DNA of 64,000 nt from Acidimicrobiaceae bacterium (GTDB lineage Bacteria; Actinomycetota; Acidimicrobiia; Acidimicrobiales; JAUTXP01). The stretch is from the NCBI GenBank assembly GCA_030837965.1, contig JAUTXP010000025.1:1-64000 (forward strand), given 5' to 3'. A model generated the notes under the pieces. It was not told the DNA's origin and searched no databases. It worked only from the letters and a program-made list of their open reading frames with translations. The position numbers and the translations under genes are program-made. Positions 1-64,000 of the stretch are shown piece by piece (the first letter of the stretch is position 1; the number at the start of each line of letters is the position of its first letter).

Positions 1-44
1 AGTGCGACGAGAAGCCGGGGGGCGGGCGGGCGGGGGCGGGGGGG

Positions 45-1520
45 CTAGTAGACCCAGAACGGGGTGCCGATGGGCATGAGGTTGGCGGCCCAGATGAAGT
101 CGATGGCCGAGTTCGACACTCGAGCGCACCCGTGCGACGCGGGGAACGGCGGGATGCTGGGCGACCCGTGCACGGCATACCCGCCAGTGAAGTACCGCGG
201 CCGCCACAGCGTCCCGAGCTCCGACGTGCGCATCCCGTTGATGGCCGTATAGATGGCGAAGTGCCCCTCGGGCGTATGGGCCACGGCCCGCCGCCCGCCC
301 GACATGTACGGCTTCTCGCTCCCGGTTGAGGTGTTGAACGTGTAGGCGGCCACGCCGTCGCGCACAACCATGATGATCTGTCGCCGCTTGTCCAACTCGA
401 CCACGCTGCCGAACCCGGTCCGGGGCGTGGGCCGGAACCCCTGCTCCAACAACTGCCGCTCCCGCGCCCCCACCGACCCCGCCCGGGGCAGACCGGCCGC
501 CTTCTCCAACGCATACACGGCCTGCTGGGTCAGCGTGCCGAAGCGCCCGTCGACCGGGACCCAATACCCCAAGTCGTTGAGCCTGCGCTGGAGGTCGGCG
601 ACGGACGGGCCGAAGGCGCCGGTCGTCACCGCCACCGGCCCGAGGGCCATCACATAACCCGAGGAACCCGACGCACCCGAGCCGCCCACCCGCGGCCGCG
701 GCGCCGCCATCCCCAGCACCACTTTGCCCGCGGGCACCTGACCCACGCCCGACCCGTAAAACGGCGCGTCGCCGTAGGCGAACACGCCGCCGTCGCCCGC
801 GGCCAGCCAGTACCCGCGGCCGTCGCCCGAAGGAGCCATCCCCACGACCGGACTGCGCAACTGCGTCCCGCCCGTCGAACCGAAGAAGTCGGCCGTCCCG
901 TACGAGAAGATGCCGCCGTCCGACGCCACCAGCCAGTAGCCGCCGCCGTCGGGCGCGGCGGCCATGCCCACCACCGGCCGCACGAGCGGCAGCCCGCCCG
1001 CCGAGCCGAAGTAGCCCGCGTTCCCGTACGCGAACACGCCGCCGTCGGACGCGACCAGCCAGTAGCCGCCGCCGTCGGGCGTGGCCGCCATGCCCACGAT
1101 GGGCCGGGTCAACGGCACCGACGCGGCCGAGCCGAAGTAGCCCGCGTTGCCGTACGCGAACACGCCACCGTCCGATGCCACCAGCCAGTAGCCGCCGCCG
1201 TCGGGCGTGGGCGCCATCCCCACGACGGGCCGGGCCAGGCGCGTCCCGCCCGGCGACCCGAAGTACCCCGCGTTGCCGTACCCGAACACGCCGCCGTCGG
1301 CCCCGACCAGCCAGTAGCCGCCGCCGTCCTGCGTGGCCGCCGCACCCACCAAGGGCGCGGCCAGCGGGTGCCCCTCGGTCGAGCCCCGAAAGGCCATTCC
1401 TCCGAAGGCCAACAGGGAACCGTCGCCCGCCCCGCCCGCGCCCCGAGCCCCGGGGGACGCGAACGCCAACGACGATGCGAGCAGGACGGACACAGCCAGG
1501 ACCAGCGGACGGGCGCGCAT
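45..1520 (-). CDS. Secreted L,D-transpeptidase with beta-propeller-like repeats
   Basis: The 491-residue product starts with a signal peptide (MRARPLVLAVSVLLASSLAFA), so I chose the ATG at 1520 over an upstream in-frame start. Residues about 40-250 hold five GYWLV(A/G)xDGGVFxYG repeats of about 42 residues plus a leading half repeat, a pattern common in Acidimicrobiia extracellular proteins. Residues about 305-347 form a peptidoglycan-binding domain (LQRRLNDLGYW, DGRFGTLTQQAV). The C-terminal part from about 370 is a YkuD domain with HGSPS followed by SHGCARVS, where the Cys near 463 is the expected nucleophile. Known YkuD enzymes make 3-3 cross-links in peptidoglycan or attach proteins to it. 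The repeats probably form a propeller for binding outside the cell; that part is inference. Confidence 0.88.
   Translation of the reverse strand: MRARPLVLAVSVLLASSLAFASPGARGAGGAGDGSLLAFGGMAFRGSTEGHPLAAPLVGAAATQDGGGYWLVGADGGVFGYGNAGYFGSPGGTRLARPVVGMAPTPDGGGYWLVASDGGVFAYGNAGYFGSAASVPLTRPIVGMAATPDGGGYWLVASDGGVFAYGNAGYFGSAGGLPLVRPVVGMAAAPDGGGYWLVASDGGIFSYGTADFFGSTGGTQLRSPVVGMAPSGDGRGYWLAAGDGGVFAYGDAPFYGSGVGQVPAGKVVLGMAAPRPRVGGSGASGSSGYVMALGPVAVTTGAFGPSVADLQRRLNDLGYWVPVDGRFGTLTQQAVYALEKAAGLPRAGSVGARERQLLEQGFRPTPRTGFGSVVELDKRRQIIMVVRDGVAAYTFNTSTGSEKPYMSGGRRAVAHTPEGHFAIYTAINGMRTSELGTLWRPRYFTGGYAVHGSPSIPPFPASHGCARVSNSAIDFIWAANLMPIGTPFWVY
780..1420 (-). repeat. Tandem coding repeats, about 126-bp period
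   Basis: The DNA coding for the GYWLVASDGG blades is repeated at about 126-bp spacing. Three units between about 900 and 1330 are close to identical, including the CCAGCCAGTAGCCGCCGCCG stretch read on the plus strand. This suggests recent unit duplication or gene conversion inside the L,D-transpeptidase gene. Confidence 0.8.
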
Positions 1521-1716
1521 ATGGCCGGAGATGGTGGCACGCGGCCCGCCGACGCGCCGCACCGGCGGCCGCAACACCCGCCCCAAAGTCGGGCAAACGC
1601 CGCGGCCCACCCCGCTCACCCCACGATCTCCGCACAAGTCGGCCTGACAACCGGTCGATAGAAGCGTCGGAAAGGTGCAACCCGACCGCGACCGGAGACA
1701 GACCGGAGACAACGAC
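1521..1716. promoter_or_regulatory. Divergent intergenic region, transpeptidase / vWA triad
   Basis: This 196-bp gap separates two divergent starts and must hold promoters for both sides. On the plus strand GGAG at 1705-1708 sits 8 nt before the ATG at 1717 and supports that start. No clear operator is visible. Confidence 0.45.
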
Positions 1717-2556
1717 ATGCCTTACACCGCCGAGATCAGCCGGGCCAACCCGACCTGCTTCCTCTTCCTCATCGACCAGTCCGAGTCGATGCGCGAGGCC
1801 ATTGGCGGGGGCGAGGTTCCGATGGCCAAAGCCGACGCCGTGGCCGACGCCGTCAACCGCCTCCTGTCGGAGCTCACTATCAAGTGCGCCAAGGAAGAAG
1901 GCGTGCGCGACTACTTCCACGTTGGCGTCATCGGCTACGGCGCCAAGGTCGGCCCTGCCTTCGGCGGCGCGCTGGCGGGCCACGACCTGGTGCCCCTCAG
2001 CCATGTCGCGGCCCAGCCCGCCCGCCTCGAGGAGCGCACCCGCAGCACCCGCAACGGCTCCGGCGTCCTCACGCAGCAGTCGGTCAAGTTCCCCACCTGG
2101 TTCTCGCCCGTCGCCTATGGCGACACGCCCATGTGCGCGGCGCTCACCAAGGCCCACGACGTCGTGGGCAAGTGGCTGGCCGAGCACCCGGGCTCGTTCC
2201 CGCCCATCGTGTTGAACATCACCGACGGCGAGTCGACCGACGGCGACCCTTCCGGCCCGGCCGAGGCCTTGCGCGAGCTGATGAGCGCGGACGGCAACAG
2301 CCTGCTGTTCAACCTCCACGTCTCGTCGGACCAGAGCGAGCCCATCGTGTTCCCCAACGCCGATCGCTCGCTTCCCGACGACTACGCCCGCCTGCTCTTC
2401 GGCATGTCCAGCATCCTCCCGCCCACCATGCGCACCGCGGCCACCCAGCAGGATCTGGCCTTGGCCGAGGACGCCCGCGGCTTCGTCTTCAACGCCGACA
2501 TCAGCGCCATCCCCCAGTTCCTCGACGTCGGCACCCAGGTCCTCGGGCTCCGATAA
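1717..2556 (+). CDS. vWA domain protein (TerY-like)
   Basis: The 279-residue protein is one von Willebrand factor A domain. The MIDAS metal site is complete: DQSES near residues 18-22, the Thr in GDTPMCAAL, and the Asp in NITDGESTDGD. No signal peptide or membrane segment is seen, so it is probably cytoplasmic. It is followed 19 nt later by a PP2C phosphatase and then a kinase-like protein. Comparative genomics has described this vWA/PP2C/kinase triad as TerY-P, linked to Ter stress-response loci (Anantharaman, Iyer and Aravind). The likely role is a metal-dependent scaffold or sensor in a phosphorylation circuit; the substrate is unknown. Confidence 0.85.
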   Translation: MPYTAEISRANPTCFLFLIDQSESMREAIGGGEVPMAKADAVADAVNRLLSELTIKCAKEEGVRDYFHVGVIGYGAKVGPAFGGALAGHDLVPLSHVAAQPARLEERTRSTRNGSGVLTQQSVKFPTWFSPVAYGDTPMCAALTKAHDVVGKWLAEHPGSFPPIVLNITDGESTDGDPSGPAEALRELMSADGNSLLFNLHVSSDQSEPIVFPNADRSLPDDYARLLFGMSSILPPTMRTAATQQDLALAEDARGFVFNADISAIPQFLDVGTQVLGLR

Positions 2557-2575
2557 GCCGAGGCGCGACCAGCCC

Positions 2576-3346
2576 GTGCGGGCCCTCACCACATCGTTCT
2601 GGCTGGCGCGGGCGGGCAACGACGCGGCCGAGTACGAGGACGCCTTCGCGCCCCGCAAGGACGGTCGCCACAGTGCTCGTCGGCTGCGCCTGGCCATGGC
2701 CGACGGAGCCAGCGAGAGCATGCTGTCGGGCCGTTGGGCCGACGTGCTCACGACCACGTGGGCCAAGTCGGAGCGGGCATCGATGGCCGACGTGCTGCAC
2801 GCGGCCATGACCGAGTTCGAAAAGGTGCTGGCCGCCTACCTCGACGAGCGGGGCCGACAGGACCGCCCCGTGCAGTGGTTCGAGGAGCCGGGCCTGGCCC
2901 GAGGCGCGTTCGCCACGCTGCTCGGTCTCCAGTTCACGACGCGCCGCACCTCGACCGGCTCGTGGACGGCGACGTCGCTCGGCGACACATGCATGTTCCA
3001 AGTGCGCGGCGACGAGTTGCTCACGTCCTTCCCGCTCAAGAGCGCGGCCGACTTCGGCTCCTCGCCCAAGCTCGTGCCGAGCCGGGCCGACGACGTCGAC
3101 ATGGTCGTGTCGCACATGGAGGAGCGCGAGGGCGAGTGGCGCTCCGGCGACTTGTTCGTGTTGGCGACGGACGCGCTGTCGGCCTGGTTCCTCTCGGAGG
3201 TGGAGGCGGGCCGGTCCCCGTGGCAGCAGTTGCAAGGCTTCAGCGAGCGGGGCCAGGCCGCGTTCGGCCAGTGGGTGAGCGGCCTGCGCACCGAAGGCAG
3301 GCTGCGCAACGACGACGTCACCATGGTGCGGGTCGAGGTTCTGTGA
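2576..3346 (+). CDS. PP2C-family serine/threonine phosphatase
   Basis: This is a 256-residue PP2C_2-type phosphatase with a GTG start. The metal-binding acidic motifs are present: YEDAF near residue 20, MADGASES near 43-50, GDTCMF in the middle, ATDALSAWF, and RNDDVTMV at the C-terminus. It lacks the long insertions of secreted or regulatory PP2Cs and is probably soluble. Its TGA overlaps the ATG of the kinase-like gene (TGATG at 3344-3348), which implies coupled translation and a matched phosphatase/kinase pair. It probably reverses phosphorylation made by the downstream kinase; this is inferred from context. Confidence 0.87.
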   Translation: MRALTTSFWLARAGNDAAEYEDAFAPRKDGRHSARRLRLAMADGASESMLSGRWADVLTTTWAKSERASMADVLHAAMTEFEKVLAAYLDERGRQDRPVQWFEEPGLARGAFATLLGLQFTTRRTSTGSWTATSLGDTCMFQVRGDELLTSFPLKSAADFGSSPKLVPSRADDVDMVVSHMEEREGEWRSGDLFVLATDALSAWFLSEVEAGRSPWQQLQGFSERGQAAFGQWVSGLRTEGRLRNDDVTMVRVEVL

Positions 3347-5529
3347 TGACGACCGCGACCGAGCCGGACGCAGCGGCGGCGGCGGCGACAACTTCGGCCC
3401 GGACGTTCCCGAGGGGCGCGTCCTACATGGAGGCGTTGCAGGACCCTGCATCCGCCTTCGCCGATCCCGACTTGGCCGCGGCCGCGCCCGCCCTCACCCC
3501 TCTCGGCCTCCCTCGTCCGGTCAGCGGCAACTTCGCCGCCGTCTTCCGCATGGACGCGGCCGACGGCCGGGCGTGGGCCGTGCGCTGCTTCACCCGGTGG
3601 TTCGACGACATGGGCAGGCGGTACGAGGCCGTCGACGCGCACCTGCAAAAGCAACGCGGCACATGGCGCGTGGGCTTCGAGTTCCAGAGCCAGGGCGTGC
3701 ACGTCGACGGCGAGTGGTACCCCATCGTCAAGATGGACTGGACCAGCGGACAGCCGTTGCTCGGCTACATCGAACAGCACCTGTGGGACGGCGCCGCGTT
3801 GGCCTATCTGGCCCATCGCTTCGCCACCTTGGTGGACGAGCTGCGCAGGGCGGGCGTGGCCCACGGCGACCTGCAGCACGGCAACATCCTCGTGGCGCCC
3901 GGCGGCGACCTGCGCCTGGTCGACTACGACGGCATGTTCGTGCCCGCGTTGGCCGGACTCACCGGCAACGAACTGGGCCATCGCAACTATCAGCATCCGT
4001 CGCGGGCGCCCGGCGAGTTCGGCCTGCACATCGACAACTTCTCGTCCTGGGTCGTCTACGCCTCGCTGGTCGGGCTGTCGGTCGACCCGCTGCTGTGGGG
4101 CAGGGTGGACGGCGGCGACGAGTGTCTGCTGTTTCGGTCGCAGGACTTCACCGACCCGGTCCACTCCGACGCGCTGGCCGCGTTCGAGTCGAGCGGCCAT
4201 CCCGTGCTCGCGGACTTGGCGGGCAGGCTGCGCTCCTATCTGGCCATGCCGTTGGCATCCGTGCCGCCCCTCGCGCCGGACCGGGCCCCCATGCCGGTGC
4301 TGCAAGAGGGTCGCCCCGTCGACTTGGCCCGCCAGCAGAGCCTGATGGCCGTGCTCCGGGACGAGGCGCCTGCGGCCGCGTCAAGCCCGCTGGTGGAGGA
4401 CATCCGCAGACCGCGGGCCGCGGCCCGTCCGCCCGTGCACTTCTCGCATCCGACCACGCCGCGCCTCGCCGCGGGCGCGGTGGCAGGGGCGGTGCTGCTC
4501 GTGCTGGTGGCCATGGCGTCCGCAGTTGTCCCTGTTGTGCTCGGCCTCCCCGCGCTGCTCGCCGTCACCGCCGTCGGCTCCCTCGCGGCCAAGACGCTGT
4601 GGCGGCAGTCGCCGGAGGTGGCCGAGTTCCAAACCAAGCAGGCCGGGCACGCTGATGCGACGCGGCGCAGGGACGAGGCCAAGTCGGCCGTGGCCGCGGT
4701 GCTGCGGCAACGGGCCGAGGTGGACAAGACCGAGCACGAGGCGCTGTCGCGCGCGGGTCGGGCCAGCGAGCAGCAGCAGTCCGAGCGCGACGCGGCCATC
4801 CGCCAGGTCGACGACCAGCTTCGGGTCACCCTCACGGCCTTGGCCGCCCAGGAGCAGGAGCTGTACCGGGCCGAGCACACGGCCTTGGCCGCGGCCCTGC
4901 GCGACGCGCAACGGGTGGTCATCGACGAGGATCTACGCCGCAAGCCGCTCTCGATGTACTCGGGCCTGGACGACCGCCTCCTGTTCGCGTTGGCCTTGGA
5001 CGACGTGCGCACCGCGGCCGACTTCGTGGACGTCTTCGTGGAGAACGAGGGCAAGGCCTCCGAGCTCGCGTACCTGGTGCGCGCCGACGACAAGCGGGTG
5101 AAGGCCACCGGCCTGAGCGCGGCTGGCGCCAGACAACTGCTGTCGTGGCGGCGCGGCCTGGAGGCCCGCCTCTCGGCCAGCCTGCCCACGTCACTGCCCG
5201 ACGACGTGGCCGGACAGATCAGGGCCCGCTTCTCCGCGCCGCGCGCCGAGTTGGCCAGGGCCGAGGGCCGGGCCCGGGCCGACGCCGAACGCCAGGCCGA
5301 CGCGGTGCGGGCCATGCCCGTGGCCGACTCGACTGCGCTCACCGCCGCAGCGCGTCAGGCCCAGCGCCAGGCCGCGGAGCGACGGGTCAAGCTCGACCAG
5401 GACTTGGGCCGGGCCAAGAAGGCGCTGGCCGAGGCCGAGTGGGAGTTGGACTCGTGCGAGCGCGAGCTCGACGCCTACCGAGGACTGACCTTCGCCGCCT
5501 TCCTCCGCGGCATCATCGGCCTCCCCTGA
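3346..5529 (+). CDS. Kinase-fold membrane protein with coiled coil and HhH-like segment
   Basis: The protein has 727 residues. Residues about 55-330 form a kinase fold: the catalytic loop HGDLQHGN near 173-180 and DYDG in the DFG position are clear, and VRCF may give the ATP-lysine region in divergent form. A hydrophobic region at about 371-412 could span the membrane twice. An Ala/Arg/Glu-rich coiled coil follows (about 425-520), then a helical segment with LSAAGARQLLSWRRGLEARL at about 543-618 that resembles a helix-hairpin-helix, then a second coiled coil. It is the third gene of the vWA/PP2C triad and is translationally coupled to the phosphatase. Kinase activity is plausible but the N-lobe is divergent, so a pseudokinase is possible. 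Confidence 0.8.
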   Translation: MTTATEPDAAAAAATTSARTFPRGASYMEALQDPASAFADPDLAAAAPALTPLGLPRPVSGNFAAVFRMDAADGRAWAVRCFTRWFDDMGRRYEAVDAHLQKQRGTWRVGFEFQSQGVHVDGEWYPIVKMDWTSGQPLLGYIEQHLWDGAALAYLAHRFATLVDELRRAGVAHGDLQHGNILVAPGGDLRLVDYDGMFVPALAGLTGNELGHRNYQHPSRAPGEFGLHIDNFSSWVVYASLVGLSVDPLLWGRVDGGDECLLFRSQDFTDPVHSDALAAFESSGHPVLADLAGRLRSYLAMPLASVPPLAPDRAPMPVLQEGRPVDLARQQSLMAVLRDEAPAAASSPLVEDIRRPRAAARPPVHFSHPTTPRLAAGAVAGAVLLVLVAMASAVVPVVLGLPALLAVTAVGSLAAKTLWRQSPEVAEFQTKQAGHADATRRRDEAKSAVAAVLRQRAEVDKTEHEALSRAGRASEQQQSERDAAIRQVDDQLRVTLTALAAQEQELYRAEHTALAAALRDAQRVVIDEDLRRKPLSMYSGLDDRLLFALALDDVRTAADFVDVFVENEGKASELAYLVRADDKRVKATGLSAAGARQLLSWRRGLEARLSASLPTSLPDDVAGQIRARFSAPRAELARAEGRARADAERQADAVRAMPVADSTALTAAARQAQRQAAERRVKLDQDLGRAKKALAEAEWELDSCERELDAYRGLTFAAFLRGIIGLP

Positions 5530-5535
5530 CCCCGC

Positions 5536-5582
5536 CCCCCGAACTTTTCCACAGCACCTGCTGCTGTGGAAAAGTTCGGGGG
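5536..5582. repeat. Family A palindrome copy 1 (convergent junction)
   Basis: The core at 5544-5574 has arms TTTTCCACAGCA and TGCTGTGGAAAA around loop CCTGC. Flanking CCCCCCGAAC and GTTCGGGGG extend the stem to 21 bp. It fills the gap between the kinase-like gene (stop at 5527-5529) and the convergent SDR gene, whose stop TCA at 5583-5585 begins just past the stem. Confidence 0.93.
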
Positions 5583-6332
5583 TCAGAAGCTGGAGCCGAT
5601 CAGGGCGCCGCCGTCGATCACCATGGTGTGCCCGGTGATCCAACTGGCCCGGTCCGAGGCCAGGAACAGCGCGGCGTTGGCGATGTCCTCGGGCTCCCCC
5701 AGCCTGCGCAGCGGCAGGCGCGATGCGATGCGTTCCTCGGCGGGCTCCCACAGGGCTCGGGCCATGTCCGTCTTCACCAGCCCAGGGGCCACGGCGTTGA
5801 CCCGCACCTTGGGCCCCAGCTCGTTGGCCAACTGCTTGGTGAGGTGGATCACCGCGGCCTTGGTCACGTTGTAGTAGCCGATCGAAGGCTCGACCGACAT
5901 GCCGCCGATGCTGGCCACGTTCACCACCGCGCCGCCCCGCTCCTCCATGGCCGCCCGCCAGGCGAGCTGGGTCCACGACACGATGGCCCACTGGTTCACC
6001 TGCACGGTCTTGTCGGCCCGCGACTTGTCGATGCCGACCAGCGGTCCCATGTACGGGTTGGTGGCCGCGTTGTTGACCAGGATGTCGAGCCCGCCCAGCC
6101 GATCGACGGTGGCCTGCACGCATGCAGCCGCCGCGTCCTCGTCGCCCGCGTTGGCGGCAAACCACTCCACCTCGCCCGCCATGGTGGACGCCGCCTCCTT
6201 CAGCGCGTCCTCCTTGCGGGACGAGATCATGACCTTGGCGCCCGCCTCCGCGTAGGCCGCGGCGATGGCCCGGCCGATCCCTCGCGACGCCCCCGTCACC
6301 AGCGCCACCTTGCCGTCCAGTCGCAGGTCCAT
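5583..6332 (-). CDS. Short-chain dehydrogenase/reductase (SDR)
   Basis: A 249-residue classical SDR, the usual length for the family. The NAD(P)-binding motif TGASRGIG lies at residues 13-20. NNAA, in the place of NNAG, is near 88, and the catalytic Tyr and Lys are in YYNVTKAA near 153-157. The C-terminus contains NAVAPGLVKTDMA, typical of FabG-like enzymes. It should be a cytoplasmic NAD(P)H-dependent oxidoreductase. The substrate cannot be read from sequence, and a fatty-acid or xenobiotic role would be equally consistent. The DinB-like gene lies 11 bp upstream on the same strand and is probably in the same operon. Confidence 0.9.
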   Translation of the reverse strand: MDLRLDGKVALVTGASRGIGRAIAAAYAEAGAKVMISSRKEDALKEAASTMAGEVEWFAANAGDEDAAAACVQATVDRLGGLDILVNNAATNPYMGPLVGIDKSRADKTVQVNQWAIVSWTQLAWRAAMEERGGAVVNVASIGGMSVEPSIGYYNVTKAAVIHLTKQLANELGPKVRVNAVAPGLVKTDMARALWEPAEERIASRLPLRRLGEPEDIANAALFLASDRASWITGHTMVIDGGALIGSSF

Positions 6333-6343
6333 GGCCGGCGATC

Positions 6344-6799
6344 CTACGAGCGCATCTCCTCGAGCTGCGAAAGGTGCGCGGTCAGATGCATGGTGCAGTG
6401 CACGTCAAGCAGCCGGGCCACTGGCATGGGCTGGCTGTCGACCACCACCGTGTCGCCGTCCTTGATCCGCACCATCACCGGCGTGTCGTCCAGCGGCCCC
6501 AACTGGGCGGCCAGGTCGCAGAGCTGACGGCTCGACGTGCGCAGCCGGTCGAGCAGTTCGGCCCGCGAGCCTTGGGCCTCCAGGTGCTCGTCGTCCACGG
6601 CTTGGTCGTTGTCGTACTGGGGCGTGGGCATGTTGGCGAGGACAGAGCGGAGCACCGTGGTCAACAGGTCGTCGTTCACGGTGAGGTGGGCCAGGACCAG
6701 TTCGACCGGCCACTCGCCTGGCGCAGGTGGGGCGAAGTCGCCGTTGGCGGCCAGGTCCAAGATGCGCTCGTACGCCGATTCCAACGAGGCCGTGTCCAT
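6344..6799 (-). CDS. DinB-fold / maleylpyruvate isomerase-like protein
   Basis: This 151-residue protein has the four-helix DinB/MDMPI layout: an early His in [10 protein letters not shown] and a C-terminal [16 protein letters not shown] that supplies the other likely metal-binding His residues. Members of this superfamily are thiol-dependent (often mycothiol-dependent) transferases or isomerases. The substrate is unknown. Translation appears leaderless: TAGGGT on the minus strand (6808-6813) lies 8 nt before the ATG. It is divergent from the DUF255 gene with only 17 bp between the starts and is probably co-transcribed with the SDR gene. Confidence 0.75.
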
Positions 6800-6803
6800 G
6801 GGG

Positions 6804-6813
6804 TAGGACCCTA
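6804..6813. promoter_or_regulatory. Overlapping divergent leaderless -10 hexamers
   Basis: The 17-bp gap at 6800-6816 contains TAGGGT on the minus strand (6808-6813), 8 nt before the DinB-like ATG, and TAGGAC on the plus strand (6804-6809), 7 nt before the DUF255 ATG. GTAGG-AC-CCTAC also forms a small inverted repeat here. The minus hexamer fits TANNNT; the plus one is weaker. Confidence 0.45.
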
Positions 6814-6816
6814 CGC

Positions 6817-8778
6817 ATGAACCGGCTCGCAGGCGAGACCTCGCCCTACTTGAGGCAGCACCAGGACAACCCGGTGGACTGGCACCCGTGGGGCGACGAT
6901 GCCTTCGCCGAGGCCCGTGACCGGGACGTGCCCGTGCTGTTGTCGGTGGGGTACTCGGCCTGCCACTGGTGCCACGTGATGGCCCACGAGTCCTTCGAGG
7001 ACCCGGCCACGGCCAAGGTGATGAACGAGTTGTTCGTCAACGTGAAGGTGGACCGCGAGGAGCGGCCCGACGTGGACAGCGTCTACATGGACGCGGTGCA
7101 GGCCATGACCGGCCACGGGGGCTGGCCCATGACCGTGTTCCTCACGCCCGACGGAAGGCCGTTCTTCGGCGGGACCTACTTCCCGCCCTCGGCCCGTGGC
7201 GGCCTGCCCGCCTTCACCGACCTGTTGCGGGCGGTGGACGAGGCCTGGCGGAACAAGCGGGACGAGCTGTTCGAACAAGCCGAGCATCTGTCCGACGCCA
7301 TCGCCGTGCGCTCCACGGTGTCCGTGGGCGATCGGGGCGACTTGGGTCCCGCCATCCTCGAAGGCGGCTACAGCCAACTGCGGGAGATGTTCGACGCCGA
7401 GAACGGCGGCTTCGGCCGGGCGCCCAAGTTCCCCATGCCCAGCAACGTCGACTTCGTCTTGCGCACGTTCGTGCGCAACGGGTCCGAGGCCACGGTGGGC
7501 ATGGCCACGACCACCCTCGACGCCATGGCTGCGGGCGGCATCTACGACCATCTCGGCGGCGGCTTCCACCGCTACTCGGTCGACCCCTACTGGCTCGTCC
7601 CCCACTTCGAGAAGATGCTCTACGACCAGGCCGGCCTGCTGCGCGTCTACACCCACGCCTGGCAGGTGACGGGCGCTGACCGTTACGCCCAAGTGGTCGA
7701 GGAGACGGTCGAGTACGTGCTCCGCGACCTGCGATCCCCCGCGGGCGGGATCTGCTCGGCCGAGGACGCCGACTCCGAGGGCGAGGAGGGCCGCTTCTAC
7801 GTGTGGTCGCTCGACGAGCTGCCGGAGGCCTCGGCCCGCTGGTTCGGCGCGTCGGCCGCGGGCAACTTCGAAGGCCGCAACATCCTCAACCGTATGAGTG
7901 CTCGAGAGCAGTTGCTCCGATCGTCGGAGTTGTCACTCGAACGGTCGGAGCTGTTGCTCGCACGGTCGGAGCGGGTGCGCCCGGGGTTGGACGACAAGGT
8001 GTTGACCGAGTGGAACGCCATGTTCCTGTCCGCCTTGGCCGAGGCGGGTGCGGCCATGCAGCGGCCCGACTGGGTGGCCACGGCCGAGGAGGTGGCCGAC
8101 TTCTTGTTGGCCAACCTGCGTGGCGAAGACGGGCGTTGGCTGCGGTCGTGGCAAGAGTCGGCGGGCGCCCGCGTCCTGGCCTACGCGGTCGACTACGCCT
8201 GGCTGGTCGACGCCTTCACCCGCCTGGCCGAGGCCACCGGACGACGGCGGTGGATCGACGAGGCCGCGGCCGCGGCCGATGGCCTGCTGGACCTGTTCAG
8301 GGATGACGAGGGCGAGGGCTTCTTCACCGTCGGGCGTGACGGCGAGGAGTTGATCGTGCGCCAGAAGGACGTGTTCGACGGGGCCACGCCGTCGGCCAAC
8401 TCGGTGGCCGCGGTGGCCCTCATCCGGCTCGGGGCCTTGACCGGCGTGGAGCGGTATACGGCCGCGGGCGAGGGCGTGCTGCAACTGCTGCGGCCGACGA
8501 TGGAGAAGCAGCCCTCTGCCTTCAGCCACGCGCTGGCCGCGGTCGACCTGGTGGTGTCGGGCGTGACCGAGGTGGCCGTGGTGGGCGAGCGGCCCGACTT
8601 GGTCCGGGCCGTGCAGCAGCGCTTCGTGCCCAACGGCGTGCTGGCGTGGGGCGAGCCCTACGAATCGCCACTGTGGGAGGGCAGGGTCGATGGGCTGGCC
8701 TATGTCTGCAAGGGCTACGTGTGCAAAGCGCCTGTCGACTCGGCCGACGCCCTCGTCCTCGAGTTGGCCGGACCGTAA
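6817..8778 (+). CDS. Thioredoxin-domain protein, DUF255 / spermatogenesis-associated SSP411 family (YyaL-like)
   Basis: The 653-residue length is typical of the family. The N-terminal thioredoxin-like domain has NPVDWHPWG, the CHWC redox motif at about residues 49-52, and [13 protein letters not shown] near 101. The rest is an (alpha/alpha) barrel of the glycoside-hydrolase/epimerase type, with [12 protein letters not shown] near 392 and [10 protein letters not shown] later. The start at 6817 ([12 protein letters not shown]) matches the conserved family N-terminus. The biochemical function of the family is not established. A tandem 7-residue repeat at 7924-7971 makes an unusual insertion just before the DDKVLTEWN motif. 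Confidence 0.9.
7924..7986 (+). repeat. 21-bp tandem repeat inside DUF255 gene
   Basis: TCGGAG recurs at 7924, 7945 and 7966, giving three in-frame 21-bp units that encode [14 protein letters not shown] and SERVRPG. Codon use here (TCA, GAA, CGA nearby) is less GC-biased than in the rest of the gene. Confidence 0.75.
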
Positions 8779-8868
8779 GCCTGGCGCGGAAAGGTCACGT
8801 CGTGCTCGCCCGCCGGCGTCCGCGTCCGGTCCACCACTTGGGCCTGGGAAGGGCGCACGCTAAACGGC

Positions 8869-9627
8869 ATGGCGGTCGCACTCCTTCCTCGCAGCAATGC
8901 CCGCAGCGCTCCCCGCAGTCGGGCCGTGGGCGACGACCTCGACCTGCTCGTGCTGGCCGCAGGCCGAGGCGCGTGCATCGGCGTTGACATGGCGTCCGGC
9001 GCCTTCGTCCTGGCCCGCTGGCCGGGGCGGGGCGCGCCCACCCTGCGCCGGTTCGACATGGCGTCGGCCCGATTGGCGGCGGCGGGCGCGGGGGCGGGTG
9101 GGGTCGCCGGCGGAAGCCCAGTCGGAGGTTCCGTCAGAGGTTCAGCCGCGGGCCCGGGCGACGGCCCCACGGGGGACCCGCTGGCTCGGCCCGAGGCGGC
9201 CTGCGTCGAGCGTCCGCCCCACGCCGTGGGCAGGCTGCGCCCGCGGGTGGCCGAGCGCTACGTCCGCCCCCTGCTGCTGCCTGCGGGCGAGCACTTGTTG
9301 GGCTTCGCAGGATCGACCACGCCCTACTGGGCCCTCACCGGCCACCGGCCTTCAATCTGCCTCGTCGCCCCTCACGGGCCTGTTTCCGTGGTGCGCACCG
9401 GTGTGGGCGTGGCCTGTCGGTTCACCTGGCGGGGCGTGGCCCACGAACTGCCGCTGGCCGACGCCGCCTTGTCGCTCAAGCCTGCGATGGACCACACCCA
9501 TCGGCCCGTTCTGTCGGGTGCGCCGCTGGCCGACCTCGTGGGCTTCGTGCCACGGCGGCTGCTGGTCGCCCTGTCGCCGCCGCGCGACGGGCTGTGCCAC
9601 AAGGTGATCCCCGGCTTGCTGCCGTAG
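8869..9627 (+). CDS. Hypothetical protein
   Basis: A 252-residue protein of no family I recognise. The N-terminal third is basic and contains VLAAGRGACIGVDMASGAF and a glycine/alanine-rich linker. The middle has RLRPRVAERYVRPLLLPAGEHLLGF, and the C-terminal third contains WRGVAHELPLADAALS. There is no obvious signal peptide, membrane segment or catalytic motif. Leucine codons include many TTG, as in neighbouring genes, so it looks native. The ATG at 8869 has no strong ribosome-binding site, and a start further upstream cannot be excluded. The gene lies 90 bp after the DUF255 gene in the same direction. Confidence 0.6.
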   Translation: MAVALLPRSNARSAPRSRAVGDDLDLLVLAAGRGACIGVDMASGAFVLARWPGRGAPTLRRFDMASARLAAAGAGAGGVAGGSPVGGSVRGSAAGPGDGPTGDPLARPEAACVERPPHAVGRLRPRVAERYVRPLLLPAGEHLLGFAGSTTPYWALTGHRPSICLVAPHGPVSVVRTGVGVACRFTWRGVAHELPLADAALSLKPAMDHTHRPVLSGAPLADLVGFVPRRLLVALSPPRDGLCHKVIPGLLP

Positions 9628-9647
9628 TCGGACCCCGCACCGACCGG

Positions 9648-9793
9648 CGTCTAGGAGGGCGAGCCGATAGGCGAGCCCGTGGCCCGAGCGGCCCGGCGGC
9701 GAAGCCGTCAAGAGCGGGGCGTGCAGCGGCCATCGCCCGGAGGCGGACGCCGGAGGGCGGGTACCGCGTGACCTATCGGCTCGCACGTCTAGG
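9648..9793. mobile_element. MITE-like element, or structured RNA, upstream of uxuA-like gene
   Basis: The 8-bp sequence CGTCTAGG occurs directly repeated at 9648-9655 and 9786-9793, as a target-site duplication would. Just inside lie 13-bp inverted repeats, GCGAGCCGATAGG at 9659-9671 and CCTATCGGCTCGC at 9772-9784. The 100-bp interior is GC-rich with short hairpins (CGCCC...GGGCG near 9734-9759) and no convincing gene. This fits a small non-autonomous transposable element. A structured RNA closed by the 13-bp stem would look similar. Confidence 0.5.
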
Positions 9794-9909
9794 TCGACCG
9801 TTTCCTCCAACCGGGGGGCTGCTATACCGGGTGGGACGCGGGGAAAGGGCGGTCCGTTGTACGGCTTCAACGTCGGATCGGGCGCTCGGGGACTAACTGA
9901 GGGGGCCTG
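9794..9909 (+). promoter_or_regulatory. Likely promoter region of the uxuA-like gene
   Basis: TTTCCT and TATACC, separated by 16 bp near 9801-9828, are the best promoter-like pair here. GAGGGGG just before the ATG at 9910 is the ribosome-binding site. No operator is recognisable. Confidence 0.3.
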
Positions 9910-10896
9910 ATGACGATTCGAGTCGCGCTTGGATGGCACGGCGAGCTCACCGACAGCAGCCTCGACTACGCCGTCCAGCTCGGCGTAGAGGGCTTGATCA
10001 TCCATGTGCCGGACGCTCCGGTGGTCGACGGCGCGTGGCAGGCCGTCGACCTTCAGGCACTGCGGAATCGGGTGGAACGTCACGGGCTGCGGCTCTTCTC
10101 GATCGAGAACACACAGTGGGACATGTACTCCGACTGCATGTGGGGAGGCCCACGAGCAGATGAGCAGCTCGCCGCGTACTGCCGCACGGTCCGGAACATC
10201 GGCGAAGCCGGCATTGGAGTGCTCGGGTTCTGCTGGATGCACCTCGAGGGGTGGGGCTACATGGACGACGTTGGGCCCGAGGGCCGAGGCGGTGCGGTGG
10301 TCCGCCGGTTCGACCAAGGGCGCGAGGACCCCGGGTTCCTCATACGCGGCCGCGTGATCGGCGAAGCCGAGATGTGGGGCCACTTCGAGCGCTTCATCAC
10401 CACGGTTGCGCCGGTGGCCGAGGAGGCCGGCGTCCGCCTGGCGCTGCACCCGGACGACGTGCCGATCCCCATGTTCGGTGGCATCGCGCGCATCTTCAGC
10501 AGCTTCGACGGGGCCCGGCGGGCCGTTGAGGAGGTGTGCGACAGCCCGTCGTTCGGCCTCAACTTCTGCCTCGGGACGTGGTCCGAGATGAGTCCGGCCG
10601 CGCTCGACCACATGGAGCACTTCGCGGCACGGGGCAAGATCGTCTACCTGCACTTCCGGGACGTGAAGGGTCACGTGCCCGCGTTCGAGGAGTGCTTTCT
10701 CGGCGAGGGGAACTACGACCCCGTCGACGTCCTCGTGAGGCTTCGGCGGACCGGCTTCGACGGCTTCCTCGAAGAGGACCACGTGCCGGTCATGGAAGGC
10801 GACACCACCGGTTGGGGCGCCCGGGGCCGGGCGTACACGACCGGCTACATCCAGGGCCTGCTCCGCGCCGTCGAGAAGCTCGACGTGCCGCGATAA
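9910..10896 (+). CDS. uxuA: Mannonate dehydratase (UxuA)-like / sugar isomerase TIM-barrel protein
   Basis: The 328-residue protein resembles mannonate dehydratase, which converts D-mannonate to 2-keto-3-deoxy-D-gluconate in hexuronate breakdown. Supporting motifs are an early IENTQWDM-type strand, LALHPDDVPIP near residue 177-187 (the UxuA HPDDPP signature in altered form), NFCLGTWSEM, VYLHFRDVKG and DGFLEEDHVP, which carry metal-ligand His/Asp candidates. It lacks some UxuA insertions, so another xylose-isomerase-like activity is possible. Leucine is coded almost only by CTC, CTG and CTT with about one TTG, unlike neighbouring genes where TTG is frequent. No other uronate gene is nearby. 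Together with the MITE-like element next to it, this suggests horizontal acquisition. Confidence 0.72.
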   Translation: MTIRVALGWHGELTDSSLDYAVQLGVEGLIIHVPDAPVVDGAWQAVDLQALRNRVERHGLRLFSIENTQWDMYSDCMWGGPRADEQLAAYCRTVRNIGEAGIGVLGFCWMHLEGWGYMDDVGPEGRGGAVVRRFDQGREDPGFLIRGRVIGEAEMWGHFERFITTVAPVAEEAGVRLALHPDDVPIPMFGGIARIFSSFDGARRAVEEVCDSPSFGLNFCLGTWSEMSPAALDHMEHFAARGKIVYLHFRDVKGHVPAFEECFLGEGNYDPVDVLVRLRRTGFDGFLEEDHVPVMEGDTTGWGARGRAYTTGYIQGLLRAVEKLDVPR

Positions 10897-11113
10897 CGGC
10901 ACCTGCACCCACCTGATGGCGGAAGCCCCTCGCCGCTCATCGAGGCCGCGTGCAGCCTTCGTTCGAAGCGCGGCGGCACGGCGGCGCGGCGGGCCAATGA
11001 CTCGGGTAGTGCTTCGTGTACGTCACAGGTCCGGAGGAGTCGGTTCGCGGCGGCATCCTTGGCACCGTCGCCGGGGAGACAGGCCACGGCGCTGCGCGGG
11101 GCCGACTTCTGCG
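10897..11113. other. Intergenic, convergent junction without hairpin
   Basis: This 217-bp gap separates the convergent uxuA-like and patatin genes. I see no gene and no long inverted repeat, which sets it apart from the other convergent gaps in the window. Confidence 0.4.
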
Positions 11114-12082
11114 CTAGGCGGCGGAGGGCGTGAGCAGGCTGCGGAAGCGGTCGGTGGCCAGGGCCCGGCACGTCGACTCGTAGGCCGCCTTGGCCACGTC
11201 GTCCAGCCCGTCGGCGCGCATCATGTTCAAGCCGTGGAGGCGGACCTCGTCGGCCGAGGGGCGCAGCAGCAAGACGTCCACGCCCCGGCCCCGGGCCGCG
11301 GCGGCTTCACCTGCGAGCGAGCGGGCGGGCCAGCGCCGCAGCAGTTGGTGCAAGGGGTTGGGGGCAGATGCGGTGTCGTAGGCGAGTGGGATGACGCCGA
11401 TGATGCGGTCGCATCGGGCTTTGACGGCGACGTCGAGGTTGGAGGTGGAATGGGCGCCGCCGTCGACCAGTGTCATGCGGCCCAGCCGCACCGGTTTGTA
11501 GACGCCGGGGATGGCGCTCGACGCCATGACCGCGTGGGCCAGGTCGATCTCGGGCGAGCCCGGCCTGCCCAGCACCACCCGTCGGCCGGTGTTGATGTCG
11601 ACCGCGCACAGGTACAGGTCGTCGGCGGGCCACTCGGCGGGCAGCTCCTCCTGGAAGCGCCGCCTGCCCTCGTCCATGGTGAACAGCCCGCCGGGGAACA
11701 GATGGGCCAGCACGCCCGGGATGGGGAGGGGGATGCCCCTGGCCACCGAGCGGCCTGCGATATAGGCCGACCCGACCGCGATGCGCATGAAGTCGAAGGG
11801 CGACCGGAAGGTCGGGGTGAGGATCTGACGCCGGGCCGCGATCGGGTCGTCGCCGCCGATGCGGGGCAGCTCAGGATGGTCGCCCAGGGCCAAGTGCCAG
11901 AAGTCCTCGGTGGTCCAGCCCGCCCGCAGATAGGCGCCACACACGCTGCCCGCGCTGGTGCCCACGATCAGGTCGGCGGCGCCCGCCACGAATCCGGCTT
12001 CCTGCTCCAGCGCGTGCAGCACGCCCGCGTGGTAGGCCATGCCCACCAGCCCGCCCGCGCCGAGGACAAGCCCTGTCTTCAT
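11114..12082 (-). CDS. Patatin-like phospholipase
   Basis: A 322-residue patatin-domain protein. The oxyanion-hole motif GAGGLVGMAYHAGVL is at the N-terminus, the nucleophile elbow GTSAGS near residues 40-45, and the catalytic Asp in VDGGAHSTSN near 205. I chose the ATG at 12082 because MKTGLVLGAGG is the usual family start; an in-frame start 11 codons upstream is less likely. Family members hydrolyse acyl esters of phospholipids or other lipids. No signal peptide is seen, so it probably acts at the inner membrane face or in the cytosol. The substrate is unknown. Confidence 0.88.
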   Translation of the reverse strand: MKTGLVLGAGGLVGMAYHAGVLHALEQEAGFVAGAADLIVGTSAGSVCGAYLRAGWTTEDFWHLALGDHPELPRIGGDDPIAARRQILTPTFRSPFDFMRIAVGSAYIAGRSVARGIPLPIPGVLAHLFPGGLFTMDEGRRRFQEELPAEWPADDLYLCAVDINTGRRVVLGRPGSPEIDLAHAVMASSAIPGVYKPVRLGRMTLVDGGAHSTSNLDVAVKARCDRIIGVIPLAYDTASAPNPLHQLLRRWPARSLAGEAAAARGRGVDVLLLRPSADEVRLHGLNMMRADGLDDVAKAAYESTCRALATDRFRSLLTPSAA

Positions 12083-12152
12083 GGCACCAGTGTCACCCAC
12101 GGCCGCGGCGTTCATGCGGATGGCTGTTCCGGGGTGTGGGCGTGACCGGCTG

Positions 12153-12827
12153 CTACTTGCCCAGCTTGCCCGCGGCCAGATCCTCGGCCATGGCCCAGCC
12201 GAAGGCGATGAGAAAGTCCCGCCGGTCGTGCTTCAGGCCGTCGAAGAAGGCGGCGAAGTCAGGGTCGACCATCTCGGGCTTGAGGGCCTCGTGGTCCAGG
12301 CAGCCCGCGGCCGAGCCGTCACCGCTGACGATGAAGGTGCGGTCGTCGATGCGGCCTTCGGCGCCGAAGCGCTTGGCCAGCCTGCGGCCCCACGCCCGCT
12401 CCTCGCCCGACGCCTTGTGGCCGGGGCGGGGGACGATGTCCTCCAAGCCCCGGAACGCGCCGTACCCGCCCACGTCGATCATCTTGGTGCCGACGAGCAC
12501 GTCCTCGTCGGGGAAGGCGAGCAGGGCCCGGCGGTACTGGTCGGCCATCAGGGCCTTGAGGACCCCATCCCGGCGGGCCGTGCGCTTGACCGAGGCCAAA
12601 CCCACCAGCAGGCACGGGGTGCCGCCGATGCGCTCGAGCGTGCAGAACGAGTACCCCTGGAGCTTGCCGTTGTCGCGGGCCTGGGTGATGAGCACCCACG
12701 CCTCGCGCTGCTTGGAGAGCAGCCCGACGTCGTACCCAGCGGGGCCGTCGGCGCAGATGTCCGCCATCTCGCCCAATTCGGCGTCGCTGAGTGCGGTGCA
12801 GTCCTTGGTGTCGACCTCGATCGCCAT
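12153..12827 (-). CDS. Hypothetical protein, possible GNAT fold
   Basis: A 224-residue soluble protein I cannot assign with confidence. The stretch GKLQGYSFCTLERIGGTPCLLVGLASVKRTARRDGVLKAL, split over about residues 55-95, has the beta-strand, basic turn and helix order of a GNAT acetyltransferase, but the acetyl-CoA loop is not canonical. The C-terminal part is rich in charged residues (FDGLKHDRRDFLIAFGWAMAEDL). The ATG at 12827 has GGAGAAG and AGGA upstream on the minus strand. It is divergent from the maleylpyruvate-isomerase-like gene across a 102-bp gap with a GACCG-CT-CGGTC inverted repeat. Confidence 0.6.
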   Translation of the reverse strand: MAIEVDTKDCTALSDAELGEMADICADGPAGYDVGLLSKQREAWVLITQARDNGKLQGYSFCTLERIGGTPCLLVGLASVKRTARRDGVLKALMADQYRRALLAFPDEDVLVGTKMIDVGGYGAFRGLEDIVPRPGHKASGEERAWGRRLAKRFGAEGRIDDRTFIVSGDGSAAGCLDHEALKPEMVDPDFAAFFDGLKHDRRDFLIAFGWAMAEDLAAGKLGK

Positions 12828-12848
12828 AATCCTGCTGCTTCTCCCTAC

Positions 12849-12877
12849 TTGACCGCTCGGTCGACTTTGAATTCTAG
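12849..12877. promoter_or_regulatory. Divergent promoter with TetR-like operator candidate
   Basis: GACCGCTCGGTC at 12851-12862 is an inverted repeat (GACCG-N2-CGGTC) of the type bound by many actinobacterial TetR regulators. TTGACC at 12849 may serve as the -35 for the rightward gene. TAGAAT, read on the minus strand of the TTGAATTCTAGG stretch, is a good -10 for the leftward gene. No TetR gene is in the window, so the regulator would be elsewhere. Confidence 0.35.
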
Positions 12878-12929
12878 GGGATGCCGTCGGATTGGCTCCA
12901 CGCCGGGTGGGGGCCGGCATCATCTGCGG

Positions 12930-13589
12930 ATGACGGGCCCAGGGCGCCAAGGGCTGCTGGCAGGCATCGCCGTCGACGCCGACGCCGTGCTGGAGCTGGT
13001 CCGGGGCAGGCCGGATGCGGACTTCCAGCGGCCCACACCGTGCCCGGCCTGGGACGTGGCCCACCTGCTCGCCCACTTGGTGCGGGACTTCGAGCGGGTG
13101 CCCGAAGGGCTGGATGCGGGACTGGTCGTCGATGCGCCCATCGACGCCGATCGGCTGTCGTACTGGCGCTACGACCGGGCCGAGAACCAGGTCGGGACCC
13201 AGCGGCGGGCGGTCGAGATCATGGGCCGGTTCGGGTCTCCGGCGGCCGTGGTGGACGGGCTGGAGGCGATGGTCGACGCCGCCTTGCGCACCGCTCGGGA
13301 CGCTCCTGCCCGCGCCTTGGTGCGGGTGCCGTGGGGCTGGGTGATGGACCTGGACGAGCTGTTGGCCACGCGGTGGGTGGGGCTGGCCGTGCACTCGCTG
13401 GACCTGACGAGCGCGTTGGGCGTGCCCGACGCGGTGTCCGACGAGGGGCTGGCCTTCACGGTCGGCGTGCTGGACGGGTTGGCGGGCAGGCCGCTATCGG
13501 CCGAGCGGGGCCTGCCCCCGGCCGACTACATCCGCGCCGCCACCGGCCGCACGCCCGACCCCGACCCCGCCTTCCCCCTCCTGGCCTGA
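12930..13589 (+). CDS. TIGR03086-type / maleylpyruvate isomerase N-terminal domain protein
   Basis: This 219-residue protein belongs to the actinobacterial metal-binding DinB/MDMPI superfamily. CPAWDVAHLLAHLVRDF near residue 40 and the later WVGLAVHSLDLTSALG supply the expected metal-binding His pattern, and the C-terminal FTVGVLDGLAGRPL is usual for the family. Members use mycothiol or an unknown cofactor; most are unassigned. The start at 12930 (MTGPGRQGLL) is the best ATG, though no strong ribosome-binding site precedes it. The 3' end is followed by family A palindrome copy 2 and the convergent dnaE gene. Confidence 0.75.
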   Translation: MTGPGRQGLLAGIAVDADAVLELVRGRPDADFQRPTPCPAWDVAHLLAHLVRDFERVPEGLDAGLVVDAPIDADRLSYWRYDRAENQVGTQRRAVEIMGRFGSPAAVVDGLEAMVDAALRTARDAPARALVRVPWGWVMDLDELLATRWVGLAVHSLDLTSALGVPDAVSDEGLAFTVGVLDGLAGRPLSAERGLPPADYIRAATGRTPDPDPAFPLLA

Positions 13590-13651
13590 CCCCCCGGGGC
13601 TTCGCGCCGAACTGGAGCAGCCGCACCAGCGAGCCGACGGACACATCCCGA

Positions 13652-13682
13652 CTTTTCCACAGCAGCAGGTGCTGTGGAAAAG
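13652..13682. repeat. Family A palindrome copy 2 (convergent junction)
   Basis: Arms TTTTCCACAGCA and TGCTGTGGAAAA with loop GCAGG, the reverse orientation of copy 1. It lies between the convergent ends of the MDMPI-like gene (13589) and dnaE (13767). Confidence 0.93.
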
Positions 13683-13766
13683 TTTCGAGGCGGCGTCAGC
13701 CGCCGAGCGGGGCCTGCCACTGGCGCCGGCGGGACGGCGGGACGGCGGGACGAGCGGGGCGAGGGG

Positions 13767-16700
13767 CTAGGCCAGGCAGTCGGCGCCGAGGAGGACGCGC
13801 AGCTCGGCGCACAGGCCGTTGCGGGTGTCGACCGTGAACGCCTCCGGGACCCGGAGCGTCTTGTCCCCCACCCGCAGGAACACGGGCGAGTCGCCCGGAT
13901 GGCGGGCCAGCAGCTCCTTCAACTCGGCCACCACCGTGTCGCTCAGCGCGTGCAGCGGCAGCCTGACCGTCAGGGGCGGGCCGCCGTCGAGCACCAGCGC
14001 TGGCCGCTTCATCTCCAGGGCCGTGAGCTTGGGCAGGTCGTCGCGCATGTCCAGCCTGCCCTTGACGCACACGATGGCGTCGTCGGCCAACAGGTGCCCG
14101 TACTCCTGCATGACCCGCGGGAACACCCACACCTCGATGGTGGAGGCCAAGTCCTCCAACGTGAAGGTGGCCATCAGGTCGCCCTTTTTGGTGTAGCGCC
14201 GGGACAGGCTGGTGATCACCCCGCCCACGTTGCGGACCTCGCCCTCGCGCAGGTCGCGCAGGTCGCCGATCCCGCACTCGGTGTGCTTGCGCAGGGCCGA
14301 CTCGGCGCCCATCAACGGATGGTCGCTCACATACAGCCCGAGCATCTCCTTTTCGAATGCGAGCTTCTCCATCTTGTCGAACTCGACCTCGGGGATGGCC
14401 GTGCGCTCGGCCGCAGGGTCGGCGGCATCCGCACCGGCCCCGGCCCCGGCCCCGCCCGTCTCCCTGTCCATCGAGAACAGGTCGAACTGGCCCTCGGCCT
14501 CGCGCCGGCGCCGCTCCAGCGTTCGGTCCACGATCTGCTCGAACACCAGGCACAGACCTTTGCGGGGATGGCCTACGGAGTCGAAGGCGCCCGCCTTCAC
14601 CAACGACTCGACCGACCGCTTGTTGAGCACCATCGGGTCGACCCGCTCGCAGAAGTCGTAGAAGTCGCGGAACGGCCCGCCGGTCTCGCGCTCGGCCACG
14701 ATGTGGGCGACCAGCCCCTCGCCCACGTTGCGGATGGCGGACAGGCCGAACGGGATGGTGCCGTCGGGCGTGGTCGAGAAGTCCGAGACGGACACGTTCA
14801 CGTCGGGGACGAGGACCTGCACGCCGAGCGAGCGGCACTCGGCCAGGTAGACCGCGGTCTTGTCCTTGTCGTCCTTGATCGACGTCAGCAGGGCGGCCAA
14901 ATACTGCACGGGGTAGTTGGCCTTGAGCCACGCCGTCTGATAGCTGACCAAGCCGTAGCCGTAGGCATGGGCCTTGGGGAAGGCGTAGTCGGCGAAGGGC
15001 TCGATGATGTCGAACAAGGTGGTGCCGATGGCCGCGCCATAGCCAGTGCGCTCGCAGCCCGCCACGAAGCTCTCGCGCTCTTTGATGATGAGCTCGCGCT
15101 TCTTCTTGGCGCACGCCTTGCGGAGGTTGTCGGCCTCCTCCAGCGAGTAGCCCGCGAACTTCTGGGCCACCCGCATCAGCTTCTCCTGATAGATCATCAG
15201 GCCCTGGGTGTCGGCCAGCACGTCTTCCAGGTCGGGGTGCAGGTACGACACCGCCTTGCGGCCGTTCTTGCGGTCGGCGTAGTCGTTGTGCATGTTGGCC
15301 GCCATCGGCCCGGGCCGGTACAGGGCGACCAGGGCGGCCACGTCGTCGAACGACGTGGGGGCCAGCGACCGCATCAGGGCCCGCATGGGCCCGCCCTCGA
15401 GCTGGAACACGCCGATGGACTCGCCCCGGCGCAGCATGGCGAAGGTCTTGTCGTCGTCCAGGTCCACGGCGTCGATGTCGGGCCGCTCGCCGGTGGACGC
15501 CTCGATCAGGTCGAGGGCCTGTTCGATGACCGACAGGTTGCGCAGGCCGAGGAAGTCCATCTTGAGCAGGCCCAGCTCCTCCACCCCGTGCATCTCGTAC
15601 TGGGTGACGATGGGCGCCTCCTCCACCGGCTTGCCCGCCTCGGGCTTGCGCTGGATCGGGAGGTACTCGGTGAGGGGCTCGTGGGTGATGACGACGGCGG
15701 CCGCGTGGATGCCGTCCTGGCGGCGCAGGCCTTCAAGCCCGCGGGCCACGTCGACCACCTTCTTCACGTCCGGGTCGGCCGCGTACGTCTCGCGCAGCTC
15801 GGACGCCATCTTGTAGCCGTCCTCGTACTTCGGGTGCTTGTCCAGGCACGCGTACAGCGGGGTGTCCCTGCCCATCACCAGCGGGGGCATGAGCTTGGCC
15901 ACCTTGTCCCCCACCGCGTACGGGAAGCCGAGCACCCGCGCCGCATCGCGCACCGCGGCCCGGGCCTTGATGGTGGAGAAGGTCACGATCTGGGCCACGT
16001 GGTCCCAGCCGTAGCGCTCGGCCGCGTACTTGATCATGTCGCCGCGGTAGCGGTCGTCGAAGTCCATGTCGATGTCGGGCATCTGCTTGCGGCCCGGGTT
16101 CAAGAAGCGCTCGAACAGCAAGTCGTACTTGATGGGGTCCATGTCCACGATGCGCAGGCAGTAGGCCACGCAGCAGCCGGCCGCAGAACCCCGCCCAGGG
16201 CCGACGCGGATGCGCCGGTCGCGGGCGAAGCGGATGAGGTCCCAGACCACGAGGAAGTAGTCGGAGAAACCCATGCTCTGAATGACGCCGAGCTCGTAGT
16301 CGAGGCGCTCCGTGACCACGTCCGGGAGCGACTCGCCGTAGCGCGCCCTGGCCCCCTCGAAGGTCAGCGCCCGCAGGTACTCGGACCCTGAGGTGAAGCC
16401 CTCGGGCAGCGGGAACTCGGGCAGCTTCGGCTTGCCGAACTCGATCTGGACATTGGACCGCTCGGCGATCCACAACGTGTTGTCGCAGGCCTCGGGGAAG
16501 TCGCGGAACAGGTGGCGCATCTCGGCCGCCGACTTCAAGAAGTGCTCGTCCGAGTCGAACTTGAAGCGCTTGGGGTCGTCCATGGTCGACCCCGTCTGCA
16601 CGCACAGCAGCGCGTCGTGGGCGACTGAGTCCTCCCGCCGCGTGTAGTGGCTGTCGTTGGTGGCCAGCAGCGGGGCGCCGATGCGCCGGGCGATCTCCAG

Positions 16701-17312
16701 CAGTTGCGGGTTGGTCTTGTGCTGCTCAGGAAGGCCGTGGTCCTGCAGCTCCACGAACAGGTTGTCGCGGCCGAAGATCTCCTGGAGCCTGCCCGCCAGC
16801 CGGGTGGCCTCCTCCTGGTCCCCCCGAAGCAGGGCTTGCAGCACGACCCCGCCCAGGCACCCGGTGGTGGCGATGACACCCTCGTGGTACCTCGACAGCA
16901 GGTCCCAGTCCAGCCTGGGCTTGTAGTAGTAGCCCTCGAGGTAGGCGGCGGACGACAGCTTCAGCAGGTTCTTGTAGCCGGGCGTGGTCTCGGCCAGCAG
17001 GGTGAGGTGGTAGTAGAGCTTCTCACCCTCGCCCGAGTCGCCGCCGGTGTCGTCGATGCGGCCTCGTCGGGTGGGCCGCTCCTCCCTGCTCTCCCTGGCC
17101 ATGTAGGCCTCGGTGCCGATGACGGGCGTGACCCCGTGCTCGCGGCACTCCTTGTAGAAGTCGAGGACCCCGTACATGTTGCCGTGGTCGGTGATCCCGA
17201 TGGCGGGCTGGCCGTCGGCCGCTGCCGCCGCCACCACCTCTTTCACCCGAGCCGCACCGTCGAGCATCGAGAACTCGGTGTGCAGGTGAAGGTGGGTGAA
17301 TGAGTCGCCCAC
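13767..17312 (-). CDS. dnaE: DNA polymerase III alpha subunit
   Basis: At 1181 residues this is a full-length DnaE1-type replicative polymerase. The N-terminal PHP domain begins [12 protein letters not shown] (residues 8-19) and keeps its metal-binding His residues. The catalytic palm carries PDIDMDFDD near residue 412. The middle includes the helix-hairpin-helix region, and the C-terminal third contains the OB fold ([26 protein letters not shown]). It copies the chromosome in the replisome. The start is GTG at 17312 with AAGGGG upstream. A TTGTCCACA DnaA box lies 51 bp upstream of the start (17363-17371, minus sense), so DnaA may influence expression. Confidence 0.97.
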
Positions 17313-17351
17313 GGAGCGCCCCTTCGAGTATCCCCAGGGCCGCTGTCACCC

Positions 17352-17371
17352 TGTGGGAAAGATGTGGACAA
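17352..17371 (-). promoter_or_regulatory. DnaA-box pair upstream of dnaE
   Basis: On the minus strand 17363-17371 reads TTGTCCACA, the actinobacterial DnaA-box consensus, and 17352-17360 reads TTTCCCACA, a weaker match 11 bp away in the same orientation. They lie in the 162-bp gap between dnaE and the divergent MCP gene. Confidence 0.5.
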
Positions 17372-17474
17372 ACTACAGCGGTGTCATTCGACGATAGCGC
17401 GTGCGGGACGGGGTGCGGCGACCGGGCGCCAGAGCGCCGCTAACGTCGCTCCGCCCGCGAGGAGGACCGAGACC

Positions 17475-19205
17475 ATGGCATTTGGGAGCCCGTTCCGAAA
17501 GGCCCGCTACCGGTCCCGGCTGGTGGCGGGCGTTCTGGCCGCCTCCCTGCCGGTCACGGCCCTGACCGTGGCCGTGCTCACCAGCAAGGCCTCCCGCGAG
17601 CTGACCCGCTCCACGACCGCCTTCCTCGCGGCCCGGGCCAAGCACGTGGCCGACGACATCGAGCTCGACATCGAGTCCCGCCGCCAGGACGTGGCCTTCG
17701 CCGCGTCCCGCCTGGCCCGGCTGCCGGCGCCCGAGGCGCCCGTGCTGCTGTCCGCGTTGATGCAGCAGCGGGGCGGGTTCGACGAGGTCGAGATGGTCGA
17801 CCTCAACGGCAAGGTGCTGGCCGCGGGCGACCCCGCGGGCGCCTTCACCGCCCCGCCCAGCGACTGGTTCCGCCGGGCCGTGTCGGGCGCTGACAGCATC
17901 AGCCCGGTCTACCTGGACGAGGGAGCCCGCGACGTGCGGTGGGTCTTCGCCGCCGCAGTGGCCGGCCCCACGGGCCTGCCCGTGGCCGTGGTGCTGGCCG
18001 ACGTCCAGGCGGGCCACCTCTCGACGCAGTTGGCCCACGCCGAGTTCGCCCGCACGGCCGAGCTGCAACTGGTGGACGGGGACGGCAGGCTGATCCTGCG
18101 CCAGACCAACACCCGCACGCAGCGGCTGGTGCGCACCGACGCCGACCTGCTGGCGAGCGGCTCTCTGACGACCGTCCTCAACACGGCCGCGGCCGCGGCC
18201 GCCCCCCACGGAACGGGCACCATCCGCTACCGCGAAGTCAGCGGCCGCCACGCCTATGGCGGCTATGCGCCCGTCCCCTCCGTGGGGTGGGGCCTGGTCG
18301 TGAAGGAGGACGTGTCCGAGGCCCTGAGCGAGGTCGACCAGCAGCGCAGGCTGGGCGGGCTGCTGGTGGCCGCGGGCGCGGTGGTGCTGGCCCTGTTCGC
18401 CTACTTCTTCGCCCGACGAGAGGTGCGGTTCCTGCGCGGCATCGTGTCCGAGAGCAGGGCGGCGAGCGAGGAGGTGACGGCCAACGCGGCGGACATGTCG
18501 AGCGCGTCCGAGCAGTTGGCGTCGACCACGTTGGAGCAGACGGGCACGGTCACGGAGACGTCGGCGACCATGGAGGAGCTGGCCCGCTCGTCAACCGCCA
18601 TCGCCGCCACCGTGCAGCAGGTCGCGGCCCAGGCGGGCGAGACGCGCGACAGCCTGGAGGAGGCGGCGCGCCACATCGAGGCCTCGTCGGAGCGCACGCT
18701 CGCGCTGTCGGAGCGGGTCGGCCAGATCACCGGCATCCTCGACCTCATCAACGAGCTGGCCGACCAGACCAACCTGCTGGCCGTGAACGCGGCCATCGAG
18801 GCGGCCCGGGCAGGCGAGGCCGGGCGGGGCTTCTCGGTGGTGGCCGACGAGGTGCGCAGGCTGGCCGAGCGGTCCAAGGCGTCGTCGGCCGACATCGCCG
18901 CCATCATCGCCTCGGCCCAGGAGGAGTCGGCGGGCACGGTGTCGGCCATGGAGACGGGCGCCCGGCGCATGGCCCACGGGATGCGGCTGCTGGAGCAGGT
19001 GGCCGACGGCACGGCCCAGGTCAGCCTCAACACCCAGCAGCAGGGCCAGGCCACCCAACAGGTCGTGGAGGCCATGGACCAGCTCACGGACTCGAGCCGT
19101 CAGGTCGCCACCACGGCCCAGCAGATTGCGGCGTCGGCGGGCACGCTGGCCGCCCTCGCCTCCCAACTGGAGCAGGCGGCGGCCGCGGCGTCGGCCCGGT
19201 TCTAG
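17475..19205 (+). CDS. Methyl-accepting chemotaxis protein without HAMP domain
   Basis: A 576-residue transmembrane chemoreceptor. Residues about 15-38 form the first membrane helix, about 40-290 an extracellular dCache-like sensor ([46 protein letters not shown]), and about 296-313 the second membrane helix. The cytoplasmic coiled coil follows almost at once ([21 protein letters not shown]), leaving no room for a 50-residue HAMP domain. The conserved hairpin tip is [20 protein letters not shown] at about 428-448. There is no C-terminal CheR-tether pentapeptide. GGAGGA at 17461 supports the ATG at 17475. It heads the chemosensory operon; the ligand is unknown. Confidence 0.93.
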
Positions 19206-19223
19206 GCCGGTAGGCGGGTCGCC

Positions 19224-19562
19224 GTGCCCGAGAGGGCGTTGCTGGTTGGCGATGTGGCCGTGGCCTTGCGGGCTGTTCGGTCGGTGCTGCGCGCGCCCGA
19301 GCTGACCCCGGTGCCCACCGCGCCCGCGGTGGTGCTGGGCCTGGCCAACGTGCGCGGCCAGGTGGTGCCCGTGCTCGACGGCGGCCTGCTGTTGGCCACG
19401 GACGGGCGAGCGCCCGCCGCGCTGGGCGAGGCGGCCTACGTCGTCGTCGTCGACACCGCGGCGGGGCCGTTGGGCTTGGCCGTGTCGGCCATGCCCGTCC
19501 CGGCCGACGTGGCCGTGGACGACCCCCGCCTGGTCGACCCCGATTCCCTGGTGGACCGATGA
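19224..19562 (+). CDS. cheW: Chemotaxis coupling protein CheW (short)
   Basis: The 112-residue protein, with a GTG start, is a CheW coupling domain but shorter than the usual 140-160. The core GLANVRGQVVPVLD is clear at about residues 39-52, followed by AAYVVVVDTAAGPLGLAVSAM. The missing length is mostly at the N-terminus and the last strand. It should link the receptor to CheA at the inner membrane face. Its TGA overlaps the ATG of cheA (ATGA at 19559-19562). Confidence 0.88.
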   Translation: MPERALLVGDVAVALRAVRSVLRAPELTPVPTAPAVVLGLANVRGQVVPVLDGGLLLATDGRAPAALGEAAYVVVVDTAAGPLGLAVSAMPVPADVAVDDPRLVDPDSLVDR

Positions 19563-21520
19563 GCGCGTTCCCGCCCGAGGTGGTGCAGCTCTTCGTGGAC
19601 GAGGCCGAGACCAGGTTGGCCCGGCTGGCCGACGAGCTGTTGCGGCTCGAGGACGCAGGCCCAGTCCAGGCCGACCTGGTGGATTCGGTCTTCAGGGACG
19701 CCCACACGCTCAAGGGCACGGCCGGGATGATGGGCTACTCCGGCTTCGCCCAAGTGGCCCACCACATGGAGGACCTGCTGCACCAGGTGCGGGAGGGGAC
19801 CCTGGCCCCCGGGCCCGCGCTGGTCGACGGGCTACTGGCCGGGGTGGACGGGATGCGGCGCCACTTGCACGACATGGTGGCCGGGCCGGTGGACGAGTCG
19901 GTGTGGGCCGAGGTGCAGGCGCGGGTCGTGGCCGCGGGCGAGCACGCCGCGGGGGAGGGTCCGATCGAAGTGCCCCCGCCCGTCGCCGCCGCAGCCCTGG
20001 TGATGCCGGCGGCGGCAGTAGCAGACGTTGCGGTGGCGCGAGTGCCGGTGGCCCGCATGGACGCCATCGACCGGCTGGCGGGCGAGGCAGGCGTGTCGCA
20101 CACCCGGCTGGTCGGCGACCTGGCCGAAGCGCTGGGCCCAGGGGCGACCCTGCCTCGCGAGGCCCAACGGCTCGGGCATGTCCTGGCCGAGTTGCGGGCC
20201 CGCACGACCGAGGCCCGCATGGTGCCGGTGGCCACCGTGCTCGAGCCCGTGCGCAGGGCCGTTCGCGACATCGCTCGAAGCCAGGGCAAGGTCGTGCGCT
20301 TCGAGGCCGAGGGCGAGGAGACCGAGTTGGACCGGGCCGTGCTCGACCGGCTCGCCGACGCCGTCGGGCACTTGGTGCGCAACGCGGTCGATCACGGCGT
20401 GGAGCCGCCCGCCGAACGGGTGGCCGCTGGCAAGTCGGCCCAGGCCGTGGTGCGGGTCACGGCCCGCCAACAAGGCCGCGAGGTCGTGGTCGCGGTGGCC
20501 GACGACGGACGTGGCATCGACCCGGCCTTGGTCATGGAGGCCGCGGGCGAGTCGGACATGGACCAGGCCGATGTGATGGAGCGGCTGTTCCAGCCCGGGT
20601 TCTCCACCGCCTCCGAGGTGACCGAGCTGTCCGGGCGGGGTGTGGGCCTGGACGCGGTGCGGTCCACGCTGGCGTCGGTCAGAGGGGGGGTCGAGGTGCG
20701 CAGCGAGCCCGGCTACGGGACCACGTTCGTGTTGCGGGTCCCGCTCACTGTCGCGGCCGTGCCCTGCGTGATCGTGCGCTGCGCAGGCAGGTCATACGCG
20801 TTGGCTCTGTCGGTGGTGGCCGCCACCCGGCTGCCCGATCCGGGCGACGTGGCCTTGGCCGACGTGCTCGGGCTTCGGGCCGAGGTCCGTCCGAGCGCGG
20901 CGGTCGTCGTGGAAGCGGGTGGTCGGACACGGGCCTTCGCGGTGGAGGAGTTGGTGGCCCAGCGCGACGTGGTGGTCGAGAGCGTGGGCGCCCTGCCCTC
21001 CGTTCCCGTGGTCGCGGGCGCCGCCGTGCAGGGCGACGGAACCGTGCTCATCGTCCTCGACGGCGCCGCCCTCCTCGACCATCCCATCTTTTCCACAGCA
21101 CCTGCTGCTGTGGAAAAGATGGAGGGGCGGGCGGGCGAGGGGGCGGGGCGGCGGGTGCTGGTGGTGGACGACGCCGCCGTGGTGCGCGAGGTGCAGGTCG
21201 CCGCGTTGCGCAGGGCGGGCTACGAGGTGCAGGCCGCGGCCGACGGGGCCGAGGCGTTGGCCGTGCTGCGGCGGTGGCCCGCCGACCTGGCCCTGGTCGA
21301 CATCGAGATGCCGGTGATGGACGGGCTGGCCCTCACTCAGGCGCTGCGCGCCGACCCGGCGTTGCGGGGGACGGCCGTGCTGATCTTCACGTCGTTGGGG
21401 TCAGAAGCCGACCGCAGGCGGGGCATGGAGGCCGGGGCCGACGGCTACATGGTCAAGGCCACGTACACGCCGGACGCGCTGTTGGAGGCAATCGCCCGGC
21501 TGCTCGGCGAGGACCGATGA
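19559..21520 (+). CDS. cheA: Hybrid chemosensory histidine kinase CheA-REC with in-frame palindrome
   Basis: A 653-residue hybrid kinase. The P1/Hpt domain has the phospho-acceptor His49 in DAHTLKGTAG. Residues about 160-240 give the dimerisation helices. The ATPase has the N box (HLVRNAVDHG near 272), G1 (DDGRGID near 315) and G2 (GRGVGLDAV near 360). A CheW-like P5 domain spans about 398-507. A receiver domain at about 531-650 has the phospho-acceptor Asp581 (LVDIEMP). No separate P2 domain is evident. The P5-REC linker is partly encoded by family A palindrome copy 3, giving IFSTAPAAVEKME at about 509-521. The gene overlaps cheW and cheB by 4 nt each. It should phosphorylate its own REC, CheB and the GGDEF regulator. 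Confidence 0.94.
   Translation: MSAFPPEVVQLFVDEAETRLARLADELLRLEDAGPVQADLVDSVFRDAHTLKGTAGMMGYSGFAQVAHHMEDLLHQVREGTLAPGPALVDGLLAGVDGMRRHLHDMVAGPVDESVWAEVQARVVAAGEHAAGEGPIEVPPPVAAAALVMPAAAVADVAVARVPVARMDAIDRLAGEAGVSHTRLVGDLAEALGPGATLPREAQRLGHVLAELRARTTEARMVPVATVLEPVRRAVRDIARSQGKVVRFEAEGEETELDRAVLDRLADAVGHLVRNAVDHGVEPPAERVAAGKSAQAVVRVTARQQGREVVVAVADDGRGIDPALVMEAAGESDMDQADVMERLFQPGFSTASEVTELSGRGVGLDAVRSTLASVRGGVEVRSEPGYGTTFVLRVPLTVAAVPCVIVRCAGRSYALALSVVAATRLPDPGDVALADVLGLRAEVRPSAAVVVEAGGRTRAFAVEELVAQRDVVVESVGALPSVPVVAGAAVQGDGTVLIVLDGAALLDHPIFSTAPAAVEKMEGRAGEGAGRRVLVVDDAAVVREVQVAALRRAGYEVQAAADGAEALAVLRRWPADLALVDIEMPVMDGLALTQALRADPALRGTAVLIFTSLGSEADRRRGMEAGADGYMVKATYTPDALLEAIARLLGEDR
21084..21122. 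repeat. Family A palindrome copy 3, in frame inside cheA
   Basis: Core at 21088-21118, arms TTTTCCACAGCA and TGCTGTGGAAAA, loop CCTGC; flanks CCAT/ATGG extend the stem to 17 bp. It is read through as FSTAPAAVEKME in the linker between the CheW-like and receiver domains. Confidence 0.93.
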
Positions 21521-22593
21521 GCGGGCGGGCTGAGAGCACTGCGAGAGGCGCCGCCAACGCGGGGGCAGGCAGAGCGGGTGCGGGCAAGCGCATGCCCGTA
21601 GTGGTCGTGGAGGGCAACAAGACCCAGAGGGCCCTGCTGCGGCGGGTGCTCGAGGCCGAAGGCGACATCGAGGTGGTGGGCGAGGCCACGAACGGGGCCG
21701 AGGCCGTCGACGTCGTGCGCCGCACCCGGCCCAAGGCGGTCACCCTCGACCTTCAGATCGAGGGAGGCGGCATCGAGGCCATCGCCGCCCTCATGGCCGC
21801 TCGGCCGACCCCCATCCTCGTGCTGTCGGTGGCGGTGCAAGGCGTGTGGTCGACCCGGGCCGTAGACGCGCTGGCCGCGGGCGCGGCCGACGTGCTGCCC
21901 AAGCCCCCGCGCTGGGACAAGACGGCCGAGGCCACGGTGCGCGACCGGGTCCGGGCCATGGCCCGAGTACGGGTCCGGCCCACGCCCAGCGCGCCCGTCC
22001 GCACCCCGCCCGCGCCTGTCGAGCGGGGTGCCAGGCTCGTGGCCCTCGCCGCCTCCACCGGCGGGCCCGCGGCCTTGGCCCACGTGCTGGCCGGCCTGGC
22101 CGGAGTCAGCGCGCCGGTGCTCGTGGTCCAGCACCTGCACCCCGACTTCATGGCCGGTTTCGTGACCTGGCTGGGCCACGCGTCGGCCATCCCGGTCAAG
22201 GCGGCCCGGGCCGGTGAGCGGCTCAAGGCCGGGACCGCGTATGTCGCTCCCGGCCACGTTCATCTGCGCGTCGGGCCGGGCCCGTCGGCCGTGCTCGATC
22301 CCCGGCCCGAAGCCATCCACCGGCCCTCGGCCGACGAGCTGTTCAGGTCCGTGGCCGCGCAGGCGGGGGCGGGCGCGGTGGGAGTGTTGCTGACCGGGAT
22401 GGGCTCGGACGGGGCCGCGGGCCTGTTGGCCATCCGCCAGGCGGGCGGGACGACGTTGGCCCAGGACGAGTCGACCTCGGCCGTGTTCGGCATGCCCCAG
22501 GCCGCGGTCAAGGCGGGCGCCGCGGCCCAGGTGCTGCCCCTCGACGAGCTGGCCGCAGCCGTGCTCGCGGCGCTGGCCGCCCCGGTCCGGTGA
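21517..22593 (+). CDS. cheB: Chemotaxis response regulator / protein-glutamate methylesterase CheB
   Basis: A 358-residue CheB. The N-terminal receiver domain keeps the phospho-acceptor Asp near residue 78 (VTLDLQIEGGG) and the KP Lys (VLPKPPRWD), but the acidic pair is VEGN instead of the usual DD, so phosphorylation may be weak. The C-terminal methylesterase has the catalytic Ser in ASTGGP near 179, the His in VQHLHPDF near 205, and the Asp in GMGSDGA near 298. It demethylates glutamates on the receptor, reversing CheR. The first 25 residues are a low-complexity Ala/Gly/Arg extension. The gene overlaps cheA (ATGA) and cheR (GTGA). Confidence 0.93.
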   Translation: MSGRAESTARGAANAGAGRAGAGKRMPVVVVEGNKTQRALLRRVLEAEGDIEVVGEATNGAEAVDVVRRTRPKAVTLDLQIEGGGIEAIAALMAARPTPILVLSVAVQGVWSTRAVDALAAGAADVLPKPPRWDKTAEATVRDRVRAMARVRVRPTPSAPVRTPPAPVERGARLVALAASTGGPAALAHVLAGLAGVSAPVLVVQHLHPDFMAGFVTWLGHASAIPVKAARAGERLKAGTAYVAPGHVHLRVGPGPSAVLDPRPEAIHRPSADELFRSVAAQAGAGAVGVLLTGMGSDGAAGLLAIRQAGGTTLAQDESTSAVFGMPQAAVKAGAAAQVLPLDELAAAVLAALAAPVR

Positions 22594-23603
22594 CACCCGC
22601 GGTATCGGCAGCGGTCGCGGACCGCATGCGAGACGTGGGGCTCAAGGCAGACGTGACCGGGACCAGGCTGCTGCGGGCCGCGTCGGACGTGGCCGCCGAG
22701 CGGGGCCTGACCGTCGACGCCCTGCGGGGGCCGGGCCTCATCGACGCCGTGATCGAGCGGCTCTTGATCCACGAGTCGTGGTTCTTCCGCGACCCAGCCC
22801 AGTTCGCGGCGTTGACCGCAGAGATGCTGCCCACCCTCCCCCGCCCCGTGCACGTGTGGAGCGTGGGCTGTGGCCAGGGCCAAGAGGCGTGGAGCGTGGC
22901 CATGGCGCTGGCCGAGTCGATCGGGGCGGACGGCTGGGCGGTCACGGCCACCGACCTGTCCGGGCGGGCCCTGGCCGCCGCCGACCGAGGCATCTACAAC
23001 ACGGCGCAGTTGCGGGGCCTCTCCGACGAGCGCAGGACCCGCTTCCTGGAGCAGGTGGGGGCGGACGAATGGACGATTGTGCGCTCGATTCGCCCCTTGG
23101 TGTCGTTTGTCCAACATAACGTCACCGCTCGAGCCCGGCCTGTCCCGGCCGCGTCGTGCCAGGTCGTGTTGTGCCGCAACGTCTTGATGTACCTGCACGA
23201 CGAGGGGGTGGCCGCCGCCCTCGCCTCGCTGGGACAGGCCATGACCATGGGGGGATGGCTGATGCTGGGGACGGCCGAGTCGCTCTGGGGAGTGACCGAC
23301 GCGTTTGAAGTGGTCCGCGTGGGGGAGGCCTACGCCTACCGCCAAGCGGGTGGGTCGCCTGCGGTCGAAGGGCGTGTTGCGGCGCTGCCGTCGGCCGATG
23401 CCCTCGTGGCCCAGGGCGCGTCGGCCGCGTCGGCCGGTCGCCACGACGAGGCCGCCACTGCCTTTCGACAGGCCGCCTATCTCGACCCCGACCGGGCCGA
23501 CGCGCATGCAGGCCTGGCCGCCGCCCTCGAAGCAGTGGGCGACACGCGGGGCGCGGCGCGGGCCCGGGGCGCGGCCCGTCGTCTGCGAGGGCACGGCCGA
23601 TGA
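22590..23603 (+). CDS. cheR: Chemotaxis methyltransferase CheR with C-terminal TPR
   Basis: The 337-residue protein, with a GTG start, is a SAM-dependent receptor methyltransferase. ESWFFRDPAQF, WSVGCGQGQEAWSVAM (the SAM-binding GxGxG region near residues 92-107), VTATDLSG and VLCRNVLMYL are all typical CheR motifs. Residues about 270-335 add a TPR-like helical pair (ASAGRHDEAATAFRQAAYLDPDRADAHAGLA), as in WspC-type CheR proteins that work on non-flagellar receptors. It methylates glutamates of the operon's MCP. Stop and start codons overlap with the neighbours on both sides. Confidence 0.94.
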   Translation: MTPAVSAAVADRMRDVGLKADVTGTRLLRAASDVAAERGLTVDALRGPGLIDAVIERLLIHESWFFRDPAQFAALTAEMLPTLPRPVHVWSVGCGQGQEAWSVAMALAESIGADGWAVTATDLSGRALAAADRGIYNTAQLRGLSDERRTRFLEQVGADEWTIVRSIRPLVSFVQHNVTARARPVPAASCQVVLCRNVLMYLHDEGVAAALASLGQAMTMGGWLMLGTAESLWGVTDAFEVVRVGEAYAYRQAGGSPAVEGRVAALPSADALVAQGASAASAGRHDEAATAFRQAAYLDPDRADAHAGLAAALEAVGDTRGAARARGAARRLRGHGR

Positions 23604-24565
23604 GCGCGCTGGTACTGGTGGCCGAGGACTCGGCCACCGTGCGGGCCGCCCTGCGCATGCACCTGGAGGCCCACGGCTATTCGGTGGTGGAGGCCGAGGA
23701 TGGCGAGGAGGCGTTGGCCGTGGCCGGGCGGGAGCGGCCCGACGTCATCCTGCTCGACGTGGAGATGCCCGTGCTCGACGGCCACGCCGTGCTGGGCGCG
23801 CTGCAAGAGAACAGCGAGCTTTGCGATGTTCCTGTCGTCTTCCTCACCGGCCGGCGCGACGCCGATGACATGGTGGCCTGCCTGGGCGCGGGCGCCCACG
23901 ACTACTTGGTCAAGCCCTTCGAGGCCGCCGAGCTGGTGGCCAGGGTGTCGGCCGCGGTGAGGGTCAAGCACTTGCAGGACGAGCTGCGCAGGCGCAACGA
24001 GGAGCTCGACTTGGTGTCGCGGATCGACTCGCTCACCCGGCTGTGGAACCGGCGCCACTTGGAAGAGCGGCTCGACGCGTTGTGCAGCGGGGCGCGCAGG
24101 CATGGGTTCGAGGTCTCGGTGCTGGTGATCGACCTGGACCACTTCAAGCGGGTCAACGACTCCCACGGCCACGCGGTGGGCGACGCCGTGCTGCGGGCCG
24201 TGGCGAGCTGCGTCTTCGGCCACATGCGCGCCGAGGACGTGGCCAGCCGGTGGGGTGGCGAGGAGTTCGTGGTGATGGTCCCCTTCACCGGCCCGGCCGG
24301 GTCGGTGGCCGTGGGCGAGCGCATCAGGGCCGGGATCGAGACCCTGCGGATCGACGTGTCCGAGGTGGTGGCGTCAGGTTCCGCGGCTGCGTCGGCTCTC
24401 ACCGGTTCGGCTTGCCCTGCCGGCGAGGTGCGGGTGACGGCGTCGATCGGGGTCTGCGCCGCGGCCGGGGGTGAGGCCGTGCCCGCCGCCCTGCTGGCCG
24501 CAGCCGACCGGGCCCTGTACGAGGCCAAGGCCGCGGGCCGCAACCACGTCGTCCTGGCCCACTGA
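23600..24565 (+). CDS. Response regulator with GGDEF domain (diguanylate cyclase, WspR-like)
   Basis: A 321-residue output protein. The N-terminal receiver has the phospho-acceptor Asp near residue 53 (ILLDVEMPVLDG). A short coiled coil (VKHLQDELRRRNEELDL) leads to a GGDEF domain with active-site GGEEF near 219-223 and an RAED inhibitory (I-) site five residues before it. It should make c-di-GMP when phosphorylated by CheA and be inhibited by its product. Its place at the end of the coupled operon makes it the likely output, as WspR is in the Wsp system. An insertion SGSAAASALTGSACPAGE lies in the last third. Confidence 0.93.
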   Translation: MSALVLVAEDSATVRAALRMHLEAHGYSVVEAEDGEEALAVAGRERPDVILLDVEMPVLDGHAVLGALQENSELCDVPVVFLTGRRDADDMVACLGAGAHDYLVKPFEAAELVARVSAAVRVKHLQDELRRRNEELDLVSRIDSLTRLWNRRHLEERLDALCSGARRHGFEVSVLVIDLDHFKRVNDSHGHAVGDAVLRAVASCVFGHMRAEDVASRWGGEEFVVMVPFTGPAGSVAVGERIRAGIETLRIDVSEVVASGSAAASALTGSACPAGEVRVTASIGVCAAAGGEAVPAALLAAADRALYEAKAAGRNHVVLAH

Positions 24566-24613
24566 GATCGACGGCCGACCGCCGACCGCCAGCCGCCGAG
24601 CACTCCCCCAGCC

Positions 24614-24679
24614 GCTTTCCCCTTCTTGTCAGCCTCAGTTCGGGTTCCAGCCGTGGCGACCTGACAAGAAGGGGAAAGC
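24614..24679. terminator. Long hairpin at convergent junction, not family A
   Basis: A perfect 19-bp inverted repeat, GCTTTCCCCTTCTTGTCAG at 24614-24632 and its complement at 24661-24679, with a 28-nt loop. It lies between the convergent REC-GGDEF and proteasome-activator genes. There is no T tract after either arm, so it is not a textbook intrinsic terminator, but its position suggests a bidirectional 3'-end structure. Confidence 0.6.
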
Positions 24680-24698
24680 ACCACGGGCGGGGCGCCGG

Positions 24699-25253
24699 TT
24701 AGAGGTAGCCGGGCGGGCGCGGCGGCTGGTCCTGGCCTCCCGCGGGCAGGGCCCGCTGGCGCATCTCGTCCAGTTGCGCCCGGGCCGCCATCTGCTGGGC
24801 GAACAGGGTGGCCTGGATGCCGTGGAACAGCCCCTCCAGCCACCCCACCAACTGGGCGTGGGCCACGCGCAGCTCGGCCTCGCTGGGCGGGGCCCCCTCC
24901 TCGAAGGGCATGGCCAGTCGGTCGAGCTCGTCGCGCAGGTCGGGCGACAGGACGCGGGCCAGCTCCTGCACCGACGTCTCGTAGATCTCGCGCAGCCGGG
25001 TCCTGCTGGCCTCGTCCAACGGGGCTTGGCGGACCTCGTCGAGCAACTGCTTGATCATCGACCCGATGCGCATGACCTTGGCGGGCTGCTCGACCGTCTC
25101 GCGCTGGGCCTCGTCACCGCCGTCCTCGTCAGCGCCGACCTCGGTGTCGCCCACGCCGCCCACGCCGCCCTCGGGGCCGATCCCCTCGGCGTCTCCAGTG
25201 CGGTCGCCCACGATCAACAGGCGCGGCTGGTCCTCGGTCTCGTCCATGGGCAT
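24699..25253 (-). CDS. bpa: Bacterial proteasome activator (Bpa/PafE)
   Basis: A 184-residue protein. The acidic N-terminal third is disordered. It is followed by the helical core VMRIGSMIKQLLDEVRQAPLD, LREIYETSVQELARVLSPDLRDEL, and AELRVAHAQLVGWLEGLFHGIQATLFAQQM typical of Bpa/PafE. It ends in GYL, close to the GQYL tail of mycobacterial PafE that docks on the 20S core. Bpa forms a dodecameric ring and opens the proteasome gate for ATP-independent degradation. GGAG 8 nt before the second ATG (25247) suggests translation may start two codons later than given. Proteasome core genes are not in the window. Confidence 0.85.
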   Translation of the reverse strand: MPMDETEDQPRLLIVGDRTGDAEGIGPEGGVGGVGDTEVGADEDGGDEAQRETVEQPAKVMRIGSMIKQLLDEVRQAPLDEASRTRLREIYETSVQELARVLSPDLRDELDRLAMPFEEGAPPSEAELRVAHAQLVGWLEGLFHGIQATLFAQQMAARAQLDEMRQRALPAGGQDQPPRPPGYL

Positions 25254-25272
25254 GGCTCCATACTTCCCGAGT

Positions 25273-26379
25273 TCAGGGCCGAGCGGCCAACAGGGGCACC
25301 AAGGCCTCAGCCGAGGTCAGCGACCCGTGCCTGCACACCAGAGCGGTTTGGCCGCTGTCGGCCGGGTCGACGAAGGCGACGGGCGCGAACGCGACGATGG
25401 CCACGTCGCCCACCCGCTCGGCCAGGTCAGGGGCCAGGGGGCCGCCCAGCCAGCCCAGGTCGGCCACCTCGTCGCGGGTGTGGACCCAGGCCACATGACC
25501 GTGGGCGTCGAGGGCACGGGCCGCGACCTGCTCGGTCGTGCCCGGCCGCACGTGCAGCCAGCGGAACCGGGCCTCGCCCGAGAGCATCTCCACGTCGGCG
25601 CTCACGGCCTCGTCCACCGTCACCAGCGCGTTGCCCACCTGGACCTGGCCGTGGTCGGCGGTCACGACCAGCGTGGCGCCGGGCGGCAGGGCGTCGAGCA
25701 CGTCGGACACGAGGCGGTCGACTGCGACCAGCTCGGCGTCGTAGTGGGGCCCGAAGCCGTGGCTGTGGGCGATGCTGTCGATGCCGTCGTAATAGGCGTA
25801 GACGAAGGGCTCGTCGTCGCGCAGCAGCCTGGCCACCTCGACGGCGATGGTGGACGGCACCCGCCAGCCCACGATTCGCACCCCGCCCAGGTGGGCCAGC
25901 GTGAACCCGGTGGACACGAAGTGGGCCTTGGTGATGACCGGCGGCCTGATGCCCGCGAACGGGGGCAGGCGCTGGAAGTCGCCGGGCGGGACCGTCTGTC
26001 TGGCGTCGCCCGCTCCGGTGGACCAGCGCAAGACGTTGAGCACCTCGCCGTGACCCACAGCGATGCGGTAGCCGAGGATGCCGTGGTCGGCGGGCGGGCG
26101 GCCGGTGGCGATGGAGGTCAGGGCCGTGGCTGTGGTGCTGGGCGCCACCGAGGTGATGGGCCCGCCCTGCATGGCGGCCAGGGTCGGGGCCAGGTGGCAG
26201 CGCTCCTGCAACTGCTCCCAGCCCAGCCCGTCGAGCACGAGGAGCACGACTTGGGGCGCCCGCCACGCCACGGCGGGCAGCCAGTCCGGGGCCGCGCCCG
26301 GCGCGTCGAGCAAGGCGGGCACGATGGACGAGATGCAGGCGCCGCCGTAGTCGGGGACGACCGGGTCCGGGGTGTCCAC
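25273..26379 (-). CDS. Alkaline-phosphatase superfamily / nucleotide pyrophosphatase-type phosphodiesterase
   Basis: The 368-residue protein matches the type I phosphodiesterase/nucleotide pyrophosphatase group: VVLLVLDGLGWEQL (first metal Asp), the likely nucleophile Thr/Ser in APSTTATALTSIATGRPPADHG, DGIDSIAHSHGFG, and VVTADHGQV (metal Asp-His). No signal peptide is evident, so it may act in the cytoplasm. The substrate is unknown. I chose GTG at 26379 (MDTPDPVVPDYGG) because the upstream in-frame stretch is low-complexity and begins with TTG; the start is uncertain. It is 19 bp upstream of bpa on the same strand. Confidence 0.78.
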   Translation of the reverse strand: MDTPDPVVPDYGGACISSIVPALLDAPGAAPDWLPAVAWRAPQVVLLVLDGLGWEQLQERCHLAPTLAAMQGGPITSVAPSTTATALTSIATGRPPADHGILGYRIAVGHGEVLNVLRWSTGAGDARQTVPPGDFQRLPPFAGIRPPVITKAHFVSTGFTLAHLGGVRIVGWRVPSTIAVEVARLLRDDEPFVYAYYDGIDSIAHSHGFGPHYDAELVAVDRLVSDVLDALPPGATLVVTADHGQVQVGNALVTVDEAVSADVEMLSGEARFRWLHVRPGTTEQVAARALDAHGHVAWVHTRDEVADLGWLGGPLAPDLAERVGDVAIVAFAPVAFVDPADSGQTALVCRHGSLTSAEALVPLLAARP

Positions 26380-26541
26380 CGACCCGACGTTACCGGCGCC
26401 AGGCTGGGCTTCCGTGCCAAGCGAGCCGCGGCCCCGGCCCGCGACCCCGGGAGGCGAGGACCGCGGGGCCGGGGCCCGGCGAAGGTGCTCTTGGGGAGAT
26501 GGTGCCAACGGCGGGCGGTGACTCGCTATAGCCCGATCGTG

Positions 26542-26928
26542 CTATTTGCGACCGGCCTTGACCGCGGCCTGCTGCAAGGCCTCGACCAAAGGCCCCACTT
26601 CGCCGGATTTGAGCAGCAGGGGCACGCCCAACTTGTCCATCTCGTCGCGCACGTGCTCGCCCGCCACGGCCGAGTACGCCACCAGGCCGATGTCGGGCAG
26701 GTCCCGGGCCAGCGCCTCAATGGCCTGGAAGCCGTTCATGCGCGGCATCAACAGGTCCATGATCACGGCGTCCGGCTGGAGGGCGTGGCATTGCTCGATG
26801 GCCTCCTGGCCGTCGGACGCGGTGCCGACCACGGCCACGTCCGGCCTGCCCTCCAACTGCACGCGGAGCAGCAGCATCACGTCCGGCTCATCGTCCACAA
26901 TCAGGACGCGCAGCGGCTCCGACCCCAT
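26542..26928 (-). CDS. Single-domain response regulator
   Basis: A 128-residue stand-alone receiver domain. The acidic pair is in LIVDDEPD, the phospho-acceptor Asp in VIMDLLMPRMNG, and the conserved Lys in LLLKSGEV. It has no output domain, so it should act by protein contact, like CheY or Spo0F. TAGCGT on the minus strand at 26936-26941 lies 7 nt before the ATG, suggesting a leaderless transcript. It is divergent from the Rrf2 gene across 57 bp. Which kinase phosphorylates it cannot be told from here; the CheA at 19559 is one candidate. Confidence 0.88.
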   Translation of the reverse strand: MGSEPLRVLIVDDEPDVMLLLRVQLEGRPDVAVVGTASDGQEAIEQCHALQPDAVIMDLLMPRMNGFQAIEALARDLPDIGLVAYSAVAGEHVRDEMDKLGVPLLLKSGEVGPLVEALQQAAVKAGRK

Positions 26929-26935
26929 GGCCCAC

Positions 26936-26979
26936 ACGCTACCGGTGGGAGACGCCGGCATCCGGGCGGGCCGTAGCAT
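26936..26979. promoter_or_regulatory. Divergent leaderless promoters, response regulator / Rrf2
   Basis: TAGCGT (minus strand, 26936-26941) lies 7 nt before the response-regulator ATG, and TAGCAT (plus strand, 26974-26979) lies 6 nt before the Rrf2 GTG. Both fit the TANNNT -10 of actinobacterial leaderless genes. The 57-bp gap could also hold an Rrf2 operator. Confidence 0.5.
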
Positions 26980-26985
26980 GGGGAC

Positions 26986-27435
26986 GTGAAGGTCTCGACC
27001 CGTGGCGACTACGCGAGCCGGGCCCTGTTGTCCCTCGCGCTCCACGCCGACGACACGGGCCCCACGTCTGTGCGTGACATCGCCGAGCGCACCGGGCTCC
27101 CCCAGCCCTACCTCGAGCAGATCCTGCTGGCCCTCAAGGGCGCCGGACTGGTGCGGTCCAAACGGGGCGTGGGCGGCGGCTACGTGCTGGCCAGGGACCC
27201 GGCCGAGATCACGCTGGGCCAGATCGTGAGCGCGGTCGACGGGCCCATCGTGGCGGGGGACTTCGGCGAGCCCCACCAGAACGGCGCGTGCGACCACGAA
27301 GGCCAGTGCGTGCTGTTGTCGGTGTGGGCGGGCGTGGGCCACCACATGCGCGACCACCTCGACTCGTTCACCTTGGCCGACATGGTGTCGCGGGCCCGAG
27401 GCAATTCCGCCGCCGTCTTCGAGCCCCTCACCTGA
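26986..27435 (+). CDS. Rrf2-family transcriptional regulator
   Basis: A 149-residue Rrf2 regulator with a GTG start. The winged helix is VSTRGDYASRALLSLA, SVRDIAERTGLPQPYLEQILLALKGAGLVRSKRGVGGGYVLAR. The C-terminal part contains CDHEGQC, two Cys where IscR/NsrR/RsrR members have three ligand residues, so Fe-S binding is possible but not certain (the His residues nearby could take part). Such proteins sense Fe-S status, NO or redox state. Its stop codon is 9 bp before family A palindrome copy 4. Confidence 0.88.
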   Translation: MKVSTRGDYASRALLSLALHADDTGPTSVRDIAERTGLPQPYLEQILLALKGAGLVRSKRGVGGGYVLARDPAEITLGQIVSAVDGPIVAGDFGEPHQNGACDHEGQCVLLSVWAGVGHHMRDHLDSFTLADMVSRARGNSAAVFEPLT

Positions 27436-27443
27436 TATCCCAA

Positions 27444-27474
27444 CTTTTCCACAGCAGCAGGTGCTGTGGAAAAG
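27444..27474. repeat. Family A palindrome copy 4 (convergent junction)
   Basis: Arms TTTTCCACAGCA and TGCTGTGGAAAA, loop GCAGG. It occupies nearly all of the 39-bp gap between rrf2 (stop 27433-27435) and the convergent membrane-protein gene, whose stop (TCA on plus, 27475-27477) abuts the element. Confidence 0.93.
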
Positions 27475-28284
27475 TCAGACGGGGCGGGTGTGGGGGTCGC
27501 CCGCCCGCACCGTCTCCTCCGGCCGCAGGCCGCGCAGGCGGGCCAGGCCGGAGGGGCGGCGGGCGACGATGTCGACCAGGCGCACGTCGGGCCGCGAGGC
27601 CAGGGCCCGCAGATCCGACACCGAGCCGGTCGCCACGAACCCGAACACCACCGGCTTGCCCGGGTCGAGACCGGCCAGCAGCTTGCCCAACCGGTCGATG
27701 TCCGATTGGAACTGGTCCTTGAACGCCTTGTCGTCGGTGGTGTCGAACATCGACTGGAGCTGCCTGCGCTCCTCCTCGGCGTCCGTCTTGGCCCGGGCCG
27801 CCCACGCCGTCAACGAGCCATCCACCACCTCGGGCTCGCCCCCCGCGGGCGCGACCAGCAGGGCGTCGGGGTGGACCGAGGTGAAGGCCGACTTGAACTT
27901 GGCCTCGGTGGCGTACTCCCGAAGCGACACCACCGCGACCCACCGCCCCCGCGCCTCCTCCAAGGCCCGGCGCCGGCCCTCCGAGTAGGTCGCCACGTCG
28001 GTGCCCGCCAGCGGCCCAGTCCCCGTTCCCACCAAGGCCGCGGCGGGCGAGATGGTGGACGGGTCGTCGGCGCTGTCGTCATCGGAGCGGCTGAGGGCCA
28101 CAGCCACGCCCGCGGCCAGGACGAAGGCGATGAAGGCGGCCAGGGCCAACAGGACCATGCGCCGAGCCGCGGCCTCGCCGATGTCGCCTTGATCGCCGAG
28201 ATCGCCTTCCCCGCCGACGGCGTCGCCTTCCGGCACCGGCACCGGCGCGGCATCCGGGTCAGGAGAGTCGAGCACGGACCTCAT
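27475..28284 (-). CDS. Membrane-anchored hypothetical protein
   Basis: A 269-residue protein with an acidic N-terminus (about 40 residues), one membrane helix at about 43-65 (VLLALAAFIAFVLAAGVAVAL), and a 200-residue domain predicted to lie outside the cell, with a helical middle (AARAKTDAEEERRQLQSMFDTTDDKAFKDQF). The segment VFGFVATGSVSDLRALASRPDVRLVDIVAR looks like a Rossmann-type strand order. I recognise no family. The start overlaps the end of the pseudouridine synthase gene by 26 nt, so both are probably co-transcribed. Its stop abuts palindrome copy 4. Confidence 0.6.
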   Translation of the reverse strand: MRSVLDSPDPDAAPVPVPEGDAVGGEGDLGDQGDIGEAAARRMVLLALAAFIAFVLAAGVAVALSRSDDDSADDPSTISPAAALVGTGTGPLAGTDVATYSEGRRRALEEARGRWVAVVSLREYATEAKFKSAFTSVHPDALLVAPAGGEPEVVDGSLTAWAARAKTDAEEERRQLQSMFDTTDDKAFKDQFQSDIDRLGKLLAGLDPGKPVVFGFVATGSVSDLRALASRPDVRLVDIVARRPSGLARLRGLRPEETVRAGDPHTRPV

Positions 28285-29170
28285 CCAAGTCGGCGGGCAG
28301 CGGCGAGGACCAACTCACCCGCTCCCCCGTCCCCGGGTGGTCGAAGGACAGTTCGTGAGCGTGCAAGAAGGGCCGGGGCACGGTCAGTCCCGCCCGCACC
28401 CCGCCGTACCGGGCGTCGCCGATCACCGGGTGCCCGATGGCAGCCATGTGCACGCGGATCTGATGCGTGCGACCCGTCTCCAGCCTGCACTCGACCAGCG
28501 TGGCCGCCACCGGCTCGGTGAATCGGGCTTGCACGACGTAGCGGGTGCGGGCCTCACGGCCGCGCGAGCTGACGGCCATGCGCGTGGGGTCGCCCTCGCC
28601 TCGGCCGATGGGCGCGTCGACCAGGCCCGCGGGCGACTCCACCAGCCCGGCCACCAACCCGAGGTAGACACGCGCCACGGTCCGGGCCTGCAACTGCCCC
28701 ACCAACGACTCGTAGGCCCGGGCGCTGCGGGCCACCACCAGCAGCCCGGACGTGCCCTTGTCCAGCCGGTGCACGATGCCGGGCCGCTCTGGGTCGACAC
28801 CGACGCCGGCCAGGTCGGGGTACTGGGCCAGCAGCCCGTTCACCAGCGTGCCTGCCCGGTTCCCCGAGCCCGGGTGCACGACCAGGCCCGCGGGCTTGTC
28901 CACCACGATCACGTCGTCGTCGGCGTAGACGACGGGCGCGTGCACCGATGCGTCGGCCGCGGCCACGGCCACCACCGCCTCGGGCACGTCCACTTCGAGC
29001 ACGTCCCCCTCGGCCACCCGCCTGCTGCGCGTCGACACCGTCGTGCCCGACAGGCGCACCCCGCCCGACTCCACCAGCCCGGCCACCTCGGACCGGGGCA
29101 GCCCGGTCAGCAGGGCCACCGCTCGGTCGACCCGCTCGCCCGCCAACGCGGCGGGCACCGTCTCACGCAC
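28259..29170 (-). CDS. rluD: Pseudouridine synthase, RluA/RluD family
   Basis: The 303-residue protein, with a GTG start, has an S4 RNA-binding domain at the N-terminus (ERVDRAVALLTGLPRSEVAGLVESGGVRL) and the RluA catalytic domain. HRLDKGTSGLLVVA near residue 131-144 contains the catalytic Asp, and GRTHQIRVHMAAIGHPVIGD is the second conserved block. It isomerises uridines in 23S rRNA; RluD itself modifies helix 69. The lspA-rluD order is common in bacteria. The lspA stop is 10 bp upstream, indicating an operon. Confidence 0.93.
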   Translation of the reverse strand: MRETVPAALAGERVDRAVALLTGLPRSEVAGLVESGGVRLSGTTVSTRSRRVAEGDVLEVDVPEAVVAVAAADASVHAPVVYADDDVIVVDKPAGLVVHPGSGNRAGTLVNGLLAQYPDLAGVGVDPERPGIVHRLDKGTSGLLVVARSARAYESLVGQLQARTVARVYLGLVAGLVESPAGLVDAPIGRGEGDPTRMAVSSRGREARTRYVVQARFTEPVAATLVECRLETGRTHQIRVHMAAIGHPVIGDARYGGVRAGLTVPRPFLHAHELSFDHPGTGERVSWSSPLPADLDEVRARLS

Positions 29171-29180
29171 GGACCCGGCC

Positions 29181-29687
29181 TCAGGCCCTGTCGTGGCGCG
29201 ACGACAGCACCAGCAGAGCCGCGCCCACGGTGATGCCCATGTCGGCCACGTTGAAGATGGGCCACCACTGGAGGTCGATGAAGTCGATGACGGCCCCGCC
29301 GTTGTCGCGCAGGAGCCGATCGGCCAGGTTGCCCACCGCGCCGCCCACCAACAGGCCCAGCGCCACCGCGGCCACCAGCCCGCCCGTGGCCAGCCGACCC
29401 AGTCCGACCAGCAGCACGACCATGACGACGCCGAGGACCAAGACGATGGGCGCCACGCCCCGGCCCAGGCCGAACGCGGCCCCCGAGTTGTACGACAGGT
29501 TGAGTCGAAGGGTCCACCAGAGATGGACGGGGCCGTCGGCCAGATGCCGGACGGCCAGGGTCTTCGTGAGCTGGTCGAGCACCACCACCACGACGGCCGC
29601 CGCGCCCGCGGCCACCAGGCGGGCGGGCAGGCGGCGCCGGGAGGCGGCTACCTCCGAGACAGGCCCCCGCTCTTGCACGCCACGCAC
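29181..29687 (-). CDS. lspA: Lipoprotein signal peptidase
   Basis: A 168-residue membrane aspartyl protease with four membrane helices. The catalytic Asp pair is in GGAVGNLADRL and FNVADMGITVG, and NLSYNSGAAFGL is the conserved extracellular loop. It cleaves the signal peptide of prolipoproteins after lipidation by Lgt. The start is GTG at 29687 or 29678; either overlaps the 3' end of the upstream DksA/TraR-like gene by 31-40 nt, which suggests coupling. Confidence 0.93.
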   Translation of the reverse strand: MRGVQERGPVSEVAASRRRLPARLVAAGAAAVVVVVLDQLTKTLAVRHLADGPVHLWWTLRLNLSYNSGAAFGLGRGVAPIVLVLGVVMVVLLVGLGRLATGGLVAAVALGLLVGGAVGNLADRLLRDNGGAVIDFIDLQWWPIFNVADMGITVGAALLVLSSRHDRA

Positions 29688-30508
29688 AGCCGGGCGTAGG
29701 GCAGGGCCTTGAGCCTGGCCTTGGGGATGGGCTGCCCGCAGCGCTCGCAGGTGCCATACGTGCCCTGGTCGATCTTGACCAGGGCATGGTCGATCTCGTC
29801 CACCGCGGCCCGGGCCTGGGCCGACAAGGCCAGGTCCCGCTCACGGTCGATGTTCATGGTCCCGCCCTCGCCGGACTCCTCGTCGAACTGGATGTCGCCG
29901 GGCTCCATCTCTTGGGCCAGCGAGTCGGCCTCGGCCTTGAGGGCCTCGGCTTGGCGCTCGTACTCGCGCCTCTCGGCCAACAGCAGGGCCTGCTGCTCCA
30001 GTGCGAACTTGTCGAGGACTACCTTGCCCGCCGGTTTCTTGATTGCCGCCACCTTGGCCGGCGCCTCCTTCTTGGCCGGCGCGGGCGCCGGCACAGTCGC
30101 TTTGGGCTGGGTCGTCTTGTTGGGCGTGGACTGCGGCCTGGCCTTGGAAGCCGGCGCCTGCTTCTTCGGCACAGGGGCCGACTTGTTGACCGTCTTGGCC
30201 GCCTTTGCCGGCGGCGCCGCCTTCGAGATGCTCTTGGCCGGCGACTTCGTCGTCTTGGCCGCAGGCTTGGTCGTGGTCTTGGCCGGCGCCTTGGCCACCT
30301 TCACCGACTTGACCGACTTCACCGACTTCGCCGCCTTGGTGGCGGGAGACTTCGCCGCCTTGGCCGCAGGCTTGGCCGCAGGCTTGGCCGCCTTGGTGGC
30401 AGCCTGCTTCGCCGCCTTGGTCGCGGTCTTGGTGGCCGCCTTGTTGGCCTTGGTCGCCTTTGCCGCCGACGCCTTTTTGGCAGGGGCGGCCTTGGAAGCT
30501 CTCGCCAT
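29648..30508 (-). CDS. DksA/TraR-type zinc finger protein with histone-H1-like tail
   Basis: A 286-residue two-part protein. Residues 1 to about 165 are a Lys/Ala/Pro tail made of AKKA, ATKAAK, AKPAAK and VKSVKSVKV repeats like eukaryotic H1 or the C-tail of mycobacterial HU. The rest is DksA/TraR-like: a coiled coil (FALEQQALLLAERREYERQAEALKAEADSLAQ) and a C-terminal C4 zinc finger (CERCG...CVAC near residues 253-277). DksA-like proteins bind RNA polymerase through its secondary channel. The basic tail would add DNA or rRNA binding; that is inference. I chose ATG at 30508 with GGGAG upstream. lspA follows, overlapping. Confidence 0.87.
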   Translation of the reverse strand: MARASKAAPAKKASAAKATKANKAATKTATKAAKQAATKAAKPAAKPAAKAAKSPATKAAKSVKSVKSVKVAKAPAKTTTKPAAKTTKSPAKSISKAAPPAKAAKTVNKSAPVPKKQAPASKARPQSTPNKTTQPKATVPAPAPAKKEAPAKVAAIKKPAGKVVLDKFALEQQALLLAERREYERQAEALKAEADSLAQEMEPGDIQFDEESGEGGTMNIDRERDLALSAQARAAVDEIDHALVKIDQGTYGTCERCGQPIPKARLKALPYARLCVACKSGGLSRR

Positions 30509-30598
30509 CTCGCTTTGCTCCCGGTCGGAAAGTGCCGGACCGTACCACGACGGCCGCCGATTCGGGCGCACCCGGGCGTTGTGTACCCCGGGGTTCCC

Positions 30599-30949
30599 CT
30601 ATCGGCCGGACCGCCGAACGTCGCGGCCCTGGGATGCATTCCCGGCGGCCACGGCCTCGTCGAGCAGGCGCTTGAGGTCGTCGCCGTCCACACCGGTCAC
30701 CTTCACCCGTTTGGACCGGCTCGACTCCCCCGACAGCAGCGTGACCTGATCGGCCTTGAGGCCCAGGTCGTTGACGAACACGGCCAACAGGGCCTCGTTG
30801 GCCCGGCCCTCCACCGGCGGCGCGGCCACCCGGACCTTGAGCGCGTTGCCGTGCTTGCCCACCACCGCCGAGCGTCCCGCGCCCGGCTGCACGTGCACTC
30901 GCACAACCACCTCATCGTCGGTTGCGCTCTCGAAGCAGTCGTCCAGCAC
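30599..30949 (-). CDS. DUF167 (YggU-like) protein
   Basis: A 116-residue DUF167 protein with a GTG start. VRVHVQPGAGRSAVVGKHGNALKVRVAAPPVEGRANEALLAV, split over residues 15-57, is the family signature, and VTLLSGESSRSKRVKV follows. Structures of the family show a small alpha/beta fold; the function is unknown. It is divergent from ileS with only 19 bp between the start codons. TACTCT on the minus strand lies 6 nt before the GTG, indicating a leaderless transcript. Confidence 0.88.
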   Translation of the reverse strand: MLDDCFESATDDEVVVRVHVQPGAGRSAVVGKHGNALKVRVAAPPVEGRANEALLAVFVNDLGLKADQVTLLSGESSRSKRVKVTGVDGDDLKRLLDEAVAAGNASQGRDVRRSGR

Positions 30950-30954
30950 GCCCG

Positions 30955-30961
30955 TAGAGTA
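30955..30961. promoter_or_regulatory. Superimposed divergent -10 hexamers of DUF167 gene and ileS
   Basis: TAGAGT (plus, 30955-30960) lies 8 nt before the ileS ATG. TACTCT (minus, 30956-30961) lies 6 nt before the DUF167 GTG. Both fit TANNNT and they overlap by five bases, so the two promoters cannot be occupied at once. Confidence 0.55.
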
Positions 30962-30968
30962 GAGGGCT

Positions 30969-34070
<3,102 letters not shown>

Positions 34071-34124
34071 GCCCTCCCGCGCCCTGCGCCGCCCCAGCCC
34101 GCGCGCGCCGCCCCGCGCGCGCCG

Positions 34125-34208
34125 CCGCATTTGGGCGCACTTGACCACCGCGCCATCCGCATTTGGGCGCACTTGACCACCGTGGCGGTGGGGAACTGCG
34201 CCCAAATG
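34125..34208. repeat. Family 2 palindrome with a 26-bp direct repeat
   Basis: A 26-bp unit containing CATTTGGGCGCACTTGACC is perfectly repeated at 34125-34150 and 34157-34182. CATTTGGGCGCA at 34160-34171 pairs with TGCGCCCAAATG at 34197-34208, with an inner stem CCACCG/CGGTGG, giving a 49-nt imperfect hairpin just after ileS. The ends match the palindrome at 57775-57821. Confidence 0.85.
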
Positions 34209-34238
34209 CTGAACACCCACCGACGCCACCAACGCGGA

Positions 34239-34281
34239 CTGGAGGACATGGCCTGCGAAAACCGCAGGCCATGTCCTCCAG
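34239..34281. terminator. Perfect 19-bp hairpin at convergent junction
   Basis: CTGGAGGACATGGCCTGCG at 34239-34257 pairs perfectly with 34263-34281 around loop AAAAC. It lies between convergent ileS and the repeat-domain gene. GAAAAGAAAGG follows, with no T tract, so its terminator role is inferred from position. Confidence 0.65.
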
Positions 34282-34304
34282 ACGTGAAAAGAAAGGCGCG
34301 GGGG

Positions 34305-35378
34305 TTAGCGCTTGGTGGCCTTGCTCGCCTTGGCCGACTTGCCGGCCTTGGCCGCCTTCCTGGCGGGCGGGGCCGACTTGGTCGCCGCCTTCTTGGCGGG
34401 CGACGCGGCCTTGGTGGCAGCCTTCTTCGCCGGCGCGGCCGACTTGGTGGCGGCCTTCTTGGCGGGCGACGCGGCCTTGGTCGCCGCCTTCTTGGCCGGC
34501 GCGGCCGACTTGCTGGGCGCGGCCGTCTTCTTGGCGGGCGACTTCTTGGCCGGGCCGGTGGTCTTCTTGGCGGGCCCGGACGTCTTCTTGGCTGGCGCCG
34601 CCGTAGGCGCGGGCGCCTCGCCGTCGAGCAGGGCGTCGATGCGGTCGATGACCGAAGCCCGGTTCTTGTGGTCCTCCTCGTAGGCGGCCACGTCCTCCAG
34701 CTCGTCCTCGTCCAGCTCGCCGAGCAGCGGGAGGATCTGGGTCACGCTGAGCTTGTCGTAGTCCTCGATGAGGTCGTCGATGTTGTCGAGCTCGTCGCCC
34801 GCGCCACCCGCGGCCGCGCCCGCCGCACCGCCCGCACTCTCGGCCGCGTCGGCCACGTCCGCCACCGCGGGCGCACCCGCTCCCGAAGCCGGAGACGACG
34901 CCGCCCCGGCCGCGTCCTCCTCGGCTTCGAGCTGGTCCATGCGGTCGTCGATCTTGCCCATGACGGTGGCCCGGTTCTTGCCTGCCTCCTCACGAGCCCG
35001 CACGGCCTCGAGCTGGTCGAGGTCCAACCCCGACAGCATGGGCACGATCTCGTTGACCCGCAGCGTGTCGTAGTCCGCGATCGGGAACGCCGCGGTCACG
35101 ACGGTGGCGGCCGACGCCTCAGGCACGGCCACGGCCTCCACTGCGGGCTGGGCCAACGTCGGCTCGCCGCCGCTGTCGGCCAGCGGTGCAGGGCCGGACG
35201 CCGCACCCTCCGCCGCGGGCTGCTGGCGGCTCATCCGCGAGAACAGGACAAGCACCCCTGCGGCCACGACGCTGCACAAGATCGACAGATAGATCCACAC
35301 GAGCGTGTTGCTGATAAAGCCGATCACGAGCGACACCGCTCCGACCAGCACGAGTCCGATGGTTACCAGCAGCAGCAC
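34305..35378 (-). CDS. Membrane protein with duplicated helical module and histone-like tail
   Basis: A 357-residue protein with a GTG start and GGAGGG upstream. Residues 1-47 form two membrane helices. A module of about 50 residues then occurs twice, near 101-150 (DYDTLRVNEIVPMLSGLD...KNRATVMGKIDDRMD) and 204-250 (DYDKLSVTQILPLLGELD...KNRASVIDRIDALLD), separated by an Ala/Gly linker. Modules like this occur in other actinobacterial proteins, but I know no assigned function. The last 95 residues are an AKKAATKAASP repeat tail like histone H1. It is the last gene downstream of divIVA on the same strand. It could link DNA or another acidic partner to the membrane; that is inference. Confidence 0.75.
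   Translation of the reverse strand: MLLLVTIGLVLVGAVSLVIGFISNTLVWIYLSILCSVVAAGVLVLFSRMSRQQPAAEGAASGPAPLADSGGEPTLAQPAVEAVAVPEASAATVVTAAFPIADYDTLRVNEIVPMLSGLDLDQLEAVRAREEAGKNRATVMGKIDDRMDQLEAEEDAAGAASSPASGAGAPAVADVADAAESAGGAAGAAAGGAGDELDNIDDLIEDYDKLSVTQILPLLGELDEDELEDVAAYEEDHKNRASVIDRIDALLDGEAPAPTAAPAKKTSGPAKKTTGPAKKSPAKKTAAPSKSAAPAKKAATKAASPAKKAATKSAAPAKKAATKAASPAKKAATKSAPPARKAAKAGKSAKASKATKR
34340..34600 (-). repeat. Lys/Ala tail tandem repeats
   Basis: The DNA coding for AKKAATK(A/S)A(S/A)P repeats has a period of about 33 bp with longer near-identical 66-bp units. Length variation between strains would be expected. Confidence 0.7.
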
Positions 35379-35499
35379 AAAGCCACCCTCCGATGAGACG
35401 ACACGGGCTCGGGCATCCTAGGCGGAAGGTCGAGCCCGGCGGCGAATCCCATAGCGGGGCGGGGACGACCTGGGAACGGCCTGTTCGAGAGCCGTCGCG

Positions 35500-36129
35500 C
35501 TACTGCGCGGGGGCCGCGTCCGCGCCCACGGGAGCGGTGCTCGGCTCCGGACGCGACGTGTCCCAACGGCGGATGCCGCCGAGGTCGATCTCGTGCTGTT
35601 GCGGGGTCGCGGCCAGCGACGGCATCTCCGCATCGAAGCGCCGCAGCATCTCCATCAACGCCTGTTGCAGCCGGGCCCGCTCGGCGTCGAGATAGCCGTC
35701 GAGCGACGCAATGTCGGACCGCAACTGGTCCCGCGCCACCTCGAGCCTGCCGATGTCGGCCCACAGGTCGCGCTGGCTCTCCTCGGCCATGCGCGCCGCC
35801 TGCTCCTCGGCCGCGGCCACGATCTGCTGGGCCTGCGACTGGGCCGACGCCACGATCTGCTGCGCGTGATCCCGAGCCTCGTTCACGGCCGCGTCGGCCG
35901 TGCGCTGCGCGAGGACAAGCGTTCGGCGCATGGCGTCGTCGGCCTCGGTGGACTCGCCCACCTTCTGCTCGGCCCGCACGGCCCGCTCGGTGGCCTGGCG
36001 CAACCGCTCCTGGAGGATCTCCAAGCCCGCGGCGATGCGCTCGAGGAAGTCGTCGACGTCGTCCTGGTGGTAGCCCTTTAGCTTCTCCCGGAACTCGACC
36101 TCGCGAATGGTCTGGGGGGAGACGTCCAT
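35500..36129 (-). CDS. divIVA: DivIVA-family polar growth / cell division protein
   Basis: A 209-residue DivIVA. The N-terminal domain VSPQTIREVEFREKLKGYHQDDVDDFLERI (read in two halves, residues about 3-32) is typical; the rest is a long coiled coil (ERLRQATERAVRAEQKV, QSQAQQIVAAAEEQAARMAEE). In actinobacteria DivIVA/Wag31 marks curved membrane at poles and septa and organises the wall machinery. It sits at the end of the ftsZ-pgeF-yggS-sepF-yggT run, as in Streptomyces. TACCAT on the minus strand (36137-36142) lies 7 nt before the ATG, suggesting its own leaderless promoter. Confidence 0.93.
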   Translation of the reverse strand: MDVSPQTIREVEFREKLKGYHQDDVDDFLERIAAGLEILQERLRQATERAVRAEQKVGESTEADDAMRRTLVLAQRTADAAVNEARDHAQQIVASAQSQAQQIVAAAEEQAARMAEESQRDLWADIGRLEVARDQLRSDIASLDGYLDAERARLQQALMEMLRRFDAEMPSLAATPQQHEIDLGGIRRWDTSRPEPSTAPVGADAAPAQ

Positions 36130-36136
36130 GCGGGCG

Positions 36137-36142
36137 ATGGTA
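36137..36142 (-). promoter_or_regulatory. Leaderless -10 of divIVA
   Basis: TACCAT on the minus strand is 7 nt before the divIVA ATG and fits TANNNT. The 103-bp gap to yggT leaves room for an independent promoter. Confidence 0.4.
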
Positions 36143-36185
36143 CCGACGGTCCCAGTCCGAAACGCGGATGCCAGCACGCCCCGAA

Positions 36186-36223
36186 AGCGGCCAGCCCGGC
36201 GAACGTGGCCAGCCCGGCGAGCG
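36186..36223. repeat. 18-bp tandem duplication in yggT-divIVA gap
   Basis: GGCCAGCCCGGCGAACGT is followed directly by GGCCAGCCCGGCGAGCGT, one mismatch. No coding role is evident. Confidence 0.7.
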
Positions 36224-36232
36224 TTGCTGCGG

Positions 36233-36487
36233 TCAGCCGCAGATGGAGCGCTGGATGACCTGGAACAGCACGATCACGATGATGGGCGACAGGTCGAGGC
36301 CCATGCCCCCCATGCGCATGGGCGGGAGCATCCGCCGGATGGGGCCGAGCACCGGCTCGGTGATGGCGTACAACGCGCTGAACACCGGGGCCAGCGGCGA
36401 GCCGGGCGAGATGGGGAACCAGCTCAAGATGATGCGCCCGAACAGCGCGATCAGGTAGAGCTGGAGGAGGAGGCAGACGATGGCCAC
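36233..36487 (-). CDS. YggT-family membrane protein
   Basis: An 84-residue protein with two membrane helices (VCLLLQLYLIALFGRIILSWF and LSPIIVIVLFQVIQRSI) and the family motif EPVLGPIRRMLPPM between them. The family corresponds to YlmG/SepG, encoded next to sepF in Gram-positives; Streptomyces SepG helps place SepF. It lies 23 bp after sepF and so is probably co-transcribed. Confidence 0.92.
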   Translation of the reverse strand: MAIVCLLLQLYLIALFGRIILSWFPISPGSPLAPVFSALYAITEPVLGPIRRMLPPMRMGGMGLDLSPIIVIVLFQVIQRSICG

Positions 36488-36510
36488 GGGATGACTCTGG
36501 CAGGCCGCAG

Positions 36511-37038
36511 CTAGCTGCGGTAGCCGCGCTCCTGGAGTCGCCGCCGCTCCTCGGCCGACACCTCCACGTTGGAAGGCGTCAGCAGGAACACGCCCTCGGC
36601 CACCTTGTCCATCGATCCGCTGAGCACGTAGGTGGCGCCGCTGCAGAAGTCGATCATCCGCCGCGACAGCTCGCGATCCGCGTTGGACAGGTTGACGATC
36701 ACGGGCTGGCTGGCCTTGAGCCGGTCGCCGATCTCCTGGGCCTCGGGGAACGAGGTGGGGTGCACGAGGTAGGGCTTGGCGTTCTGCACGGGCTGGATGG
36801 GGCGGACCACCGCGGGCCGGGGCTGGACGGTGACGCCGCTCGAGTACTCCGGCTGCTCGCGCGGGATGGTGCGGATGGAGCTGATGCCAGGCTCCGGCTC
36901 CTGCGCGTAGGCCCGGCCGCCTGCGCCCTGCCGGGGCTGGGGCGCGACGGGCTGCGGCTCGTCATAGGGCTCGTAGTCGTCGTACTCGTCGTCGACGAGG
37001 CCGAGGTAGACCATGGTCCGCCGCAGCAGTCCAGCCAT
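36511..37038 (-). CDS. sepF: Cell division protein SepF
   Basis: A 175-residue SepF. The N-terminal amphipathic membrane anchor region MAGLLRRTMVYLGLVDDEYDD is followed by an acidic/proline linker and the SepF core (KPYLVHPTSFPEAQEIGDRLKASQPVIVNL, RMIDFCSGATYVLSGSMDKVAEGVFLLTP). SepF tethers FtsZ filaments to the membrane in bacteria that lack FtsA. No ftsA is present in this cluster, and FtsZ has the matching C-terminal peptide. Confidence 0.96.
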   Translation of the reverse strand: MAGLLRRTMVYLGLVDDEYDDYEPYDEPQPVAPQPRQGAGGRAYAQEPEPGISSIRTIPREQPEYSSGVTVQPRPAVVRPIQPVQNAKPYLVHPTSFPEAQEIGDRLKASQPVIVNLSNADRELSRRMIDFCSGATYVLSGSMDKVAEGVFLLTPSNVEVSAEERRRLQERGYRS

Positions 37039-37062
37039 TGATGCCTCCTTGTGGCGCCGAAT

Positions 37063-37692
37063 CTATCGTCGCAGGTCGCCGCGCTCAGGTCGTGGACCGA
37101 ACAGGACCGTTCCCAGGCGCACCATGGTCGAGCCCTCCTCGACGGCCACGGCGTAGTCGCCGGACATGCCCATCGACACTTCGGGCAGTCCCAACTCGCG
37201 CGCCAGCGCGGCCAGTCTGCGGAACTGCGGTCGGGGGTCGCCCGGTCCGGCCACACCCATCAGGCCCCGCACGCCGGGGGCGGACTCGACCACCGCAGGC
37301 GCGTCCTCCCAAGAGCAGCCGTTGCGCTGGGCCAGGCCCGACAGGTTGACCTGCACGAACAGCGCCGCGTCGGGTCGACGGGCCGTTATGGCCTCGGCCG
37401 TGGCCGAGCCGTCGACCCCTTGCCACACGGCCACGACCGGCGCCAGCGACTTGACCTTGTTGCCTTGCACGTGGCCGAGGAAGTGCCACCGCACGTCGCC
37501 AGCAGCAGCAGCATCGACGGCCGCGGCCTTGGCCAGCAGCTCCTGGGCGTAGTTCTCGCCCACATCGACCAGCCCCGCGTCCAACGCCATCCGCACAGCC
37601 TCGGGCCCGAAGCCTTTGGTCACGGCCACCACGGTCACGTCTGTCCCGATGCGCGACCGCACCTCGGCCAGCCGCTCGCCTATTGCATCCAT
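37063..37692 (-). CDS. yggS: YggS-family PLP homeostasis protein
   Basis: A 209-residue PLP-binding TIM barrel of the YggS/PROSC family. The Schiff-base Lys is in VVAVTKGFG at about residue 26; GENYAQELLAKA, RWHFLGHVQGNKVK and SMGMSGDYAVAVEEGSTMVRLGTVLFGPR, read in parts, are the other conserved blocks. It buffers free PLP and affects amino-acid balance. Its ATG overlaps the end of pgeF by 13 nt. This is the ylmE position in Gram-positive dcw clusters. Confidence 0.95.
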   Translation of the reverse strand: MDAIGERLAEVRSRIGTDVTVVAVTKGFGPEAVRMALDAGLVDVGENYAQELLAKAAAVDAAAAGDVRWHFLGHVQGNKVKSLAPVVAVWQGVDGSATAEAITARRPDAALFVQVNLSGLAQRNGCSWEDAPAVVESAPGVRGLMGVAGPGDPRPQFRRLAALARELGLPEVSMGMSGDYAVAVEEGSTMVRLGTVLFGPRPERGDLRR

Positions 37693-38348
37693 ACGACACC
37701 GGCCTGGCGGGCCATCTCCTTGCGGGCCCGGAAGGAAAAGTGCGCGTCGGAGCAGGCTGTGCACACGTCGCCCGCCGACACCAGCTCCACGTCCGAGCGG
37801 GCCAACACGACTCGCACCGCAGCGGGCACGTCCAGCGCGGGCCGGCCATTCGCGGTCGTGCCGCGGACCTCGTCGCCCAGCTTGGCCGCAACCGCGGCCA
37901 AGTCGGTGGGGCCGAACTCGTAGCACTCGGCGTGGATGCATGGCCCGAGTGCGGCCTGGATACGATCCGCGCCCAGCCCTCGCATGGCGTCGACGGCGGC
38001 CTCGACCACCCCCGCGAGCAGGCCTCGCCAACCGGCATGCGCCACCCCGATCACGCCGTTGTCGGACGCCAGCGCGACCGGCGCGCAGTCGGCCGTGAAC
38101 ACGGCGAGAGCTACGCCGGGAACCGATGAGACGGCGGCGTCGGCTTCTTGGCCCGCACCCCCGCCCGGCTCGTCGACCACCACGAGCGTGGCTCCGTGGA
38201 CCTGGCGCAGCCACGACCACGGCCGGTCGACGACAGCCCGTCGCCGGGCCTCGACCTCAGCCGTGGGCCGCTCGACCCACGCGCCCGCGTGGCCGAGGTC
38301 GCCTTCCGCCACACCGGTGAAACGGACCTGGGCAGGCCCCAGGCGCAC
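37680..38348 (-). CDS. pgeF: Purine nucleoside phosphorylase, YfiH/PgeF (laccase-domain) family
   Basis: The 222-residue protein, with a GTG start, carries the family Zn site: QVHGATLVVVD, FTADCAPVALAS, GVAHAGWRGLLAGVV and LGPCIHAECYEFG. Members act on purine nucleosides (adenosine, inosine, methylthioadenosine); E. coli YfiH (PgeF) has also been linked to editing of peptidoglycan precursors. It lies 3 bp after ftsZ, the usual ylmD position. Confidence 0.93.
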   Translation of the reverse strand: MRLGPAQVRFTGVAEGDLGHAGAWVERPTAEVEARRRAVVDRPWSWLRQVHGATLVVVDEPGGGAGQEADAAVSSVPGVALAVFTADCAPVALASDNGVIGVAHAGWRGLLAGVVEAAVDAMRGLGADRIQAALGPCIHAECYEFGPTDLAAVAAKLGDEVRGTTANGRPALDVPAAVRVVLARSDVELVSAGDVCTACSDAHFSFRARKEMARQAGVVWMQ

Positions 38349-38351
38349 CGG

Positions 38352-39443
38352 CTACTTGAGGAACGAGGGGACGTCGAAGTCGTCGTCCCCCATGTCCAGG
38401 TCGTCGTCCGCACTGGCGAAGGGGTCGGGCCTGCCCGCCAGCCCGAGGCCCGCGCGCGGCCGGTCGTCGCGGCGCCCGCGGCCACCGTCGTCGTCCCACC
38501 GCTCGAAGCCTGCGGCGATGACGGTGACGCGCACCTCGTCGCCCATGGCGTCCTCGATGACCGAGCCGAAAATGATGTTGGCGTCCGGGTGGGCCACGGA
38601 GTGGATGATCTCGGCCGCTTCGTTGACCTCGAACAAGCCGAGGTCGGTGCCGCCCGCGATGTTCAGCAGGATGCCGCGCGCCCCTTCGATGGAGGCCTCG
38701 AGCAGCGGGCTGGTGATGGCGGCCCTGGCCGCGTTCACGGCCCTGCCCTCGCCGGACGCGGTGCCGATGCCCATGATGGCGGTGCCCGCGTTCGACATGA
38801 TCATCTTCACGTCGGCAAAGTCGGTGTTGATCAGGCCGGGCGTGGTGATGAGGTCGGTGATCCCCTGCACCCCTTGCAGCAGCACCTCGTCCGCCATCTT
38901 GAAGGCGTTGACCATCGACGTCTTGTCGTTGGACACGGTGAGCAGGCGGTCGTTGGGGATGACGATGAGCGTGTCGACCTTCTCCTTCAGCTTCTGGATG
39001 CCGGAGTCGGCCTGCACCGCCCTGCGCCTGCCCTCGAATGCGAAGGGCCGGGTGACCACGCCGATGGTGAGGGCGCCGATGGACTTGGCGATCTCGGCCA
39101 CCACCGGCGCGCCGCCGGTGCCGGTGCCACCGCCCTTGCCCGCGGTGATGAAGACCATGTCCGCGCCCTTGAGCACCTCTTCGATCTCGTCGCGGTGCTC
39201 CTCCGCGGCCTGGCGCCCGACCTCGGGGTCCGAGCCCGCGCCGAGCCCGCGCGTGAGCTGGCGGCCGATGTCCAGCTTCACGTCGGCGTCGCTCATCAGC
39301 AGGGCTTGGGCGTCGGTGTTGACGGCGATGAACTCCACGCCCTTCAGGCCCGCGTCGATCATGCGGTTCACCGCGTTGACGCCGCCGCCGCCGATGCCGA
39401 CCACCTTGATCACGGCGATGTAGTTCTGGGCTGCACCGGGCAT
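38352..39443 (-). CDS. ftsZ: Cell division tubulin FtsZ
   Basis: A 363-residue FtsZ, slightly short because the C-terminal linker is only about 30 residues. [13 protein letters not shown] at the N-terminus and the GTP-binding signature [12 protein letters not shown] near residue 100 are intact, and [11 protein letters not shown] near 207 is the T7 catalytic loop. The C-terminal peptide [11 protein letters not shown] is the conserved SepF-binding tail. The start at 39443 has GGAGG 11 nt upstream. An AT-rich promoter candidate lies at about 39541-39600, as the ftsQ-ftsZ gap of Streptomyces also does. Confidence 0.98.
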
Positions 39444-39540
39444 GGGGTTGGGCCTCCGGGAGTTCGTGGCCTCGGTCAGGCGACCGGTGCCGTAACGTGC
39501 GAATGGCCGGGACCCTGGGCCCGGCCTCAACCTCGACTAG

Positions 39541-39595
39541 AGGGTTATATAGGTGTAAACCTGTCTCAGTGGTTGAACTTTAGCCACAATGGCCA
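39541..39595 (-). promoter_or_regulatory. ftsZp: AT-rich ftsZ promoter candidate
   Basis: On the minus strand this 190-bp gap contains TATATAAC (39544-39551) in an otherwise 70% GC region, with TTCAAC about 22 bp upstream. GTGG...CCAC and GGTT...AACC short inverted repeats surround it. It lies about 100 bp before the ftsZ ATG. Confidence 0.55.
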
Positions 39596-39632
39596 CGCCC
39601 GGTCAACCGTCTGACGTGCTGGTCGCCGGGTC

Positions 39633-40514
39633 TCACTTGCGGGTCACCACCGGCGCTCGGGGCACGCGGACGTCGAGGACGCGCACGGCCTTGAGGTCGA
39701 CGGTGCGCAGCACGGTCACGGCCGCGTCCAGCTTCTCGGCCAACTGCGAGGCGTCGCCCATGCGCACGGTGGCCCCCTCTAGCAGGCGCAGGTCGAGCCC
39801 GCCGTCGTCCGCGTAAGCCAGCTCCACCGTCTTCGACCGCAGTTCGTCGGGCAGGGCCGCGGCCACCCGCACGGCCGCCCTCCCCCGCGGCCCCAGCCTG
39901 GTGCCAGGAGCGCCCGCGGGGGCGACGCCCGCCACCGAGGGCATGGCGTCGGGACGCAGGTCGGTCACGGCCAGCACGTGGCCGCCGGCATCGGCCACGG
40001 CCCATCGCCCGTTGTCGGCCGGGATGCCCGCCGCCTCCTTGCGCTCGGTCACCACGATGCGAACCGTCGCAGGCCATTGTCGGGACGCCTTGGCCGACGC
40101 CACCCACGGCAGCCGGCCCACGCGCCGGGCCACGGAGCTGGTGTTGACGTCGAGCATCTGCGGCCCGTCGCTGAGTCGCCCCGCGGCGACGACGGCCTCG
40201 ACCGGCGTGTGGGTCGCGCCCACGACCTGCACGTGGTCCACGTTCAACAGCGGCGAGCGGGTGGAGGCGACCGCGCCCACGGCCACCAGCACGACCAGCG
40301 CGCTGAGGCCGAGCATCCGCAGGCGGCGTCGGCCCGACTCACGGGTGACCTCGATGCGGCGGCGCTTGATGCGCGGGTCGATGCGCGCCGGAGTGGGCGA
40401 GGGGTCGACCGAGACCGGGGCGGCGACCGGCGTGGGCTGGGGCCGAGTGACCGGCGTGGGCTGCGGACGCGGGCGGGGCCCGGGCGCGTTGGGTCGACGC
40501 GTCGTGGTGCTCAC
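39633..40514 (-). CDS. ftsQ: Cell division protein FtsQ
   Basis: The 293-residue protein, with a GTG start, has a proline-rich cytoplasmic N-terminus (about 45 residues), one membrane helix near 66-84 (MLGLSALVVLVAVGAVAST), a POTRA domain (LNVDHVQVVGATHTPVEAVVAAG, read in parts) and the FtsQ beta domain (ATVRIVVTERKEAAGI). It links early and late divisome proteins outside the membrane. Its GTG overlaps the murB TGA (GTGA at 40511-40514). Confidence 0.92.
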   Translation of the reverse strand: MSTTTRRPNAPGPRPRPQPTPVTRPQPTPVAAPVSVDPSPTPARIDPRIKRRRIEVTRESGRRRLRMLGLSALVVLVAVGAVASTRSPLLNVDHVQVVGATHTPVEAVVAAGRLSDGPQMLDVNTSSVARRVGRLPWVASAKASRQWPATVRIVVTERKEAAGIPADNGRWAVADAGGHVLAVTDLRPDAMPSVAGVAPAGAPGTRLGPRGRAAVRVAAALPDELRSKTVELAYADDGGLDLRLLEGATVRMGDASQLAEKLDAAVTVLRTVDLKAVRVLDVRVPRAPVVTRK

Positions 40515-41407
40515 GCCGCCCCCTCGAAGCCGACCAGCCGCAGCTCGGGCTCGAGCCGCACGCCCATCCGTTCCTGCACCAGGCGCCGCACCTCCTGGAT
40601 CAGCGCGTACACGTCGTCGGCCGAGCCGCCCTCGTCCGCCTGGAAGAAGTTCGCATGCTTGGGCGACACATGGGCGGATCCCACCCGATGGCCCTTGAGC
40701 CCGGCCCCGTCGATGAGCCTCCCGGCCGAGTCGCCGGGCGGGTTGGTGAACACCGAGCCCGCGTTCTGTCCGCCGGGCTGATGCTCCCTGCGCCAGCGCA
40801 CGATCTCGCCGATCTCGGCCTCGGACGCGTGGCGATCGCCCGGCGCCAACGCGAACTCGGCCCACACCACCGCGTGGGTCGACGCCACCGTCGAGTGCCT
40901 GTAGGAGTACGCGAGCCGGTCGACGTCGAACTCCCCGTCCTCGCCGCCGGCCAAGTCCACGAAGCAGAAGCGGCGCACGACCTGGCTCATGTCCGAGCCG
41001 TGCCCGCCTGCGTTCATGCGCACCGCACCGCCCACCGAGCCGGGCACGCCGACGGCCCACTCCAACCCGGTGAGCCCGGCCGCGGCCGTTCGCCGGGCCA
41101 ACACGGGCAACGACACCGCCGCGCCGGCCCGCACCCGCGTGCCTTCCAGGTCGATGCCGCCGAAGCCGTCGCCGAGCGTGACCACCAAGCCGGGGAAGCC
41201 CCGGTCGGCAACCAACAGGTTCGACCCCTTCCCCACCACCAACACGGGGAGGCCCGACCCTGCCAGCGCGTCGCGGGCCAGCCGAAGGTCGGCCTCGTCT
41301 TCGGCATGGAAGAGGTAGGCCGCAGGCCCGCCCACCCGGTAGGTGGTCAGCGGGCCGATGGGCACATGGCGGCCAAGCCGGTCGCCGAGCAGGGAGTCAA
41401 TCGCCAT
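40511..41407 (-). CDS. murB: UDP-N-acetylenolpyruvoylglucosamine reductase
   Basis: A 298-residue FAD enzyme. FAD-binding segments PLTTYRVGGPAAYL, VLVVGKGSNLLVADRGFPGLV and GVPGSVGGAVRMNAGGHGSDM are clear; the C-terminal block SVFTNPPGDSAGRLIDGAGLKG carries the catalytic Ser/Glu region. It reduces UDP-GlcNAc-enolpyruvate to UDP-MurNAc. The ATG overlaps the end of murC by 11 nt. Confidence 0.95.
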   Translation of the reverse strand: MAIDSLLGDRLGRHVPIGPLTTYRVGGPAAYLFHAEDEADLRLARDALAGSGLPVLVVGKGSNLLVADRGFPGLVVTLGDGFGGIDLEGTRVRAGAAVSLPVLARRTAAAGLTGLEWAVGVPGSVGGAVRMNAGGHGSDMSQVVRRFCFVDLAGGEDGEFDVDRLAYSYRHSTVASTHAVVWAEFALAPGDRHASEAEIGEIVRWRREHQPGGQNAGSVFTNPPGDSAGRLIDGAGLKGHRVGSAHVSPKHANFFQADEGGSADDVYALIQEVRRLVQERMGVRLEPELRLVGFEGAA

Positions 41408-42824
41408 CGGCGAGCAGTTCGTCGGGCAGGGCGGTCAGGTCGCCCGCGCCCAAGGTGAGGCAGAGGTCGCCGGGTCGCAGCACCCGGCGCAGGTAGGCGG
41501 CCCACTCCCTGCGGGCAGGCAGATACGCGACCTGGGTGGCCGGGTGGCCTTCGAGCACGGCGTCCACGATGAGCTTGCCGGAGACGCCCGGCCGAGGCGG
41601 CTCGTCGGCCGCGTAGACGTCGGTCACCACGAGCAGGTCGGCGTCCACGAAGACGTCGGCGAAGTCCCGCCACATGTCGGCCGTGCGCGAGTACCGATGG
41701 GGCTGGAACACGCACACGACCCGACGCCATCCGCCGCTCTTGGCTGCGGCCAACACCGCCCGCACCTTGCCCGGGTTGTGGGCGTAGTCGTCCACGAAGG
41801 TCACGCCGTCTCGCTCGCCCCTGAACTGGAAACGCCGAGCGACCCCGCCATAGCGGGCCAAGGCCCGAGCGGCGGCGTCGAAGGGAACGCCCAGCTCCAT
41901 GGCCATGGCCAGCGCGCCGCACGCGTTGTGGGCGTTGTGCAAGCCGGGCACGGGGAGGCGGACGTGGCCCAGCCGCTGGCCCTTTCGCCAGACGGTGAAC
42001 GACGCGCTGGACCGCCCCGACTCGCAGTCGCCCATGCGGTAGTCGGCCCCCTCCCCCATCCCATACGTCACCCCCTCCATCTTTTCCACAGCACCTGCTG
42101 CTGTGGAAAAGTCGAGGAGGGAGGCGGCGACGGGGTCGTCGGCGCACACGACCTTGGCGCCGGAGGCGTCGGCCACGAAGCGGGCGAAGGCGTCGCACAG
42201 GTGGGCGGCGTCGCCGAAGTAGTCGAGGTGGTCGGGCTCCACGCTGGTGACCACCACCGCCTCGGCCCCGAGTTCGAGGAAGGTGCCGTCGCTCTCGTCC
42301 GCCTCCACCACGAACCACTCGCCGTCGTCCCAAACCGCGCCGGTGCCGATCTCGTTGACGTCGCCGCCGATGATGAACGACGGGTGCCAGCCCGCCTCCA
42401 CCAGGATGAGGGCCAGCATCGACGACGTGGTGGTCTTGCCGTGCGTGCCGGACACGGCGACCGTGCGCCGGGTGGCGGCGATGGCGGCCAAGACCTCGGC
42501 CCTGCGCAGCACCGGCACGCCTCGACGGGCCGCCTCCTGCACCTCCACGTTGCCGCGCGGGATGGCCGTGGAGATGGCCAATGCGTCCACGTCGGCGGGA
42601 ACGTTGTCGGCCGCATGGCCCACCACGACGTGCACCCCGGCGGCGCGCAGGCGGGCCAAGCCGGGCGAGTCCTTGAGGTCGCTGCCCGACACCACGTGGC
42701 CCATGGCCGCCAGCACAGTGGCGATGGCGCTCATGCCCGCTCCGCCGATGGCCACGATGTGGACGCGCCGCGGGGTCGAGAGATCGAGCCCGGCAGGCTG
42801 AGCAGAGGCGTCACCGCCGGGCAT
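41397..42824 (-). CDS. murC: UDP-N-acetylmuramate-L-alanine ligase with in-frame palindrome
   Basis: A 475-residue Mur ligase. IGGAGMSAIATVLAAMGHVVSGSD is the UDP-binding N-terminus (read in parts), SGTHGKTTTSSML the ATP loop, EADESDGTFL the second motif and HNAHNACGALA the third. It adds L-Ala to UDP-MurNAc. Family A palindrome copy 5 is read in frame as FSTAAGAVEKME (residues 239-250), placed in the central domain between CADDPVAASLLD and VTYGMGEGADYR. That spot is a surface loop between beta strands in MurC structures, so the enzyme is probably active. The gene is tightly packed between murG and murB. Confidence 0.96.
   Translation of the reverse strand: MPGGDASAQPAGLDLSTPRRVHIVAIGGAGMSAIATVLAAMGHVVSGSDLKDSPGLARLRAAGVHVVVGHAADNVPADVDALAISTAIPRGNVEVQEAARRGVPVLRRAEVLAAIAATRRTVAVSGTHGKTTTSSMLALILVEAGWHPSFIIGGDVNEIGTGAVWDDGEWFVVEADESDGTFLELGAEAVVVTSVEPDHLDYFGDAAHLCDAFARFVADASGAKVVCADDPVAASLLDFSTAAGAVEKMEGVTYGMGEGADYRMGDCESGRSSASFTVWRKGQRLGHVRLPVPGLHNAHNACGALAMAMELGVPFDAAARALARYGGVARRFQFRGERDGVTFVDDYAHNPGKVRAVLAAAKSGGWRRVVCVFQPHRYSRTADMWRDFADVFVDADLLVVTDVYAADEPPRPGVSGKLIVDAVLEGHPATQVAYLPARREWAAYLRRVLRPGDLCLTLGAGDLTALPDELLADGD
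42081..42111. repeat. Family A palindrome copy 5, in frame inside murC
   Basis: Arms TTTTCCACAGCA and TGCTGTGGAAAA, loop CCTGC on the plus strand. On the coding (minus) strand it reads FSTAAGAVEKME and is followed by the flank GATGGAGGGGG, also seen beside copies 3 and 7. Confidence 0.93.
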
Positions 42825-43974
42825 GGCGCTCCGCCAGTTCGGCCACCCGGTCGGCCGCGTTCGACTGGGCCAAGGCCCGAGCGGCCCGGCCCATGGCGTC
42901 GAGCGTGCCAGGCGCGCGCAGCAGCGGGTCGAGCTCTGCGGCCAGCCGCTCGGCCGTGCACTCGGCGTCCGGCACCAGCACGGCCGCGCCCCGGTCGGCG
43001 AGGGCCTTGGCGTTGGCCGTTTGATGGTCGCCCGGCGCGCCGGGCAGCGGCACGAGGATGGCGGGGGCGCCCACGGCCGCCAGCTCGGCCACGGTGTTTC
43101 CGCCGGACCGGGACACCACCACGTCCGACGCCGCGTAGAACAACGGCATGTCGCCCTCGTACTCGACCACCTCGTAGAGGAGCGAGTCGGTCTGGGGCTT
43201 GGTGAAGCCGGGCCAGTCCCTGCTGCCGACCACGTGGCGGATGGCCACGTCGGCCCGTCCCGACCACAGGCCTGCGAGGTCGTGCACGGCCTGGTTGATA
43301 CGGCGCGCGCCCAACGACCCGCCGAACACGCCGATCACCCGCCGGGCATGGGGGATGCCGAGCGCCTCCCTGGCCCGGGCCCGCGCCGCGTAGGACCGAT
43401 CGGTCTTCTCCACCTCGGCCCGCACGGGGTTGCCGGTCAGCTCGGCCCTGGGCAGCGGCGTGCCCGGCACGCTGATGGCGCAGGCCTTGGCGAAACGCGA
43501 CGCCAGGCGGTTGGCCAGTCCCGGCACCGCGTTCTGCTCGTGCAGAACAAGGGGGACGCGCCACACCAACGCGCCGATGAATGCGGGCACGCTCGCGTAC
43601 CCGCCCACGGTCACCATCACCTTGGGCCGCAGCCTGCGCACCAGCAGCACGGCCTTCACCACGGCCCGCACCAGCCCGATGACCGCGCCCACGTTGTCGA
43701 CGGTGAGGCGGCGGGCGATGCCGCGGCCGGGAAGCAGCGTGATGCGAAAGCCCGCCTCCGGCACCATGCGGGCCTCCATGCCGCGGGCCGCGCCCACGAA
43801 GTGGATCTCGTCGGCCCGATGGCCGCGGGCCACAAGGGCGTGGGCGATGGCCAGTGCCGGTTGCACGTGGCCGCCCGTCCCCCCGCCCGCCACCACGGCC
43901 CAGGCTTCGGACGACAGTGCCTCGGCGCCATCAGGCAGCGCGGGGGGCTTGGCCGAGCCGAACTGCGAGCCCAT
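42811..43974 (-). CDS. murG: UDP-GlcNAc transferase to lipid I (MurG)
   Basis: A 387-residue GT28 glycosyltransferase. VVAGGGTGGHVQPALAIA is the first glycine-rich loop, GGYASVPAF the membrane-binding region, VFGGSLGARRINQAV the second loop, and SRSGGNTVAELAAVGAPAIL, read in parts, the UDP-GlcNAc site. It makes lipid II at the inner membrane face. The ATG overlaps the ftsW stop (TGATG), and the 3' end overlaps murC by 14 nt. Confidence 0.95.
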   Translation of the reverse strand: MGSQFGSAKPPALPDGAEALSSEAWAVVAGGGTGGHVQPALAIAHALVARGHRADEIHFVGAARGMEARMVPEAGFRITLLPGRGIARRLTVDNVGAVIGLVRAVVKAVLLVRRLRPKVMVTVGGYASVPAFIGALVWRVPLVLHEQNAVPGLANRLASRFAKACAISVPGTPLPRAELTGNPVRAEVEKTDRSYAARARAREALGIPHARRVIGVFGGSLGARRINQAVHDLAGLWSGRADVAIRHVVGSRDWPGFTKPQTDSLLYEVVEYEGDMPLFYAASDVVVSRSGGNTVAELAAVGAPAILVPLPGAPGDHQTANAKALADRGAAVLVPDAECTAERLAAELDPLLRAPGTLDAMGRAARALAQSNAADRVAELAERHARR

Positions 43975-45269
43975 CAGCGCGTCACGGGGGCCGGAGTCGA
44001 CCCGGCAGACGCGGCCCGCTTGCGACTCACCTTCGTGCTCGGCTTGACCACGGGCCGGGCCTGGCGGGCCACGTTCAACAAGATGCCCACCGCGCCCATG
44101 GTGATGACGAGGGCCGAGCCGCCGAACGAGACGAAGGGCAGGGGTACGCCGGTGATGGGCAGCAGGCCGATCACGGCGCCGATGTTGATGAACGCCTGCC
44201 CCACGATCCACGCAGTGATGCCCGCGGCCAGCAGCATGCCGAAGCGGTCCGGGGCGCGCAGCGCGGCGCGCACGCCCAGCACGGCGAAGGCCACGAACAG
44301 CCCGACGACCAACAAGGCGCCCAACAGTCCCAACTCCTCGCCGATGATGGCGAAGATGAAGTCGGTGTGGGCGTTGGGGAGAAAGCCCCACTTGGCCCGA
44401 CTGGCGCCCAGGCCCACGCCGAACCACCGGCCCGAGCCCAGGGCCACCAACCCCTGCGCGGCCTGGTAGCCGGTGTTGCCCGCGTCCTTCCACGGGTCGA
44501 GGAACGACAGCATGCGGGCCCGCCGATACGGCTCGGCCATGCCCACCACGAAGGCGCCCACCGCGGTGCTGGCCAGCAGCATGGTCATGTGAGTCAGGCG
44601 CGCTCCGGCCACCCACAACAAGGTCAGGGTGATGCAGCCCGCGACCAGCGTGGTGCCCATGTCGGGCTGGGCCATGATCAGCGCGCCGACGATGCCGAAG
44701 GCGACGATGACGGGCATCAGCGTGAGCCGCCAATCGCCCATCTTGTTGCTGCGCCGCGACAGCAGGTCGGCGCAGTACAGCAGCAACCCGAGCTTGGCCG
44801 CCTCGGAGGGCTGCACCCGCCAGCCCCCCGCGCCCAGCCATCGGGTCGACCCGCTCACGGTGATGCCCATGCCCGGCACCAGCACGAGCACCAACAGCCC
44901 GACCGACACGAACAGCACCGGCTTGGCCAGGCCGCGCCAGCGCTTGTAGTCGAACCGCATGGTGGCGACCATCACCGCGGCCGCCGCGCTCAGCCACATC
45001 ACCTGCTTGGCGAAGAACTGCCAAGCCGAGCCGTGGTGGCGAAGGGCTTGGACCGACGAGGCCGAGAGCACCATCACCAGGCCGATCACGTCGAGCACCA
45101 CGACGACCGCGAACAACAAGATGAAGGCGGTGCTCACCGGAGTCGCCTTGGCCCGCGCTCTCGACTTCGCCGCGGATCTGGCCTTGGCCGCGGCCCGGGC
45201 GCGCGCCGTGGGATGACGGGACCGACTGGCCTGGCGCTCGGCGGCCAGCGAGAAGGGGACGTCGGTCAC
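43974..45269 (-). CDS. ftsW: Peptidoglycan polymerase FtsW (SEDS)
   Basis: A 431-residue SEDS protein with about ten membrane helices. The N-terminal 45 residues are a basic cytoplasmic extension (ARARAAAKARSAAKSRARAK). Conserved loops include QPSEAAKLGLL, PDMGTTLV, FLPNAHTDFIFAIIGEELGLLG (read in parts) and the C-terminal PLPFVSFGGSALV. With FtsI it makes septal glycan. I chose GTG at 45269, which overlaps the murD stop (GTGA). Confidence 0.94.
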   Translation of the reverse strand: MTDVPFSLAAERQASRSRHPTARARAAAKARSAAKSRARAKATPVSTAFILLFAVVVVLDVIGLVMVLSASSVQALRHHGSAWQFFAKQVMWLSAAAAVMVATMRFDYKRWRGLAKPVLFVSVGLLVLVLVPGMGITVSGSTRWLGAGGWRVQPSEAAKLGLLLYCADLLSRRSNKMGDWRLTLMPVIVAFGIVGALIMAQPDMGTTLVAGCITLTLLWVAGARLTHMTMLLASTAVGAFVVGMAEPYRRARMLSFLDPWKDAGNTGYQAAQGLVALGSGRWFGVGLGASRAKWGFLPNAHTDFIFAIIGEELGLLGALLVVGLFVAFAVLGVRAALRAPDRFGMLLAAGITAWIVGQAFINIGAVIGLLPITGVPLPFVSFGGSALVITMGAVGILLNVARQARPVVKPSTKVSRKRAASAGSTPAPVTR

Positions 45270-46609
45270 GACCCACCCACTCGGTCGCGCACCAGGCGGG
45301 TGAAGTCCTCGCCCCGCTCGGCGTAGGACGTGTACCAGTCGTACGACGCGCAACCGGGCGACAAGAGCACGGCGTCGCCGGGCCGGGCCGCGGCCGCGGC
45401 CTGCTGCACGGCGTCGGCCATGGACGCAGCCGTGGTCACCGGGCGCACGCCGTCGAAGGCGGCCACCACCGCGTCGGCCGCCTCGCCGATGGCGACGACC
45501 GCCCGCAACCGTCCCGCCGCGGCGCGCAGCACGCCCAGGTCCAAGCCCTTGTTGCGCCCACCCGCGATGAGCACGACAGAGTCGAATCCCTGAAGGGCGG
45601 ACAGCACCGACGCGGGCGTCGTGGCCTTGGAGTCGTCATACCACCGCACCCCACCAGCGTCGCTCACCAACTCCACTCGGTGGGGGAGGCCCGCGAACGA
45701 GGCCAGGACGGACCGGCACGCGTCCATCGACGCGCCTGCGGCCACGGCCGTCGCCGCCGCGGCCAATGCGTTGGCCACGTCGTGCGGAAAGGCCCGGGGC
45801 AGCATGCTCACCGGCAGCAGCTCCTCGCCGTCGCCGCCCCGCAGCACGCCGCCTTCCACCCGCCACTCCCCCGCCACACCGAAGGTCACGACGTGCGACG
45901 GGGCCAAGGCCGCGGCCTGCATCACCACGTCGTCGTCGGCATTGACCACGGCCGTGTCGTCCTCGGTCTGGTTGGCCCAGATGCGCGCCTTGGCCGCGGC
46001 GTAGTGGTCGAGCGACGGATGCCAGTCCAAGTGGTCCTCGGCCAAGTTCAGCCACGTGGCCACGACCGGTCGAAACGTGTCGGTGTACTGCAACTGGAAC
46101 GACGACACCTCGGCCACCACCACGTCCACGTCTTGATGCACGGCGTCGATCAAGGGCAGGCCGATGTTGCCCGCGGCGACAACGGTGTACCCGGCGTCGC
46201 GCAGCATGGCCGCCACCATGGTGGCAACCGTCGTCTTGCCGTTGGTGCCGGTGATGGCGACCAGCGGCATGGGCGCCTGGCGGAAGGCCAGCTCGATCTC
46301 GCTCACCAACGGCACCCCCCGAGCCGCCGCGGCCGCGTACACGGCGTGGGCCTGGGGCACGCCGGGACTGGGCACCACCAAGTCGGCGTCGGCCACGCCC
46401 TTCTCGAGGTCGGTGCAATGCCGGGCCCCCGCCTCGATCAACGCACCCAACGCCGGCAACGCACCCGACGCGCCCGACGCAGGGTCCGCGGCCCGATCGT
46501 CGTAGACGGACACGTCCCATCCCTGTCCCAACAGCCTGCGCACCACGGCCTGGCCCGTCACCCCGGCGCCCACGACCAAGGCCCTTCCCCCCTGGCTCGA
46601 AGGACTCAA
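45266..46609 (-). CDS. murD: UDP-N-acetylmuramoylalanine-D-glutamate ligase
   Basis: A 447-residue Mur ligase. LVVGAGVTGQAVVRRLLGQGW is the N-terminal Rossmann region (read in parts), AITGTNGKTTVATMVAAML the ATP loop, LNLAEDHLDWH the second motif, and WYDDSKATTPASVLSAL with LIAGGRNKGLDL the C-terminal domain. It adds D-Glu. The chosen TTG start at 46609 overlaps the mraY TGA (TTGA), the same coupling style as its neighbours. Confidence 0.94.
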   Translation of the reverse strand: MSPSSQGGRALVVGAGVTGQAVVRRLLGQGWDVSVYDDRAADPASGASGALPALGALIEAGARHCTDLEKGVADADLVVPSPGVPQAHAVYAAAAARGVPLVSEIELAFRQAPMPLVAITGTNGKTTVATMVAAMLRDAGYTVVAAGNIGLPLIDAVHQDVDVVVAEVSSFQLQYTDTFRPVVATWLNLAEDHLDWHPSLDHYAAAKARIWANQTEDDTAVVNADDDVVMQAAALAPSHVVTFGVAGEWRVEGGVLRGGDGEELLPVSMLPRAFPHDVANALAAAATAVAAGASMDACRSVLASFAGLPHRVELVSDAGGVRWYDDSKATTPASVLSALQGFDSVVLIAGGRNKGLDLGVLRAAAGRLRAVVAIGEAADAVVAAFDGVRPVTTAASMADAVQQAAAAARPGDAVLLSPGCASYDWYTSYAERGEDFTRLVRDRVGGS

Positions 46610-47643
46610 TCGAGCCGTCCCAGCGAGATGAAGTCGGCGTAGAACAAGCCCAAGGCCATAGCCGTGCACAGGCCCGCCAGAATCCAGAAGCGGATGATGA
46701 CGGTCGTCTCCGGCCACCCCGCCAGCTCGAAGTGATGGTGGATGGGGGCCATGCGGAACACCCGCCGATGGAACAGGCGGAAGCTGGCGACCTGCATCAT
46801 CACCGACAGCGTCTCCATCACGAACAAGGCGCCGACCACGGGCAGCAGCAGGTCGAGCTTCATCACCAGGGCCAGCGCGGCCAGCGCCGCGCCGATGGCC
46901 AGTGAGCCGGTGTCGCCCATGAAGATGCGGGCGGGCGCCGCGTTCCACCACAGGAAGCCCGCGCACGCGCCGCTCAGGCCCACCGCCATCAAGGCCAGGT
47001 CCAAGGCCTGGGGCACGTGGTACACGTCGAAGTGGCGGAACTGCCAGAAGCCGATGATGGCGAAGCAGGAGAAGGCGAAGGTGGACGACCCCGCGGCCAA
47101 GCCGTCGAGCCCGTCGGTGAGGTTCACGGCATTGGACGACCCGATCATCACCAGGACGGCCCATACCACCCACAGGACAACGCCGAGGTGCACGAGGTGG
47201 GGCGCGGTCTGACGGGTGAACGACAAGATGGTGTCGACCTTGGCCCAGGAATGGGCCAACACGGCGAAGGCGATGGCCACGGCCAACTGCCCGGCGATCT
47301 TGGCCCGCTTGTTGAGGCCCAGGCTGCGCTGGTGCCGGACCTTGATCCAATCGTCCAACAGGCCCACCATCGCGGCCGCGACGGTGGCCATGGCGACGAG
47401 CAGGCCGCCGTGGGTGTAGATGGCGCCCGCCCGCAAGTGGCCCGCCACGTAGCCGGCCAGCGCGCCGGCCACGATGGTGATGCCGCCCATGGTCGGCGTG
47501 CCTGCCTTGGTCACGTGGCCCTCCGGCCCGTCCTCCCTGATCTGCTGGCCGATGCCCTGGGCCTGCAACCACCGGATGAGCAGCGGCGTGCCGACCAGCG
47601 ACACCAGCAAGGCGACGCCGCCCGAGAGCAAAAGGGCGATCAC
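46606..47643 (-). CDS. mraY: Phospho-MurNAc-pentapeptide translocase (MraY)
   Basis: A 345-residue membrane enzyme with about ten helices and a GTG start. The active-site motifs are present: VTKAGTPTMGGITI, GLLDDWIK, NLTDGLDGLAAGSS, FMGDTGSLAIG and the HHHFELAGW loop. It transfers phospho-MurNAc-pentapeptide to undecaprenyl phosphate to form lipid I. Its GTG overlaps the murE TGA directly, so no murF lies between them as it does in most dcw clusters. Confidence 0.96.
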   Translation of the reverse strand: MIALLLSGGVALLVSLVGTPLLIRWLQAQGIGQQIREDGPEGHVTKAGTPTMGGITIVAGALAGYVAGHLRAGAIYTHGGLLVAMATVAAAMVGLLDDWIKVRHQRSLGLNKRAKIAGQLAVAIAFAVLAHSWAKVDTILSFTRQTAPHLVHLGVVLWVVWAVLVMIGSSNAVNLTDGLDGLAAGSSTFAFSCFAIIGFWQFRHFDVYHVPQALDLALMAVGLSGACAGFLWWNAAPARIFMGDTGSLAIGAALAALALVMKLDLLLPVVGALFVMETLSVMMQVASFRLFHRRVFRMAPIHHHFELAGWPETTVIIRFWILAGLCTAMALGLFYADFISLGRLD

Positions 47644-49085
47644 GCCGGTCCTCCAGTGGTCAGCGACTCGATGGCCGCTCGGGCCGCGTCGTGGTCGTCG
47701 AAGGGCAACACCGCGTCGCCCACGATCTGGCCTGTCTCATGGCCCTTGCCCGCGATGACGACGACGTCGCCCGCGTCGGCCCGTCCGACAGCCAAGGCGA
47801 TGGCCGCGGCCCGGTCCGGCTCCACGACCAACGCGCCGGGCGCACCGGCGAGCACCTCTTCGATGATGGCCATGGGGTCTTCGCTCCGGGGGTTGTCGGA
47901 AGTGAGGACGGCCACGTCGGCCAGCGATGCCGCCAGTCTTCCCATCTCGGGTCGCTTGCCCCTGTCCCTGTCGCCTCCGCAGCCGAACACGAGGATGACG
48001 CGGCCCTCATCCAGGGCGGTCGGCCTCGTCATCTCGCGTGCGGCCCGCAGCACCTGTTCAAGCGCGTCGGGCGTGTGGGCGTAGTCGATGAGCACGGTGA
48101 AGGGCTGGCCCACGTCGATGCGGTCGAAGCGGCCGTGCACGGCCTGGACCGACGCCAGTCCGGCGGCCACTGCGTCGTGGTCCACGCCGATGGCCGACGC
48201 GGCCGTGGCCGCGGCCAGCGCGTTCAACACGTTGAACCGGCCGGGCAGGGACAAGGCCACGTCCACGCCGCGCCAGCGAAAGCGCGAGCCCGAAGGGCTG
48301 AACTCCAAGCCTTCGGCGTCGGCCACGGAGTACGCATGCATCGGGATCGACGCGCTCTGCAACAGGCGAGCGCCGAAGGCGTCGTCGGCGTTGGCCACGC
48401 CCAAGGCCGAGCGCCCCTTTTCGAACAGGCGGGCCTTGGCTGCGAAGTAGTCCTCCATGGTCCCGTGGAAGTCGAGGTGGTCGCGGGTGAGGTTGGTGAA
48501 CACGGCCGCTGCGAACTCGATGGCGTCGACGCGGTGCTGAGCCAGTGCGTGCGAGGAGACCTCCATCGCCACCGCGTCCACTCCCGCGTCCCGATGCGCG
48601 GCCAGCCTGCCTTGAAGCTCCGGTGCCTCGGGCGTGTTCAGCCCGCCGCTGTGCAGATTGCCCATGGTCTCTACAACCCGCCCCGTGGCCCGGAGGATGG
48701 CCGCGGTCAACTGCGTGGTCGTGGTCTTTCCGTTCGTGCCCGTGATGCCGACGACCGCGAGCGAGCGGCTCGGATGGCCGTAGAAGGAGGCCGCCACCGG
48801 GGCCATGGCCACGCGGGTCGAGTCGACCACGGCCTCGGCCACGTCGATCGCATCGGCCACGTCGGACAACTCGATCGCCAACGTGCGCTCGGCCAACAGG
48901 GCCACCGCGCCCGCGGCCACTGCCGCGCCCGCGAACCGGTGCCCGTCGGCCGAGCGGCCGGGAAGGCAGCAGTAGAGCGTTCCTGGGCGCACAGCGCGGG
49001 AGTCGTGGGTGACGGCGGCGACCTCGGGGTTGCCGCCTCGTCGTCCCCGCACCTCCACGCCGGCGAGCAGATCGTCGAGTCGCAC
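47640..49085 (-). CDS. murE: UDP-MurNAc-tripeptide ligase MurE, meso-DAP type
   Basis: A 481-residue Mur ligase. HDSRAVRPGTLYCCLPG is the N-terminal UMAG-binding region, GITGTNGKTTTTQLTAAIL the ATP loop, and NLTRDHLDFHGTMEDYF the second motif. TSDNPRSEDPMAI contains DNPR, the signature of enzymes that add meso-diaminopimelate. The GTG start at 49085 lies 13 nt after ftsI. It overlaps mraY at the 3' end; no MurF domain is fused. Confidence 0.95.
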   Translation of the reverse strand: MRLDDLLAGVEVRGRRGGNPEVAAVTHDSRAVRPGTLYCCLPGRSADGHRFAGAAVAAGAVALLAERTLAIELSDVADAIDVAEAVVDSTRVAMAPVAASFYGHPSRSLAVVGITGTNGKTTTTQLTAAILRATGRVVETMGNLHSGGLNTPEAPELQGRLAAHRDAGVDAVAMEVSSHALAQHRVDAIEFAAAVFTNLTRDHLDFHGTMEDYFAAKARLFEKGRSALGVANADDAFGARLLQSASIPMHAYSVADAEGLEFSPSGSRFRWRGVDVALSLPGRFNVLNALAAATAASAIGVDHDAVAAGLASVQAVHGRFDRIDVGQPFTVLIDYAHTPDALEQVLRAAREMTRPTALDEGRVILVFGCGGDRDRGKRPEMGRLAASLADVAVLTSDNPRSEDPMAIIEEVLAGAPGALVVEPDRAAAIALAVGRADAGDVVVIAGKGHETGQIVGDAVLPFDDHDAARAAIESLTTGGPA

Positions 49086-49098
49086 GGGCGCGACCGTC

Positions 49099-51102
49099 CT
49101 AGGGGGTCTTGGGCGGTGTCGGCCCGACTGTAGCGGGGGGCGCACCGGCGTCGCCGACCTCGCCAACCCCTGCCGCGTCCTTGGCCGACGACTGGGGCAC
49201 GGCCGCGGCGAGGGGCACGTCGGGGGGCGGGATGCGGAACTCGCGCAGGCCGTAGCGGGTGATCTGGGCGAAGACGGGGGCGGCGACCAGGCCGCCGAAG
49301 ATGGGGGTCGGCTCGTCGAGGATGACGATGGCCGACAGCTCGGGCCGCTCGGCGGGCACGAAGCCCGCGAAGCTCGATACGTAGGCCCCTGTCTTGTAGC
49401 CGCGCTGTCCTTCCAACGGCTTGCGAGCGGTGCCGGTCTTGCCGCCGACCGTGTAGCCGTCGATGTGGGCGCGCGTCGCCGTGCCGACGCGGACGACCTC
49501 GGCGAGCATGGCCGTCATCTGCTTGGCCGTCGTGGGCGAGATGACGCGGTGCTGGACCGAATCGGCCGTCTTGTGCAGGTTGCCGTCGCCGTCCACCGTT
49601 GCCTTGAGCAGCTTCGGCGCCACGTAGACGCCGCCGTTGGCCACCGTGTTGTACGCGGCCAGCATCTGCACCGCGGTGACGGCGATGCCCTGCCCGATGG
49701 GGACGGTGCCCATGGACGTGCCCGAGTACTTGGCCGGGTCCAGCAGGATGCCTGCCGACTCGCCGGGGAAGTTGATGCCCGTCTTCTTGCCGAAGCCGAA
49801 GGCGCGCATGTAGTGGTCGAGCTTGTCCTTGCCCACCTTCTGGCCGATCATGATCGACCCCACGTTGGACGAGTTGGCCACGATGTCGGTGATCGACCAT
49901 TCCTGGGTGGGATGAGGGTCGTGCTCATGGAAGACGTGGTCGGCCACTTTGATGGTGGAGGGCACGAGCAGGCGCGTGTCGGGCTTGATCAGGCTCTCCT
50001 CTAACGCGGCCGACACCGTGATCATCTTGTTGACCGAGCCCGGCTCGTAGACGTTGGTGAGGGTCATGTTCTTGGACGCGGGGACGACGGCGCCGTTGTC
50101 CTCGCTGAGGTTGGACATGGCCAGGATCTCGCCCGTCTTGGTCTGCATGACGATGGCCATCCCGCCCTTTGCATGGGACGCCACGATCTCGGCCGACAGG
50201 GCGCGCTCGGTCTCGTACTGGAGCGACCGGTCGAGGGTGAGCACCAGGTCGTCGCCCTGCACGGGCTGGACCGCGTCACGCATGCCGCCCGCGATGTCCG
50301 AGCCCGTCGGGTCCTTCTCCACGATGCTGTAGCCGGGACGGCCGCGCAGCACCTTCTCGTGCTGGACCTCGAGGCCGGAGAGCCCCTCGTTGTCGGTGCC
50401 CACCTTGCCCAACAACGACAAGGCCAAGTCGGCTCCGGGCAGGACGCGGGTCGACTCTTGTCGGTACTCCAGGCCGGGAAGTCCGAGCGCCTTGACCTGC
50501 GCGGCCACGTCGTCGGAGACCCGACGGGCCAGGTAGACGAAGGCCCGGTCCTTGGACAACAGGTCTTGGAGCTTGGTCACGTCCTCGTTGAGGATGGGCG
50601 CCAAGGCCTGGGCCGCGCCCAACGGGTCGGTGACCAGACGGGGGTTGGCCGTGACCGTCGTGCGGGGGACGGACAGGGCGAGGTCGCGCCCGTCCCTGTC
50701 GAAGATGGACCCGCGCTCGGCGGGCAGCTCGATCTTGCGGATGCGCTGTGACTCGCCCACCGCGACATAGCGGTCGGCCGACAGGGCCTGCACTTGCGTC
50801 AGCCGGGCCGCCACCAGCACGGCCCCGATGACCATGACGACGAGCAGGCCGATGAGCCGACGTCGGGGGCTGGCCCCGGCCGGACGGCGGGGCGACGTGG
50901 GCCGGCGAACGGGGGTGGACGTGCGGGGCTTGCGGGTGGGGGCGGGCCGGACCGGACGGCGGGCGGGCGCATCGCCGTGGGCCTTGGGCTTGGGGCTGAG
51001 CTTGGGCTTGGGCTTGGGGCTGGGCTTGGTGGGCTGGTGGCGAGGGGGGCTGGTGCGGCCGGCGGTGATGCGGGGAGGGCGAGGCGGCGCCGAAGTGGTC
51101 AC
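49099..51102 (-). CDS. ftsI: Penicillin-binding protein 3 / FtsI transpeptidase
   Basis: A 667-residue class B PBP. A long Pro/Lys/Arg cytoplasmic tail (about 80 residues, with PKPKPKLSPKPK) precedes one membrane helix (LIGLLVVMVIGAVLVAA). The PBP dimerisation domain starts at ELPAERGSIFDRDGRDLA. The transpeptidase has SxxK in EPGSVNKM, SxN in NSSNVGS and KTG in VGGKTGTA. It makes septal cross-links with FtsW. The GTG start overlaps the ftsL stop. The Ala/Pro-rich C-terminus is low-complexity; no PASTA domain is present. Confidence 0.95.
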   Translation of the reverse strand: MTTSAPPRPPRITAGRTSPPRHQPTKPSPKPKPKLSPKPKAHGDAPARRPVRPAPTRKPRTSTPVRRPTSPRRPAGASPRRRLIGLLVVMVIGAVLVAARLTQVQALSADRYVAVGESQRIRKIELPAERGSIFDRDGRDLALSVPRTTVTANPRLVTDPLGAAQALAPILNEDVTKLQDLLSKDRAFVYLARRVSDDVAAQVKALGLPGLEYRQESTRVLPGADLALSLLGKVGTDNEGLSGLEVQHEKVLRGRPGYSIVEKDPTGSDIAGGMRDAVQPVQGDDLVLTLDRSLQYETERALSAEIVASHAKGGMAIVMQTKTGEILAMSNLSEDNGAVVPASKNMTLTNVYEPGSVNKMITVSAALEESLIKPDTRLLVPSTIKVADHVFHEHDPHPTQEWSITDIVANSSNVGSIMIGQKVGKDKLDHYMRAFGFGKKTGINFPGESAGILLDPAKYSGTSMGTVPIGQGIAVTAVQMLAAYNTVANGGVYVAPKLLKATVDGDGNLHKTADSVQHRVISPTTAKQMTAMLAEVVRVGTATRAHIDGYTVGGKTGTARKPLEGQRGYKTGAYVSSFAGFVPAERPELSAIVILDEPTPIFGGLVAAPVFAQITRYGLREFRIPPPDVPLAAAVPQSSAKDAAGVGEVGDAGAPPATVGPTPPKTP

Positions 51103-51683
51103 GGGCGACTGCTCAGGTGGCGCTTCACGACCGACCAGTCGGTCATGGCCTGCCCGTCGTCGCCCTGGGCCTGAGCGTTGCCTTGGGCGCGCTGGCCCGT
51201 GGTCCGCGTGTCGGGCTGCGCTGTGGCCCCTGTCTTGGGCGCCGGCTTGGCGGGCGGGGGCAGGGCGGGCGTGAGGTACTTGACCGACGCGGGCGAGACC
51301 ATGCCCAGTCGCTCCTGGGCCGCGGCCACCACGCGGGCGGGCGACTCGAGCTCGGCCACCTGCGCTCGCAGTCGCTCATAGCGCGCCTGCTCCTGAGCGG
51401 CCTGGCGTTGAGCCCGCTGCAACTGGAACTGGTTCTGGGTCAAGACCACGTGGGCCGCGACCAGGCCGAAGAACAGGCATCCGCCGAGCATCACCGCACT
51501 GGCCACGAGCAGCCTGCTGTTGCGCTTGGCCGACGGGACCCGACGGGGGCGCTCGCCGGGCTGGACGACGCGAAGAGGCGGCCGCTTGGGCGCGGGCGCG
51601 GGGGCATGAGCCGGGTGCCGGACTGGCGCCGCGGCTGTCGCCGCCGCCGTGGCGCGGGCGCTGGGTTGAGCGGTTGCGGTCAT
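51099..51683 (-). CDS. ftsL: Cell division protein FtsL
   Basis: A 194-residue bitopic protein. A basic/Ala/Pro-rich cytoplasmic region of about 60 residues precedes one membrane helix (LLVASAVMLGGCLFFGLVAAHVVL, read in parts) and a coiled coil (QFQLQRAQRQAAQEQARYERL) ending in the ARVVAAAQERLGMVSP motif typical of FtsL. The last 55 residues are low-complexity. Identification rests on topology, motif and position between rsmH and ftsI. Confidence 0.88.
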   Translation of the reverse strand: MTATAQPSARATAAATAAAPVRHPAHAPAPAPKRPPLRVVQPGERPRRVPSAKRNSRLLVASAVMLGGCLFFGLVAAHVVLTQNQFQLQRAQRQAAQEQARYERLRAQVAELESPARVVAAAQERLGMVSPASVKYLTPALPPPAKPAPKTGATAQPDTRTTGQRAQGNAQAQGDDGQAMTDWSVVKRHLSSRP

Positions 51684-51692
51684 GGCTCTCCC

Positions 51693-52667
51693 TTAGAGGG
51701 CGGCGGCAGCGTCGACGGGGGTGAGCTTCTCGACGGCCCGCAAGCGGGCGCTCTCGGCTCGGGGATTGGCCGCCACCTCGGCGGCCGACGGCTTGCGGGC
51801 GCCGCGGTTGAGCAGGCGCACGGTGGGAGTGGCCCCGCACGAGCAGGGCAGGCCGGGGGGACAAACGCAGCCGCCGGTGGCCGCGTCGACGAAGCGCTGC
51901 TTCACCAGGCGGTCCTCGCCCGAGTGGTAGCTCAGGACCACGACCCGTCCGCCGGGCACGACCGCTTCGAGGGCGGCGTCGAGGGCGGGGCCGAGGACGT
52001 CCAGCTCCTCGTTGACCTCGATGCGCAGGGCTTGGAAGACGCGCTTGGCCGGGTGGCCGCCTGTTCGCCGGGCGGCATGCGGGATCGCACCACGCACGAC
52101 CTCGACCAGTTCGTCAGTCGTGCGCATCGGTCGGGCAGCCACCAGGGCACGGGCGATGCGCCGGGCGAACCGGCGCTCCCCGCTTTGTGCGAACAGGCGG
52201 GCCAACTCGGCCTCGCCGTAGGTGTTGACCACGTCGGCTGCGGTGCGGCCGGTGGACCGGTCCATCCGCATATCGAGAGGGGCGTCGGCCCGGTACGAGA
52301 ACCCTCGCTCGGGCCGGTCGAACTGGGGGGAGCTGACCCCGAGGTCGAACAGCACGCCGACCACGGGGCGGGAGGCGGCGGGCGGGCGGGACTCGATCAC
52401 GGTCGACAAGGCGTCGAAGCGGGCATGGTGCAGCGTCGCCCGCTCGCCGTACCGCGCCAGTCGGTCACGGGCCGCTTCGAGGGCGTCGGCGTCTCGGTCG
52501 ATGCCGACGAGGTCGATGTCCGGGCGGGCGTCGAGGATGGCGTGGGCATGGCCCGCGCCGCCCACGGTCGCGTCGAACAACGTCCCCGGGGGGACGGCGC
52601 CGAACAGCTCGACCACTTCGTCGAGCATCACCGGCGTATGGGCAAAGGCGGGCGTGGCCTGGCTCAT
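51693..52667 (-). CDS. rsmH: 16S rRNA (cytosine1402-N4)-methyltransferase
   Basis: A 324-residue RsmH/MraW. The start MSQATPAFAHTPVMLDEVVE fits the family; FDATVGGAGHAHAIL is the SAM-binding loop, LFDLGVSSPQFDRPERGFSY, AKRVFQALRIEVNEEL and VVLSYHSGEDRLVKQRF are conserved blocks. A CVCPPGLPCSCG Zn-like cluster lies near the C-terminus, as in many actinobacteria. An in-frame ATG at 52844, overlapping the mraZ stop (TGATG), would add a 59-residue low-complexity extension and cannot be excluded. Confidence 0.94.
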   Translation of the reverse strand: MSQATPAFAHTPVMLDEVVELFGAVPPGTLFDATVGGAGHAHAILDARPDIDLVGIDRDADALEAARDRLARYGERATLHHARFDALSTVIESRPPAASRPVVGVLFDLGVSSPQFDRPERGFSYRADAPLDMRMDRSTGRTAADVVNTYGEAELARLFAQSGERRFARRIARALVAARPMRTTDELVEVVRGAIPHAARRTGGHPAKRVFQALRIEVNEELDVLGPALDAALEAVVPGGRVVVLSYHSGEDRLVKQRFVDAATGGCVCPPGLPCSCGATPTVRLLNRGARKPSAAEVAANPRAESARLRAVEKLTPVDAAAAL

Positions 52668-52843
52668 CAGCAGCCCCCCGACCGACAAGACACCGTCGGG
52701 ATGTCTCCCCGATCGGCAACGATGGAAGCGGGCGGAGTAGGGATCTTCCACCTCGTCGGTCGGAGGGCGGCTCATGGTCCAAGCCGTGCCCCTCCTGTGC
52801 TGCGCTGTCTCGGTCCTTCGTGTTGCGGTTGCGGTTGCGGTCA

Positions 52844-53269
52844 TCACGAGGCCCGCTCGTCCTCGTCGGTGAGCAGGCCCTCGCTGGCCTCCACCTTGGC
52901 CTCCCACAGGGCGGGGCTCCACAGCTCCACCCGGTCGATGGCCCCGATGACCAGCACATCGCCGTCCAGCCGGGCGAACTCGCGCAAGCGTTGCGGGATG
53001 GGCATGCGACCCTGCCTGTCCACCTCCACGTCGGCCGAGCCCGACGACCAGAGCCGGGCCAGGTTGCGCTGCTCGCGGCCCTGCTCCTGCGCCTCCTGCA
53101 TGCCCCGCATCTGGGTCTCGAACTCGTCCGGCGTCCACAGGGCCAGGCACCGGTCGTGGAACTGGGTGAGGAAGCCGCCCTCGTCGAACGCAGCGCGGAA
53201 CTTGGCGGGGAGGATCACTCGACCTTTCGGGTCGAGCGAGTGCTCGTACCTGCCAAAGAACCTGGCCAA
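52844..53269 (-). CDS. mraZ: Transcriptional regulator MraZ
   Basis: A 141-residue protein with two AbrB-like SpoVT/MraZ domains: FFGRYEHSLDPKGRVILPAKFRAAF and VDRQGRMPIPQRLREFARL, read in parts. MraZ forms a ring, binds upstream of its own operon and represses dcw genes. The only usable start in frame is TTG at 53269, because an in-frame stop lies at 53300-53302; AGGAG is 12 nt upstream. It is the first gene of the dcw cluster. Confidence 0.93.
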   Translation of the reverse strand: MARFFGRYEHSLDPKGRVILPAKFRAAFDEGGFLTQFHDRCLALWTPDEFETQMRGMQEAQEQGREQRNLARLWSSGSADVEVDRQGRMPIPQRLREFARLDGDVLVIGAIDRVELWSPALWEAKVEASEGLLTDEDERAS

Positions 53270-53494
53270 GGGACTCGCGGGCTCCTGCTGCTCGAATGCT
53301 CATGGTGGGCGGTGGCGTGCTGGCTGCTGTTGTTGGTGAGGCGGTTGGGGTTTCTGGGATTCGAGGAAAACGACCCCCGAACGCTCCCCTTCCCGCCACT
53401 TGGCGCCACCTTACGCCCCACTTCCCCACCCGTCAACCCCACCACGCCCCACCCTCCGACGGCGCGCGAGAGCCGTCCCGCCCCGCCCGAGGCC

Positions 53495-53559
53495 AAAAAA
53501 AAAACCGCTCTTGTCGCGCTGCTTGCCGGAACATCGGCGTATCAGCGCGACAAGAGCGG
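53495..53559 (-). terminator. Strong intrinsic terminator
   Basis: On the minus strand CCGCTCTTGTCGCGCTG pairs perfectly over 17 bp with CAGCGCGACAAGAGCGG (plus-strand arms 53505-53521 and 53543-53559), followed by ten T residues (53504-53495). An inner GCCG/CGGC stem lies in the loop. It should end transcription from the membrane-protein gene before mraZ. Confidence 0.92.
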
Positions 53560-53583
53560 AGTGAGCATCGTCGCCCGGTCTGA

Positions 53584-53614
53584 CTTTTCCACAGCAACAG
53601 GTGCTGTGGAAAAG
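53584..53614. repeat. Family A palindrome copy 6
   Basis: Arms TTTTCCACAGCA and TGCTGTGGAAAA, loop ACAGG (one base different from GCAGG). It lies just downstream of the stop of the membrane-protein gene and before the intrinsic terminator. Confidence 0.92.
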
Positions 53615-53652
53615 ATGGAGAGAGGGCTGGGGGTTGGGCGGGTGAGGTGGCG

Positions 53653-54357
53653 TTAGGCGGTGATGGCGGCGCCCTGGGGTGCGGGCGCGGTGATCGGTGC
53701 ACCCGCGTGGACCATGAACTCCACGGCCACGGCCAGGACCAGCACGATGCCCGCCATCATGGTGGCGATCTGGAACACGCCGCCGGGGGCGAACGCGCCG
53801 CTCGTGGCCAAGACGCCGAACAGCGACGCCACGCACAGCGCGGCGACGATCCCGCTGAACCAGCCCACCCACTTGGGCAGCAGGCCGGTCGACAGCACGA
53901 CGGCGGCCACCGACCCGGCCAGCACGGCCACGCCCACGTTGGACGCGATCCCGGCCAGGCCGTACATGTCGAACGCGGCCCGCACGGTGCTCGGCGCCAG
54001 GCCGATGTTCTCCCGATAGGTCGCGCCGAGGAACAGCATGCTGCCCGCCCAGTTGGCCATGAACACGAAGACGCCGCCTACCGCGGCGGCCGTGGCCAGC
54101 TCGCCGTGACCGCCCTCGGCTTCGGACAGCCGAGCCCGCAGCGTGGCCACGAAGAACAGTCCGCACACCGTCGCCAGCGACCAGAGCACCGTCGACCACA
54201 ACAGGCCGTCACGATGGCCAGAGATGTACGAGATCAACTGCTGCCCGGTGGCGTTTTGATCGGGGGCCTTGCCCGGGATGAAAAGGGCCAACAAGGCCAA
54301 CAGGACGAAGGCCACGCCGGCCTCTGCGCCCAACCGCTCCCATCGACGTTCATTCAC
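53653..54357 (-). CDS. Multi-pass membrane protein, DUF4386-like
   Basis: A 234-residue protein with six or seven membrane helices (GVAFVLLALLALFIPG, VLWSLATVCGLFFVATL, AAAVGGVFVFMANWAGSMLFL, GIASNVGVAVLAGSVAAVVL, and others). An early loop ATGQQLISYISGHRDG and the overall layout resemble DUF4386-type proteins; this is a weak assignment. The GTG at 54357 has GGAGG 9 nt upstream and is preferred over longer in-frame starts. Function unknown. It ends just before palindrome copy 6 and the intrinsic terminator. Confidence 0.7.
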   Translation of the reverse strand: MNERRWERLGAEAGVAFVLLALLALFIPGKAPDQNATGQQLISYISGHRDGLLWSTVLWSLATVCGLFFVATLRARLSEAEGGHGELATAAAVGGVFVFMANWAGSMLFLGATYRENIGLAPSTVRAAFDMYGLAGIASNVGVAVLAGSVAAVVLSTGLLPKWVGWFSGIVAALCVASLFGVLATSGAFAPGGVFQIATMMAGIVLVLAVAVEFMVHAGAPITAPAPQGAAITA

Positions 54358-54465
54358 GTGCGTCCACCTCCAAGACGAGGGACGTTGCCAGATGCCCAAC
54401 ACCCGTTCCGGTGCGGGCCTCCTACAACGGGACGGTACGACCGCAAGCGGTGCCGTCAAGCTTCC

Positions 54466-55158
54466 TCACGGCAAATGGCCCAGAAGGGCCATGGTGCAAT
54501 CGTCAACGGTGCGCGACCCGATGGGGTGGGCCACATGCCGCAATTCGTCCTGCGCGCCGCGGCGCGCGCCGTCGGGGAGGTCCAACAGTGCGAGCATCTG
54601 CTCAGGGAACCATGAGAGTGCGAGCGCGCACTGGAAGAGTGATCCCTCACGCGTTCGGCGCTGGGCCATGCCCACGGCCTTTCCTCCCGCCACGCCCACG
54701 GCCTTTCCCCCCGCCTTGTCGTCGCCCGCCCCGATGGTCACCTCGCCAGGGCCGAGCCCGGCGAAGCACACCAGCGGCGACCACGGCGTGGTGATCAGCG
54801 GGCCGCGGTGCACGACTGCGCCGTCCACTCCCAGCGATCGCACTGTCTCAGCCCACACGTCGCCCAGCCACCAAAAGGCGCGTCCCACGTCGGCCTCCCA
54901 CAAGGCATGGCCGGTGGGGACGAACACGTCGACCCAGAAGACGTGGTCGGGACCGACGAGGACGGCGCCGCCTCCACTGCGTCTTCGCACCACGTCGACA
55001 GGCGGCGCGGGGACCACGACGGACGCAGGCTGGGTCGACCCCAGCACCAGGGCGGGCGACTCGACCTGGCACACAATCAGGGTGGGCACGTCCTCGTAGT
55101 CCCGCGGCCCGAACAGGTCGGCCGCCCGCCCGCGGGCGCGGATGACCCGCCAGGTCAA
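54466..55158 (-). CDS. Lipoate-protein ligase A / BPL-LplA family protein
   Basis: A 230-residue protein. VVRRRSGGGAVLVGPDHVFWVDVFV, read in parts, is the RRxSGGGAV signature of lipoate ligases and lipoyl/octanoyl transferases; WLGDVWAETVRSLG and CFAGLGPGEVTIG follow. The usual catalytic Lys after the signature is not obvious (a K appears in DDKAGGKAVG), so an octanoyltransferase-like or inactive member is possible. The TTG start overlaps the HNH gene stop (TTGA at 55155-55158). A short Gly/Ala/Lys/Val repeat lies near 54680-54720. Confidence 0.78.
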   Translation of the reverse strand: MTWRVIRARGRAADLFGPRDYEDVPTLIVCQVESPALVLGSTQPASVVVPAPPVDVVRRRSGGGAVLVGPDHVFWVDVFVPTGHALWEADVGRAFWWLGDVWAETVRSLGVDGAVVHRGPLITTPWSPLVCFAGLGPGEVTIGAGDDKAGGKAVGVAGGKAVGMAQRRTREGSLFQCALALSWFPEQMLALLDLPDGARRGAQDELRHVAHPIGSRTVDDCTMALLGHLP

Positions 55159-55652
55159 GCGCTGAGCTTCAGGAACGGCTCCCAGTCGGGACGGACCGAG
55201 CCGGTGGCCACGAGGATCCAGATGCGCTCGCGCGGCACCGTGGGCTTCTTGCGCAGGATGAGTCCCGACTCGTGCAGCAGCCGGTCCTCCTTGCGCATGT
55301 TGCAGGGCCGGCACGCGGCCACCACGTTGTCCCACGTGTGGGTGCCGCCCTTGGAGCGGGGCACGACGTGGTCGATGTTCTCGGCCGCGGCTCCGCAGTA
55401 CTGACAGGTGTGGCCGTCGCGGGCGAACACGGCCTTGCGGTTCAAGGCCACTCGGGCCTGATACGGCACCTTGACGAAGTAGCTCAGCCGCACCACCGAG
55501 GGCTCCGGGAAGGAGACCCGCTCGGCGTGGAAGACCCGGTCCGTGGCCGTCACCAGCTCGGCCTTGGCCGCCATCACCAGCATGAGGGCCCGACGGCTGG
55601 GCACCACGCACAACGGCTCGAAGCTGGCGTTCAGCACCAGTGCCCGCGGCAT
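55155..55652 (-). CDS. HNH endonuclease
   Basis: A 165-residue actinobacterial HNH protein. VFARDGHTCQYCG and CRPCNMRKEDRLLHE give the zinc-binding Cys pairs, and NIDHVVPRSKGGTHTWDNVVAA the His/Asn active site, read in parts. The N-terminal half (ALVLNASFEPLCVVPSRRAL) is conserved in this chromosomal family. It is not clearly linked to a mobile element, and its cellular role is unknown. It is coupled to the lipoate-ligase-like gene. Confidence 0.9.
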   Translation of the reverse strand: MPRALVLNASFEPLCVVPSRRALMLVMAAKAELVTATDRVFHAERVSFPEPSVVRLSYFVKVPYQARVALNRKAVFARDGHTCQYCGAAAENIDHVVPRSKGGTHTWDNVVAACRPCNMRKEDRLLHESGLILRKKPTVPRERIWILVATGSVRPDWEPFLKLSA

Positions 55653-55682
55653 GCCCGTCCGACCTGTCCTAGTGGCTCTACT

Positions 55683-55698
55683 GTCCGACCGATCGGAC
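55683..55698. promoter_or_regulatory. Inverted repeat upstream of HNH gene
   Basis: GTCCG-ACCGAT-CGGAC lies about 30 bp upstream of the HNH start and could be an operator. TAGGAC lies closer to the start as a weak -10. Confidence 0.25.
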
Positions 55699-55728
55699 CG
55701 GCATTGGTGGAACGAGCATCCTCTGAGG

Positions 55729-55971
55729 CTACCGCGCCAGCCTGCGCATCGACCTGCACCATTCCAGGTAGGTGACGACGTCGGCGGGCTCGGGCTGGTG
55801 GCCGGGGTCGCCGTACATGGTCTGAAGGCGGAAGGCGAGGTAGGCCGGGTCGGGTGTGGGCAGGTACGGCCTGCGCCGCCACCAGCCCCGCGGCGCGAGC
55901 AGGCCGACTTGGACGACCGCTGTCCCCCACAGCCGCGGCCGGGTCAGGACGGCGAGTGCCGCGGCCTTCAT
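55729..55971 (-). CDS. Small conserved actinobacterial protein
   Basis: An 80-residue protein with LTRPRLWGTAVVQVGLLAPRGWWRRRPYLPTPDPAYLAFRLQTMYGD, read in parts. Small proteins with the PRGWWRRxPxLPxPDxxYxxFRxxTxYG pattern are common in actinobacteria, with no assigned function. The ATG overlaps the stop of the SnoaL-like gene (ATGA at 55968-55971), which supports it as a real gene. Confidence 0.75.
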   Translation of the reverse strand: MKAAALAVLTRPRLWGTAVVQVGLLAPRGWWRRRPYLPTPDPAYLAFRLQTMYGDPGHQPEPADVVTYLEWCRSMRRLAR

Positions 55972-56306
55972 CCCTTGACGTACGAGAGCTTCTCGGCCAC
56001 CTTGCCGTCGCGGATGCGCATGACGTCCACGCCGCGGACATGGCCGTCGCCCCAGTCGTACCGCCACCGCTGTGTCCACCGCTCCCCATCGCCCCACAGC
56101 TCCTCGACGGTGAATCGAGCTTGGGGCGAGTCGGCGAAGAGCTGGGACCACGCGCCGCGCACGGCCGCCTGCCCCTCGTAGCGCACGCCGTCGGGCGCGG
56201 GCGACGTGCTCTCGAACACGGCGTCGTCGGTCATGAGGGCCATGACCGCGTCCAGGTCCTGACCGTTGAAGGCGGCGTTGAAGGCGTCGACGATGTCTTT
56301 GCTCAT
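55968..56306 (-). CDS. SnoaL-like / NTF2-fold protein
   Basis: A 112-residue NTF2-fold protein: IVDAFNAAFNGQDLDAVMALMTDDAVFEST is the first half and VRGVDVMRIRDGKVAEKLSYVKG the last, read in parts. Such proteins bind or isomerise small hydrophobic molecules; the function here is unknown. It lies 19 bp after the acyl-CoA dehydrogenase gene on the same strand and overlaps the next small gene. Confidence 0.85.
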   Translation of the reverse strand: MSKDIVDAFNAAFNGQDLDAVMALMTDDAVFESTSPAPDGVRYEGQAAVRGAWSQLFADSPQARFTVEELWGDGERWTQRWRYDWGDGHVRGVDVMRIRDGKVAEKLSYVKG

Positions 56307-56325
56307 GGGCTTGTGCGGTCGCCGC

Positions 56326-57576
56326 TCAGCGCCGGCTCGACTCGTTCCACGGGCCGGTGTCGGCCTTGGGCTCCTTGGGCAGGCCCAGCACCATCTCGCC
56401 GATGATGTTGCGCTGGATCTGGCTGGTGCCCGCGTAGATCGTGCCCGCCCTTGCATTGAGGAACGTGCCCGCCCACGACGCGCTCGAGTTGGGTGCGCCC
56501 GGCTGATCGGCCTGGAACGCGCTGGCGGGCGGGCGGCCGGTGGGGGCCAAGCCGTCCAGGCCCATGATGTCCATGGACAACTCGGTGACCTTGCAGTGGT
56601 ACTCGCTCCAGTTCAGCTTGGAGATGGACGCCTCCGCTCCCGGGTGTCCGCCTTGCAGCCACTGGGTCAGGGTGCGCATGCCGAGGTACCGCATGATCTC
56701 GACCTTGCTGTAGCACCACGCCAGGCGCTGGCGGATGAGCGGGTCGTCGGCCTTGCCGTACTGCTGGGCCAAGGCCAGCAGGCGGTCGAGCTCGGTCTTG
56801 AAGATGATGGGCAGGACGGCCGCGGCCTCGCCCCGTTCGAAGCCGAGCAGCGTCATGGCCACGGCCCAGCCGCCGTTGACCTCGCCGATCACGTTCTCCT
56901 TGGGCGTGCGCGCGTCGGTGAAGAAGACCTCGTTGAACTCCGACTCGCCCGAGATCATCTTGATGGGCCGCACCTCGACGCCGGGCTGGTCCATGGGGCA
57001 CAGCAGGAAGGTGATGCCGCGATGCTTGGGGGCGGTGGGATCGGTGCGGCCGAGCACGAAGATCCAGTTGGCCAGATGGCCAGCCGACGTCCAGATCTTT
57101 TGGCCGTTGATCACCCACTCGTCGCCGTCCAACTCGGTCCTGCACCCGAGGTTGCCCAGGTCCGACCCGGCGTTGGGCTCGGAGTAGCCCTGGCACCACT
57201 TGTCCTCGCCGGACAGGATGCGGGGAAGGAAGTGGCGTTTCTGGTCCTCGGTGCCCCACTGGATGATGGTGTTGCCGACCATCTGGATGCCGAAGACGTC
57301 GTTGGGACCGCCTTGGGGGACGCCCGCCTTGGCGAACTCCTCGGCGATGACGACCTGCTCCAACGGGGTCAGGTCTTGGCCGCCGTAAGCCTTGGGCCAC
57401 GACACGGCCAGGTAGCCGTTCTCGAACAGCGTGTTGCGCCAGTCGGTGGCGAAGGCCTGGGCCGCCTCCTTGTCCAAGGCGCCAATGCCCTTCCAGTGGG
57501 CGGGGAGGTGCTCGGCGAGGAAGGCCTGGACCTTCTCGCGGTAGGCCTCGGCTTCGGCGGGATAACGCACGTCCAT
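56326..57576 (-). CDS. Acyl-CoA dehydrogenase
   Basis: A 416-residue FAD acyl-CoA dehydrogenase. The FAD/substrate motifs are WCQGYSEPNAGSDLGNL and WVINGQKIWTSAGHLANW, and the C-terminal YAGTSQIQRNIIGEMVLGLP is typical. The catalytic base cannot be fixed with certainty; a Glu or Asp in the region around residue 245 would be expected for short-chain types. It oxidises an acyl-CoA to the enoyl-CoA, passing electrons to ETF; long-chain and actinobacterial steroid-type substrates are both possible. ATG at 57576 begins MDVRYPAEAEAYREKV. Confidence 0.92.
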   Translation of the reverse strand: MDVRYPAEAEAYREKVQAFLAEHLPAHWKGIGALDKEAAQAFATDWRNTLFENGYLAVSWPKAYGGQDLTPLEQVVIAEEFAKAGVPQGGPNDVFGIQMVGNTIIQWGTEDQKRHFLPRILSGEDKWCQGYSEPNAGSDLGNLGCRTELDGDEWVINGQKIWTSAGHLANWIFVLGRTDPTAPKHRGITFLLCPMDQPGVEVRPIKMISGESEFNEVFFTDARTPKENVIGEVNGGWAVAMTLLGFERGEAAAVLPIIFKTELDRLLALAQQYGKADDPLIRQRLAWCYSKVEIMRYLGMRTLTQWLQGGHPGAEASISKLNWSEYHCKVTELSMDIMGLDGLAPTGRPPASAFQADQPGAPNSSASWAGTFLNARAGTIYAGTSQIQRNIIGEMVLGLPKEPKADTGPWNESSRR

Positions 57577-57651
57577 TGGCGCAGGGTACCCCCGGCGTCC
57601 CTCGGGCGCCCGTCCTGCGCGCACGCGCCTCTGTACCGGTTCTTGGACGAA

Positions 57652-57671
57652 TGCCGCCCTATACGGCGGCA
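57652..57671. promoter_or_regulatory. Inverted repeat upstream of acyl-CoA dehydrogenase
   Basis: TGCCGCC-CTATAC-GGCGGCA is a 7-bp perfect inverted repeat with 6-nt spacer about 80 bp upstream of the start. It could be a repressor site; TATAGG on the minus strand within it may be a -10. Confidence 0.3.
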
Positions 57672-57774
57672 AACGTGCAAAGTACGGCCGCTATTTGTAC
57701 CACTCGGCCACGCCGCCGTGGTCGGGACCGTCGTGGGCGACGCGGCCGTGGTGAGGGTGGTCGGCGGAACTGGG

Positions 57775-57821
57775 ATTTGGGCGTAGTTGTGGTCCCTTAC
57801 GGGCCACAACTACGCCCAAAT
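57775..57821. repeat. Family 2 palindrome after ROK gene
   Basis: ATTTGGGCGTAGTTGTGG at 57775-57792 pairs with its complement at 57804-57821; inner CCC/GGG extends it to 21 bp with loop TTAC and a bulged T. The ends match the palindrome at 34160-34208. It lies 29 bp past the ROK stop and may end that transcript. Confidence 0.85.
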
Positions 57822-57850
57822 GCGGCTGGCAGGGTCCCCTGGCCGGTTGG

Positions 57851-58735
57851 TCAGAGAAGCGCCAAGGGGAGGGTGCCCAGGGCGCGCCAGGCCACGGCCG
57901 CGGCACCGACCAACGGGCCGTCGTGGCCCAGCCCGCCGGGCTCGATCCGCGCCCCCGCGGCAAATGACAGGCGGGCCGACTCGGCCAACGAGCGCCGGGC
58001 CGCGGCGAAGAAGGGCTCGCCCCACCCCAACGCCACCGACCCCGACACGACCACCAGCCGCAGGTCCAACAGGCTGACCACCGACGCGATGGCGCGCCCC
58101 AGCTTCACGCCCGCGGCGTCGATGACCGCGGCCCCGGCCGACGCCGCAGGCGCGCCCGTGACTGCGGCGATGGCGGTGCCAGAGATCTCCGCCTCCAGGC
58201 ACCCCCTCGCCCCGCACGGGCACAGCCGACCTCGGGGCTCGACGATCACGTGACCCACGTGGCCCGCGTTGTCGCTGGCCCCGTCGAGCAGCCGGCCGTC
58301 CACCACCACGCCGCCGCCCACACCGGTGGACACGACCATGGCCATGTAGTTGCGCTCGCCCGCGGCCGCGCCCGTCCATCCCTCGCCGAGCGCCAGCGCC
58401 TTGGCGTCGTTGTCCACGAACGTGGGCACGTCCATCAACGCGGCCAGCCGGGCCCGCAAAGGGAAGTCGCGCCACGTCGGGATGTTGAGCGGCGACACCA
58501 ACTCGCCGCCCGGGCTCATGGGCCCGCCGCAGCCGACGCCGCACGCCACGATCACCGCCCCACCGGGAAGCGCAGCAGGAACCCCAGCGCGCACCTCATC
58601 GACCAGCTTCACCACCACGGCCCACGGGTCCACGCCGGTGGCAGCCTGGAGGCTTCCCACCACCGCGCCCGCCGAGTCGACCAGGCCCACGGCGACCTTG
58701 GTCCCGCCGATGTCGACGGCCAGCGCCAGGTCCAC
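57851..58735 (-). CDS. ROK-family sugar kinase
   Basis: A 294-residue ROK kinase with a GTG start. AVDIGGTKVAVGLVD is the ATP-binding phosphate loop, VDNDAKALALGEGW holds the catalytic Asp, MVVSTGVGGGVVVDG is the second loop, and HVGHVIVEPRGRLCPCGARGCLE is the ROK zinc motif, read in parts. It probably phosphorylates glucose or N-acetyl-hexosamine. It has no N-terminal DNA-binding domain, so it is an enzyme rather than a NagC-type repressor. An upstream GTG (58762) is an alternative start. It is divergent from the MoxR gene. Confidence 0.9.
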   Translation of the reverse strand: MDLALAVDIGGTKVAVGLVDSAGAVVGSLQAATGVDPWAVVVKLVDEVRAGVPAALPGGAVIVACGVGCGGPMSPGGELVSPLNIPTWRDFPLRARLAALMDVPTFVDNDAKALALGEGWTGAAAGERNYMAMVVSTGVGGGVVVDGRLLDGASDNAGHVGHVIVEPRGRLCPCGARGCLEAEISGTAIAAVTGAPAASAGAAVIDAAGVKLGRAIASVVSLLDLRLVVVSGSVALGWGEPFFAAARRSLAESARLSFAAGARIEPGGLGHDGPLVGAAAVAWRALGTLPLALL

Positions 58736-58804
58736 AGCCGAGGAACGTAGCCAATGACGCACAAGTAACCTCGTGCGACGGTCGAGGCGGTAGGGGGAAC
58801 CCAG

Positions 58805-59791
58805 TTGGCGAGACAACGCACGGCGGCGCGCAAACAGCACACCTTCGCCGACACCTTCGAGGCCATCGTCGAGAACTGCGAACGCGTCATCCAGGGCAAG
58901 GAGGAGAGCGTCCGCCTGGCCCTCATGTGCCTCATCGCTGAAGGCCATCTGCTCATCGAGGACGTGCCCGGCGTGGGCAAGACCAGCTTGGCCAAGGCCA
59001 TCGCAGGCTCGCTCGGCTGCGACTGGCAGCGCATCCAGTTCACGCCCGACCTGCTGCCTTCGGACGTCACCGGCGTCACCGTCTACAACCGGGCCAAGGG
59101 CACGTTCGACTTCCGGCCGGGAGGCGTGTTCGCCAACGTGGTGCTGGGCGACGAGATCAACCGGGCCTCGCCCAAGACCCAGTCGGCCCTGCTCGAAGCC
59201 ATGGAGGAGCGCCAGGTCACCGTCGACTCAGTGACCTACGCGCTGCCCGCCCCCTTCATGGTCATCGCCACCCAGAACCCCACCGAGCACGAGGGCACGT
59301 ATCCCCTGCCCGAGAGCCAGCTCGACCGCTTCCTCATGCGCATCCGCATGGGCTATCCGGCCCGCGCCGCGGAGATCGAGATGCTCGACGCCCACGGCAG
59401 CGCCGACCCCATGGACGACTTGGAGCCGGTGGCCTCGGCCGAGGAGGTGCAGGCCATGACCGCGGTCGTGGTCGACATCCACGTGGCCCCGTCGGTCAAG
59501 GGCTACATCGTGGACGTGGCCGCCGCGACCCGCGACCATCCCAGCCTGTCGCTCGGCATGTCGCCGCGCGCCGCACTGGCCTTGCAGCGGGCCAGTCGAG
59601 CCCGCGCCGCAACGGAGGGCCGCGAGTTCGTGTTGCCCGACGATGTGAAGGAAGTGGCCAAGCCCGTGCTCGAACACCGCATGGCCCTCACCCCCGAGGC
59701 TGCATTGGGAGGCATGTTGGCGGGCGACGCACTTGACGACGTGCTGGCCGCCGTGCCCGTGCCCACGGGCCGCTCGGCGGGCCCGGCCTAA
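58805..59791 (+). CDS. MoxR-family AAA+ ATPase
   Basis: A 328-residue MoxR ATPase. Walker A is VPGVGKTSLAKAIAG, Walker B VVLGDEINRASPKTQSALLEAMEE (read in parts), and the sensor I Asn is in IATQNPTEHEGTYPLPESQLDRF. The TTG start has AGGGGG about 8 nt upstream. MoxR proteins act as chaperones that assemble protein complexes, usually together with DUF58/vWA proteins. The next two genes are the standard partners, DUF58 and a transglutaminase. Confidence 0.93.
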   Translation: MARQRTAARKQHTFADTFEAIVENCERVIQGKEESVRLALMCLIAEGHLLIEDVPGVGKTSLAKAIAGSLGCDWQRIQFTPDLLPSDVTGVTVYNRAKGTFDFRPGGVFANVVLGDEINRASPKTQSALLEAMEERQVTVDSVTYALPAPFMVIATQNPTEHEGTYPLPESQLDRFLMRIRMGYPARAAEIEMLDAHGSADPMDDLEPVASAEEVQAMTAVVVDIHVAPSVKGYIVDVAAATRDHPSLSLGMSPRAALALQRASRARAATEGREFVLPDDVKEVAKPVLEHRMALTPEAALGGMLAGDALDDVLAAVPVPTGRSAGPA

Positions 59792-59801
59792 GCCCGCCGC
59801 C

Positions 59802-61013
59802 GTGGTCACCTCCCGCGGCTGGATGGTGGCGGGCGGGGCCATTGTCTTCGGGCTCATGGGACGGCTGCTCGGGATCACCGAGCTGTTCGCACTGGCCGCG
59901 GCCGCCTTGGTGCTCGTCATCGCGTCGACCGTCTACGTGCGCTCCACCCGCTTCTCCCTCGAAGCCGTGCGCGAGCTGCGACCGCCGCGGGTCCACGCGG
60001 GCGCGTCCAGCCGGGTCGAGCTGTCGGTGCGCAACACGTCCAACCGGCGCTCCCCTGTGCTGTCCGCCCGAGACCCCTTCGACGGCGGTCGGCGGTGGGC
60101 CCGCTTCCTGCTGGCTCCGTTGACCCCGGGCGAAGTGGCAAGGGCCGCCTATCGACTGCCCACTGAGCAGCGCGGCGTGTTCGACCTCGGACCGCTCGAC
60201 GTGCAACTGGCCGACCCCTTCGGCCTGGCCACGACCTCCTTTACCGCCGCGCCCGCCACCAAGCTCACCGTCTATCCACGCGTCGACGTCATCGAGCCGC
60301 TGCCGCTGGCCCAGGGCAACGATCCTTACGCGGGGGCCGACCACGCCACATCGCTCTCGTGGTCCGGCGAGGACTTCTATGCCCTGCGGGAGTACCAGAC
60401 GGGCGACGACCTGCGCCGCGTCCATTGGGCGTCCACGGCCAAGCACGACGACTTGATGATCCGACAGGACGAGATGCCGTGGCAGGGTCGGGCCACGGTC
60501 GTGCTCGACGTGCGCAGGGACGTGCACACGGCCGAGTCCCTGGAGGTGGCGGTGTCCGCCGCGGCCAGCATCCTGTCCGCCTGTTGGCGCAGCAACTCGA
60601 TGGTCCGCCTCTTGACGACGGACGGGTTCGACTCCGGCTTCGCCGAAGGCCACGCCCACCGCGAGGCCGTGCTCGAACACCTGGCCGGGGCCCGGCTCGA
60701 CCGACGCACCCACCTCACGCCGGTGCTCGGCGCGCTGCGACGCGAAGGGAACGGCGGCGCCCTCGCCGTCGTTACCACCGCGGGCGCGCCCATGACCGAC
60801 CTCGACGCCGTGGCCCGCCTCCGCACCCGCTATGGATCGGTGACCCTCGTGCTGTTGGAGCGCTCGTTGCTCGACTCGTCTCACTACGCCAAGCACACGG
60901 GCCCGACGGCCGTGCCGCCCGTCGGCGTGCTGGTGCGCGTCGGGGCCGACAGGCCCTTCGCCCAGGCATGGACCGAGGCGCTGCGCAGGGCCAAGACGGC
61001 GGCCCGCCGGTGA
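59802..61013 (+). CDS. DUF58 membrane protein
   Basis: A 403-residue protein with a GTG start. Two N-terminal membrane helices (MVAGGAIVFGLMGRLLG, ELFALAAAALVLVIASTVYV) are followed by a beta domain and the DUF58 motif YQTGDDLRRVHWASTAKHDDLMIRQ, read in parts, near residues 205-228, leading into a vWA-like domain. It lies 10 bp after moxR and overlaps the transglutaminase gene (GTGA). The MoxR-DUF58-transglutaminase set is widespread; its substrate is unknown. Confidence 0.92.
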   Translation: MVTSRGWMVAGGAIVFGLMGRLLGITELFALAAAALVLVIASTVYVRSTRFSLEAVRELRPPRVHAGASSRVELSVRNTSNRRSPVLSARDPFDGGRRWARFLLAPLTPGEVARAAYRLPTEQRGVFDLGPLDVQLADPFGLATTSFTAAPATKLTVYPRVDVIEPLPLAQGNDPYAGADHATSLSWSGEDFYALREYQTGDDLRRVHWASTAKHDDLMIRQDEMPWQGRATVVLDVRRDVHTAESLEVAVSAAASILSACWRSNSMVRLLTTDGFDSGFAEGHAHREAVLEHLAGARLDRRTHLTPVLGALRREGNGGALAVVTTAGAPMTDLDAVARLRTRYGSVTLVLLERSLLDSSHYAKHTGPTAVPPVGVLVRVGADRPFAQAWTEALRRAKTAARR

Positions 61014-63382
61014 CTGCGACCACCACGCAATCGAAGCCGCCGAGGCCGACAGTGCCCACGCCGTCCCAGTCGAAGACGTCGGCCAACGCGGGCCCAACCG
61101 GGTCCACCGCGGCCGAAGACGACGCCTTCTTGGGCTCGGCCCTCGCCCTCACCGCCCTCAGCCTGGTGGCGACCGTCGGCATGGGCAGGCTGTTCAAGGA
61201 CGGGTCCTTCCTCGTTCCCATGGGCGCCACCGCGCTGGCGGTGCACGCCGTGTCGTGGTGGGCCCGCAGGCTCGGGTTGGGCCTGGGCGCGGGCCTGTTG
61301 GCGGGCGTGGGCGCGGTCGGCCTCACCGTCGCGTGGGTCGCCCTCCCGCACACCACGGCCTACGGCATCCCCTGGGCAGGAACGTGGCACGCGGCGGGCC
61401 AGGCCTTGTCCCAGTCATGGGCCGAGTTCTCCAAGGTGGTGGCCCCCGCGCCCGTCACCAAAGGCTTCCTCATCGCGTCCATGGGCGGCGTCGGGGTCAC
61501 GGCCATGCTGGCCGACTGGGCCGCCTATCGCGTGCGGGCCACCTTCGAGCCGCTCCTGCCGTCGTTCACCCTCTTCCTGTTCGCGTCCGCGCTGGGCGCG
61601 CCGCGCCACCGCGCCGCGGCCACCGGCTTCTACGTGGCCGCGGCCCTGCTCTTCCTCGTCGTGCACCAGGCCGCGCTGCGAGCCGACACGACGGCGTGGT
61701 TCGCCAGCCGGTCGCGCGGCGGGGTGGGCGCGCTGTTGCAAGGGGCGGCCGTGATCGGCCTGACCGCGGTATTGGCCGCCGTGTTCGTGGGCCCGTCGCT
61801 GCCCGGCGCCGGTGCCAAGGGCCTCATCAGTTGGCGCAAGGCGGGCGACTCGGGCAACCGAGACCGGGTCACCACCAGTCCGCTGGTCGACATCAGAGGC
61901 AGGCTCGTGTCGCTGTCGGACATCGAGGTGTTCACGGTGAAGTCGACGGCGCGCGCCTACTGGCAGCTCACCACCCTGGATACCTTCGACGGGCGGATCT
62001 GGTCGTCCAACAGCACGTATCGAACGGTGAAGAACACCCTCCCCGGCGGGATCACCGACGAGGTCAAGCAGGCCAAGGTGGTGCAGGACTTCCGCATCGA
62101 GGGGCTGGACGCCATTTGGCTTCCGGTCGCCTACCGCCCGGCGCGCATCGACGGCGTGAAGGGCGTGAGCTACAACGCCGAGCTCGGCAGCATCATCTCC
62201 AAGCAGTCGACCAGCGACGGGCTCGAGTACAAGGTCGAGTCCGAGATCCCCGAGTTCCGGCCTGACGCGCTGGCCACGGCCGACGCCGCGTTGTCGCCGG
62301 GCAGGCGCTTCCTCGATCTGCCCGTGCTGCCCAGCCAGGTTACGCGCCTGGCCCAACAGCTCACGGCCGGCGCGACCACGCAGTACGCCAGGGCCAAGGC
62401 CTTGCAGGACTTCTTCAGGAACAACTTCAAGTACGACCTGCGGGTGCGGCCGGGCCACGACGACCGGGCCCTTCTCAACTTCTTGTTCAGGGATCGCCGG
62501 GGCTACTGCGAACAGTTCGCGGGGGCGTACGCGGCCATGGCCAGGGCCGTGGGCCTGCCCGCCCGGGTGGCGGTCGGCTTCACGCCTGGCGAGCCCGATG
62601 ACGACGGCGTGTTCCACGTCCGGGGCCTCAACGCCCACGCTTGGCCCGAGGTGTTCCTGGGCCAGTTCGGCTGGGTGGCCTTCGAGCCCACGCCGGGCCG
62701 GGGCAGGCCGGGGGCCGAGGCCTACACCGGCGTGGCCGAGGCCCAGGCCAACCCGGCGGACATCACGACGGCCACCACGGCCACCCCAACCACGACCGCC
62801 ACCACGGCCGCGCCGGGCGGCACGGCCACCACTCGGCCGCGCGACTCCCAAGTCGATGCGGGCGGCAACGGCGGGCTGCTCCCGAAGCGGCGGCTCAGCC
62901 CCTTCTTGCGGGCGCTCGCGGTCGTGGCCGTCCTGGCGTTGCTGTGGCTGGTGTCGGTGCCGCTGCTGCTGCGGCGACGAAGGGCCCGTCGGCGGGCGGG
63001 CGCGGCCAACCCCGTCGAGCGGGTACTGGTCGCGTGGCAGGAGGCGGGCGAGGCCCTGGCCCGGGCAGGCACGCCGCAACGACCCTCGGAGACGGTGCAC
63101 GAGTACGCCAGGCGCGGCCCGGCCGCGGCCTCGTTGGACCAAGAGGCGCAACAGGCCATGCACGCCTTGGGCCAGCAGGCCGCGATGGCGAGCTACGCCG
63201 CTGGCGCGTTGCCCGCCGAGACGGTGGCCCGGTCCGTGGCCGCGGCGACAACGGTGGAGGCGGCCGTGCGGCGGCAGGCGGGCTGGCGCACGCGGTGGGC
63301 GTGGATGCTCGACGCTCGGCCGCTGCTGCCCCGTCGGACCCGCCAGATCACCGGCAAAGCCGGCTCGCGCCGCGCCGCCTGA
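61010..63382 (+). CDS. Transglutaminase-like membrane protein (TgpA type, DUF4129 C-terminus)
   Basis: A 790-residue protein with a GTG start. After a low-complexity N-terminus come five or six membrane helices (about 45-270), then an extracellular transglutaminase domain with the catalytic Cys in RRGYCEQFAGAYA near residue 504, His in GLNAHAWPEVF near 544 and Asp/Glu in AFEPTPG near 562. A Thr-rich linker (TTATTATPTTTATTAAP) and one more membrane helix precede a cytoplasmic DUF4129-like domain. It may modify or cross-link envelope proteins. The stop lies 2 bp before palindrome copy 7. Confidence 0.92.
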   Translation: MTATTTQSKPPRPTVPTPSQSKTSANAGPTGSTAAEDDAFLGSALALTALSLVATVGMGRLFKDGSFLVPMGATALAVHAVSWWARRLGLGLGAGLLAGVGAVGLTVAWVALPHTTAYGIPWAGTWHAAGQALSQSWAEFSKVVAPAPVTKGFLIASMGGVGVTAMLADWAAYRVRATFEPLLPSFTLFLFASALGAPRHRAAATGFYVAAALLFLVVHQAALRADTTAWFASRSRGGVGALLQGAAVIGLTAVLAAVFVGPSLPGAGAKGLISWRKAGDSGNRDRVTTSPLVDIRGRLVSLSDIEVFTVKSTARAYWQLTTLDTFDGRIWSSNSTYRTVKNTLPGGITDEVKQAKVVQDFRIEGLDAIWLPVAYRPARIDGVKGVSYNAELGSIISKQSTSDGLEYKVESEIPEFRPDALATADAALSPGRRFLDLPVLPSQVTRLAQQLTAGATTQYARAKALQDFFRNNFKYDLRVRPGHDDRALLNFLFRDRRGYCEQFAGAYAAMARAVGLPARVAVGFTPGEPDDDGVFHVRGLNAHAWPEVFLGQFGWVAFEPTPGRGRPGAEAYTGVAEAQANPADITTATTATPTTTATTAAPGGTATTRPRDSQVDAGGNGGLLPKRRLSPFLRALAVVAVLALLWLVSVPLLLRRRRARRRAGAANPVERVLVAWQEAGEALARAGTPQRPSETVHEYARRGPAAASLDQEAQQAMHALGQQAAMASYAAGALPAETVARSVAAATTVEAAVRRQAGWRTRWAWMLDARPLLPRRTRQITGKAGSRRAA

Positions 63383-63383
63383 T

Positions 63384-63414
63384 CTTTTCCACAGCAGCAG
63401 GTGCTGTGGAAAAG
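63384..63414. repeat. Family A palindrome copy 7 (convergent junction)
   Basis: Arms TTTTCCACAGCA and TGCTGTGGAAAA, loop GCAGG, followed by GATGGAGGGGGTCAG. It fills the 42-bp gap between the transglutaminase gene (stop 63380-63382) and the convergent DUF3040 gene, whose stop TCA lies at 63425-63427. Confidence 0.93.
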
Positions 63415-63424
63415 ATGGAGGGGG

Positions 63425-63802
63425 TCAGTCGTCGGTGCGCTTGAAGCGCTCGCGGAGGCGCTTGCGGGTGTCGCCGAAGACGTCGGGGAAGCCCCGGGAG
63501 CGCACCGACTCGCTGAGCTGTTGCAGCCCGGCTCGCCCCATCCTGCGCAGATTGCGCTCAAAGGCCAACGCCGACACCAGCATGATGGCGAAGCCGGCCA
63601 GGGCCAGCAGGAGCGAGGACAAGAACACGACCACCACGATCAGCCCGACCACCAGGCCCAGGCCCGCCCACTTCATGTTGCGGCCCGCGTGGCGGTAGAC
63701 GGTGGGGCTGTCCTTGACGCCACGCGCGAACGCCGGATCGTTCTCGTAGAAGCTGCGTTCGATCTCGTGCAGGATGCGCTGTTCGTCTTCGCTCAGCGGC
63801 AT
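63425..63802 (-). CDS. DUF3040 membrane protein
   Basis: A 125-residue actinobacterial DUF3040 protein. The family begins MPLSEDEQRILHEIERSFYENDP, which fixes the ATG at 63802. Two membrane helices follow (WAGLGLVVGLIVVVVFL and LLLALAGFAIMLVSALAF), then a basic C-terminus. DUF3040 genes often lie near dinB and the cell-wall cluster in actinobacteria; the function is unknown. Confidence 0.93.
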   Translation of the reverse strand: MPLSEDEQRILHEIERSFYENDPAFARGVKDSPTVYRHAGRNMKWAGLGLVVGLIVVVVFLSSLLLALAGFAIMLVSALAFERNLRRMGRAGLQQLSESVRSRGFPDVFGDTRKRLRERFKRTDD

Positions 63803-63873
63803 GGCCACCCCTTACACGCCCGTCCGGCCACGAACCATCTTCGCGCAGGGAGGGCACGGCAACAACGCGTCCC

Positions 63874-64000
63874 TCATCGGTCCCTTCTCCCCCGCGGCCC
63901 CCACTGCTGTGCGCCTTGCCGCTTGACCTCGAGTCCGGCCTCGCCAACCAGCGCCGCGGGGCCGACGGCCGCGTCGCCGAAACGGCTGCGCACGGCGTCC
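63874..64000 (-). CDS. dinB: DNA polymerase IV, C-terminal fragment
   Basis: Only the last 41 codons are in the window, running off the right edge on the minus strand. The reading AVRSRFGDAAVGPAALVGEA, then GLEVKRQGAQQWGPRG, matches the conserved C-terminus of actinobacterial Y-family Pol IV (little-finger end). Neighbouring DUF3040 supports this. It would encode an error-prone translesion polymerase. The identification rests on a short segment. Confidence 0.7.
   Translation of the reverse strand, partial: DAVRSRFGDAAVGPAALVGEAGLEVKRQGAQQWGPRGRRDR

Follow-up and report, generated by a model that had tools for sequence, protein, structure and literature searches.

What places a perfect palindrome in frame inside the gene for a CheA-type histidine kinase, and why is the same palindrome read in the same frame in murC? 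In the 64-kb stretch of DNA analysed here (the window), positions 21084-21122 (CCATCTTTTCCACAGCACCTGCTGCTGTGGAAAAGATGG) pair perfectly into a hairpin whose arms are 17 nt and whose loop is 5 nt long. From this site and its counterpart in murC, the preliminary description had proposed that a palindrome was inserted exactly in the flexible linker between the CheW-like and receiver domains, and that the shared frame pointed to selection for a tolerated peptide or to a frame-specific origin.

Two in-frame copies of a palindromic core

All copies share a 31-nt core, CTTTTCCACAGCA-NNNNN-TGCTGTGGAAAAG, with 13-nt arms and a 5-nt loop, which is present in seven exact copies in the window (Table 1); in the CheA copy, stem pairing continues four pairs beyond it. 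The half-site TTTTCCACAG occurs 14 times in the window, compared with 0.00 expected from shuffles. The predicted hairpins are very stable (-21.6 to -43.3 kcal/mol, z -4 to -9), and no part of the window matches an Rfam family.

Table 1. Core copies in the window and the two genes that contain one.
Feature	Position	Strand	Context
Core copy 1	5544..5574		convergent gene pair; stops 14 and 8 nt away
Core copy 2	13652..13682		convergent gene pair; stops 62 and 84 nt away
CheA-type histidine kinase with C-terminal receiver domain (CheA-REC)	19559..21520	+	653 aa; gene call; Pfam Hpt, HATPase_c, CheW, Response_reg
Core copy 3	21088..21118	+	in CheA-REC, in frame as FSTAPAAVEK; loop CCTGC on + strand
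Core copy 4	27444..27474		convergent gene pair; stops 8 and 0 nt away
murC	41397..42755	-	452 aa
Core copy 5	42081..42111	-	in murC, in frame as FSTAAGAVEK; lies in a protein loop within Mur_ligase_M domain
Core copy 6	53584..53614		loop ACAGG; tandem context, 38 nt past stop of - strand gene
Core copy 7	63384..63414		convergent gene pair; stops 1 and 10 nt away

The in-frame reading in CheA-REC is confirmed, its translation across the core being ...LLDHPIFSTAPAAVEKMEGRAGEG... (also given as IFSTAPAAVEKMEG). The placement in the linker holds as well, since the insert occupies residues 510-520, the CheW domain (aa 432-508) ends before it and the Response_reg domain (aa 533-645) starts after it. 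The murC copy shares the frame, as had been claimed, with the loop in the opposite orientation. In the comparison of CheA linkers recommended earlier, the core is absent from the orthologues, but the linker is too variable for the length of an insertion to be measured. The segment of MurC between DDPVAA-x-L and (V/T)TYG is about 6 residues long in thirty orthologues from the same order and 15 residues long here, counting the core; the net gain is 27 nt (45 nt replacing 18 nt) and is not a clean 31-nt insertion. Insertion is judged here from distant orthologues, the host genome being alone in its family among those sampled.

A repeat of gene ends

The core is present in 176-177 copies in the genome (3.55 Mb in 88 contigs, GC content ~70% in the fetched stretches). 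We placed 170 of them with their surroundings, leaving out about 7, using our own gene calls from a codon-usage model trained on the same genome. Among these, 63 lie between convergent, 72 between tandem and 11 between divergent genes, 19 are intragenic and 5 are at edges or overlapping, so that ~85% of the placed copies are extragenic. Intergenic gaps of 40 nt or more in unselected stretches (n=164; 83 tandem, 36 convergent and 45 divergent) served as the reference, against which convergent copies are in excess and divergent copies in deficit (chi2 P = 9e-7). On the 198 sides facing a gene 3' end, the stop codon is a median of 13 nt away, and no more than 25 nt away on 162 of them; on the 94 sides facing a gene start, the median is 52 nt. 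The view taken from the copies in the window had missed the main character of the element, a repeat of gene 3' ends with ~177 copies. The two closest of the placed copies are 667 bp apart, with no doublets or clusters, and single half-sites are almost absent. Several contigs start at or near a copy (C14, C17, C29 and C65 begin at one or within ~35 nt of it), so the repeat may break the assembly.

These locations would also suit a hairpin that acts at gene ends, as a bidirectional transcription terminator or a 3' mRNA stabiliser, and is selected at each site, the coding copies being by-products. Such a role would account for the sites 0-25 nt past stop codons and between convergent genes, for tandem copies hugging the end of the upstream gene, and for the high stability of the structure; the extragenic copies may have a terminator or RNA function. 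An intrinsic terminator is a GC-rich hairpin followed by a U-tract; the hairpin is present here, but no T-run follows it, no canonical terminator was called in window positions 18000-30000, and a terminator does not need an invariant sequence. In addition, left and right flanks do not covary (6.57 pairs of 12, against 6.80 +/- 0.10 for shuffled pairs) and, being no more complementary than shuffled pairs, indicate that the outer stem is not under selection. MurC is encoded by an essential gene, and it is difficult to imagine an efficient terminator in the middle of it, or in cheA. The missing U-tract, the flanks and the murC copy disfavour a gene-end function as what chiefly conserves the sequence, and we consider this explanation as a whole possible but rather improbable.

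Other repeats were observed in the same genome. A second palindromic family, CTGGAGGACAT-(21 nt variable)-ATGTCCTCCAG, is found at window positions 34239-34281 and at L059:6845, L238:2859, L246:8151 and other sites, matching 23 times in about 0.9 Mb, usually 3' of a gene and never within one; unlike the 31-nt core, it has conserved ends and a variable middle. Two rarer families, CTTGTCAG...CTGACAAG and CATTTGGGCG...CGCCCAAATG, have 3 copies each in the stretches seen (window 24625-24668 and 34160-34208; L253:4254, L251:19852, L248:13022 and L068:10893). The window also contains 126-bp tandem repeats (42 codons; 746-1385) within the - strand gene 45-1520, and low-complexity direct repeats of the CTTGGCCGCC type that overlap the - strand genes 29648-30508 and 34305-35378, whose products, judged from the DNA, look like Lys/Ala-rich, histone-like tails.

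Near-identity and flanks of the copies

The copies are about 99.8% identical and none is decayed: in 0.91 Mb scanned, the arms had no mismatch in 114 cores, one in 6, two in 1 and three to eight in none. Substitution rates are equal in arms (8/4420) and loop (1/850), and three discrete loop types occur (GCAGG 132, ACAGG 28 and GGGGG 9). Searches of 396 genomes of the order, 295 of the phylum and viral contigs returned no copy of the core. A looser pattern retrieved at least 56 stretches in a broad contig scan; among the matches listed, all were lone palindromes with unrelated loops, many of them resembling oriC box arrays. Plasmid and phage searches gave partial, chance-level matches only, and a literature search on the core sequence yielded nothing relevant apart from papers on DnaA boxes. 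Together, the near-identity, equal rates and discrete loops suggest a few sources that multiplied recently, and not old, separately selected sites, although the lack of decay could alternatively reflect strong constraint on every copy and on the whole 31 nt.

The flanks follow a short-range rule. AA, AT, GA or CG adjoins the core on 303 of 306 sides (in the window, for example, 21086-21087 and 21119-21120), followed by a C-rich tract on the left and a G-rich one on the right, and each side obeys the rule for dinucleotide and C-rich tract independently. Copies with GA on both sides are rarer than expected (1 vs 5.3), as are those with CG on both (0 vs 2.1). At positions -4 to -10, the C content of the flanks is 55-78%, compared with 40-54% at the majority of the first post-stop positions of element-free gene ends, which are thus fairly C-rich as well. 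This rule and the C/G-rich flanks are not accounted for by a simple insertion model and count against the explanation that we prefer below. Target-site duplications were not found, nor were flanking direct repeats in excess.

With respect to a mobilising enzyme, Y1_Tnp (PF01797) had no match at E<=0.001 in this 97.9% complete genome, while the control genomes matched, and a RAYT/Y1 transposase was rejected as the driver. An autonomous parent located between two copies was also rejected, as the N-termini of the genes lying between close pairs, read by eye, resemble those of ordinary housekeeping genes.

A rule obeyed on each side independently, together with invariant arms, the near absence of lone half-sites and the enrichment between convergent genes, would also suit a dyad site for a sequence-specific DNA-binding protein (nucleoid, topoisomerase or DnaA-like) under strong selection. 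Each arm indeed contains a DnaA-box-like 9-mer, TTTTCCACA, but the boxes at the genome's own oriC (dnaA region) are of the TTGTCCAC type, and the DnaA reading was rejected on this difference. The boxes of the core are moreover inverted and 11 bp apart, unlike the direct pairs 2-3 bp apart preferred by E. coli DnaA (PMC11317965). The asymmetric loop is also as invariant as the arms, with equal substitution rates after insertion, and we regard a selected dyad site as unlikely.

A single reading frame in coding copies

The preliminary description would have attributed the shared frame to chance if coding copies were spread evenly over the three frames. Instead, FSTA--AVEK is the frame of all 19 intragenic copies of the genome, whichever way the loop is oriented, with the codons TTT-TCC-ACA-GCA...GTG-GAA-AAG in every case (P about 2.6e-9, or 3^-18, under random frames). 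The other two frames encode LFHS--CCGK, which is cysteine-rich, and FPQ---LWK, which is hydrophobic and contains Trp. The core has no stop codon in any of the three frames, so openness alone is not the reason for this bias. Where a gene stops 0-40 nt before reaching a core, its extension would enter frames 0, 1 and 2 in 48, 74 and 62 cases, whereas read-through tails that stop soon after the core number 0, 0 and 13 (Fisher P = 1.8e-6). Therefore, gene ends of every frame meet the element, which is translated only in the FSTA frame; in genes that would read it in another frame, the stop always precedes the core. This is what would remain if the other two peptides were selected against, and purifying selection is the probable cause. 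Of the two origins initially proposed, the tolerated peptide now extends far beyond two copies, whereas these counts neither call for a frame-specific origin nor lend it support.

In ten genes, the called GTG start lies within the element (VEK..., again in the FSTA--AVEK frame; L060:3023, L075:10577, L082:6888, L108:3985, L263:6301 and five more). As most of the genes have later ATG or GTG codons, these starts were probably miscalled, although some genes may truly begin in the element.

The coding copies comprise 6 internal ones, in inter-domain linkers or loops, and 13 C-terminal tails. The internal hosts are the CheA linker, the MurC loop, NuoG, an FAD-binding/SdhA-type flavoprotein and two proteins without Pfam domains; in the four named proteins, Pfam domains flank the insert on both sides, as in NuoG, where it lies between Molybdopterin (282-660) and Molydop_binding (776-855), and in the flavoprotein, where it lies between FAD_binding_2 and the C-terminal domain. 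The tail hosts include RibH, MFS, RcpC, DUF1003, peptidase M23, TP_methylase, ferredoxin and desaturase proteins, and the insert is located past the last Pfam domain in those of RibH, DUF1003, RcpC, Peptidase_M23, TP_methylase and desaturase. The hosts are thus functionally unrelated, and what their sites share is being linkers or tails.

Could the frame have originated in the way the element spreads, or in selection for the peptide, and not in purging? The absence of any exception, even in the 13 tails, where most peptides might be tolerated, is what such an origin would produce. However, known insertion machineries do not sense frame, genes ending beside the element represent all three frames, and the hosts have unrelated functions, with the sites in linkers or tails, all of which makes this origin very improbable. 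An assembly or library artefact is practically negligible: palindromic linkers exist and some contigs start close to a copy, but a linker would neither follow stop codons nor keep one frame, and the copies have discrete loop types and real genes on both flanks.

A probable young repeat, filtered by selection

Altogether, our results are best explained by a young, lineage-restricted, REP-like palindromic repeat whose coding insertions have been purged except in the FSTA--AVEK frame, to which we assign a probability of roughly 0.7. The exchange of 45 nt for 18 nt in MurC, the missing target-site duplications and the missing Y1_Tnp match weigh against it. The element would have reached ~177 sites in recent times, probably through an enzyme that copies and inserts the hairpin or dyad, and would have survived mostly past stop codons, either because it prefers such sites or because it is tolerated only there. 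Coding insertions would survive only when the gene's frame is kept and the core falls in the FSTA--AVEK frame, in a tail, an inter-domain linker or a surface loop, those in the LFHS--CCGK and FPQ---LWK frames being purged. Near-palindromy of the core means that the peptide is almost the same, and harmless, in either orientation. We infer that the element is mobile and has no essential role at most copies.

A more elaborate version, which we consider speculative and quite unlikely, would combine Y1/RAYT-independent spread, in which each arm is recognised separately (the dyad target rule without target duplication), with active favouring of FSTA--AVEK as a neutral or useful tag at tails and linkers. 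One 31-nt sequence would then serve as both gene-end punctuation and an inserted peptide module.

Under the preferred explanation of a young, purged repeat, this genome would offer a natural experiment on how selection filters mobile DNA in genes, with ~177 recent copies, three possible frames and one accepted (19/19), as well as a case of REP-like expansion without a detectable RAYT. It would also caution that C-terminal tails and linkers annotated in genomes of this kind can turn out to be recently inserted repeats.

Comparison with known repeat systems

The DNA uptake sequences (DUS) of Neisseria are conserved short sequences whose inverted pairs downstream of genes are used as terminators. 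The present element resembles them in forming inverted pairs of a conserved short sequence 3' of genes; in contrast, many DUS copies are single (DUS are treated in PMC2397512), and lone half-sites are almost absent here.

Bacterial MITEs (such as ERIC/RU, NEMIS and RUP) are small dispersed inverted repeats whose open frames can be fused in frame to genes (PMC2229807, PMC2759123). The element differs from them in that it has neither a target-site duplication nor a TIR-plus-interior structure, the whole unit being one hairpin. In-frame coding copies are known for enterobacterial repeats and for the Rickettsia palindromic elements, or RPEs (PMC2229807, PMC2759123), the latter being both intergenic and in frame inside conserved protein genes (PMC2229807). 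The 19 in-frame coding copies found here, such as those in CheA, MurC, NuoG and RibH, are a clear likeness to RPEs. Nevertheless, RPEs are 105-146 bp long, compared with the 31-nt core, and belong to an unrelated organism, and ~85% of the placed copies of this element are extragenic, so that length, host and location set the two apart.

The closest parallels are with the GTAG- and CGTC-tagged REPs of RAYT/REPIN systems, imperfect palindromes of 20-40 bp in high copy number located mainly 3' of genes in convergent or tandem arrangement, which is also true of this 31-nt element with its 176-177 copies. REPs are mostly found between convergent or tandem genes, most convergent ones less than 20 bp from both 3' ends, and some lie inside ORFs, often at their ends (PMC3733652). 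The element differs in lacking a GTAG/CGTC tag at the foot of the stem (AA, AT, GA or CG abut it, followed by C/G-rich sequence), in lacking a Y1/RAYT gene in its 97.9% complete genome, in lacking doublets and clusters, and in its single reading frame in genes; REPtrons can, however, be absent from REP-bearing species (PMC3733652). Given the missing tags, transposase and doublets, together with the absolute frame bias, we file the element not as a proven member of the class but as a variant that works like a REP.
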